The position numbers were made by a program, and so were the translations under genes. Shown piece after piece: positions 1 through 32,688 of a stretch of 32,688 bases of DNA (the stretch's first letter is position 1; every line of letters starts with the position of its first letter). Below the pieces are notes generated by a model. It had not been told where the DNA came from. It worked only from the letters and a program-made list of their open reading frames with translations, and did no database searches. The DNA lies in the NCBI GenBank assembly GCA_035498015.1, contig DATKAO010000079.1:1-32688 (forward strand), given 5' to 3'. The DNA comes from Myxococcota bacterium (GTDB lineage: Bacteria > Myxococcota_A > UBA9160 > SZUA-336).

Positions 1-588
1 GCGCGGGGCCGCGTCGCCGATGCGCTCGATCTCGAACGCGGGCAGCGCCGCCAGCGCGCGCCCCTGCGGGTGCGCGGCCCACTCCTCCGGGCTGCGCATC
101 ATCGCCGCCACCGCGCCGGCGCCCGCCGCGGCGGTCTCGAAATCCTCGCCCTTCCAGCCCGCGAGCTTCTCCTGGACCGACTCGCGCGTGTCACTCGCGC
201 CGAGCAGACTCACCACCGCGCGCCGGTGGTGCGGGAAGTTCGTGTGCAGGCGCACGAAGCGGCCGTCGCCCGTGCGGTACACGCCGGCGATCGGGTCCCA
301 CATGGGCGGGGTGTCGATGCTCGTGACCCGCAGGTAGCGCTCGCTGCGGAACTCGATCGCCGCGGCGCGCATGTCGACGGCGACGCGCTGCGCGCGGCCC
401 GTGCGCAGCCGCCAGATCTCGGCGGCGGCCAGCCCGGCCGCGGCGATCGTCGCCTGTGCGAACGCGCCGACGCGGAAGGTCGACGGCAATACGGGATCGT
501 CGCCCGCGAGTGACACGCGTGGGAGCGCCGCGGGATCGCCGCCGCCCAGCCGCCAGATCTCGTGCAGCGCGTCCGCCGCCGTGCTCAT
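1..588 (-). CDS. CaiB/BaiF family (family III) CoA-transferase, partial
   Basis: The first 196 codons of a minus-strand gene that runs off the left edge. It starts at the ATG ending at 588, with a GAAGG ribosome site 8 nt upstream. The protein opens MSTAADALHEIWRLGGGDP. Residues 63-80 (TGRAQRVAVDM...) align with the GRGQ-V-V-M segment of family III CoA-transferases such as formyl-CoA transferase. By that alignment, made from memory, the catalytic Asp of the family falls at residue 42, which is Ala here (VGAFAQ). These proteins are often two-domain fusions, so the active Asp may lie in the unseen C-terminal half. The expected role is CoA transfer between an acyl-CoA and a free acid; the substrate is unknown. 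It follows the 144-aa gene and the alpha/beta hydrolase on the same strand. A palindrome sits 38 bp upstream of the start. Confidence 0.85.
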   Translation of the reverse strand, partial: MSTAADALHEIWRLGGGDPAALPRVSLAGDDPVLPSTFRVGAFAQATIAAAGLAAAEIWRLRTGRAQRVAVDMRAAAIEFRSERYLRVTSIDTPPMWDPIAGVYRTGDGRFVRLHTNFPHHRRAVVSLLGASDTRESVQEKLAGWKGEDFETAAAGAGAVAAMMRSPEEWAAHPQGRALAALPAFEIERIGDAAPR

Positions 589-625
589 GCGCCGACCTTC
601 GCGCCCTCGTCGGCGGCAGTCAATC

Positions 626-641
626 TTGATCGTCCGATCAA
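626..641. promoter_or_regulatory. Operator-like palindrome upstream of the CoA-transferase gene
   Basis: The sequence is TTGATCG-TC-CGATCAA: two perfect 7-bp arms with a 2-nt centre. It lies 38-53 bp upstream of the CoA-transferase ATG and overlaps the stop codon of the preceding gene. Size and symmetry fit a TetR- or GntR-type operator, families that often control acyl-CoA genes. No matching regulator gene is visible in the window, so the assignment is inference. Confidence 0.4.
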
Positions 642-1072
642 CCCGGCAAGAAACCGTCGAGCACCTCGGGAATGTGCTCTTCGATCAGCGACAAGAACCT
701 CGCAACGATGCGACGGTAGCGCTCTTCGAGCGATTCGCTCCCCTTCGGCTCGAGACCGAGACTTCTGACGCCTCGAGCCAGCAGCAGCTCGAGCACGCGG
801 AAGCGGAAGCGGCGGCCCCGCGCGTCGACCATCCAACCTTCAGGGACTTCGCCGTTCTCGAGTCGTGCGACAAACAGCTCGATGTCACCCTCGCGATAGT
901 CGTAGCTCACCTCGACAGCGATCTCTCTCTTCTTCAGCATGATCCGCACCTGAGAGATGCGTCGATCTACGATGGAGGTCGGCTCTCCGAATTCGTGACG
1001 CTCCGCAAATTCGGTGAGTGGCGCTCCCGCCTGCGCGATGAACACGTCGATGAGGGCCTGGTCATCCCGCAT
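638..1072 (-). CDS. Unrecognised 144-residue protein
   Basis: A 144-aa protein whose ATG (1072-1070) directly abuts the TAG of the upstream hydrolase gene, so the two are probably co-transcribed and coupled. I do not recognise a family. It is soluble and charged, with no signal peptide or membrane segment. The central part (residues about 40-75) looks like beta strands carrying acidic residues (EVSYDYREGDIELFVARLENG). The C-terminal half (residues 90-140) looks helical, with a basic-acidic mix (LEERYRRIVARFLSLIEEHIPEVL). The third codon position seems less GC-biased than in the neighbours, which could mean weaker selection or more recent arrival. The reading frame is supported mainly by its position between co-directional genes and a protein-like composition. 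Confidence 0.65.
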   Translation of the reverse strand: MRDDQALIDVFIAQAGAPLTEFAERHEFGEPTSIVDRRISQVRIMLKKREIAVEVSYDYREGDIELFVARLENGEVPEGWMVDARGRRFRFRVLELLLARGVRSLGLEPKGSESLEERYRRIVARFLSLIEEHIPEVLDGFLPG

Positions 1073-1954
1073 CTAGCGCGCGAGAAACGCCTTCACGACC
1101 TCCAGGAACTTCTCGAGCTGGTCGTGGTGCACCCAGTGACCCGCCTTCTCCACGTTCACCACCTCGGCATTCTGGAAGAAGCCGGCGCGGCCGTCCTTCG
1201 TGGGATCGCTGGCCCAGCTCTCCGTGCCGCGCACGAGCAGCGTGGGACAGGTGATGCGCCGCCAGAGCGACTGCGCCTCCTCCGAGTTGAACGCGTAGGG
1301 CGAGAAGGCGCGCACGTAGTTGTCGAACTTCCAGGAGTAGGTGCCGTCTTCGTTCTGGTTCACGCCGTGCACGGTCAGGTGTCTGGCGCGCTCGGGCGAG
1401 AGGTGCGGGTTCTCTTCCTGCATGCGCGCGTAGGCCTCCTCGATCGAGGCGTAGCGGCGCGGCGAGCGGCCCGCGAGCTGGCGCATCTGGCCGATCCACT
1501 CGCGCATGCGCTCGTGGATGCCCAGCTTCGAGCGCTCGGCGATCATCGCGGGCGGCGGCCCCAGGCCCTCGATCGCCACCAGCTTCTTCACGCGGTCGGG
1601 ATAGATGCCCGTGTACGACAGCGAGACCGACCCGCCCAGCGAGTGACCGATGATGGTCAGCGGCGCCAGGTTCTTCTGGTGGATGAGCTGCGCGACGTCG
1701 TACACGTAGTCGATCATCCCGTAGTTGGCGCCGGTGACCCACTGTGAGTCGCCATGTCCGCGCAGGTCGGGCGCCAGCACGTGCCAGTCGCGCCGCAGCT
1801 CCTCCGCCACCCAGTCCCAGTTGCGGCAGTGGTCGCGCCCGCCGTGCACGAGCAGGAGCGGCGGCGCGGCCTCGTTGCCCCAATCCACGTAGTGCAGCCG
1901 CAGCCGGTGCGAGAAATAGTGCTGCGAAGCGGGGCCCTGCAGTTCGTGCGTCAT
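1073..1954 (-). CDS. Alpha/beta hydrolase
   Basis: A 293-aa alpha/beta-hydrolase-fold enzyme starting MTHELQGPASQHYF. The same frame is open 70 codons further upstream, but that extension runs into the divergent glutamine synthetase gene and is low-complexity. The ATG at 1954 is therefore preferred, with a CATGAT -10-like box 6 nt before it. Motifs: oxyanion-hole segment LLLVHGG at about 33-39, a PDLRGHGDS loop at 62-70, nucleophile elbow GHSLGG at 103-108 (Ser105) and a probable catalytic His273 in KAGHWVHHD. The acid may be Glu245 in RGTESW. The family includes epoxide hydrolases, C-C bond hydrolases and esterases; the substrate cannot be read from sequence. First gene of the three-gene leftward run. 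Confidence 0.88.
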   Translation of the reverse strand: MTHELQGPASQHYFSHRLRLHYVDWGNEAAPPLLLVHGGRDHCRNWDWVAEELRRDWHVLAPDLRGHGDSQWVTGANYGMIDYVYDVAQLIHQKNLAPLTIIGHSLGGSVSLSYTGIYPDRVKKLVAIEGLGPPPAMIAERSKLGIHERMREWIGQMRQLAGRSPRRYASIEEAYARMQEENPHLSPERARHLTVHGVNQNEDGTYSWKFDNYVRAFSPYAFNSEEAQSLWRRITCPTLLVRGTESWASDPTKDGRAGFFQNAEVVNVEKAGHWVHHDQLEKFLEVVKAFLAR

Positions 1955-1960
1955 GCCCCG

Positions 1961-1966
1961 ATCATG
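1961..1966 (-). promoter_or_regulatory. Possible -10 box of the alpha/beta hydrolase gene
   Basis: On the minus strand this reads CATGAT, 6 nt before the ATG at 1954. Spacing matches the other leaderless-type -10 boxes in the window, but the first base deviates from TANNNT. No -35 element is evident. Confidence 0.3.
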
Positions 1967-1976
1967 CCAGATGTTG

Positions 1977-1982
1977 TAGCTT
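1977..1982 (+). promoter_or_regulatory. Leaderless-type -10 box before the glutamine-synthetase-family gene
   Basis: TAGCTT, ending 6 nt before the GTG at 1989, with no Shine-Dalgarno sequence in between. The same hexamer at nearly the same distance precedes the DUF971 gene on the other strand. It supports GTG 1989 over the ATG at 1998 as start codon. Confidence 0.45.
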
Positions 1983-1988
1983 CCGATC

Positions 1989-3392
1989 GTGCCGAGGATG
2001 GGAACCAACATTCCGGGTCGACTCTCCAGGGCCGAGCTCGAAGAAGCGATCCACGCGGGCGAGATCGAGACGGTCGTGACCGTCGTTCCTGACCTGTACG
2101 GCCGGCTCGTCGGCAAACGCATCACGGGTCGCTTCTTTCTCGCCGAGACCGCCGAGCACGGCATGCACGTCTGCGACTATCTCTTCGCGTGCGACATGGA
2201 GATGGACCCGACGCCCGGCTACGCGTTCACGTCGTGGGACAAGGGCTACGGCGACGTGCTGTGCAAGGTGGACTGGAACACCCTGCGGCGCGCGACCTGG
2301 CTCGAGAAGAGCGCGCTCGTGCTGTGCGACGTGTTCGACGAGGACAGCGGAGAGCTCGTGTCGGTCGCGCCGCGCAACGTGCTGCGCCGCCAGATGGAGC
2401 GCGCGCACGAGCTGGGCTTCGTGGCCATGGGCGCCTCCGAGCTCGAGTTCTTCGCCTTCAAGGAGACCTTCGAGAGCGCGCACGACAAGGGCTACGACAA
2501 GCTCGACACGTTCGGGAGATACGTCGAGGACTACCACATCCTGCAGGGCACGAAGATCGAGGCGCTGAACGGCGCGATCCGGCACCACCTCGACAACTCG
2601 GGCGTGCCGGTCGAGTTCTCGAAGGGTGAGTGGGGCCCGGGCCAGCAGGAGATCAACCTGCGCTACTGCGAGCTCGTGGAGATGGCCGACCGGCACGTGG
2701 TCTACAAGAACGCGTGCAAGGAGATCGCGGCCGGTCTCGGCCTGGCGATCACGTTCATGGCCAAGTGGCACGCCGAGATGGCGGGCAACAGCATGCACGT
2801 GCATACGAGTCTCTGGGACCGCGCGCTCTCGGCGAACCAGTTCGCGGGCGACGACCCGCTGCCCGGGAGTCAGCTGCGCGCAGCGCCGCTGTTCCGGCAC
2901 TGGCTCGCGGGTCTCTTGGCGCACGCGCGCGAGATCGCGCTCTTTCTCGCGCCCACCGTGAACAGCTACAAGCGCTTCGTCGAGGGCACGTTCGCGCCCA
3001 CCGCGATCGGCTGGTCGGTCGACAACCGCACCGCCGGCTTCCGCATCGTGGGTCAGGGCAAGAGCCTGCGCAGCGAGTGCCGCATTCCAGGCGCCGACGC
3101 GAACCCGTATCTCGCGTTCGCGGCGCTGCTCGCGGCCGGGCTCGAGGGCATCGAGCGCAAGCTCGAGCCGCCCAAGATGTTCGAGGGCAACCTGTACACC
3201 GCGGAAGGCCTGCCGCAGGTGCCGCGCAGCCTGGGCGAGGCGATCGCCGCGGCCGAAGGCTCGACCTTCCTGCGCAAGGCCTTCGGCGACGATGTGGTCG
3301 AGCACTATCTCCACTTCGCGCGGGTCGAGAAGCGCAAGTTCGACGCGGCAGTCACGACCTGGGAGCGCGCGCGCTACTTCGAGCGCATCTGA
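1989..3392 (+). CDS. Glutamine-synthetase-family ligase (PuuA-like)
   Basis: A 467-aa protein with the two GS domains. An N-terminal beta-grasp part (about 15-110) contains PDLYGRLVGKRITG. The catalytic domain runs from about 115 on. Visible motifs: metal ligands in ASELEFF (149-155, Glu151/Glu153), GPGQQEINLRY (217-226, Glu221), NSMHVHTSL (267-275, His270), VEGTFAPTAIGWSVDNRTAG (331-350) and RSECRIPGADANPYL (361-375). The N-terminal DLYGRLVGKR loop is of the type found in gamma-glutamylpolyamine synthetases and related GlnA3/GlnA4-like enzymes. There is no adenylylation-site motif. The likely reaction is ATP-dependent gamma-glutamylation of an amine rather than ammonia assimilation (inference). 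A C26 hydrolase follows after 8 nt, as in the Puu pathway. Start GTG is chosen because of the upstream TAGCTT box; ATG 1998 is the alternative. Confidence 0.9.
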   Translation: MPRMGTNIPGRLSRAELEEAIHAGEIETVVTVVPDLYGRLVGKRITGRFFLAETAEHGMHVCDYLFACDMEMDPTPGYAFTSWDKGYGDVLCKVDWNTLRRATWLEKSALVLCDVFDEDSGELVSVAPRNVLRRQMERAHELGFVAMGASELEFFAFKETFESAHDKGYDKLDTFGRYVEDYHILQGTKIEALNGAIRHHLDNSGVPVEFSKGEWGPGQQEINLRYCELVEMADRHVVYKNACKEIAAGLGLAITFMAKWHAEMAGNSMHVHTSLWDRALSANQFAGDDPLPGSQLRAAPLFRHWLAGLLAHAREIALFLAPTVNSYKRFVEGTFAPTAIGWSVDNRTAGFRIVGQGKSLRSECRIPGADANPYLAFAALLAAGLEGIERKLEPPKMFEGNLYTAEGLPQVPRSLGEAIAAAEGSTFLRKAFGDDVVEHYLHFARVEKRKFDAAVTTWERARYFERI

Positions 3393-3400
3393 CTGGCGAG

Positions 3401-4126
3401 ATGGGCGCGCGCCGGCCGACGATCGGAATCACGACTTACGGACCGGCGGCGCCCAGCGAGGGCGACCTGGCGCTGATCTCGCTGCCCACCGGCTACGTGA
3501 ACGCGGTGGTGGCCGCGGGCGGCACGCCGGTGCTGCTCGCCGCGAGCGCGCTGCCGGCGCGCGAGCTGCTCGAGATCCTCGATGGCCTGGTCGTAGCGGG
3601 CGGCGGAGACATCGCGCCCGACGTCTACGGCGGCCGCGGGCACGAGACCATCTACATGGTGAATCCCGCGCGTGACTCGTTCGAGCTCGAGCTGGTGCGC
3701 GCCGCGCTCGAGCGCCCGCCGTTCCCGGTGCTCGGCATCTGCCGCGGCATGCAGATCATGAACATCGCCCTGGGCGGCGACCTCACGCCGCACGTGCCCG
3801 ACGAGTTCGGCGAGGCCGTGGCGCACCGGCTGCCGCCGCGGGTGCCTACGACCCATCCAGTGCGCATCGAGCGCGCGGGCGCGTTCGGCGAGATCTTCCG
3901 CGAGTCGGAGCTCCCGGTGTGCTCCTGGCACCACCAGGCCGTGCGCACGCTCGGCAAGGGCCTGCGGCCCATGGCATACGCGCCCGACGGCGTGATCGAG
4001 GCCGTGTCACTCGAGGGTCACCCGTTCGCGCTCGGCGTGCAGTGGCACCCCGAGATGCAGGCCGCGGAGGACCCCCGGCAGGCCCGCGTCTTCGAGGCGC
4101 TGGTCGAGCGGGCACGAGGGCGGTGA
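3401..4126 (+). CDS. Peptidase C26 / gamma-glutamyl hydrolase (PuuD-like)
   Basis: A 241-aa class-I glutamine-amidotransferase-fold hydrolase. The triad is visible: nucleophile Cys114 in LGICRGMQIMN, and His216 with Glu218 in VQWHPEMQ. An early GGGD segment (67-70, VVAGGGDIAPDVY) and LGGDL (124-128) are typical of the C26 gamma-glutamyl-GABA hydrolase family. It starts 8 nt after the glutamine-synthetase-family gene and ends overlapping rsgA by 4 nt (GTGA). Together with its neighbour it suggests release of a gamma-glutamyl group from a modified amine acid product, as PuuD does. The oxidase and dehydrogenase steps (PuuB, PuuC) are not next to it, so the pathway is inferred only from this pair. 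Confidence 0.88.
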   Translation: MGARRPTIGITTYGPAAPSEGDLALISLPTGYVNAVVAAGGTPVLLAASALPARELLEILDGLVVAGGGDIAPDVYGGRGHETIYMVNPARDSFELELVRAALERPPFPVLGICRGMQIMNIALGGDLTPHVPDEFGEAVAHRLPPRVPTTHPVRIERAGAFGEIFRESELPVCSWHHQAVRTLGKGLRPMAYAPDGVIEAVSLEGHPFALGVQWHPEMQAAEDPRQARVFEALVERARGR

Positions 4127-5010
4127 CCACCGAAGGCACGGTGATCACCGTCCTGCGCGGCGCGGTCGAGGTCGTCGAGGGCGACCGCCTGCAGCGCCTG
4201 CGGCTGTCGGGCGCGAATGCCCACCGCGAGCTCGCGCTCGCGGTCGGGGATCAGGTCACGTTCGATCCCGCGAAGGGCGTGCTGGTCGACGTGCTGCCGC
4301 GCCGCACGCAGCTCGCGCGCCTGCGCTCGTTCGGCCGGCCGAAGCCGCAGGTGATCGCGGCCAACGTGGACCGGCTGGCGATCGTGACTTCGGTCGCGAG
4401 CCCGCCCTTCCGCTCGGGTGCCGTCGATCGCTTTCTGCTCGCGGCCCACGCGGGCGGGCTGGAGGCGCTGTTGGTGGTGAACAAGCTCGACCTCCTGGGC
4501 GAGCACGCCGAGCCCGGCGAGGACGTGCGCGCCTACGAAGGCATCGTGCCGCTCTACGCGGTGTCGGCCGCACGGGCCACGGGCCTCGACGGCCTGCGCG
4601 CCGCGCTGGCCGCGGGAGTCACCGTGTTCGCGGGTCACTCGGGGGTCGGAAAGAGCTCGCTCTTGAACGCGCTGGAGCCGGAGCTCCGGCTTGAGACCGG
4701 CGAGATCAGCGCCAAGTGGGACCGCGGCCGGCACACGACTTCGCGCGCCGCGTACCTGCGGCTCGCCAACGGCGCCGTGGTGATCGACACGCCCGGCGTG
4801 CGCGAGATCGGCACGGGCCCGATCGACCCCGACTCACTCGGCGTGGTGTATCCCGACATCGCGCTGCTCTCGGCGGGCTGCCGCTTCCGCGACTGCCGCC
4901 ACCGCGCCGAGCCCGACTGCGCGGTGCGCCGCGCGGTCGAGGAGAAGCGGCTCCGCCCGGCGCGGCTCGCGAGCTACCACCGGCTGCTGGAGGAGTCTGA
5001 GCATCGGTAG
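4123..5010 (+). CDS. rsgA: Ribosome small-subunit GTPase RsgA
   Basis: A 295-aa circularly permuted GTPase. An OB-fold-like N-terminus (residues 1-65) is followed by the permuted G motifs: G4 NKLD at 120-123, then G1 GHSGVGKSS at 171-179, then G3 DTPG at 222-225. A zinc-binding tail has Cys253, Cys258, His260 and Cys266 (GCRFRDCRHRAEPDC). RsgA binds the 30S subunit and acts late in its assembly. The length fits the family. The GTG start overlaps the stop of the C26 gene (GTGA), with GAGGGCG just upstream as a ribosome site. A longer open frame begins at 3919 but lies inside the C26 gene and is rejected. The coupling to an amine-metabolism pair looks incidental. Confidence 0.95.
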   Translation: MTTEGTVITVLRGAVEVVEGDRLQRLRLSGANAHRELALAVGDQVTFDPAKGVLVDVLPRRTQLARLRSFGRPKPQVIAANVDRLAIVTSVASPPFRSGAVDRFLLAAHAGGLEALLVVNKLDLLGEHAEPGEDVRAYEGIVPLYAVSAARATGLDGLRAALAAGVTVFAGHSGVGKSSLLNALEPELRLETGEISAKWDRGRHTTSRAAYLRLANGAVVIDTPGVREIGTGPIDPDSLGVVYPDIALLSAGCRFRDCRHRAEPDCAVRRAVEEKRLRPARLASYHRLLEESEHR

Positions 5011-5018
5011 CTCATGAG

Positions 5019-5540
5019 TCACCGATCGGTGCCGCCCGCCGAGACACTCCAGGTCGACCACAGCGCGCGCCGGTCGTTGCGGGCATCCGCTTCGGCCAGG
5101 CGGAAGCTGCGCTCCAGGTGGCTCGGGCCGCCGTCCTCGGAGTAGGTCGCCCAGCCGAGCAGCACGTACACCACGTTCAGGTTCGCGCCCGAGCGATCGA
5201 CCAGATAGGCCAGAGCGCGCCCGTTCGCGTCGAGCGGCAGCTCGCCGGGTGTCTCGGGTACCACGTACACCGCGCGCTGGCGCAGCAGCTCGCGGAGCGC
5301 GCGCACGGCTTCGGAGTAGCCCGCCTGGCCGGGGCGCGGCGCAGCCACGTTCCGCAGCCTCACCGCGAGCTCGCGCCGGCCGCACTGTAGGTCGGCGGAC
5401 TCGCCGTCGACCACGCGCACGGCCAGGCACGGGCCGATGCGAGTTTGATTCGACTGTGCGTGGGCCGCGCGTGACGGGAAGGTGAAGGAGGCGAGCGCAG
5501 CCACCGCCACCAGGAGCATCCGAAAGTTTCGCTGGGTCAT
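5019..5540 (-). CDS. Secreted SNase-like (thermonuclease-fold) protein
   Basis: A 173-aa protein with a classical signal peptide: basic start, hydrophobic stretch LLVAVAALASFTF at 9-21, and an AHA-type cleavage site near 28. The mature part has the SNase-like pattern: RLRNVAAPRPGQAGYSEA (61-78), DANGRALAYLV (104-114) and LLGWATY (127-133). In staphylococcal nuclease the active residues are Arg35, Glu43 and Arg87. Arginines are present here (Arg61 or Arg63, and Arg108), but the usual APE motif is APR, so the general-base Glu seems to be lost. It could be an inactive or repurposed SNase domain. It ends 8 nt from rsgA (convergent) and is the last gene of the leftward run from 10878, after a 103-nt gap. 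Confidence 0.8.
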   Translation of the reverse strand: MTQRNFRMLLVAVAALASFTFPSRAAHAQSNQTRIGPCLAVRVVDGESADLQCGRRELAVRLRNVAAPRPGQAGYSEAVRALRELLRQRAVYVVPETPGELPLDANGRALAYLVDRSGANLNVVYVLLGWATYSEDGGPSHLERSFRLAEADARNDRRALWSTWSVSAGGTDR

Positions 5541-5643
5541 GCAGGGCCGTAGAGCAAGCCGGGTGCCGGGCGGGGCGCCCGCTGCGCGCGTCCCGCAGCC
5601 CGCCAGCGCAGCGTTCGCAGGCAGTGACGCGCGTTCGCTGCGG

Positions 5644-7794
5644 CTAGCCCCCTGCGGCCGCGCGCAGCCGCTCGGGAGTCAGCGGCAGGTCGCGCACGCG
5701 CAAGCCCGTGGCGTCGAAGACCGCGTTGGCGATCGCGGCGGCGGTGGGACCCTGTGACGCCTCGCCCGCGCCCAGCCACGGCTGGCCGGGCCGGTCGACG
5801 AGCACGGTCTCGATCTCGGGCACCTCGTCGAAGCGCAGGATCGGATAGCTGTCCCAGTCGACGCTCGTGACTCGCTCGCGGTCGAAGCGTACCTCTTCGT
5901 GGAGCGCCCAGCTCGCGGCCTGCACGAAGCCGCCCTCGAGCTGGTTGCTGAGTCCGTCGGGGTCGACGACCTGGCCGGCGTCCGCGGCGATCACCGCGCG
6001 CTCGAGCCGGATCTCGGCCGTCTGGTCGTCGACCCAGAGCTCGACCCCCACGGCGCACCAGCTCTTCTGATTCTTGTAGCGCGCGAACGCGAGCCCGCGG
6101 CCGCGCCCGCCGCGCGATGGCCGCGCGGCCGCACGCCAGCCGAGCCGCTCGGCGGCGGCGCGAATCACGTCGCGCGCGCGCGGGTCGTCGAGGTGGCGCA
6201 GGCGGAACTCCACCGGATCGACGCGCGCGGCGAGCGCGACCTCGTCGACGAACGACTCGAGCGCGAACACGTTCGCGTAGGCGCCGAGCGCGCGCAGCGC
6301 CGAGGTCCGGAATGGAGCGCCCGGCAGGAAGTGTTTCACCACGCGCCGCTGCGCGAACGAGTACAAAGGGTCCGCGTTGCGGTGGATGCCCGCGTGGTGC
6401 GCGAGCGCGGGGCGCGGCACGGGCGGAGTCATCGGAGGCTCGCGGTGCCAGGCCGCGATCAGCCCCGAGGTGCGCTCGCTGTACGGGATCGCGCGGTTCA
6501 TGTGCGTGTGACTGCGCGTCTCGTGACTCCAGTCCACGACCAGGCCCAGGTCGTCGAGGCTCGCCTCCAGGTCGACCACCATCGCCGAGCCGTACGGCTC
6601 CCAGGCGTGCTCGTCCTCGCGGCTCCACTGCAGGTGGACGGGCGTGCCCGGCAGCGCGCGCGCCACCAGCGCCGCGTCGAATGCCGCGTCGTCGGCGCCG
6701 TTGTGGCCGTAGCAGCCCGGTCCCTCGACGTGAACGAGCCGCAGCTTCTCGGCCGGAAGCCGGAGCGCCTGCGCGATGGCCAGGCGCAGGATCGAAACCC
6801 CCTGCGTGTGAGTCCAGATGGTGAGTGACCCGTCGACCTCGTGCGCCAGCGCCGCCGATGGCCCGATCGAAGCGTGCATCGTGAACGGGCGGGTGTAGCT
6901 CGCGCGCAGCGTGGTGGCGGCGCCAGCGGGCCGGGCGTGCGCGGCGAGCGGCTCGTCGACCGCGCTGCCCTCGATCACCGGGAAGCTCTTGGCCTCCGCG
7001 GCGCGCATGCCCTCATAGAGCGCCGACTGGACGGGAAGCTGCATCCCGCCCGACCAGCGGGCCGCGCGGCGCAGACGCTCGGCGGCGGCGATGGCCTGGA
7101 CCGAGCTGCGGGCCGCGACCGCCACGAAGCTGCCGTCGCGCAGCACGCGCAGCACGCCCGGCATGCGAGTCACGTCCGAGTCGTCGAGCGACTCGAGCCG
7201 AGCGCCCGGCCGCGGCGGCCGCACCACGCGCGCGTGCACCATGCCCGGCAGCCGCAGGTCCTGCACGAACACCGCGGCGCCCGTGACCAGTGACTCGAGG
7301 TCGATGCGCGGCCCGCGCCGGCCCAGCAGCCGGTAGCGGCCCGGGTCCTTGGGCCGCGCCGCGCCGCTCACCTTGCGCTCGAAGCGGCGGCCGCCGAACA
7401 GCTCGAAGTAGTTGGTCTCGGCGTCGAGCCCGGGGGCGGTCACGCGCCCGTCGTCGACCTCGAGCCCGAGCGCCGGCACGCCGAGCCGCGCCGAGGCGAG
7501 CTCGAGCAGGTGCGCGCGCGCCTCGGCCGCGGCCAGCCGGAGCGCCGTGCCGCTCTCCTCGAGCGAGTTGCTGCCCACGGTGTAGAGCTCGTTCGGGCCG
7601 TCGGCCGTGTCGGCCATGCGCATGCGGATGCGCGCGAGAGACACGTCGAGCTCCTCGGCCGCGATGCGCGCGAGCGCGGTCTTGATGCCCTGACCCAGCT
7701 CGACCTTGCCCGTGTACACGGTGACCGTGCCGTCGGTCTGGATGCGCAGCCAGGTGTCGAGGTCGGAATTGCGCTGCAGGCTGGGCGGGATCAC
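5644..7794 (-). CDS. Molybdopterin-binding large subunit, isoquinoline 1-oxidoreductase beta-type
   Basis: A 716-aa xanthine-oxidase-family large subunit. GTG start overlaps the stop of the 2Fe-2S gene (GTGA). Motifs: VELGQGIKT (31-39), GAPFRTSALRALGAYANVFALE (around 490-510), and GAGEASQGPT with catalytic Glu678. The PFRT and GEAS motifs are those of the isoquinoline 1-oxidoreductase/aldehyde dehydrogenase branch. Only the small 2Fe-2S partner is present and no FAD medium subunit (CoxM type) is nearby. IorAB-type enzymes likewise lack FAD and pass electrons to a membrane acceptor. No twin-arginine signal is seen at this start, although the frame is open 22 codons further upstream. The likely reaction is hydroxylation of an N-heterocycle or oxidation of an aldehyde; the substrate is unknown. 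Confidence 0.9.
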   Translation of the reverse strand: MIPPSLQRNSDLDTWLRIQTDGTVTVYTGKVELGQGIKTALARIAAEELDVSLARIRMRMADTADGPNELYTVGSNSLEESGTALRLAAAEARAHLLELASARLGVPALGLEVDDGRVTAPGLDAETNYFELFGGRRFERKVSGAARPKDPGRYRLLGRRGPRIDLESLVTGAAVFVQDLRLPGMVHARVVRPPRPGARLESLDDSDVTRMPGVLRVLRDGSFVAVAARSSVQAIAAAERLRRAARWSGGMQLPVQSALYEGMRAAEAKSFPVIEGSAVDEPLAAHARPAGAATTLRASYTRPFTMHASIGPSAALAHEVDGSLTIWTHTQGVSILRLAIAQALRLPAEKLRLVHVEGPGCYGHNGADDAAFDAALVARALPGTPVHLQWSREDEHAWEPYGSAMVVDLEASLDDLGLVVDWSHETRSHTHMNRAIPYSERTSGLIAAWHREPPMTPPVPRPALAHHAGIHRNADPLYSFAQRRVVKHFLPGAPFRTSALRALGAYANVFALESFVDEVALAARVDPVEFRLRHLDDPRARDVIRAAAERLGWRAAARPSRGGRGRGLAFARYKNQKSWCAVGVELWVDDQTAEIRLERAVIAADAGQVVDPDGLSNQLEGGFVQAASWALHEEVRFDRERVTSVDWDSYPILRFDEVPEIETVLVDRPGQPWLGAGEASQGPTAAAIANAVFDATGLRVRDLPLTPERLRAAAGG

Positions 7795-8252
7795 CGCGCC
7801 TGCTCCGCGATCGCCCGGCGCACCGCGCGCAGCATGCGCGGATGCGTGCCGCAGCGGCACAGGTGCTTCGACAGCGCGGCGCGCACCTGCGAGTCACTCG
7901 GTGCGGGCGTCTCCGAGAGCAGGGCCCGGGCCGCGATCACGATGCCCGGCACGCAGTAGCCGCACTGCGCCGCCTGCTCGGTCACGAACGCGCGCTGCAG
8001 CGGGTCGAGCGCGCCGCCGGCAGCCAGCCCTTCGATCGTGGTGATCTCCTTGCCCGCGAACGAATCCAGGGGCGCCGTGCACGACAGCACCTTGCGCCCG
8101 TCGCACAGCACCGCGCACGCGCCGCACTGCTCCAGCCCGCAGCCGTACTTCGCGCCGGTGAGTCCCAGAGACTCGCGCAGCACCCACAACAGCGGCGTCG
8201 AGGGGTCGACGCCTTCCAGGTCTCGCAGCTGGCCGTTCACGCGCAGGCGCAT
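7791..8252 (-). CDS. 2Fe-2S small subunit of the molybdenum hydroxylase
   Basis: A 153-aa protein with two [2Fe-2S] clusters. The plant-ferredoxin-type site has Cys38, Cys43, Cys46 and Cys58 (YGCGLEQCGAC...C). The helical-domain site has Cys97, Cys100, Cys132 and Cys134 (CGYC...CRC). Length and cysteine spacing match IorA, CoxS and similar subunits. It carries electrons from the molybdenum centre of the adjoining large subunit. The two genes overlap by 4 nt, so equal synthesis is likely. Downstream of the UMF1-like transporter by 9 nt. Confidence 0.93.
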   Translation of the reverse strand: MRLRVNGQLRDLEGVDPSTPLLWVLRESLGLTGAKYGCGLEQCGACAVLCDGRKVLSCTAPLDSFAGKEITTIEGLAAGGALDPLQRAFVTEQAAQCGYCVPGIVIAARALLSETPAPSDSQVRAALSKHLCRCGTHPRMLRAVRRAIAEQAR

Positions 8253-8261
8253 GGCGCCAGC

Positions 8262-9680
8262 TTACGCTCTCTCCTCGCGCACGAACAGCATGCCGACCAG
8301 TCCGACCACCAGGAAGATGAGGATCGACGCGAAGCCGATGCGCTGACTCGAGAACGCCTCGGTGAACCAGCGCACGGTGAACGAGCCGATCCACGCCACC
8401 GACGTGCCCGAGAGTGAGTAGATGCCGAAGAACTCGGTCATCATCTCGGGCGGCGCGATGCGCGCCAGCATGGTGCGCGAGTTGGCGTAGGCCGCCGTGA
8501 TGAACACCGCGATCAGGGTCACCACGCCGATATACAGGAGCTCCGGCACGGTCGCGAAGAACGGCAGACTCCAGATCTTGGGCGCCGCACGGTCCCAGGG
8601 CACGAAGAAGAACAGCTCGTCGGGAGTCATCGACACGGCCAGGATCAGCCCGAGCGAGGTGCCGCCGATCGAGATCAGGATCGCGCGCTTGCTGCCGAAG
8701 GTGTCGTCGAGCCAGCCGCCGATCAAGCCCCCCACCACGGCGAAGATCGACAGCACGATGCCGAACACGGTCATGGTGAGTGAGTCCCAGCCGAACACGC
8801 CCGAAGCGTACACTCCGCCGAACACCAGCACCGCGGTCTTGCCGTCGTTGTAGATCATGCGCGCCACGAGATACGTGGCCACGTTCCGGTAGCGGCGCAG
8901 CTCCTGGATCGTGTGCCAGAGCTGGCGGAAGCCGGCCTGGACCGCGGCCAGCGGGCCGAGTGACCCGCGCGCTCGGTCGGGCGTGAACAGGAACAGCGGC
9001 ACACCGAACAAGAGCAGCCAGACCGCGGCGATCGGGCCGGTGATCCGGTCCTGCTGGAACGCGGCCGTGTCGAGCCCGAACAGCGCCTGCTTGGGCACGA
9101 TCGACCAGTCCACGTGACCCGGCAGCGAGAACGCCCAGAGCATGAACACCAGGATCAAGAGCGACGACGCGTTTCCGGCGGCGAGCCCCAGCCCCGAGAG
9201 GAAGCCCACGCGCGCGTGCGGCGCGATCGAAGGCAGCATCGCGTTGTGAAACACGGCCGAGTATTCGAACGCGGCCGAGTTCGCGATCAACATGAACGCG
9301 ATCCAGCCGATCGAGAGACCCGCCCCGCCGGGCAGCGCGTACCACAGAAACCAGCTGGTCGGCGCCATCACGCACACGAAGAAGGCGATCCACGGCTTGC
9401 GGCGCCCGCCCGAGTCGGCGATCGCGCCCAGGATCGGCGCGAAGATCGCGGTCGCAATCCCGCTCCAGCCGTTGATCGCGCCCCAGACCACCTGGCCCTT
9501 CACCGGGTCACCCACCACGTGGTTGGTGAAGTACGGTGCGAACAGGTAGATCGTGACCAGGATGACGTAGGGATTGCGCGCCCACTCGAACAGCGCCCAG
9601 CTCCACTGTCCGAGCGTCGACGCAGCGGGGACTCCGGTCACGGCCAGGGGCCGAGCCGACTCCGTCGCGCTGGCGCTCAA
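8262..9680 (-). CDS. MFS transporter, UMF1/Atg22-like
   Basis: A 472-aa polytopic protein with about 11-12 hydrophobic segments. The N-terminal part (QWSWALFEWARNPYVILVTIYLFAPYF) matches the pattern of the UMF1/Atg22-like branch of the major facilitator superfamily. GAIADSGGRRKPW at about 85-97 is the MFS loop 2-3 signature. The start is a TTG at 9680-9678, one nucleotide after the stop of the upstream MFS gene. A strong ribosome site (AGGAAGGGAG) 4-5 nt before it supports that TTG. It may carry a substrate or product of the molybdenum hydroxylase encoded next (inference from operon context). Confidence 0.87.
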   Translation of the reverse strand: MSASATESARPLAVTGVPAASTLGQWSWALFEWARNPYVILVTIYLFAPYFTNHVVGDPVKGQVVWGAINGWSGIATAIFAPILGAIADSGGRRKPWIAFFVCVMAPTSWFLWYALPGGAGLSIGWIAFMLIANSAAFEYSAVFHNAMLPSIAPHARVGFLSGLGLAAGNASSLLILVFMLWAFSLPGHVDWSIVPKQALFGLDTAAFQQDRITGPIAAVWLLLFGVPLFLFTPDRARGSLGPLAAVQAGFRQLWHTIQELRRYRNVATYLVARMIYNDGKTAVLVFGGVYASGVFGWDSLTMTVFGIVLSIFAVVGGLIGGWLDDTFGSKRAILISIGGTSLGLILAVSMTPDELFFFVPWDRAAPKIWSLPFFATVPELLYIGVVTLIAVFITAAYANSRTMLARIAPPEMMTEFFGIYSLSGTSVAWIGSFTVRWFTEAFSSQRIGFASILIFLVVGLVGMLFVREERA

Positions 9681-9681
9681 G

Positions 9682-10878
9682 TCACTCCCTTCCTGGCGCC
9701 TGCGAGGCGCGCGTGCGGGGGAGCACGGCGAGCGCCGCCAGCGAGCATACTCCGCCGAGCGCGTAGAGGCGCGTGTAACCGGCCCCGTGCGCCACGAAGC
9801 CCAGGCCGAGACTGCCGCACGAGAAGCCCACGTTGAAGGCGCCGTTGAACAGCGCCGTGACCTTGGCGCGCACGTCGGCCGAGGCGTTCTCGAGCGCGAA
9901 GGCGTTCAGCGCCGGGTAGAAGAGTCCGTGCGCGGCCCCGAAGGCCATGCCGGTGACCACCAGCCCGAGCGACGCGAGCTGCGTCATGGCGAACGCGGCC
10001 GCCGCGTAGATGCAGAGCGAGACTCCTGTGACTCGCACGCGCCCCGCGCGGTCGGCCACGGCCCCGAGCGGGCCGCGCACCAGCATGGCCGTGATCGAGT
10101 AGGCCACGAAGAAATCCGACACGCGCTCGATCCCGAGCGACAGCGCGAACGGCTGGTGGAAGGTGAAGGCGGCCGCGAACGTGACTCCCGCGAGCGCGCT
10201 GGTCGCGAGCACGCGCGGGAAGCCGGGCCGCAGAAGCGTCTCGAGGATGCCCGGAGCCGGCGCAGCGTGTTCGTGGCGCAGCGGGCGGTGCTCGCGCACG
10301 AAGGCGAGCAGCACGAGCGGAACGAGTGACAGAGCGGCGGTGGCGGCGAACACCGCGCTCCAGCCGGCGCGTCCCGCCAGCCACTCGGCCGCCGCCGGCG
10401 CGGCGGCGTTCGTGATCACGAAGCCGGAGCCGTAGTAGCCCAGCACCTGTCCCAGCTTCTCGGGCGGCGACAGGTCGGCCGCGAGCGTCTGCGTGGCGAC
10501 GAAGAAGAACGTGAACGCGACGCCGTGCGCGATGCGCAGCGCCAGCAAGAGCGGCCCCAGTCGGTCGACCGCGAGAAAGCCCAGACACGCGGCCAGCAGC
10601 ACCGCCGCTCCGAGATAGGCGAACGGCCGCCGGCCCGCGCGGTCGATCCACAGGCCCGCGAACGGCACGACCGCCACGTTCGTGAACCACATGGCCGACA
10701 TGTAGGTGCCGATCTGCGCCGGATCGGCGTGTAGCTCGAGCTCGAGATACTTCGGCAGCAGGAAGTACGCCGAGTGCGCGAAGCCGAAGCTGATCACGGC
10801 GGTCATCAGCACGCCGAGCTGCGGAGGAATGCGCGCGGGCAGGGAGGCAGGCAGGGGGGTGATCGGTTCCGCGGCCAA
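9682..10878 (-). CDS. MFS transporter
   Basis: A 398-aa major facilitator with about 12 hydrophobic segments. The A-like loop motif is GLWIDRAGRRPFAYLG (about 75-90), with a second-half counterpart GAVADRAGRVRVTG. The called start is a TTG at 10878-10876. GTG 10812 and ATG 10806 are in frame just before the first membrane segment and are alternatives. No good ribosome site precedes any of them, and a TATACC sequence lies about 10 nt before the TTG. It is probably an efflux or sugar-type carrier; substrate unknown. First gene of the leftward run that ends with the molybdenum hydroxylase. Confidence 0.85.
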   Translation of the reverse strand: MAAEPITPLPASLPARIPPQLGVLMTAVISFGFAHSAYFLLPKYLELELHADPAQIGTYMSAMWFTNVAVVPFAGLWIDRAGRRPFAYLGAAVLLAACLGFLAVDRLGPLLLALRIAHGVAFTFFFVATQTLAADLSPPEKLGQVLGYYGSGFVITNAAAPAAAEWLAGRAGWSAVFAATAALSLVPLVLLAFVREHRPLRHEHAAPAPGILETLLRPGFPRVLATSALAGVTFAAAFTFHQPFALSLGIERVSDFFVAYSITAMLVRGPLGAVADRAGRVRVTGVSLCIYAAAAFAMTQLASLGLVVTGMAFGAAHGLFYPALNAFALENASADVRAKVTALFNGAFNVGFSCGSLGLGFVAHGAGYTRLYALGGVCSLAALAVLPRTRASQAPGRE

Positions 10879-10927
10879 GGGACGAGGGGGTATATCGACT
10901 CGCGCGGCGTTTGGCGAGCGGACCGCA

Positions 10928-10933
10928 TACCAT
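10928..10933 (+). promoter_or_regulatory. Leaderless-type -10 box before the amidohydrolase gene
   Basis: TACCAT, ending 7 nt before the ATG at 10941, with no Shine-Dalgarno sequence. It overlaps the in-frame ATG at 10932, so if it is the promoter the true start must be 10941. Confidence 0.38.
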
Positions 10934-10940
10934 GGCGCCG

Positions 10941-12101
10941 ATGGACCTCGAGCTCTCGGGCCTGCGCATCTGGGACGGAGTGAGTGATGCGCTGCGCCCG
11001 GGAAGCTTGTTCGTCACCGCCGGCCGGCTGGCCGAGCGCGGCGCGGCGGAGCGCGAGCGCATCGACCTCGCGGGCGCGGTGGCGCTGCCGGGGCTGTGCG
11101 ATGCGCACGTGCACCTGGCGCTCGACCCCGAGCGCCGCGAGGCTGCGCAGGACGGCAGCTCGGACTCGGTCGAGGCGATGGCGGTCCGCGCGCGTGCCAT
11201 GGCGGCCGCGGGAATCACCACCGCGCGCGACCTCGGCGGCCCCGACTTCGGCGCGCTCGCGCTGCGCGACCGGATCGCGCGCGCTGAAGTGATCGGCCCG
11301 CGGCTCCTGTGCGCGGGCCAGCCGCTGACTTCGCCCCAGGGTCACTGCTGGTACTGGGGCGGCGAGGCGAACGGTGCCGACGAGCTGCGCGCGGTGGTGC
11401 GGCGCCAGGTCGAGGCGGGCGCGGACTGGATCAAGGTCATGGCGACGGGCGGCGTGCTCACCAAGGGCACGACCCCGGCGATGTCTCAGTTCGAGCAGGC
11501 CGAGCTCGACGCCGCGGTCGCGGAGGCGCGCGCGCACGGCCGGCACACCGCCGCGCACTGTCACGGCACCGAGGGCATCCTGCGCGCCGCGCGCGCCGGC
11601 GTGCGCACGATCGAGCACTGCTCGTTCGCGAGTGAGTCGGGCTTCGGCGCCGCGCCCGATCCCGAGGTGATCGCCGAGGTCGCGCGCGCCGGGGCCTGGG
11701 TCTCGCCCACGGTGAACACCGGCTTCGGTCGCTTCTTCGACGAACGCGGCGAGCCGTCGAAGTTCGCCACCCGGATGGGCGAGGTCTACGCGGGGCTGCG
11801 CCGCGCCGGTGCGCGCTTCGTGGCCTCGACCGATGCGGGCATTCCCAACGTGGCACATCACCGGCTGCCCGAGGCCCTGCCGATCTTCGCGCGCCTGGCG
11901 CGGCTCACTCCGCTCGAGACCCTGCGCAGCGCGACCTCCGAGGCGGCGCGCGCGCTCGACCTCGAGCGCGAGACCGGTCGACTCACTCCCGGCCTCGCCG
12001 CCGACCTGCTGGTGGTCGATGGCAACCCGCTCGAGGACCTGGGCGCGTTGCTGCGCCCGCTACTCGTGCTGGCGCGCGGCAGGATCGCGTATCGCGCCTG
12101 A
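10941..12101 (+). CDS. Metal-dependent amidohydrolase (imidazolonepropionase/prolidase-like)
   Basis: A 386-aa amidohydrolase-superfamily enzyme. Metal ligands from this start: His56 and His58 in DAHVHLAL, carboxylated-lysine candidate Lys165 in IKVMATGG, His206 in AAHCHG, His226 in IEHCSF, and Asp298 in STDAGIP. The KVMATGG-V-T and STDAG pattern is that of the Xaa-Pro dipeptidase/imidazolonepropionase-like subgroup, with a binuclear metal site. The C-terminal RLTPGLAADLLVVDGNPLEDL completes the small beta-sandwich domain. The substrate is probably an amide, lactam or dipeptide and cannot be narrowed further. ATG 10932 is an alternative start; 10941 is preferred because of the TACCAT box. The AraC-type regulator follows after 23 nt. 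Confidence 0.88.
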   Translation: MDLELSGLRIWDGVSDALRPGSLFVTAGRLAERGAAERERIDLAGAVALPGLCDAHVHLALDPERREAAQDGSSDSVEAMAVRARAMAAAGITTARDLGGPDFGALALRDRIARAEVIGPRLLCAGQPLTSPQGHCWYWGGEANGADELRAVVRRQVEAGADWIKVMATGGVLTKGTTPAMSQFEQAELDAAVAEARAHGRHTAAHCHGTEGILRAARAGVRTIEHCSFASESGFGAAPDPEVIAEVARAGAWVSPTVNTGFGRFFDERGEPSKFATRMGEVYAGLRRAGARFVASTDAGIPNVAHHRLPEALPIFARLARLTPLETLRSATSEAARALDLERETGRLTPGLAADLLVVDGNPLEDLGALLRPLLVLARGRIAYRA

Positions 12102-12112
12102 CGCCCCGGGTG

Positions 12113-12118
12113 TATGCT
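12113..12118 (+). promoter_or_regulatory. Leaderless-type -10 box before the AraC-type regulator gene
   Basis: TATGCT, ending 6 nt before the GTG at 12125, in the 23-nt gap after the amidohydrolase stop. The regulator may therefore have its own promoter as well as read-through. Confidence 0.4.
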
Positions 12119-12124
12119 TGCGCA

Positions 12125-12979
12125 GTGAGTCGCAGCGCGCGCCAGGACCACGCCTCGGCGGCACCGCGGGCCGAGCTGCGGCCCTTCGTCAGGCACTACG
12201 GCGGCACGAGCCGCTCCGACTTCGCGCCCCGCGAGCACGCCGCCACGCCGTCGCGTCACGTGACACTGATCGTGAGCTTCGGTCCGCCGATCGATATCGC
12301 GGCCATGCCGCACGGGCTGCAGCGCCCGGGGCGCTTCCAGTCCTTCGCCGCGGGCCTGCACACGGCGCCCGCGCGCGTCCGCGACGATGGCACGACCCGG
12401 GTGCTGCACGCGTTCCTGACGCCGCTCGGCGCCCGTACACTGCTCGGTGTACCCGCCGAAGCGCTCGCCCAGCGCGTGGTGGCGCTCTCCGACCTGCTCG
12501 GTCCCCGGGCGCGCGAGCTCGAGGAGCGCCTGGCCGACGCGCCCGACTGGCCGGGCCGCTTCGCGGCGCTCGACGACGTGCTCGCGCGCAAGCTCGAGCC
12601 CGTCGAGCCCCCGCGCGAGGTCGCCTGGGCCTGGCGCCGGCTGCTCGCTGCGAAGGGCGCCCTTGCCATCGACGGGCTCGCGCGCGAGCTCGGCTGGAGC
12701 CGCCGCCACCTGACCGAGCGCTTCCGCCGCGAGGTCGGGCTCGCGCCCAAGCTCGCCGCGCGCGTCGTGCGCTGGGAGCACGCCTGCGCGCTGCTCGCGC
12801 GACCCGGGCGCCGGCCCAGCCTGGCCGCGGTCGCCGCAGACTGCGGCTACGCCGACCAGAGTCATCTGACCCGCGAGTGGGTCGCGCTCGGCGGCATGAG
12901 CCCGCGCGCTTGGCTCGCCGAGGAGCTGCCATTTCTTCAAGACTACGAGCTGGACGAGCTCCTATCCTACGAGTCATGA
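12125..12979 (+). CDS. AraC-family transcriptional regulator
   Basis: A 284-aa regulator. The N-terminal part (about 15-110, ELRPFVRHYGG ... RHVTLIVSFGPP) resembles the DUF6597-type sensor domain common in this subgroup. The C-terminal third carries two helix-turn-helix motifs: AIDGLARELGWSRRHLTERF (about 181-200), and AAVAADCGYADQSHLTREW near 237-255, followed by GGMSPRAW. GTG 12125 is chosen because of the TATGCT box; GTG 12110 is the in-frame alternative. The last 4 nt overlap the VOC gene (ATGA), so the two are translationally coupled. The pairing suggests it controls the VOC gene or the amidohydrolase (inference). Confidence 0.88.
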   Translation: MSRSARQDHASAAPRAELRPFVRHYGGTSRSDFAPREHAATPSRHVTLIVSFGPPIDIAAMPHGLQRPGRFQSFAAGLHTAPARVRDDGTTRVLHAFLTPLGARTLLGVPAEALAQRVVALSDLLGPRARELEERLADAPDWPGRFAALDDVLARKLEPVEPPREVAWAWRRLLAAKGALAIDGLARELGWSRRHLTERFRREVGLAPKLAARVVRWEHACALLARPGRRPSLAAVAADCGYADQSHLTREWVALGGMSPRAWLAEELPFLQDYELDELLSYES

Positions 12980-13392
12980 AGTTCGCCGGCGTCCACCTGT
13001 ACGTGCGCGATCTCGCCCGGTCCCTGGCGTTCTACCGGCTGCTCGGTCTCTCGCTTCCCGAGCCCGAGCCAGGAGGCGTGTTCGCGAGCACCGCGGTCGG
13101 CAAGGACGTGCACCTCGCCTTCGGCACGTTCGAGCTCACGCGCGGCTACGATCCCGGCTTCCGCGAGCCGCGCGGCGGCCCGACGAACAGCCTGCAGTTC
13201 GACGTCGAGAGCCGCGCCGACGTCGACCGCATCCACGCGCGACTCATCTCCGCCGGCTACGCGAGTCACCTGGCCCCGCACGACGCGTTCTGGGGCTCGC
13301 GCTACGCCGAGGTCGAGGACCCGGACGGGAACACCGTGGGCTTCCAGAGTCCGGTGGACGAAGCCAGGCGCTCGCGCCCGCCCGGCGTCTAG
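12976..13392 (+). CDS. VOC-family (glyoxalase/bleomycin-resistance fold) protein
   Basis: A 138-aa protein of the vicinal-oxygen-chelate fold with one pair of beta-alpha-beta-beta-beta modules. It opens KFAGVHLYVRDLARSLAFYRLLGL and ends YAEVEDPDGNTVGFQSP, the usual strand with a metal-ligand Glu (about residue 115). The first-half ligand position is a His or Leu in VHLYV, so metal binding is plausible. Such proteins act as lyases, dioxygenases or drug-binding proteins; no substrate can be assigned. It overlaps the AraC gene by ATGA. Its stop shares a CTAG with the stop of the convergent MFS gene. Confidence 0.87.
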   Translation: MKFAGVHLYVRDLARSLAFYRLLGLSLPEPEPGGVFASTAVGKDVHLAFGTFELTRGYDPGFREPRGGPTNSLQFDVESRADVDRIHARLISAGYASHLAPHDAFWGSRYAEVEDPDGNTVGFQSPVDEARRSRPPGV

Positions 13393-14585
13393 GCCGCCCG
13401 GTCGCGCCCCGGTGCGCGCGCCAGCCACGGCGCCAGCGCCAGCGCCGCCGCGCTGGTCGCGGCGAAGCCGAGCAGCACCGACGAGAGGGGGCCCCTTCCG
13501 AGCGCGGCCGAGGCGAAGTACACGACCACGCCGTACGTGCCGCGCTGCACGAGTGACTCGAAGCTCAGCAAGGTGGCGCGCCGCTCCGAGCTCGCGATGC
13601 GGCGGTTCAGGAGCTCGACCAGCAGCACCGGAGCCAGGCCGAGCGCGAAGCCGTGAGTCATGAGAAGGAGCGCCGCCGGCACGCCGTGCGCGAGCGGCAG
13701 CAGCAGATACATGGCAGTGACCGAGCCCGAGCAGACCAGCAGCAACGAGCGCTCGCCGATCCGCTCGCGCCAGGCGTGCGCCCGCCAGGCGCTGAGCGCC
13801 GCCAGCACCCCGGTCACGGCCGTCAGCGCTCCGAAGCTGCGCAGCGGCAAGCCGGCGGCTTCCAGAACCGGGTTCCAGACCAGCGCGTTCGCCGCGCGCA
13901 GCCCGAGGAACACGAGCGCGCTGAAGGCCAGGACCGCGGCGATGCCCGGCGTTCGCGCCACGTCGCGCAGCGTGTCGCTCACGTGCGCACGCAGCTGCCT
14001 TCGCGAGCGCACCGGCGCCTCGCGCAAAGCCAGCGCGGCGGCGACACCCCCAAGGTTGATCAGGCCCGTGACCGCGTAGGTCGCGGACGGATCGCCGTCC
14101 GCCGTGACCAGCAGCCCGGAGAGCGGCAAGGCCAGCGCGGCGCCCGCCAGACCCACCGACTCCATGGCCCCGCGTGCGCGCGTGAACTCGTGCGCGCGCC
14201 CGTCGGCGGCGAATGAGTCATACACCAGCGCCGAGTCCGCGCCACTCTGCAGCGCCGTGCCGCAGGCCGCGCACAGCTCGGCGAGCGCATAGACCGCGAA
14301 GCCACGCCCGAACGCGTAGAGCGCGCAGCAGAGCGCGTTCGCGAGGGCGCCCAGCGCCAGGGTCACCCGCCGGCCGACGCGGTCCGCGACTACGCCGAAC
14401 GGCACGTCGATCGCCATCACGCCGAAGTAGTAGATCGACTTCAACAGGCCGAAGTCCGAAGCCGGCAGCCCGCGCACCGCGGTCGTGAAGTGGAACATGT
14501 ACGGCCAGAAGAGCGGCGTGCGCTGAGTGACCTGGTAGACCAACATCCAGCGGAAGCTGCGCTGACTCGCCGTGCGCCCCGACAC
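13389..14585 (-). CDS. MFS transporter
   Basis: A 398-aa transporter (from GTG 14585) with about 12 hydrophobic segments. Loop motif FGVVADRVGRRVTLALG lies near residues 66-82. The frame is open 32 codons further upstream, but that part lies inside the esterase gene. The GTG at 14585-14583 is 11 nt after the esterase stop and gives a normal MFS length; ATG 14549 is the alternative. It is the last gene of the leftward run that contains the arginine succinyltransferase genes, so it could carry a related substrate, though nothing in the sequence shows that. It overlaps the convergent VOC gene by 4 nt (CTAG). Confidence 0.85.
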   Translation of the reverse strand: MSGRTASQRSFRWMLVYQVTQRTPLFWPYMFHFTTAVRGLPASDFGLLKSIYYFGVMAIDVPFGVVADRVGRRVTLALGALANALCCALYAFGRGFAVYALAELCAACGTALQSGADSALVYDSFAADGRAHEFTRARGAMESVGLAGAALALPLSGLLVTADGDPSATYAVTGLINLGGVAAALALREAPVRSRRQLRAHVSDTLRDVARTPGIAAVLAFSALVFLGLRAANALVWNPVLEAAGLPLRSFGALTAVTGVLAALSAWRAHAWRERIGERSLLLVCSGSVTAMYLLLPLAHGVPAALLLMTHGFALGLAPVLLVELLNRRIASSERRATLLSFESLVQRGTYGVVVYFASAALGRGPLSSVLLGFAATSAAALALAPWLARAPGRDRAA

Positions 14586-14596
14586 GGCCGGGTTGG

Positions 14597-15295
14597 TTAC
14601 CGGAGCGCGAAGAACCAGTCCAGCGCTTCGGGCAGGAAGTCGGGCGAGGGCCAGTGCTTGCCGCCCTGATCGACGCGCCATTCGACCGAGTAGCCGGCGC
14701 GCTCGAGGTTCGCGCGCATGGGCAGCGCCACGTGCTCGAACGGGAAGATCGGGTCGTGGGTGCCGTACTCGAGCAGCAGCTCGGGCTTGCGCGCGGCGTC
14801 GGGGTCGAAGCCGGGCTCGAGCGCGATGAAGCCCGCCGCCCAGGCCATGAGCGCGCGGAACAAGAGCGGGTTCGAGAGACCGACCGAGAGCGCGTAGCTC
14901 GCGCCGTCGGAGTAGCCGAGCAGCGCCTGGCGCGCCGGGTCGATCGGGTAGCGGCGGTAGATCAGATCGTAGGCGTACTCGAGAAAGTCGAGGTCGGGGC
15001 GCTCGGAGCTCGCGATCAGATCCCAGGTCGGCAGGAGCGAGCGCGGCACCAGGAAGAACGCCTGGCGGCGGTCCGGCTCGTCGCGCACCGCCTTGGCGAG
15101 CATCTCGTCCTGGCGGCCGGCGCCGTGCAGCACGGTCACCAGCGGGTATTGGCGGGCCGGGTCGATCTCACTGGGCGTGAGCAGCAGCGCGCGCTGCGGC
15201 CCCTGCTCGAGCCACACGTGACCCGTGGGCACGGGCTCGTCGCGCGGCTCGGGCGTCTTGTGGGTGACTCGCAGGACGAGTGAGTCGCCGGGCAT
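14597..15295 (-). CDS. Alpha/beta-hydrolase esterase (phospholipase/carboxylesterase type)
   Basis: A 232-aa esterase. The nucleophile elbow is GYSDGA (127-132, Ser129), the acid Asp181 in YGTHDPIFPF and the base His214 in GGKHWPSPDF. An LHGAGR loop (56-61) forms the oxyanion region. The pattern fits the PHB-depolymerase/LpqC-like or carboxylesterase branch. Its ATG shares one base with the stop of the upstream SDR gene (TGATG), a re-initiation arrangement. No signal peptide is seen, so it is probably cytoplasmic. Confidence 0.85.
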   Translation of the reverse strand: MPGDSLVLRVTHKTPEPRDEPVPTGHVWLEQGPQRALLLTPSEIDPARQYPLVTVLHGAGRQDEMLAKAVRDEPDRRQAFFLVPRSLLPTWDLIASSERPDLDFLEYAYDLIYRRYPIDPARQALLGYSDGASYALSVGLSNPLLFRALMAWAAGFIALEPGFDPDAARKPELLLEYGTHDPIFPFEHVALPMRANLERAGYSVEWRVDQGGKHWPSPDFLPEALDWFFALR

Positions 15296-16059
15296 CAGGT
15301 CTGGCCGCCGTGCACGGGCAGCACCGCGCCGGTGGTGTAGCTCGAGGCATCGGAGGCGAAGTACAGCGCCGTGCCGATGATCTCGTTCGGCCGGCCCGCG
15401 CGCCGCAGGGCGATCGTCTGCTGCGCCTGCTTCTCGAAGGACTTCATGTCCCAGGCCTTCGAGATGTCGGTCAGGAACGGCCCGGCCATGATGCAGTTCA
15501 CGCGCACCTTGGGCCCGAACGCCGCCGCGAAGCCCACCGTGAGCGCGTTCAGCCCGGCCTTCGCGGCCGCGTAGGGCAGCACGTTGGGCGTGGGGTGGAT
15601 CGCGGCCACGCTCGACACGTTGATGATCGAGCCGCCCGCGCCTTCGGCCATGCGCGTGCCCACCAGCGCAGTGAGTCGGAACGGGCCCTTCAGGTTCAGG
15701 TCGACGACCTTGTCCCACATGCTCTCGGACACGTTCGCGACCCGGTCGTAGAGCAGCGACATGCCGGCGTTGTTCACCAGCACGTCGATCCGGCCCACCG
15801 CCGCGTAGGCGCGCTCGGCCAGTGACTCGACCTCGCCCCACTTGCCCATGTGCGCGGCGAGCGGCACGGCGCGCCGGCCGGTCTCGCGCTCGACCTCCTT
15901 GGCGGTGGCCTCGCACGCGTCGAGCTTGCGGCTGGCGATCACCACGTCGGCGCCCGCGCGCGCGAAGGCGAGCACCATCTCGCGCCCCAGCCCGCGGCTG
16001 CCACCGGTCACGAGGGCGATCTTTCCGGACAGGTCGAACAGCTGCTCGATCTCGCTCAC
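15295..16059 (-). CDS. Short-chain dehydrogenase/reductase
   Basis: A 254-aa classical SDR. Cofactor motif TGGSRGLG at 18-25, structural NNAG at 96-99, and catalytic Ser150, Tyr163 and Lys167 (NVSS...PYAAAK). SRK at 43-45, where an Asp would favour NAD, suggests NADP(H) use. The C-terminus ends YTTGAVLPVHGGQT, as in the FabG/gluconate-dehydrogenase group. GTG start at 16059 with GGGAG 8 nt upstream. An open frame extends 139 codons further upstream but is Arg-rich and lies antisense-shadowed within the hydrolase gene, so it is rejected. The substrate is unknown. Confidence 0.92.
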   Translation of the reverse strand: MSEIEQLFDLSGKIALVTGGSRGLGREMVLAFARAGADVVIASRKLDACEATAKEVERETGRRAVPLAAHMGKWGEVESLAERAYAAVGRIDVLVNNAGMSLLYDRVANVSESMWDKVVDLNLKGPFRLTALVGTRMAEGAGGSIINVSSVAAIHPTPNVLPYAAAKAGLNALTVGFAAAFGPKVRVNCIMAGPFLTDISKAWDMKSFEKQAQQTIALRRAGRPNEIIGTALYFASDASSYTTGAVLPVHGGQT

Positions 16060-16079
16060 GTCGTTTCTCCCGAAGGCGC

Positions 16080-16925
16080 TCAGAATACCCCAAGCGGCGT
16101 GCCGTCTTCCCGGCGCGAGGACCCCCGCCGGAGCCACTCCTCGAGCGCGCGCAGGAACGGCTCGCGCGCGTGTCTCTCGCGCCACGGGTCGTGGCCGCAG
16201 CGCGGGAAGCCGAGATACGAGAGGTCCGCGACGTGGCGGGCGAGCAGGTCGCGGATCATCGGGCCGGGGTGCGGGTCGTCGTCGCCGTGCAGCATGCGCA
16301 CCGGCGCGCGGATCGCCGAGAACGCGGCGGGCTCGACGCCTTCGGCCTGCAGGCGCAGCACGTCGGGCCAGGTCTCGGCCTCGCCGCCCGAGTCGACCCA
16401 CAGCGGCTCGTCGCCGGGCTCCCTCGGCAGGAGATCGACGCCGTACACGGCGCTGAACAGCTGGCCGGCGCGCCACGAGAGCGCGTCACGCGCCGTGCGG
16501 TCGCGCGCGCTGGCGAGCCCGCCCTGCAGCTCGGCGAGCTCCGCGCGCTGCGCGGCGGTCATGCGCGACTGGCTGCGCCGCGCGTAGACGGCGCGCGTCG
16601 CCGCGTCGTACGTGCCACAGCCCACGAGACAGAGCGAGGTCACGAGCCCCGGGTGCGCCGCTGCGAACGAGAGACCGAGCATGGCGCCCCACGAGTGACC
16701 CACCACGTGCATGGGCCCGGGCAGCACCTCGGCCAGGTCGGCGACGTGGCGCGCGACCGTGAGCGCCGTCTCGCCGCTCCGGCGCTGCAGCGGCTCGAGC
16801 ACCTGGAAGCGCGGCGCGAGCGCGCGCGCCAGATCGGCCAGGTCACCTGCCGCACCGGGTCCGCCGTGCAGGAGCGCGACCTGCGGTCCGTCGCTGCCCC
16901 AGCGGCGCACGGCGATCGGGCCCAA
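16080..16925 (-). CDS. Alpha/beta hydrolase, proline-iminopeptidase-like
   Basis: A 281-aa alpha/beta hydrolase. Oxyanion motif HGGPG at 20-24 and nucleophile elbow GHSWGA (76-81, Ser78), the pair that marks prolyl-aminopeptidase-like enzymes. A GDDD acid segment (LHGDDDPHPG) and RCGHDPW base segment follow. The start is a TTG one nucleotide after the stop of the amidinohydrolase gene (TGACTTG); GTG 16910 is an alternative. The TGA-C-TTG junction is identical to that before the UMF1-type MFS gene. Position in the AST run suggests hydrolysis of an amide or ester of an amino acid, but that is a guess. Confidence 0.85.
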   Translation of the reverse strand: MGPIAVRRWGSDGPQVALLHGGPGAAGDLADLARALAPRFQVLEPLQRRSGETALTVARHVADLAEVLPGPMHVVGHSWGAMLGLSFAAAHPGLVTSLCLVGCGTYDAATRAVYARRSQSRMTAAQRAELAELQGGLASARDRTARDALSWRAGQLFSAVYGVDLLPREPGDEPLWVDSGGEAETWPDVLRLQAEGVEPAAFSAIRAPVRMLHGDDDPHPGPMIRDLLARHVADLSYLGFPRCGHDPWRERHAREPFLRALEEWLRRGSSRREDGTPLGVF

Positions 16926-16926
16926 G

Positions 16927-17826
16927 TCAGAGCTCGCCCAGGTCCCCGATCATGCACTTCACCGAGCCGCCGCCCTTCTTGTGGAACTCGGATACGTCGG
17001 CCTCGATCACGCGCGTGCCGGTGGCGCGCACGGCCGCCGCCAGCTCCGCCGAGACCCCGCGCGGCATGACCAGGAGCGGCTCGCCCGCGCGCTCGAGCGC
17101 GAACGAGTTCGCGGCGTAGATCGCGGCGTCGGCGTCGCCGATCTCGACCAGGCGGGCGCCGAAGCGCCGGCGCAGCTCGGCCAGTGACTCGGCACGGACC
17201 GCCGGCGGGTACACGAGCAGGTGTCGGCGGCCCGGCCCGAACGAACACAGGCAGGTGTCGCCGTGGTAGTAGCGCTCGTCGACCAGCTCCACCCGGAGCA
17301 CGGGCCGGCCCAGCGGCCGCACGGCCTCGATCTCGGCCAGCGCCTCGGGCTGACTGCGGAAGCCGTACACGCGCTTCCACGGCGGCCAGCCGAGGCGGGG
17401 CACGAAGCGCTGGCGGCGGATCCGGCCGTGGGTGAACAGGAACGCGTCGCCGGCGGGAAACAGGTCGGCCTCGCCCTCGAAGCGCGCGCGGATCTCGGCG
17501 GCGGGCAGGCCGCGGCGAGTCACGGCGGCGCGGTAGGCGGGCTTCTCTCCGGCGCGCGTGGGAGTCAGATTCGACAGCACGAACACGTCTCCGTCGCGAA
17601 AGCCCGCATTGGCAGGATACACCAGCCCCGGGTGCGCTGGATCGGGCGGAATCACTTCGACCTCGAGCCCCAGCGCGAGCAGCTGCTCGCGCATGGCGCC
17701 CCACTGCCGGATCGCGAGCGCGCGGTCGACCGCTTTGCGCCGGCCGTACTTGTCGCGGGTGTGCGGGTTGGCGCCGCCGACCACGGCGAAGTGCGCCGGG
17801 TCGCCCATCAGCACGACGTGACTCAC
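16927..17826 (-). CDS. Guanidine-modifying enzyme, ArgZ/DDAH size; candidate AstB substitute
   Basis: A 299-aa member of the amidinotransferase/arginine deiminase (pentein) superfamily. Catalytic residues: Glu119 (FEGEADLF), His188 (YYHGDTC) and Cys291 (GGSVKC), the E-H-C set of the family. VYPANAGF at 69-76 carries an ANA motif. From memory, E. coli AstB has WVANAAT at the equivalent place, and the ArgZ/AgrE arginine dihydrolases have a functionally important Asn there, where deiminases have Asp. That would favour dihydrolase chemistry (ornithine-type product, CO2 and two NH3). Bona fide AstB is about 440-450 residues and this is far shorter. It overlaps astD by 4 nt (GTGA), so it probably works on N2-succinylarginine; arginine or dimethylarginine remain possible. 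Confidence 0.8.
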   Translation of the reverse strand: MSHVVLMGDPAHFAVVGGANPHTRDKYGRRKAVDRALAIRQWGAMREQLLALGLEVEVIPPDPAHPGLVYPANAGFRDGDVFVLSNLTPTRAGEKPAYRAAVTRRGLPAAEIRARFEGEADLFPAGDAFLFTHGRIRRQRFVPRLGWPPWKRVYGFRSQPEALAEIEAVRPLGRPVLRVELVDERYYHGDTCLCSFGPGRRHLLVYPPAVRAESLAELRRRFGARLVEIGDADAAIYAANSFALERAGEPLLVMPRGVSAELAAAVRATGTRVIEADVSEFHKKGGGSVKCMIGDLGEL

Positions 17827-19328
17827 GGGCTCGGGAAGCCCGGGTATTTCGCGGGCGCGCCGGGCTCCGCGAGCTCGAGGTTCGCCTGCGCGTAGGTCGT
17901 GTAGAGCGTCGAGGCCACGCCGGCCGGCCGATCGTTGCCGCTGTGCTTGATGCCGCCGAAGGGCAGCTTCGACGACGCGCCCACGCTCGGCGCGTTCCAG
18001 TTGAGGCAGCCCACGCGCACCGTGCGCGCGGCGCGCTCGTAGGTCGCGCGCGAGCGCGTGAACACGGCGGCGACCAGCCCGTAGTCGCTGGCGTCGAGCT
18101 CGGCCAGCCCCGCCTCGACCGAGTCGACCGGCACGAGGAACGCGTCGGGCACGAAGTGCTCCTCCCGCTGGTAGCGGCTGTCGCGGCGCGTGGCGCGCAG
18201 CCGGTGCAGGCTCGGCCGCACGTAGTGACCGGGCCGCGGACCGTCGACCGGCCCGCCGGGCGCGAGCAGCTCGGCCCCGTCGCTGCGCGCCCAGTCGAGC
18301 AGCTGCGCGTGGCGCTGGCGCGCCGCGGCGTTGATCACGGGTCCCATGAACGCGCCCGGGTCACTCGAGTGACCGATCGCGATGCCGCGGAACAGCCGCA
18401 CCAGCCGCTCGGCGAGTGAGTCGGCGACGGCCCGCTCGGCGAAGATGCGGCTGGTCGAGCTGCAGCGCTGACCCGAGGTCACGCACGCGCCGAAGACGAT
18501 CGCGCTCGCGGCCGCGTCGAGGTCGGCGTCGGCGCACACCAGCACTCCGTTCTTGCCGCCCAGCTCGAGCGCCAGGAGCTTCCACGGCTGGTCGGCCGTG
18601 GCCTGCGCGATGCGCCGGCCCGCGGCGTACGAGCCGGTGAACAGCACGCCGTCGAGCGCCGGATGCGCGGCGATGCGCGCGCCGATCGAGGCGTCGCCCT
18701 GCACCACCTGGAGCACGCCGGGCGGAAACGCGGCGCGGTGCGCGAGCTCGGCGTAGAGCTGCGCGACCGCAGGCGTCTTCTCGGACGGCTTCAGCACCAC
18801 GCAGTTCCCGGTCGCGAGCGCCGGCACCACGTGACCGTGCATCAAGTGACCCGGAAAGTTGAACGGGCCCAGCACGCCGAACACGCCGCGCGCCACCGCG
18901 CGCCAGCGCCCGACCTGTCCGGCGCCGAGCTCGAGGCTGCGCTCGGCCACGAGCTCGAGGCCCTGAGTCAGCGTGATGTCGAACTTCGCGAGCATGGCCG
19001 CGACCTCGGTGCGCGCCTCCCACAAGGGCTTGCCCACCTCGGCGGCGATCACCCGCGCGAAGCGCTCCTGCTCGGCGGCCAGCGCCGCGCAGAAGCGGCC
19101 CAGCGCGGCGGCGCGCGCGGCGGGCTCGGCGTCGCGCCAGGCGGGCCAGGCCCGGCGCGCTGACGCGACCGCGCGCTCGACCGATTCGGCGGCGAACGGG
19201 AACGCGCCCAGTGACTCGCGCGTGTCTCCCGGGTCCCGCGACTCGAGCTCGCCGTCGGGCTGCGCGGGCGGCGCGAGCCGGCCGTCGACCAGGTCGCCCA
19301 GGACCTCGAACGGAGCGTGCTCAGCCAC
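17823..19328 (-). CDS. astD: N-succinylglutamate 5-semialdehyde dehydrogenase AstD
   Basis: A 501-aa aldehyde dehydrogenase with AstD-like features. GPFNFPGHLMHGHVVPAL (154-171), catalytic Glu255 in ALELGGKNGV, catalytic Cys289 in TSGQRCSS, and a C-terminal GCLNWNAPSVGASSKLPFGGIKHSGN stretch. The paired NWN and SVGASSKLPFGG are characteristic of succinylglutamate-semialdehyde dehydrogenases. It oxidises the semialdehyde to N-succinylglutamate with NAD+. The GTG start overlaps the end of astA by 8 nt, and the GTGA at its end overlaps the amidinohydrolase gene. Astonishingly tight coupling argues that these enzymes function in one route. Confidence 0.9.
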   Translation of the reverse strand: MAEHAPFEVLGDLVDGRLAPPAQPDGELESRDPGDTRESLGAFPFAAESVERAVASARRAWPAWRDAEPAARAAALGRFCAALAAEQERFARVIAAEVGKPLWEARTEVAAMLAKFDITLTQGLELVAERSLELGAGQVGRWRAVARGVFGVLGPFNFPGHLMHGHVVPALATGNCVVLKPSEKTPAVAQLYAELAHRAAFPPGVLQVVQGDASIGARIAAHPALDGVLFTGSYAAGRRIAQATADQPWKLLALELGGKNGVLVCADADLDAAASAIVFGACVTSGQRCSSTSRIFAERAVADSLAERLVRLFRGIAIGHSSDPGAFMGPVINAAARQRHAQLLDWARSDGAELLAPGGPVDGPRPGHYVRPSLHRLRATRRDSRYQREEHFVPDAFLVPVDSVEAGLAELDASDYGLVAAVFTRSRATYERAARTVRVGCLNWNAPSVGASSKLPFGGIKHSGNDRPAGVASTLYTTYAQANLELAEPGAPAKYPGFPSP

Positions 19329-20364
19329 CGCTCGCCCCTCGGGCGGAGCGCGGCAGCGGAGTCAGCGTGACCTCCTCACCGGTGGCGAGCTGCAGGCGCT
19401 CGCGCGCCTCCTTGCCGATGCGCACCTCGGCACCGGTGCGCAGCGCGGGCGCCGCCACGGCGCGGAACGCGCCGTGCTCCTCGGTGGCGATGATCGCCGG
19501 GGCGGCACCTTCGGGCGGCGCGCCTTCCGCCAGCACGCCGCGCGCCGTCTCGCGCAGCGGAGTGATTCGCGCGGTCTCGGCGCTCACGAACGGCCCGCCG
19601 TCGAACGGGTCGATCTCGTCGATCCACGCCAGCCCGGCCGCCTCGAGCAGCCGCAGCGCGGGCACGGTCTCCTCGTGCACCTGGCCGAGCTGCGCCGCGA
19701 CCTCGGCGTCGAGCAGCGAGGCGTAGAACGGCGTGTCGGGAAACAGGTCCAGGATGAAGCTCTTGTCGCCGGCGCTGCGGTGGTCGGCCTCGTTGTAACT
19801 CATACCGGTGAAGCGCTTGCCGAACGCGTCCCAGAAGGCGCTGCGGCCGTGCGTGTCGATCGCCGCGCGCATCTCGGCCAGGATGCGCGGCTCGAAGCTC
19901 GAGCGGTGGCGCGCGATGTACGCGAAGCGCCCCCACGACAGGAGCTTGCCGGGCCAGCCGGGGCGCCGGCGCGCGTCGGGGTGCAGGATGAGTGACCCGA
20001 GCTCGGTCGGGCCGTCGCGCGACGCGCCGAGCTGGAGCGTGGTGTGCGTGACGCGCACGCCGGTGCTCGGCGAGTGGCGCGTCTCCTCGCCCACCCGCAG
20101 ATACAGGTGGGGCATGTCGGGCGTGCCGTGCTTCGACAGCACCGCGCACGTGCCCACGACCCGCTCGCCCTCGTCGACCAGCGCGAACTGGTACTCGCGC
20201 TCGGCGTGGGGCGGGCCGGGCGCGCGGAAGGCGCGCTCCGAGCGCTCCAGCCGCCGGCGCACGAACGCTTCGTCGTGGGGCAGGTTCGGGCTGTCGAGAT
20301 AGCGCGCCAGCTCGAGGATGGCGGCCAGGTCGTCGACGCGTGCCGCGCGCAACAGGAAGGTCAT
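19321..20364 (-). CDS. astA: Arginine N-succinyltransferase AstA
   Basis: A 347-aa protein with the AstA/AruG pattern. It starts MTFLLRAARVDDLAAILELA, a GNAT-like fold. LGSLILHPDARRRPG (122-136), FEPRILAEMR (157-166) and FTGMSYNEADH (185-194) are family hallmarks, and YIDEIDPFDGGP-like text is present as WIDEIDPFDGGP. It transfers succinyl from succinyl-CoA to the alpha-amino group of arginine, the entry step of the AST pathway. Length matches the family (about 340). The ATG overlaps the M20 gene (ATGA). No second astA paralogue (AruF) is next to it. Confidence 0.92.
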   Translation of the reverse strand: MTFLLRAARVDDLAAILELARYLDSPNLPHDEAFVRRRLERSERAFRAPGPPHAEREYQFALVDEGERVVGTCAVLSKHGTPDMPHLYLRVGEETRHSPSTGVRVTHTTLQLGASRDGPTELGSLILHPDARRRPGWPGKLLSWGRFAYIARHRSSFEPRILAEMRAAIDTHGRSAFWDAFGKRFTGMSYNEADHRSAGDKSFILDLFPDTPFYASLLDAEVAAQLGQVHEETVPALRLLEAAGLAWIDEIDPFDGGPFVSAETARITPLRETARGVLAEGAPPEGAAPAIIATEEHGAFRAVAAPALRTGAEVRIGKEARERLQLATGEEVTLTPLPRSARGASGG

Positions 20365-21680
20365 GCCGGCCCCCGGCCCGCGAGCCGCGCGAGCGCCGCA
20401 CGGTAGAGCGACACCGCCTGGTGTAGCTGCGCCAGGCTCGTGTGCTCGTTGGGCTTGTGCACGTTGCCGATCGAGCGCCCCGGCCCCAGCACCACGGCCT
20501 CCAGGCCGGCCGCGGCGAGCAGGCCCGCTTCGGTGCAGGTGGCCTTGGTCTCGACTCGCGGAGCGAGTCCCGCGGCCCGCTGCGCGGCTTGGAGCTCGCG
20601 CACCAGCGGCGCGTCGGCCGCGGTGGCGAGCGCCGGGTTCGCACGCACCGCGCGCAGCTCGGCGGCGCGCGCGAGCGGCGCGACCAGCGCGGCCGCGTCG
20701 TCGCCCGGGATCGGCCGCACGTCGCAGCCGAACAGCGCGCAGTCGCCGTCGAGCGCCACGCGCCCCAGGCTCGCCACGCTGTGCGCCGGGGAGAAACGCG
20801 AGTCACTGCGCCGGGCGGCGCCGGCCTGCAGCTCGCGCCAGGCCGTGAGGAAGCGCAGGAGCGGCGCGGCGCTCCACACCGGTCCGGCCGCGCGCGCGCC
20901 CGAGGAGTCACGGACGGCGAGCTCGATCTCGCAGCGGTCCGGCACCACGTTCAGCGCGCCGCCGCCCGCCAGCGCCCCGATCCCCGGCGCTTGGGTCCGC
21001 TCCAAGAGCTCCAGCGCGCCGAGCACCGCGTTCTTTCCCAAGGCCGGGTCGCTCGAGTGCGCGGCCGCGCCGCGCACCTCTTCACGAGCCGACCACAGCC
21101 GCGCGCCGTCCAGCCGCTCCAGCCGGACGCGCGCCTCGTAGACCGCGTAGCCCTTGTGCGCGTGCACCACGGCCAGCTGCGACGGCTCGCCCACCAGCGC
21201 GCGCGTCGAGCCCTTGGTGAGCCCCGTCTCCACCAGCCAGCGCGCGCCCAGCATGCCGATCTCTTCGCCGAACGTGCCCACCAGCCGCACCGGCCGCACG
21301 AGTGACTCGCGCTCGGCCGCCAGCGCCACGGCCTTGCACACGAAGTCGACCTTGGCGTCGGCCGAGCCCAGGCCGTACAGCCGGTCGCCCTCGCGCGTGG
21401 GCCGGAACGGGTCGCCGCCGGTCGCGGTCCACGCCGCCGCGTCGCCCGGCGGCACCGTGTCGAGGTGAGTCACGAGCAGCACGCCGTCCTCGCCCGCCGC
21501 GCCCGCGTCGCACAGCACGGCGAAGTGCGTCGCGCCGCCGGCATGCGCGCTCTCGACCTCGCCGTCGAGCCCGAGCTCCGCGAGCAGCTCGCTGGCCGCG
21601 TCGGCGATCGCCGCGTTGCCGAGCCGCGACTCGGACGGGGTCGCGATGAACCGCTCCGCCCAAGCGACTAGGTCGGCCAT
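20361..21680 (-). CDS. M20-family metallo-deacylase (ArgE/DapE type), candidate AstE substitute
   Basis: A 439-aa M20 metallopeptidase-family enzyme. Zinc ligands and catalytic residues: His72 and Asp74 in VTHLDTVP, bridging Asp108 in GLGSADAKVD, catalytic Glu139 and Glu140 in GTFGEEIG, Glu165 in LVGEPS, and His408 in GNVHKPNEHT. A dimerisation lid domain fills about 180-300. ArgE and DapE of this family remove N-acetyl or N-succinyl groups from amino acids. It is the first gene directly before astA, with a 4-nt overlap, and no M14-type AstE is visible. The most economical reading is that it desuccinylates N-succinylglutamate, or an earlier succinylated intermediate. That is inference. Confidence 0.85.
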   Translation of the reverse strand: MADLVAWAERFIATPSESRLGNAAIADAASELLAELGLDGEVESAHAGGATHFAVLCDAGAAGEDGVLLVTHLDTVPPGDAAAWTATGGDPFRPTREGDRLYGLGSADAKVDFVCKAVALAAERESLVRPVRLVGTFGEEIGMLGARWLVETGLTKGSTRALVGEPSQLAVVHAHKGYAVYEARVRLERLDGARLWSAREEVRGAAAHSSDPALGKNAVLGALELLERTQAPGIGALAGGGALNVVPDRCEIELAVRDSSGARAAGPVWSAAPLLRFLTAWRELQAGAARRSDSRFSPAHSVASLGRVALDGDCALFGCDVRPIPGDDAAALVAPLARAAELRAVRANPALATAADAPLVRELQAAQRAAGLAPRVETKATCTEAGLLAAAGLEAVVLGPGRSIGNVHKPNEHTSLAQLHQAVSLYRAALARLAGRGPA

Positions 21681-21702
21681 CCCGACCCTGCCATCGACGT
21701 GC

Positions 21703-22026
21703 CTAGGGGCTCGCTTGAGCCGTGCGTGCGCAGCACGGACACAGCGCGCGGAGTGATTCGAACGTGTAGATGCCCGAGTCGTGACCGTCGCTCCAGGCGA
21801 AGGCCAGCGCGTAGCGGCCGACCCCCGAAATGCGCAGCGGGCGCACGTCGGCGGGCACCGAGTCGGCGCGCAGCAGCGGCCGGCCGGTGTGCTCGTCGAT
21901 GCAGTGCGCGCAGCGACACGCGAGGCGCAGGAGGCGCACGGGGTAGAGACTCTCGTGGCCGTCCTTCCACACGATGCGCAGCGTGTCGGGCCCGGCCTGC
22001 GAGATCGCGGTGGGGGCGAGGTCCAT
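21703..22026 (-). CDS. DUF971 (GBBH-like N-terminal domain) protein
   Basis: A 107-aa protein made of one DUF971 domain, the fold at the N-terminus of gamma-butyrobetaine hydroxylase and at the C-terminus of some Mrp/ApbC proteins. Cysteines Cys37, Cys39 and Cys42 (LACRCAHCIDE) plus Cys96, Cys98 and Cys99 (CPCC) could bind a metal. The central GRYALAFAWSDGHDSGIYTFE (70-90) is the usual W-D-G-H-SGIY signature. The gene is short but a normal size for a stand-alone copy. It lies 22 nt upstream of the M20 gene and may be the first gene of the AST run. Its role is unknown; a part in iron-sulfur or metal handling is often suggested. Confidence 0.87.
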   Translation of the reverse strand: MDLAPTAISQAGPDTLRIVWKDGHESLYPVRLLRLACRCAHCIDEHTGRPLLRADSVPADVRPLRISGVGRYALAFAWSDGHDSGIYTFESLRALCPCCARTAQASP

Positions 22027-22033
22027 GCCGGGA

Positions 22034-22039
22034 AAGCTA
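22034..22039 (-). promoter_or_regulatory. Leaderless-type -10 box before the DUF971/AST run
   Basis: On the minus strand TAGCTT, 7 nt before the ATG at 22026, with no Shine-Dalgarno sequence. It is the same hexamer as before the glutamine-synthetase-family gene. This would be the promoter of the nine-gene leftward run and lies in a 63-bp divergent gap shared with the F420 gene. Confidence 0.42.
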
Positions 22040-22089
22040 ACCGACGCGTGAGTTAAGATCCTCGCCCCGACTGGGCACTGGAGGGCGGA

Positions 22090-22767
22090 ATGGCGAAGGA
22101 AGGCGTGGCGATCCTGGGCGGCACGGGCGAGCAGGGCCTGGGCCTGGCGTACCGGTTCGCGAAGGCGGGGCGGCCGGTGCGCATCGGCAGCCGCAAGGAG
22201 GAGCGGGCGCTCGAGGCGGCCAAGGAGCTCCTCGCCAAGCTGCCCGGCGCCGACGTGTCGGGCCACGAGAACGCAGCCGCGGTGCGCGCGGTCCGGGGCG
22301 GGATCGTGATCCTGTCGGTGCCCTTCGAGCACACCGCGGGCACGATCAAGACGGTGAAGGCCGAGCTCGCGCCAGGCACGGTGCTGGTCTCGATGGGCGT
22401 GCCGCTCGCCGCCGCGATCGGCGACGTGGCCTCGCGCGTGATCGGCGTGTCGCAGGGCTCGTGCGCCGAGCTGTGCGAGTCACTCGCGCCGGACGGCGTG
22501 CCGGTCGTGTCGGCGTTCCAGAACGTGGCGGCGCACCGGCTGCTCGACCTGGATCACTCGGTCGAGTGCGACGTGATCGTCTCGGGCGAGAAGGAGCCGC
22601 GCGCGCGCATCATGGCGCTGTGCGACGACATCCCGGGCACGCGCGCGATCGACGGCGGGCCGCTGTACAACGCGCGCTACGTGGAGCAGCTCACCGCGCT
22701 CATGATCGGCATCAACATCCGGCTGAAGAAGCCCGAGGGCGTGGGCCTGCGGCTGACCTACGTGTGA
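22090..22767 (+). CDS. npdG: F420H2:NADP+ oxidoreductase (NpdG/Fno family)
   Basis: A 225-aa protein with a Rossmann start GVAILGGTGEQGLGLAYRFAKAG (5-27) and an NADP-binding SRKEERA (34-40). Later segments SVPFEHT (76-82), SMGVP (100-104) and AFQNVAAHRLLDLD (142-155) match F420-dependent NADP oxidoreductases. It moves hydride between NADPH and the deazaflavin F420. Length fits the family. GGAGGGCGGA lies just before the ATG as a ribosome site, and a TAAGAT at 22054-22059 could be its -10. Its presence implies F420 biosynthesis elsewhere in the genome. Two further genes at 28168-29047 are candidate F420 users. Convergent with the membrane gene that ends 1 nt away. Confidence 0.92.
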   Translation: MAKEGVAILGGTGEQGLGLAYRFAKAGRPVRIGSRKEERALEAAKELLAKLPGADVSGHENAAAVRAVRGGIVILSVPFEHTAGTIKTVKAELAPGTVLVSMGVPLAAAIGDVASRVIGVSQGSCAELCESLAPDGVPVVSAFQNVAAHRLLDLDHSVECDVIVSGEKEPRARIMALCDDIPGTRAIDGGPLYNARYVEQLTALMIGINIRLKKPEGVGLRLTYV

Positions 22768-22768
22768 C

Positions 22769-23944
22769 TCACATGAGCACGCGCGCCAGGCCCTTCAAAA
22801 TGTCGACCAGCGGGACCTGGAGCGCGATCAGCGGGATCATCGGCAGCGCGGCCGCCAGGATGATCGGCGCGATGGCTTGCAGGTCGATCGGCACCGGGCG
22901 CAGCGCCTTCGCGCGCTCGTAGCCCGTCGTGAGATCGGCGAGCGAGGACGCATCCTCGTTGCCGAGGAGCTCCTCCGCTTCGGCTTTCAGGGTGAGCCAC
23001 TTGTCGCGGAACGCGGCGTCGTGGCGGCTCGACAGCGCCCCGTACTCGTAGAGCGCCTCGCGCTTCAGCGCGGCCAGCCGCGGGGTGAATGCCAGCAGCG
23101 GGCCGAGCGCGAACACCAGCGCCAGCAGCGCGAACGCGCCGATCAGCGGATAGAGTGACTGGAGCGTGGCGCCGCGGTACACCACGTCTTCGGCCAGCAC
23201 CGAGGCCAGCGACGCCGACCCGACCAGCACCAGGATCGCGAAGCCAGACTGGCCGAGCGCCATGAAGCCGAGCCCGGCCGCGCGGTCCGGGTGGGTCGCG
23301 ACCAGGCGCAGGTCGAGGCGCGAGATGCGCGCCAGCACCTGCGCCCAGACCAAAAGACGAAAGCCCCAGCGCAGGAAAAGGAACTGGAACAGCGGCACGC
23401 TGACCAGCGCGTGCCACCAGCCGGCGACGGTGAGTGACTTCATGCCGTCGACGCCGATCAGCGCCTGCCAGGTGGCGATGCCGCTGCCGAGCTCGCGCCG
23501 CGCCGACGACCAGGCCGCGAGTACGGCCAGCGCGAGCACCACGAGCTCCGCGACCGTGGAGTCGACGTGTCTGCGCGCCTTCTGCAGGATCGCCACGAAC
23601 CCGGGCTCGGTCTCGCGCGGAATCAGCCGCGCCTCCCGGAACTGCAAGAGCACGCGGCGCAGGCGGGCGGGCACCGCGGCGTCGGCCAGCACGAGCAGCA
23701 CGACCGCGAACAGAAAGCGCGCGTAGGCCGAGAAGTCGCGCAGGAACGGCACGCGCACGGCGTCGCCCATGGCGAGCCCGTCGCGTGCCGAGAGCACGAG
23801 CAGCGGCAGCCAGCAGATGCCCGCGAACAACAGCGCCCGCCGCACCAGGAGCTTCGGCTCGGTCGGCGCGAGCCCCGTGCGCAGCCAGATGCGCCAGGCC
23901 GGCCCGCCCTGCTCGAGCGCGAGCTGCTCCTCCGCCGGAGTCAT
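22769..23944 (-). CDS. Polytopic membrane protein of unknown function
   Basis: A 391-aa integral membrane protein with about seven hydrophobic segments. They include LLFAGICWLPLLVLSA near 40-55, FLFAVVLLVLADAAV, LVVLALAVLAAW, LFQFLFLRWGFRLLVW, ILVLVGSASLASVL, LIGAFALLALVFALGPLLAF, and a C-terminal APIILAAALPMIPLIALQVPL. A soluble charged stretch between the last two (about 300-360, SSRHDAAFRDKWLTLKAEAEELLG) looks helical. I do not recognise the family. The ATG at 23944 overlaps the stop of the DUF4105 gene (ATGA), so it is probably co-translated with it; a frame open 60 codons upstream lies inside that gene and is rejected. Confidence 0.75.
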   Translation of the reverse strand: MTPAEEQLALEQGGPAWRIWLRTGLAPTEPKLLVRRALLFAGICWLPLLVLSARDGLAMGDAVRVPFLRDFSAYARFLFAVVLLVLADAAVPARLRRVLLQFREARLIPRETEPGFVAILQKARRHVDSTVAELVVLALAVLAAWSSARRELGSGIATWQALIGVDGMKSLTVAGWWHALVSVPLFQFLFLRWGFRLLVWAQVLARISRLDLRLVATHPDRAAGLGFMALGQSGFAILVLVGSASLASVLAEDVVYRGATLQSLYPLIGAFALLALVFALGPLLAFTPRLAALKREALYEYGALSSRHDAAFRDKWLTLKAEAEELLGNEDASSLADLTTGYERAKALRPVPIDLQAIAPIILAAALPMIPLIALQVPLVDILKGLARVLM

Positions 23945-24936
23945 CGCCGATAGTCTGGCAGGCCCTCGCGGATCCGGGCGGAAAAGTCGGGCGCAAAGCC
24001 GGCCGCCTTCGCCCGCTCGGTCACGTCGCTCTTCGCCTTCAGCTCCTCGAACGGCATGCTCCGGTCGAGCGAGCCGCGCTGGTACATGAGCCCGTCGAGA
24101 TAGCCGTTCGCGAGCATCTTCCACGAGATCGGCACCTGGCCGCCCGCGTGGATGACCCGATTGCGGATCGTGGTGGTGCAGTTCTGGGTGAGCGCGTTGT
24201 ACCAGGTCGGGTGCTGGTCGAGCTCGTTCACCTCGGCGAGATAGTCGAGCAGGAGCCGCTTCGCGTTCGGCACCGGCGCGGTCAGCCGGTACAGGTAGGT
24301 GTGCTCGCCGCGCACGATGTCGCGCACGCCGATCACGTCGCGCTCGTCGGCCACCACGTAGTAGAGCTCGTACTGGCGGAAGAAGCCGAGCAGGGCCGAG
24401 TACGACTCACCTTTCTCCTTGCGCGTCTCGATCGAGATCGCGAGCGGCCGCGAGTCCTCGAACTCCCAGGCCACGATCGTGTGCGCGTACAGCGTCGGGC
24501 CCCAGAACGAGATGAACAGGTCGATACCGCGCAGCTTGTCGAGGTCGTAGGTGCGCGTGTCCCAGTGCTCGTCGAAGTCGGTGTCGCTGCGGTAGGTGAA
24601 GTCGCGCACGTTCTCGATCGTGACCTTGCTGCCGTCGATGCGCGCGTGCGCGGTCTTGGCGACCTCGGGCAGCCAGTCGCGGTCGTTGCGCGGGGGGATG
24701 CGCAGCCACCAGGCCATGACCGCTACACCGATCAGGATCAGCGCGAGCAGCGCGCGGCCGTAGGGCCGCACGAACGCCAGACACGCCAGCGCGGCCACGG
24801 CGAAGAACGCGACCAGCGCGCCGGCCACGGAGCGTGCCACCGGCCCGTCGATCCAGAGCGCGGCACCCGCCCAGAGACAGAACAAGAGCACGAAGGGCGT
24901 GAGCAGGGCGAGGCCCATTCCACGCGCGAGACTCAC
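23941..24936 (-). CDS. DUF4105 (Lnb N-terminal-like) membrane protein
   Basis: A 331-aa protein. Three hydrophobic segments at the N-terminus (about 8-27, 36-55 and 60-77) anchor a large soluble domain, presumably outside the membrane. The domain carries DUF4105-like elements: WDTRTYDLDKLRGIDLFISFWGP (125-147), IAWEFEDS-like AWEFEDS (155-161), YELYYVVADERDVIGVRD (187-204), and TWYNALTQNCTTTIRNRV (244-261). The conserved N-C-T in TQNCTT suggests a catalytic or structural Cys; DUF4105 is related to papain-fold-like enzymes. The start is GTG 24936; ATG 24918 is in frame. It is sandwiched between the MutS-like gene (33 nt away) and the polytopic protein (ATGA overlap). Confidence 0.82.
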   Translation of the reverse strand: MSLARGMGLALLTPFVLLFCLWAGAALWIDGPVARSVAGALVAFFAVAALACLAFVRPYGRALLALILIGVAVMAWWLRIPPRNDRDWLPEVAKTAHARIDGSKVTIENVRDFTYRSDTDFDEHWDTRTYDLDKLRGIDLFISFWGPTLYAHTIVAWEFEDSRPLAISIETRKEKGESYSALLGFFRQYELYYVVADERDVIGVRDIVRGEHTYLYRLTAPVPNAKRLLLDYLAEVNELDQHPTWYNALTQNCTTTIRNRVIHAGGQVPISWKMLANGYLDGLMYQRGSLDRSMPFEELKAKSDVTERAKAAGFAPDFSARIREGLPDYRR

Positions 24937-24969
24937 TTCGGCAGGCTCGGACCGTTCACGTGCGGCAGC

Positions 24970-26769
24970 CTATCCTTGGGGGTCGGCGAAGTCGAGCCCG
25001 ACCGCGCGCATCAGCGCGAGCGCGTTGCCGCGGGCAATCACCCCTTCGCGCAGCCGGTAGTCGAAGTGCAGGACGCCGTTCGCGACCTGATCTTCGAAGT
25101 GGGCGTTGCGGGCGCGCGGCGCGAGCTCGTCGGCGATCGCGGTGAGTGCCAGGTCGTGCGTGGTCACGAGGCCGATCGCGCCGCGCCGCAGCAGCTCGCG
25201 CAGCAACGCCTCGGCGCCGATGCGCCGGTCGTGTGAGTTGGTGCCGGAGAGGATCTCGTCGAGCAGGAACAAGAGAGGGAATTGGCCCGTGCAGCGATCC
25301 ACCACGCGGCGCAGCGCCTGGAGCTCGGCCCAGAAGCGAGACGCGCCGTCGCGCAGCGAGTCCACGACCTGCAGCACGGCGCCCAACGCGAGCGGAGACA
25401 CGCGCAGCCGCGCGGCGCGCACCGGCGCGCCCGCCAGCGCCATGACCAGCGCCGTGCCCACGCTGCGCAGGAAGGTGCTCTTGCCCGACATGTTCGAGCC
25501 CGAGACGACGACCAGCGCGTGACTCGCGTCGAGACACAGGTCGTTGCGCACGCAGCGCCCCTCGTCGATCAGCGGGTGACCCAGCTGCTCGGCGTCGAAC
25601 AGCGGGCCCCCGTCGCAGACCTCGGGAAACGGGTCGTCCGGGTGCTCGAAGGCGTAGCCCGCCAGGTCGGACAGCGCCTCGAGCTCGCCCAGGGTCTCGA
25701 GCCAGCGCGCCACTCCGGCGCCGCAGCGCGCGCGCCAGGCTTCGAGCGCGTACGCGCCCTGCGCGCCCCACAGCAGCACCAGCGCGATCGGCGCGAACAG
25801 CTGGTTGCGACGCCAGTCGAGCACCGACACGATCCGGTGTAGCTGGGCGATCTGGCGCGATGCCGGCTCGCCGTCGGTGTCGAGCGCGGCGCGCAGCGCG
25901 ACGAGCCGCGGCGAGGTGAAGCGCTCCCGCTCGACCCGTGCCAGGAGGACCGCGAGCTGCGCGAGGTCGCGCGCGCGCGGCTCGATCGCATGCAGCACGG
26001 CCGTCACGCGCCGGCCCAGGACGACCATCACGGCGCCTTCGGCGAGGCCCAGCACCAAGAGCGCAGGGGTCGTCTCCGTCCACACGAAGGCCGCGACGAG
26101 CGCGCACGCGGTCGCCAGCCCGAGCGCCGCGAGCGCGACGCGCGACGCGCTGCCCGCGAGCCGGGCCGGCGCCGTGGCCCAGGCCACGAGTGACTCCGGG
26201 TGCACGCCCTCGCGCACCTCGGGCCCGGCGCTGAACCAGTCCTCGCGCAGCGCGAGGCGCGGCCGCAGCTCTTCGGCCGCCTGCTGGCGCGCGCGCACCT
26301 CGTCCGGCGCCGCGGCCTCGAGCAGCCAGCCGGCCAGACGCGCCTGGCCGCTCGCGGTCTGCGCCTGGGACAAGAGTGCGAACAACGAGCCCGGCCCGAA
26401 CAGATCGAGCTGCGCGGCGTAGGGGTGAGCGGGGTCCGCGTGACGCTCTCCGGTGTTGCCCCAGGGCGCGTCGAGCAGGCCGAGCCGCGCGAGCCCGCGC
26501 TCGTAGAACTCCACGCCGCGCCGCGCGCGGAGCTCGTCGCGCCGCGCCGCCTCGTGCCGCAGCACGAGCGCCACGAAGCCGGCCGCGAGCGGCGCGAGCC
26601 ACCCGCCACTCACTCGGCCCGCCCAGAACGCGAGCCAGGCCACGCCCAGGCCCGTCGCGAACACGGCCAGGCGCGCGTTCGAGAGCCAGCGCGTGCGCCG
26701 CGCGGCGGCGGCGGCGCTGGCGCGGCGCTCCGCGAGCAGCGCGCCGTAGTGCGCGGGAACGTCCGTCAT
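24970..26769 (-). CDS. Membrane-anchored MutS-family ATPase
   Basis: A 599-aa protein with a MutS-type ATPase domain at its C-terminus and membrane segments in front. Walker A is GSNMSGKST at 424-432, Walker B LLFLLDE at 499-505, a signature-like SGTNSHDR follows at 508-515, and a switch His occurs in LVTTHDLAL. Hydrophobic segments lie near 34-52, 57-71, 211-230, 235-252 and 324-340. The mismatch-recognition domain I of MutS (with Phe-X-Glu) is absent, so it is unlikely to be a canonical mismatch repair protein. Related membrane MutS-like proteins are annotated simply as MutS in several phyla. Function is unknown. It leads a three-gene run with DUF4105 and polytopic proteins. Confidence 0.87.
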   Translation of the reverse strand: MTDVPAHYGALLAERRASAAAAARRTRWLSNARLAVFATGLGVAWLAFWAGRVSGGWLAPLAAGFVALVLRHEAARRDELRARRGVEFYERGLARLGLLDAPWGNTGERHADPAHPYAAQLDLFGPGSLFALLSQAQTASGQARLAGWLLEAAAPDEVRARQQAAEELRPRLALREDWFSAGPEVREGVHPESLVAWATAPARLAGSASRVALAALGLATACALVAAFVWTETTPALLVLGLAEGAVMVVLGRRVTAVLHAIEPRARDLAQLAVLLARVERERFTSPRLVALRAALDTDGEPASRQIAQLHRIVSVLDWRRNQLFAPIALVLLWGAQGAYALEAWRARCGAGVARWLETLGELEALSDLAGYAFEHPDDPFPEVCDGGPLFDAEQLGHPLIDEGRCVRNDLCLDASHALVVVSGSNMSGKSTFLRSVGTALVMALAGAPVRAARLRVSPLALGAVLQVVDSLRDGASRFWAELQALRRVVDRCTGQFPLLFLLDEILSGTNSHDRRIGAEALLRELLRRGAIGLVTTHDLALTAIADELAPRARNAHFEDQVANGVLHFDYRLREGVIARGNALALMRAVGLDFADPQG

Positions 26770-26777
26770 CCGCGCCG

Positions 26778-26783
26778 AGCATA
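26778..26783 (-). promoter_or_regulatory. Leaderless-type -10 box before the MutS-like gene
   Basis: On the minus strand TATGCT, 8 nt before the ATG at 26769. It is in a 35-bp gap divergent with the GH1 gene. The hexamer equals that before the AraC-type gene. Confidence 0.35.
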
Positions 26784-26792
26784 GGCGCCTGG

Positions 26793-26798
26793 TACGAT
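26793..26798 (+). promoter_or_regulatory. Leaderless-type -10 box before the GH1 gene
   Basis: TACGAT, ending 6 nt before the ATG at 26805, with no ribosome site. Only 9 bp separate it from the -10-like box of the divergent gene, so RNA polymerase could probably not bind both at once. Confidence 0.42.
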
Positions 26799-26804
26799 GC
26801 GCGC

Positions 26805-28148
26805 ATGGCGTTTCTCGAGTTCCCGAAGGGCTTCCAGTGGGGCGCGGCGACGGCTGCGTATCAGATCGAAGGCGCCGCGCGCGAGGACGGCAAGGGTCTC
26901 TCGATCTGGGACGTGTTCTGCCAGCAGCCCGGCCGCGTGCAGGAGCGAGACACGGGCGACGTGGCCTGCGACCACTACCACCGCTACCGCGACGACGTGG
27001 CGCTGATGAAGCGCCTGGGGCTGCAGACCTACCGCTTCTCGGTCTCGTGGCCGCGCGTGCAGCCGTTCGGCGCAGGCGAAGCGAACGAGCGCGGGCTCGA
27101 CTTCTACTCGCGCCTGGTCGACGAGTTACTCGCCGCGGGCATCCAGCCCTGCCTCACGCTCTACCACTGGGACCTGCCGCAGGCGCTGCAGGACCTGGGA
27201 GGCTGGGCCGAGCGCACCACCGCGCAGCGCTTCGCCGACTATGCGGCGCTGGTGTACCGGCGGCTCGGAGACCGCGTGACTCGCTTCATCACTCACAACG
27301 AGCCGATCGTGACCTCGATGATGGGCTACCGCGCGGGCGTGCTCGCGCCCGGCATCCGCGACGTGCGGCTCGCGGGCCGCGCGATCCACCACCTGTTGCT
27401 GTCGCACGGCCTGGCCGTGGCCGCGTTCCGCGCCTCGGGCGTGCGCGGCGAGATCGGCATCACCAACGCCAACACCAGCTACGAGCCCGCCGACTCGACC
27501 GATGAGTCACGCGCGGCGTGCGAGCTGGCGCGCGACTTCGACACCCGCACCTGGCACGGCCCAGTGTACGGCCGCGGCTACCCGAAGTCGGTGCTCGCCT
27601 ACTACGAGCGCAACTCCGCCGCGCTGCCGATCGAGGCCGACGACCTGCGCGCGATCGCTGCGCCGACCGACTTCCTGGGCGTGAACCTGTACAGCCGCCG
27701 GCAGGTGCTGGCCGACCGCACGCGGGGCGTCGGCTACCGCAACGCGCCGCCGACGCTGCCGCTCCTGCCCATGGGCTACGAGTCGGCGCCCTTCGCGCTG
27801 GGTGACTTCCTGCGCTTCGTGTCGGCCGAATACGGCAAGCCGAGGATCTACGTGACCGAGAACGGCGTGTGCGACAACACCGCGCCGGCAGGCGGCGCGG
27901 TCGACGACGTGGAGCGCACGGAGCTCCTGCGCGGCTTCATCGCCGGCATGCACGCGGCCATCCGGGACGGCGCCGCCGACGTGCGCGCGTACTACGTCTG
28001 GTCGCTGCTCGACAACTTCGAGTGGGCGTTCGGTTACTCGAAGCGCTTCGGCATCGTGTGGACCGACTTCCAGACACAAGCGCGCATTCCCAAGCACAGC
28101 GCCGCGTTCTTCAGCGAGCTGATCCGGCGCAACGGGCTGGAGGCGTGA
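26805..28148 (+). CDS. GH1 beta-glucosidase-type glycosidase
   Basis: A 447-aa glycoside hydrolase family 1 enzyme. It begins FPKGFQWGAATAAYQIEGA (6-24), the GH1 N-terminal signature. Acid/base Glu166 is in THNEP (163-167) and nucleophile Glu352 in YVTENG (349-354). YHWDLPQALQD (120-130) and LLDNFEWAFGYSKRFGIV (57-73 from the end of the TENG segment, near 402-418) line the sugar site. There is no signal peptide, so it acts in the cytoplasm on beta-glucosides or similar. The aglycone cannot be read. The gene stands alone, with a divergent MutS-like gene upstream and a convergent gene ending 19 nt downstream. Confidence 0.95.
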   Translation: MAFLEFPKGFQWGAATAAYQIEGAAREDGKGLSIWDVFCQQPGRVQERDTGDVACDHYHRYRDDVALMKRLGLQTYRFSVSWPRVQPFGAGEANERGLDFYSRLVDELLAAGIQPCLTLYHWDLPQALQDLGGWAERTTAQRFADYAALVYRRLGDRVTRFITHNEPIVTSMMGYRAGVLAPGIRDVRLAGRAIHHLLLSHGLAVAAFRASGVRGEIGITNANTSYEPADSTDESRAACELARDFDTRTWHGPVYGRGYPKSVLAYYERNSAALPIEADDLRAIAAPTDFLGVNLYSRRQVLADRTRGVGYRNAPPTLPLLPMGYESAPFALGDFLRFVSAEYGKPRIYVTENGVCDNTAPAGGAVDDVERTELLRGFIAGMHAAIRDGAADVRAYYVWSLLDNFEWAFGYSKRFGIVWTDFQTQARIPKHSAAFFSELIRRNGLEA

Positions 28149-28167
28149 TGGACGACGCGCGCAGGCC

Positions 28168-28578
28168 CTAGGGCGCGACGGGCTCCAGCCGCAGCGCCAG
28201 CGTGCTCTTGCGCGAGCCGGGCATGAGCCAGCCCACGAGCACATCTTTGGCGCCGTACTTCGCGCGCACGAGCGCGTCGATCTCGGCAGTGGCTTCCGGC
28301 GCGGGCGTGGCGCGGTACGCGCTGGTGCTGCCGTTGCGCTCGATCTCGACCCGCGGATTCGCGCGCACGCGCTCGACCCAGCCCGAGGCGGCGTTCCCGG
28401 CGCGCAGCCACGGCTGACCGTCGCGGTCCACGATCCAGAGCGGGGTCTGGTGTTTCGCTCCCGAGGCGTCGGTCGTGGTGACCATCACGACCTCGCCCGC
28501 GGCCGGGCTGCCCAGGTAGAACAGCGACCCGAGCCAGGCCACCAGAATCACGACGACCACGAGCAGGATCCGCTTCAT
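28168..28578 (-). CDS. Small membrane-anchored protein, split-beta-barrel/DUF2255-like (tentative)
   Basis: A 136-aa protein starting MKRILLVVVVILVAWLGSLFYLG, an N-terminal membrane anchor or uncleaved signal (residues 4-23). The rest resembles the split-beta-barrel group of small flavin or deazaflavin proteins: HQTPLWIVDRDGQPWLRAG (44-62), GWVERVRANPRVEIERNG (66-83), and EIDALVRAKYG (99-109). It looks most like DUF2255 or related nitroreductase-like proteins, from memory only. Start ATG 28578 lies 4 nt after the stop of the F420-type gene, so the two are co-transcribed. An open extension of 23 codons lies in that gene and is rejected. The pairing hints at a shared electron route. Confidence 0.72.
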   Translation of the reverse strand: MKRILLVVVVILVAWLGSLFYLGSPAAGEVVMVTTTDASGAKHQTPLWIVDRDGQPWLRAGNAASGWVERVRANPRVEIERNGSTSAYRATPAPEATAEIDALVRAKYGAKDVLVGWLMPGSRKSTLALRLEPVAP

Positions 28579-28582
28579 CGGG

Positions 28583-29047
28583 TCACCCCCTCGGCTCGCA
28601 CACGAAGATCGGGATGTCCCGGCTCGTGCGCGCGCGGTAGTCGGCATACGGCGCGTAGTGACTGTCGCAGATCGGCCAGAGCTTGGGCTTCTCGTCGGCC
28701 CGAGCCAGCCTCGCGCGCAGCTCCATGCGCCGGCCGCGGTGAGTGACCGAGAGCTCGGGATGCTTCACGAGGTTCCCGTACCAGACCGGGTTCTTCGGCG
28801 CGCCGCCCAGGGACGCGACCAGCAACACGCCTTGGCCATAGGGCACGTACATGAGCGGGATCGTCAACATCCGTCCGCTCTTCGCGCCCTTCATGGTCAC
28901 GAAGCAGACGTCGTCGCCCTGCAGGCTGTTGAACCAGCGTCCGCCGGTGAGGCGGTTCAGGAACACGTGCGTGCGCGTCAGCGCCTTCACCGCCCATTTC
29001 GGCGGGGCGGCGGCCGCCTTCGGCTTCGGGTCCGAGCTGCTCGTCAT
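28583..29047 (-). CDS. Nitroreductase-family deazaflavin (F420)-dependent oxidoreductase
   Basis: A 154-aa protein of the Ddn/DUF385 type. MKGAKSGRMLTIPLMYVPYG (52-71) and VASLGGAPKNPVWYGNLVKHPE (77-98) are the recognised F420-binding motifs of that family. Members reduce quinones or nitroaromatics with F420H2. The ATG at 29047 is chosen for the GGGGAG 5 nt upstream; a GTG two codons earlier is in frame but would overlap that site. No membrane segment is seen. It follows the NudL-like gene by 12 nt. The F420-NADP oxidoreductase at 22090 is a likely supplier of reduced cofactor. Confidence 0.9.
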   Translation of the reverse strand: MTSSSDPKPKAAAAPPKWAVKALTRTHVFLNRLTGGRWFNSLQGDDVCFVTMKGAKSGRMLTIPLMYVPYGQGVLLVASLGGAPKNPVWYGNLVKHPELSVTHRGRRMELRARLARADEKPKLWPICDSHYAPYADYRARTSRDIPIFVCEPRG

Positions 29048-29059
29048 GGTCACTCCCCG

Positions 29060-29686
29060 CTATCGCCAGGCGAACACGGGCTGCTCGAAGTGAGCCACTC
29101 GCGTGTCGCGGCCGTGGATCGCCACCTCGCGAAGCTGGAATAGTACCGCGGCGGTGGGCGCGTGGATGCTGGCGTTCAACATGGGGATCGGCAGCGAGAT
29201 CACCGGTCGGTCACTTTCCGGGATGGTGCGGAGCTGCGGGATCTCGGGCCGGTCGAGGTCCGAGACGGGCACCACGTAGGCGTGCTCGACCTCCGCGGGA
29301 TTCGGGACGAGCGCGGGAGTCACTCCGCCCCAGACCACGATCGGGGTGATCGCGAAGCCGGAACGGGTGGCGTAATCGTCGAGCCGCCCCAGCACGCTCG
29401 CGGCGGGCAGCCCGAGGCCGAGCTCCTCCAAGAGCTCGCGGCGCGCGGTCTCCTCGGCCGTCTCGCCCGGATCGACCCGGCCGCCGGGCAACGCCCACTG
29501 ACCCGGGTGGTCGCGCAGGCGCGACGAGCGCCGCGTGATCAGGAAGCACGCGCGGCCCTGCGGGTCACCGACCAGCGTGGCCGCGACCGCCGCGTGCGCG
29601 AGCTGCTCGCCCCTGGCGGCCCGCGGCTCGAAGCGCGCCAGGTTCGCAGTGATCGCCTGCCGCAGCGTCTCGTCGAAGGTGGGCAG
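29060..29686 (-). CDS. Nudix hydrolase, CoA pyrophosphatase (NudL)-like
   Basis: A 208-aa Nudix protein. The Nudix box is G-X5-E-X7-RE-L-X-EE-X-G-L at 69-91 (GRVDPGETAEET...). A preceding RRSSRLRDHPGQWALPGGR (52-70) is the UPF0035/NudL-type CoA-binding motif, so it probably cleaves CoA or acyl-CoA pyrophosphates. The problem is the start: no ATG, GTG or TTG lies in frame before the Nudix box. The TTG at residue 66 (29491) would cut into the box and drop the NudL motif. A CTG at 29686 has a perfect AAGGA 6 nt upstream and gives a full-length product; a CTG at 29692 overlaps the ACAD stop as CTGA. I take CTG 29686. It follows the acyl-CoA dehydrogenases, a fitting context. Confidence 0.78.
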   Translation of the reverse strand: MPTFDETLRQAITANLARFEPRAARGEQLAHAAVAATLVGDPQGRACFLITRRSSRLRDHPGQWALPGGRVDPGETAEETARRELLEELGLGLPAASVLGRLDDYATRSGFAITPIVVWGGVTPALVPNPAEVEHAYVVPVSDLDRPEIPQLRTIPESDRPVISLPIPMLNASIHAPTAAVLFQLREVAIHGRDTRVAHFEQPVFAWR

Positions 29687-29688
29687 GG

Positions 29689-30852
29689 TCAGTCCTTCGG
29701 CAGGTGCAGGATGCGCTCGGCGATGATGTTCTTCTGGATGTTGGGCGTGCCGCCGCCGATCACGACCTCGGGCCAGTTCAGCGCGCCGGTCTGCCAGCGG
29801 CCGCCGTCGACGGTCTCGGGCGTGCCGGAGCGGTAGACCGCGGCGCTGCCCAGGAGCTCGAGCGCGAAGTCACCCATGTCGACCTCGAGCTCCGCGCGCA
29901 AGAGCTTGTTGATCGACGTCTCACTCGAGAGCGGGGCGCCTTTGAGCTGCAAGGTGAGCGCGCGCAGGCCGTTCAGCTTCATGGCCTCGATCTTGGCCTC
30001 GAACACGGCGAGCTGCCGCCGCACGCGTGGGTCGCGCGCCGCGGGCTGGCCGTTGCGCTGCGTGCGCTTGGCCAGCTCCTGCAGCTCCTCGAGCTTGCGG
30101 TACATGGCGGTCACTTCCGCGATGCTCGAGCGCTCGCTCTGCAGCGCGGACACCGTGACCTGCCAGCCCTGCCCTTCGGCGCCGAGCCGGTTCTCGACCG
30201 GCACGCGCACGTCGTTGAAGAACACCTCGGCGAACATCGCCCCGCCCGACATGTTCTGGATCGGGCGCACCTCGATGCCGGGGGTCGACATCTCGACCAG
30301 GAGACAGGTGATGCCGTCGTGCTTCGAGGCCGCGTTCGGGTCCGTGCGCACCAAGAGGATGATCCACTTCGACCACATGGCGATCGACGTCCAGATCTTC
30401 TGGCCGTTCACCACGTAGGAGTCACCCTCGCGCACGGCCTTGCACTGCAGCGCTGCCAGGTCGCTGCCCGTGCTCGGCTCCGAGTAACCCGTGCACCACT
30501 GGTACGCGCCGTCCAGGATGTCGGGGATGAAGCGCTGCTTCTGCGCCTCGGTGCCGTACTGGATGATCGCGGGGCCGACCCAGGCCAGGCCCATGAAGCA
30601 GACGCCGAGCGGCGGCGCCTTGCGCTTCGACATCTCCTCCTTGAGCACGACCTGCTCCATGATCCCGCCGCCGCCGCCACCGACCTCCTTCGGCCAGGAG
30701 AAGCCGACCCAGCGCTTGGCGCGCACCTTCTTGTTCCACTCCGCGAGGAAACGCGGGTCGAACTTGTTGGCGCCCTCGGGCAGGTTCTGGTCGAGGAAGG
30801 CGCGCACCTCGGCGCGGAAGGCCTCCTCCTGCGGACTCAGCTTGAAGTCCAT
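29689..30852 (-). CDS. Acyl-CoA dehydrogenase subunit (larger, GGTPNIQ type)
   Basis: A 387-aa acyl-CoA dehydrogenase. FAD-contact segments QWCTGYSEPSTGSDLAAL (118-136), VVNGQKIWTS (147-157) and the C-terminal IGGGTPNIQKNIIAERIL (about 365-382) are visible. Its two-gene arrangement, TGATG overlap with the following ACAD reading frame, and unlike sequences of the pair resemble heteromeric (alpha2-beta2) dehydrogenases acting on steroid side chains or other bulky acyl-CoAs. ATG 30852 has GGAGGA 5 nt upstream; a GTG one codon earlier is disregarded. The substrate is not evident. Confidence 0.9.
   Translation of the reverse strand: MDFKLSPQEEAFRAEVRAFLDQNLPEGANKFDPRFLAEWNKKVRAKRWVGFSWPKEVGGGGGGIMEQVVLKEEMSKRKAPPLGVCFMGLAWVGPAIIQYGTEAQKQRFIPDILDGAYQWCTGYSEPSTGSDLAALQCKAVREGDSYVVNGQKIWTSIAMWSKWIILLVRTDPNAASKHDGITCLLVEMSTPGIEVRPIQNMSGGAMFAEVFFNDVRVPVENRLGAEGQGWQVTVSALQSERSSIAEVTAMYRKLEELQELAKRTQRNGQPAARDPRVRRQLAVFEAKIEAMKLNGLRALTLQLKGAPLSSETSINKLLRAELEVDMGDFALELLGSAAVYRSGTPETVDGGRWQTGALNWPEVVIGGGTPNIQKNIIAERILHLPKD
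29693..29698 (-). promoter_or_regulatory. Ribosome binding site that decides a CTG start
   Basis: On the minus strand GAAGGA, inside the last codons of the acyl-CoA dehydrogenase gene, with a 6-nt gap to CTG 29686. The spacing is optimal and there is no standard start codon in frame nearby. Confidence 0.5.
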
Positions 30853-31979
30853 CACAGTCCTCCGAGGCGCGCGACGCGCTCGTAGTGGAAGTCCGAGTCA
30901 CCGAACGCCGGCCGCGCCCACTTGGCGCGCTTCAGATACAGCTGGATGTCGTACTCGGCGGTGTAGCCCACGGCGCCGTGCAGCTGCACGCCGTCGATGC
31001 CGATGCGCGTGAACGCGTCGCTGCCGAAGGCCTTGGCCAGCGACGCCGAGCGCGGCAGCTCGCCCGGGCTCTCGGCCACGGCCCAGGCCGCGTAGTACAA
31101 GAGTGACTTGGTCGACTCGAGCTCCACGTGCATCTCGGCCAGCGGGTGCTTCACGCCCTGGTACTTCCCGATCGGGTGACCGAACTGCAGCCGGTCCTTG
31201 GCGTACTGTGTCGTGATCGCGAGCGCGGCCTCGGCCGCGCCGGTGAGCTCGGCCGTGACCGCCACGGCGCCCAGGTCGAGCAGCCGCTCGATCGCCGGCC
31301 AGGCTGCGCCGGGCACGCCGAGCACGGCGCTCCGGGGCACGCGCGCCCCTTCGAGCTTCAAGGTGCCCAGGCGCTTGGTGGCGTCGATGGTCGGGAAGCC
31401 CGCCGAAGTGACTCCCGCTGCGCCCGCGTCCACGATGGCCAGCGCCAGGTCGGTCGCGGCGCCGCCCGTGCGGAACGCGACCACGAACAGGTTCGCGGCG
31501 CCGGCATCGTGCACGTAGCGCTTCTCGCCGGTGAGCAGCCAGGCGTCGCCGTCCGGCTTGCCGGTGAGCGCGATTGCGCCCGGCGCGAACGAGTCACTCG
31601 CCTCGAGGAACGCGAGCGTCCCCACGCGCGTGCCGTCGGCCAGGCTCGGGAGCCAGCGCTGCTTCTGCTCCTCGCTCCGGCTCTCGAGCACGGCCGCCGC
31701 GGCGAGCGTGGTCGAGATCAGCGGCGACGGGAAGAGCGAGCGGCCGGTCTCCTGCAGCAGCACCACCAGGTCGACCCAGCCGAGCCCCGCGCCGCCGTAC
31801 GCCTCCGGAATCGTGAGCCCGAGCCAGCCGAGCTCTGCGAGCTCGCGCCAGACGTCCGGGTCGTAGCCCGGCCCGGTCTCCATCAGCTTACGCACCCGCT
31901 CGAGCCCGCAGCGCCCGTCGAGGAGCTTGCGCACCTCGGCCCGCAGGAGGTCCTGTTCTTCGCTGAACCCGAAATCCAT
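30852..31979 (-). CDS. Acyl-CoA dehydrogenase subunit (smaller, GYTAEYD type)
   Basis: A 375-aa acyl-CoA dehydrogenase, first gene of the leftward run. It starts MDFGFSEEQDLLRAEVRKLL, the N-terminal helical domain. A middle beta domain and RLQFGHPIGKYQGVKH (about 264-279) follow, then LHGAVGYTAEYDIQLYLKRAK (332-352), with a probable catalytic Glu342. FadE27/FadE29-type partners have similar endings. It probably pairs with the neighbour as a heteromer. The promoter region lies directly upstream in 31989-32016. Confidence 0.9.
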   Translation of the reverse strand: MDFGFSEEQDLLRAEVRKLLDGRCGLERVRKLMETGPGYDPDVWRELAELGWLGLTIPEAYGGAGLGWVDLVVLLQETGRSLFPSPLISTTLAAAAVLESRSEEQKQRWLPSLADGTRVGTLAFLEASDSFAPGAIALTGKPDGDAWLLTGEKRYVHDAGAANLFVVAFRTGGAATDLALAIVDAGAAGVTSAGFPTIDATKRLGTLKLEGARVPRSAVLGVPGAAWPAIERLLDLGAVAVTAELTGAAEAALAITTQYAKDRLQFGHPIGKYQGVKHPLAEMHVELESTKSLLYYAAWAVAESPGELPRSASLAKAFGSDAFTRIGIDGVQLHGAVGYTAEYDIQLYLKRAKWARPAFGDSDFHYERVARLGGL

Positions 31980-31988
31980 GTCCGCCCG

Positions 31989-32016
31989 GATATCAGACGT
32001 GCGGATCCGAATGCAA
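31989..32016 (-). promoter_or_regulatory. Possible promoter of the acyl-CoA dehydrogenase run
   Basis: On the minus strand TTGCAT (complement of 32011-32016), a 16-nt spacer, then GATATC (31989-31994), 9 nt before the ATG at 31979. A sigma70-like arrangement, not exact. Confidence 0.3.
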
Positions 32017-32141
32017 GGCGACCCGATCCGGCCCCCGAAGATGAAATCGCTGGCTTCTCGCGGGGTTTCCCGACCGACCTCCTGGACGGTCCGGGCCGGC
32101 CCAGCTGAGGGTCAAAGGACACGTGCAATAAACCCGTGGAA

Positions 32142-32157
32142 TCTCAATATCTTGGCA
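32142..32157 (+). promoter_or_regulatory. NrdR box 1 upstream of nrdJ
   Basis: TCTCAATATCTTGGCA aligned to the 16-bp consensus ACACWATATATWGTGT matches at 10 positions, including the CWATATNTWG core. It overlaps a TTGGCA that could be a -35 element (32152-32157). Confidence 0.6.
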
Positions 32158-32172
32158 GTCCGGAGACGATAC

Positions 32173-32188
32173 ACTCAAGATCTAGTGG
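32173..32188 (+). promoter_or_regulatory. NrdR box 2 upstream of nrdJ
   Basis: ACTCAAGATCTAGTGG matches the same consensus at 12 of 16 positions. It begins exactly 31 bp after box 1 (15-bp gap), the spacing known for NrdR box pairs (three helical turns). A CAAGAT at 32176-32181, 18 nt after TTGGCA, could be the -10 element, so NrdR bound here would block polymerase. Confidence 0.65.
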
Positions 32189-32415
32189 CAGGCAGGTTGA
32201 CCCTCGCCCAGGCCCGCGGTAGAAAGGGTCTCCGGGATTCCAAGGATTCCGACTTGGCAGCCAGGGGGGCTACGGGCGGCCGGGTGGAAGCGGGCGAGGG
32301 CTCTGGAGGAGGGCTCGCGTTCGGGGGCTCTGAAGTACAGGGCCTCTCCTTGGGCCCGGAATTTTTCTCTCGACGCGACCGGGCCTCGGGGTTGGGGCAC
32401 GGAGCGGGAGCTAGA
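32189..32415 (+). other. Long 5' leader of nrdJ
   Basis: About 227 nt between the predicted promoter/NrdR boxes and the nrdJ start, mostly G-rich. It is unusually long in a genome where other genes seem leaderless. I looked for a B12-riboswitch box and did not find a convincing one. It could hold a regulatory RNA structure or a second promoter nearer the gene. Confidence 0.3.
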
Positions 32416-32688
32416 GTGGCCGAGAACGACGACACCATGGAGCACAACGACGTCGAGATTCCGATCCGCCGCCACTTTACGCGCGCGGGGAACGATCCGT
32501 TCTCCAGCGTTCGCTGGGAGCGGCGCACCGCCAAGATCAGCGGCGAAGGCGGCGAGGTCGTCTTCGAGCAGCAGAACGTCGAGGTGCCCGAGTCGTGGTC
32601 GCCGATGGCCACGAACATCGTCGCGTCGAAATACTTCCGCGGTCACCTCGGCTCGCCGTCGCGCGAGTCGAGCGTGCGCCAGCTCATC
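32416..32688 (+). CDS. nrdJ: Vitamin B12-dependent ribonucleotide reductase (class II), partial
   Basis: The first 91 codons of a gene running off the right edge. Protein text HFTRAGNDPFSSVRWERRTAKI, VVFEQQNVEVPESWSPMATN and ASKYFRG followed by SRESSVRQLI matches the N-terminus of the large NrdJ class II enzymes. They reduce ribonucleotides to deoxyribonucleotides with adenosylcobalamin. The catalytic cysteines are beyond the edge. GTG 32416 has GGGAG 5 nt upstream; ATG 32437 is in frame and would drop seven residues. Two NrdR boxes at 32142-32188 suggest repression by NrdR when dATP is plentiful. Confidence 0.92.
   Translation, partial: MAENDDTMEHNDVEIPIRRHFTRAGNDPFSSVRWERRTAKISGEGGEVVFEQQNVEVPESWSPMATNIVASKYFRGHLGSPSRESSVRQLI

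Follow-up and report, generated by a model that had tools for sequence, protein, structure and literature searches.

The canonical arginine succinyltransferase (AST) pathway of E. coli and Pseudomonas comprises the proteins AstA, AstB, AstC, AstD and AstE. We identified, in a Myxococcota bacterium, an operon that shares with this pathway AstA and AstD homologues, a class-III aminotransferase (in sister lineages) and the proposed net chemistry, but that is without the AstB and AstE families, and carries at their steps an enzyme of about 300 aa from the guanidino-modifying enzyme (GME) superfamily (here GME) and an M20 deacylase. We estimate a probability of roughly two in three that this is an AST catabolic operon in which AstB has been replaced by a GME of the ArgZ/DDAH line, and AstE by an ArgE-like M20 protein.

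Organisation of the operon

The operon lies on the minus strand of the 32,688-nucleotide stretch of DNA analysed here (the window), which belongs to a genome of 4.5 Mb that is 95% complete. Four tightly packed genes, in the order M20, astA, astD and GME, occupy positions 21680–16927 (Table 1), and the junctions between them are ATGA, an 8-nt overlap and GTGA, exactly as given in the initial annotation. We found the order AstA-AstD-GME again in almost all of the related genomes checked, which indicates that the operon is not a chance arrangement. In the window's family the operon further includes, at its upstream end, a DUF971 gene that is conserved together with the M20 gene (tblastn: L039, L040, L041, L042, L043, L062, L075). 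Conservation does not extend to the alpha/beta hydrolase gene downstream, at 16080-16925, which was excluded from the operon.

Table 1. Coordinates of the operon and of the adjacent upstream gene in the window.
Feature	Position	Strand	Remarks
DUF971 / GBBH-like_N protein, immediately 5' of the M20 gene	21703..22047	-	PF06155 86 bits; 5' end approximate (internal ATG)
ArgE/DapE-type M20 deacylase, which would serve as N-succinylglutamate desuccinylase in AstE's place	20361..21680	-	439 aa; PF01546 + PF07687 (M20 + M20_dimer)
astA, arginine N-succinyltransferase	19321..20364	-	347 aa; PF04958 297 bits; TIGR03243 227 bits
astD-like succinylglutamate-semialdehyde dehydrogenase	17823..19328	-	501 aa; PF00171; PRK09457/TIGR03240 best NCBIfam
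GME, proposed N-succinylarginine dihydrolase in AstB's place	16927..17826	-	299 aa; ArgZ/AgrE nearest

The AstA and AstD pair expected of an AST operon is present, although both proteins score under the NCBIfam equivalog cut-offs (AstA scores 227 bits with TIGR03243, cut-off 284; AstD, an Aldedh family protein, scores 365.7 bits with PRK09457 and 355.5 bits with TIGR03240), and the specificity of AstA could therefore have shifted.

Relationships of the GME protein

Searches against NCBIfam placed GME closest to the Mtb-type dimethylargininase model (137.5 bits, cut-off 300), followed by lower scores to the arginine dihydrolase model NF052232 (106 bits, cut-off 450) and the CtlX model NF046062 (23.6 bits, cut-off 334). 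The AstB signature PF04996 was absent from GME in the Pfam search, and the protein is far shorter than AstB (299 against about 440 aa). The predicted structure (pLDDT 87.6) is an alpha/beta propeller, with ArgZ as the top structural match (6jv1, E 2e-23, TM 0.81) and AstB, a remote one, at rank 17 (1ynh, E 5e-13). The nearest sequences were likewise ArgZ/AgrE of the cyanobacterial ornithine-ammonia cycle, at 27-29% identity; in our tree, however, GME forms a separate clade (support 100/100), apart from both ArgZ/AgrE and DDAH. With AstB (PF04996, TIGR03241), GME shares its superfamily, the proposed reaction, the Asn of an AN-A motif and G8 of the first strand motif. GME and AstB are distantly related members of one superfamily; the initial annotation, which placed "unrelated or distant enzymes" at these steps, holds for the missing AstB and AstE families, but not where it would make GME unrelated to AstB.

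The Glu-His-Cys residues (E117, H188 and C291), which GME has in common with ArgZ/AgrE, and the motif A72-N73-A74 are invariant in the GME clade, with the Asn found in all 55 GMEs. Both had been noticed previously and taken as a pointer to AstB- or ArgZ-like chemistry. The ANA motif does not discriminate, because the same Asn of the AN motif (N73 in GME, N71 in ArgZ, replaced by Asp in deiminases) also occurs in proteins above the dimethylargininase cut-off; a reading of ANA as proving GME to be a dihydrolase was rejected. GME differs from ArgZ/AgrE in being a single-domain protein with no ornithine cyclodeaminase part, in its linkage to AstA, and in an insertion of about 20 residues around positions 135-153 that is missing from ArgZ/DDAH. 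The lid-type loop is also distinct: ArgZ and DDAH have NPWM, whereas the window's GME has N20-P-H-T-R24, and across the 55 GMEs this invariant loop reads NP[HYF]TR and is accompanied by extra basic residues; none of them contains NPWME.

These features bear on a different order of steps, in which GME would be an ArgZ-type dihydrolase converting free arginine to ornithine, and AstA an ornithine succinyltransferase acting before AstC, AstD and M20. The proximity of GME to ArgZ/AgrE, which are free-arginine enzymes and its nearest solved relatives by both sequence and fold, is in keeping with such a route, as is the divergence of the window's AstA, which scores 297 bits where the AstB-linked AstA proteins of genomes G033/G034 reach 411-439 bits. 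Pseudomonas AOST, moreover, succinylates arginine and ornithine alike (cited in PMC9007349). We nonetheless consider this order unlikely: an ArgZ-type relative found in AstA-less members of the window's class scores 333 bits with NF052232 and has kept NPWME, against 106 bits for GME; in every GME, NP[HYF]TR together with a run of basic residues has taken the place of the NPWM loop that the free amino-acid enzymes ArgZ and dimethylargininase share; and genomes with GME but no AstA are very rare.

It is considerably less probable still that GME is a citrullinase or dimethylargininase supplying ornithine or citrulline to an AST-like route, the role suggested for CtlX beside Pseudomonas aruG. The putative citrullinase CtlX is also a GME superfamily protein and is often encoded beside aruG in Pseudomonas (PMC9007349), much as GME lies beside arginine/ornithine succinyltransferase genes, and a dimethylargininase is the top NCBIfam match of GME. 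Both the CtlX and dimethylargininase scores nevertheless fall far below their cut-offs. CtlX is reported to be marked by an Asp-to-Asn change in its HLD motif (HLD to HTN; PMC9007349), and GME retains D190 in the corresponding HGD motif. Without another dihydrolase, furthermore, such a function would leave the second AST step absent from every one of these genomes.

Distribution of GME and AstB

We investigated the co-occurrence of these proteins in 60 genomes of the window's class, of which 34 encode AstA and 26 do not. GME was identified in 28 of the AstA genomes and a true AstB instead in two; in the other four, the contig ends short of the GME position or within it. The GME clade was found in 0/26 AstA-less genomes, and GME and AstB together in 0/60 (Fisher p 1e-11 for the AstA–GME association, from genome counts not corrected for relatedness). 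The divergence of GME also tracks that of AstA (r = 0.89, Mantel 0/999).

We additionally identified the GME clade in MAGs labelled Binatota, Lindowbacteria, Omnitrophota, Chlamydiae, Nitrospinae and Elusimicrobia. Outside the window's class, AstA is present in 23/24 GME genomes, even where the genes lie far apart, and AstB in 0/24. The exception is one Nitrospinae MAG with AstD-GME and no AstA match, possibly an incomplete assembly. Two apparent counter-examples were set aside: a GME on a named chromosome (L119) that seemed to lack AstA lies at a locus cut by a 100-N gap, and the Binatota-like GMEs, which seemed unconnected with AST, have AstA elsewhere in 11/11 genomes, usually beside M20.

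The window's genome itself contains no match to PF04996, which did match in the E. coli and Caulobacter controls, and none to the AstE family PF04952. With neither astB nor astE elsewhere in the genome, gene order conserved across the genome neighbourhoods of relatives, and GME co-occurring with AstA and mutually exclusive with AstB, the nonorthologous replacement suggested in the initial annotation is supported.

Operon arrangements and the transaminase step

Several arrangements of the operon were found in relatives. The order M20-AstA-AstD-GME occurs in the window's family and in Omnitrophota, and AstC-AstA-AstD-GME in other families of the window's class, whereas Lindowbacteria contig L120 carries AstC-M20-AstA-AstD-GME, and thus genes for all five steps. 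The AstC-like class-III aminotransferase (Aminotran_3) lies inside the operon in sister families and in L120. The earlier view that AstC is missing, and might be ArgD elsewhere, is in keeping with the window's genome, which has no operon-linked transaminase and encodes an ArgD-like protein (L157; PRK03244 409.9 bits, cut-off 457), but overlooks that AstC belongs to the module in relatives. ArgD at C92 probably serves as the transaminase in the window's genome.

The M20 deacylase

The best NCBIfam match of the M20 protein is acetylornithine deacetylase (TIGR01892, 180.7 bits, cut-off 297.7), and it falls below all equivalog cut-offs. Its structural model (pLDDT 94) is closest in the PDB to E. 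coli ArgE (7rsf, E 8e-29). It has the full set of metal and catalytic residues of ArgE/DapE deacylases and an ArgE-type CTEA motif, and H72, D74, D108, E139, E140, E165, H208, N244, R322 and H408 are invariant in 22 AST-linked homologues, which form a set of their own. Its nearest characterised relative is an acetylornithine deacetylase; acyl specificity is not readable from sequence.

That relationship would also fit a biosynthetic ArgE/DapE-type deacylase or a peptidase, co-transcribed by accident while another enzyme cleaves succinylglutamate, and most other families of the class have AstA-AstD-GME with no linked desuccinylase. We regard this as doubtful, since members of the ArgE-like M20 subfamily accompany AstA, in several different arrangements, in the window's family, in Omnitrophota and Lindowbacteria, and in Binatota-like genomes, adjoining AstA in most of the latter although GME lies elsewhere, and since the same genomes, the window's included, own other ArgE/DapE-like M20 proteins (e.g. 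G000:C245, G001:C9). A different M20 subfamily, moreover, sits within the AstB cluster of G034, a genome without an AstE equivalog. The sole PF24827 match in the window's genome, an M14 protein (C217, L072:5874-6974; 27 bits to TIGR03242), was rejected as AstE because of its apparent signal sequence and its position in an unrelated cluster, with predicted membrane-protein and ATP-grasp-like neighbours (read by eye).

Proposed pathway and implications

In the pathway that we propose, AstA would succinylate arginine, and GME would take both guanidino nitrogens off N2-succinylarginine, releasing 2 NH3 and CO2 and yielding succinylornithine; genomic context backs this putative N-succinylarginine dihydrolase activity. 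Succinylglutamate semialdehyde would then be formed by a class-III aminotransferase, whose gene is operon-linked in sister lineages and which is probably ArgD (C92) in the window's genome; AstD would oxidise the semialdehyde, and the ArgE-like M20 protein would cut succinate off succinylglutamate, leaving glutamate.

The textbook AST pathway appears to have a hitherto undescribed variant in several uncultured lineages, with a predicted substitute enzyme at the second step and often another at the last; we found no description of it in the open-access literature searched, and absence there is no proof of novelty. We think it fairly likely that it constitutes a separate, widespread AST form in uncultured bacteria, with a new single-domain N-succinylarginine dihydrolase family, whose origin in the line of free-arginine dihydrolases and dimethylargininases is independent of AstB, and an M20 succinylglutamate desuccinylase family.

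If so, AST arginine catabolism would be more widespread than AstB/AstE-based annotation shows, and genomes of several uncultured lineages would have been scored as lacking a pathway that is complete in them. Proteins now nearest to dimethylargininase models would gain a functional name. AstE was also missing from Caulobacter, a known AstA/AstB genome, in our family-search control, and an M20 desuccinylase may therefore be a general answer in such genomes. Finally, GME would mean that succinylarginine dihydrolase arose a second time in the same superfamily, and would lend itself to comparisons of how specificity for free amino acids (ArgZ-type) and for acylated substrates is built.

Operon architecture and surroundings

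The initial annotation had named four genes, for an M20 (ArgE/DapE-type) deacylase, AstA, AstD and a 299-aa guanidino-modifying enzyme (GME); the gene coordinates (Table) bore out their positions and put all four on the minus strand. Their junctions read, in order, ATGA, an 8-nt overlap and GTGA. Across the window's family, npdG and a DUF971 gene, the latter kept together with the M20 gene, flank this operon. Two long ORFs adjoining the operon (22769-24124 and 24956-26806, minus strand) had no Pfam match; parts of the latter were found again near the operon across the window's family. The window also encodes a molybdopterin-binding subunit of the xanthine dehydrogenase family (5644-7860, minus strand) and a protein with a Peptidase_C26 domain at its C-terminal end (2630-4126, plus strand).

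Table. Operon genes, flanking genes and ArgZ-type relatives
Feature	Position	Strand	Basis
M20 deacylase	21680-20361	-	Pfam, NCBIfam
astA	20364-19321	-	AstA, 297 bits
astD	19328-17823	-	aldehyde dehydrogenase; AstD models rank top
GME	17826-16927	-	dimethylargininase and arginine dihydrolase models, far under cut-offs
DUF971 gene	21703-22050	-	directly upstream of M20
npdG, NADPH:F420 reductase	22090-22767	+	divergent; above cut-off
ArgZ-type relatives, AstA-less class members	L066:8905-9681, L067:9215-9994, L068:9328-10104		tree grouping

Distribution of AstB, AstE and the GME

We searched the organism's own draft assembly (4.52 Mb, 257 contigs, 95% complete) for the enzymes that the GME and M20 proteins were proposed to replace. 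There was no match to PF04996 (AstB), for which Escherichia coli and Caulobacter controls were positive, nor to PF04952 (AstE C-terminal part). The single PF24827 match, a 366-aa protein on contig C217, was rejected as AstE, having an apparent signal sequence at its start, 27 bits to the AstE equivalog, and neighbours read as membrane-transglutaminase-like and ATP-grasp-like. This locus (L072:3319-6974), encoding an M14 protein, is unrelated to the arginine succinyltransferase (AST) pathway. As far as a draft assembly allows, AstB and AstE elsewhere in the genome, the first outcome that would have refuted the initial annotation's reading, was thus not borne out.

Across 60 genomes of the class, the organism's own included, AstA was identified in 34 and the GME clade in 28, and the clade was found in none of the 26 AstA-less genomes (Fisher's test, p ~1e-11, uncorrected for shared ancestry). 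AstB was present in two genomes (G033, G034), both with AstA and without GME, and in the remaining four AstA genomes (G003, G009, G020, G059) the contig ends before or inside the expected GME place. Five AstA-less genomes carry no more than relatives at 35-40% identity; the three examined in a tree all grouped with ArgZ, an arginine dihydrolase, and the L066 relative scored 333 bits to the NF052232 arginine dihydrolase model, under its cut-off of 450. Twenty-four further genomes outside the class set were reached via named contigs carrying GME (Binatota, Lindowbacteria, Omnitrophota, Chlamydiae, Nitrospinae, Elusimicrobia, Proteobacteria and Deltaproteobacteria by record title, the names being those of MAG depositors); AstA was identified in 23 and AstB in none. 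Pairwise identities of GME and AstA were correlated (0.89; Mantel 0/999, 47 genomes).

Conservation of gene order

Gene order proved to be conserved in relatives, being M20-AstA-AstD-GME in the window's family and on two Omnitrophota contigs, and AstC-AstA-AstD-GME, with a class-III aminotransferase in first place, in other families of the class. On L120, a Lindowbacteria contig, the order is AstC-M20-AstA-AstD-GME, each pathway step corresponding to one gene; the genes overlap briefly at AstC/M20, M20/AstA and AstA/AstD. In Binatota-like genomes the GME is located away from AstA; of ten AstA loci examined, nine have M20 adjoining AstA, and at four AstC comes next. As M20 recurs beside AstA in separate lineages, the linkage is no accident of a single lineage.

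G034 has a canonical-type cluster, M20-AstC-AstA-AstD-AstB (L071:8412-14958), whose M20 (PRK07338) is of a different subfamily from the operon's, and no AstE equivalog was found in this genome. Here, independently, an M20 enzyme stands where AstE would, so M20 enzymes seem to have been recruited to the last AST step more than once.

Features of the two proteins and the proposed route

The GME scored 137.5 bits to the NCBIfam dimethylargininase and 106 bits to the arginine dihydrolase model, both far short of cut-offs. ArgZ/AgrE ranked first by phmmer against PDB sequences and by Foldseek on the AlphaFold2 model (pLDDT 87.6; 6jv1, TM 0.81, 27% identity), with DDAH and AstB far behind. In a maximum-likelihood tree, a 100/100 branch split the AST-linked GMEs from ArgZ/AgrE and mycobacterial-type dimethylargininases. 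The clade keeps E117, H188, D190, C291 and the AN motif without variation. The initial annotation took the Asn of this motif as a dihydrolase sign; it also occurs in proteins above the dimethylargininase cut-off, so Asn alone is no proof that both nitrogens are lost. On sequence comparison, the informative differences are instead a loop, NPWM(E) in both ArgZ and dimethylargininase but NP[HYF]TR in the GME clade (H in 52/55, arginine invariant in 55/55), and a clade-specific insertion, some 20 residues long, at about 135-153. GME superfamily enzymes have a lid, and by analogy the loop and insertion could form a pocket for the succinyl group. The metal and catalytic residues of the M20 protein do not vary among 22 AST-linked homologues, and the nearest folds to its model (pLDDT 94) are E. 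coli ArgE and DapE, the latter a succinyl-amino-acid hydrolase.

The best-supported reading is an AST pathway in which the second and the last enzyme have been exchanged: the route would be kept, the GME being predicted to perform the second step instead of AstB, and M20 the last. In the main rival, the same five proteins act in another order, the GME turning free arginine into ornithine, which AstA then succinylates; a GME close to ArgZ and a divergent AstA agree with this, but the free-amino-acid loop is lost in the GME, its ArgZ score is low and its dependence on AstA is near-absolute.

Another GME-superfamily protein, CtlX, is encoded near aruG (Price et al. 2022, PMC9007349); the GME fails the CtlX model and keeps an Asp that CtlX is without (PMC9007349). 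ArgZ-like proteins have been reported to cluster with a large uncharacterised group (NnhA paper, PMC11659421). We found no description of an AST variant with GME and M20 in the literature searched, of partial coverage, and therefore treat this form as a new variation on a known pathway.
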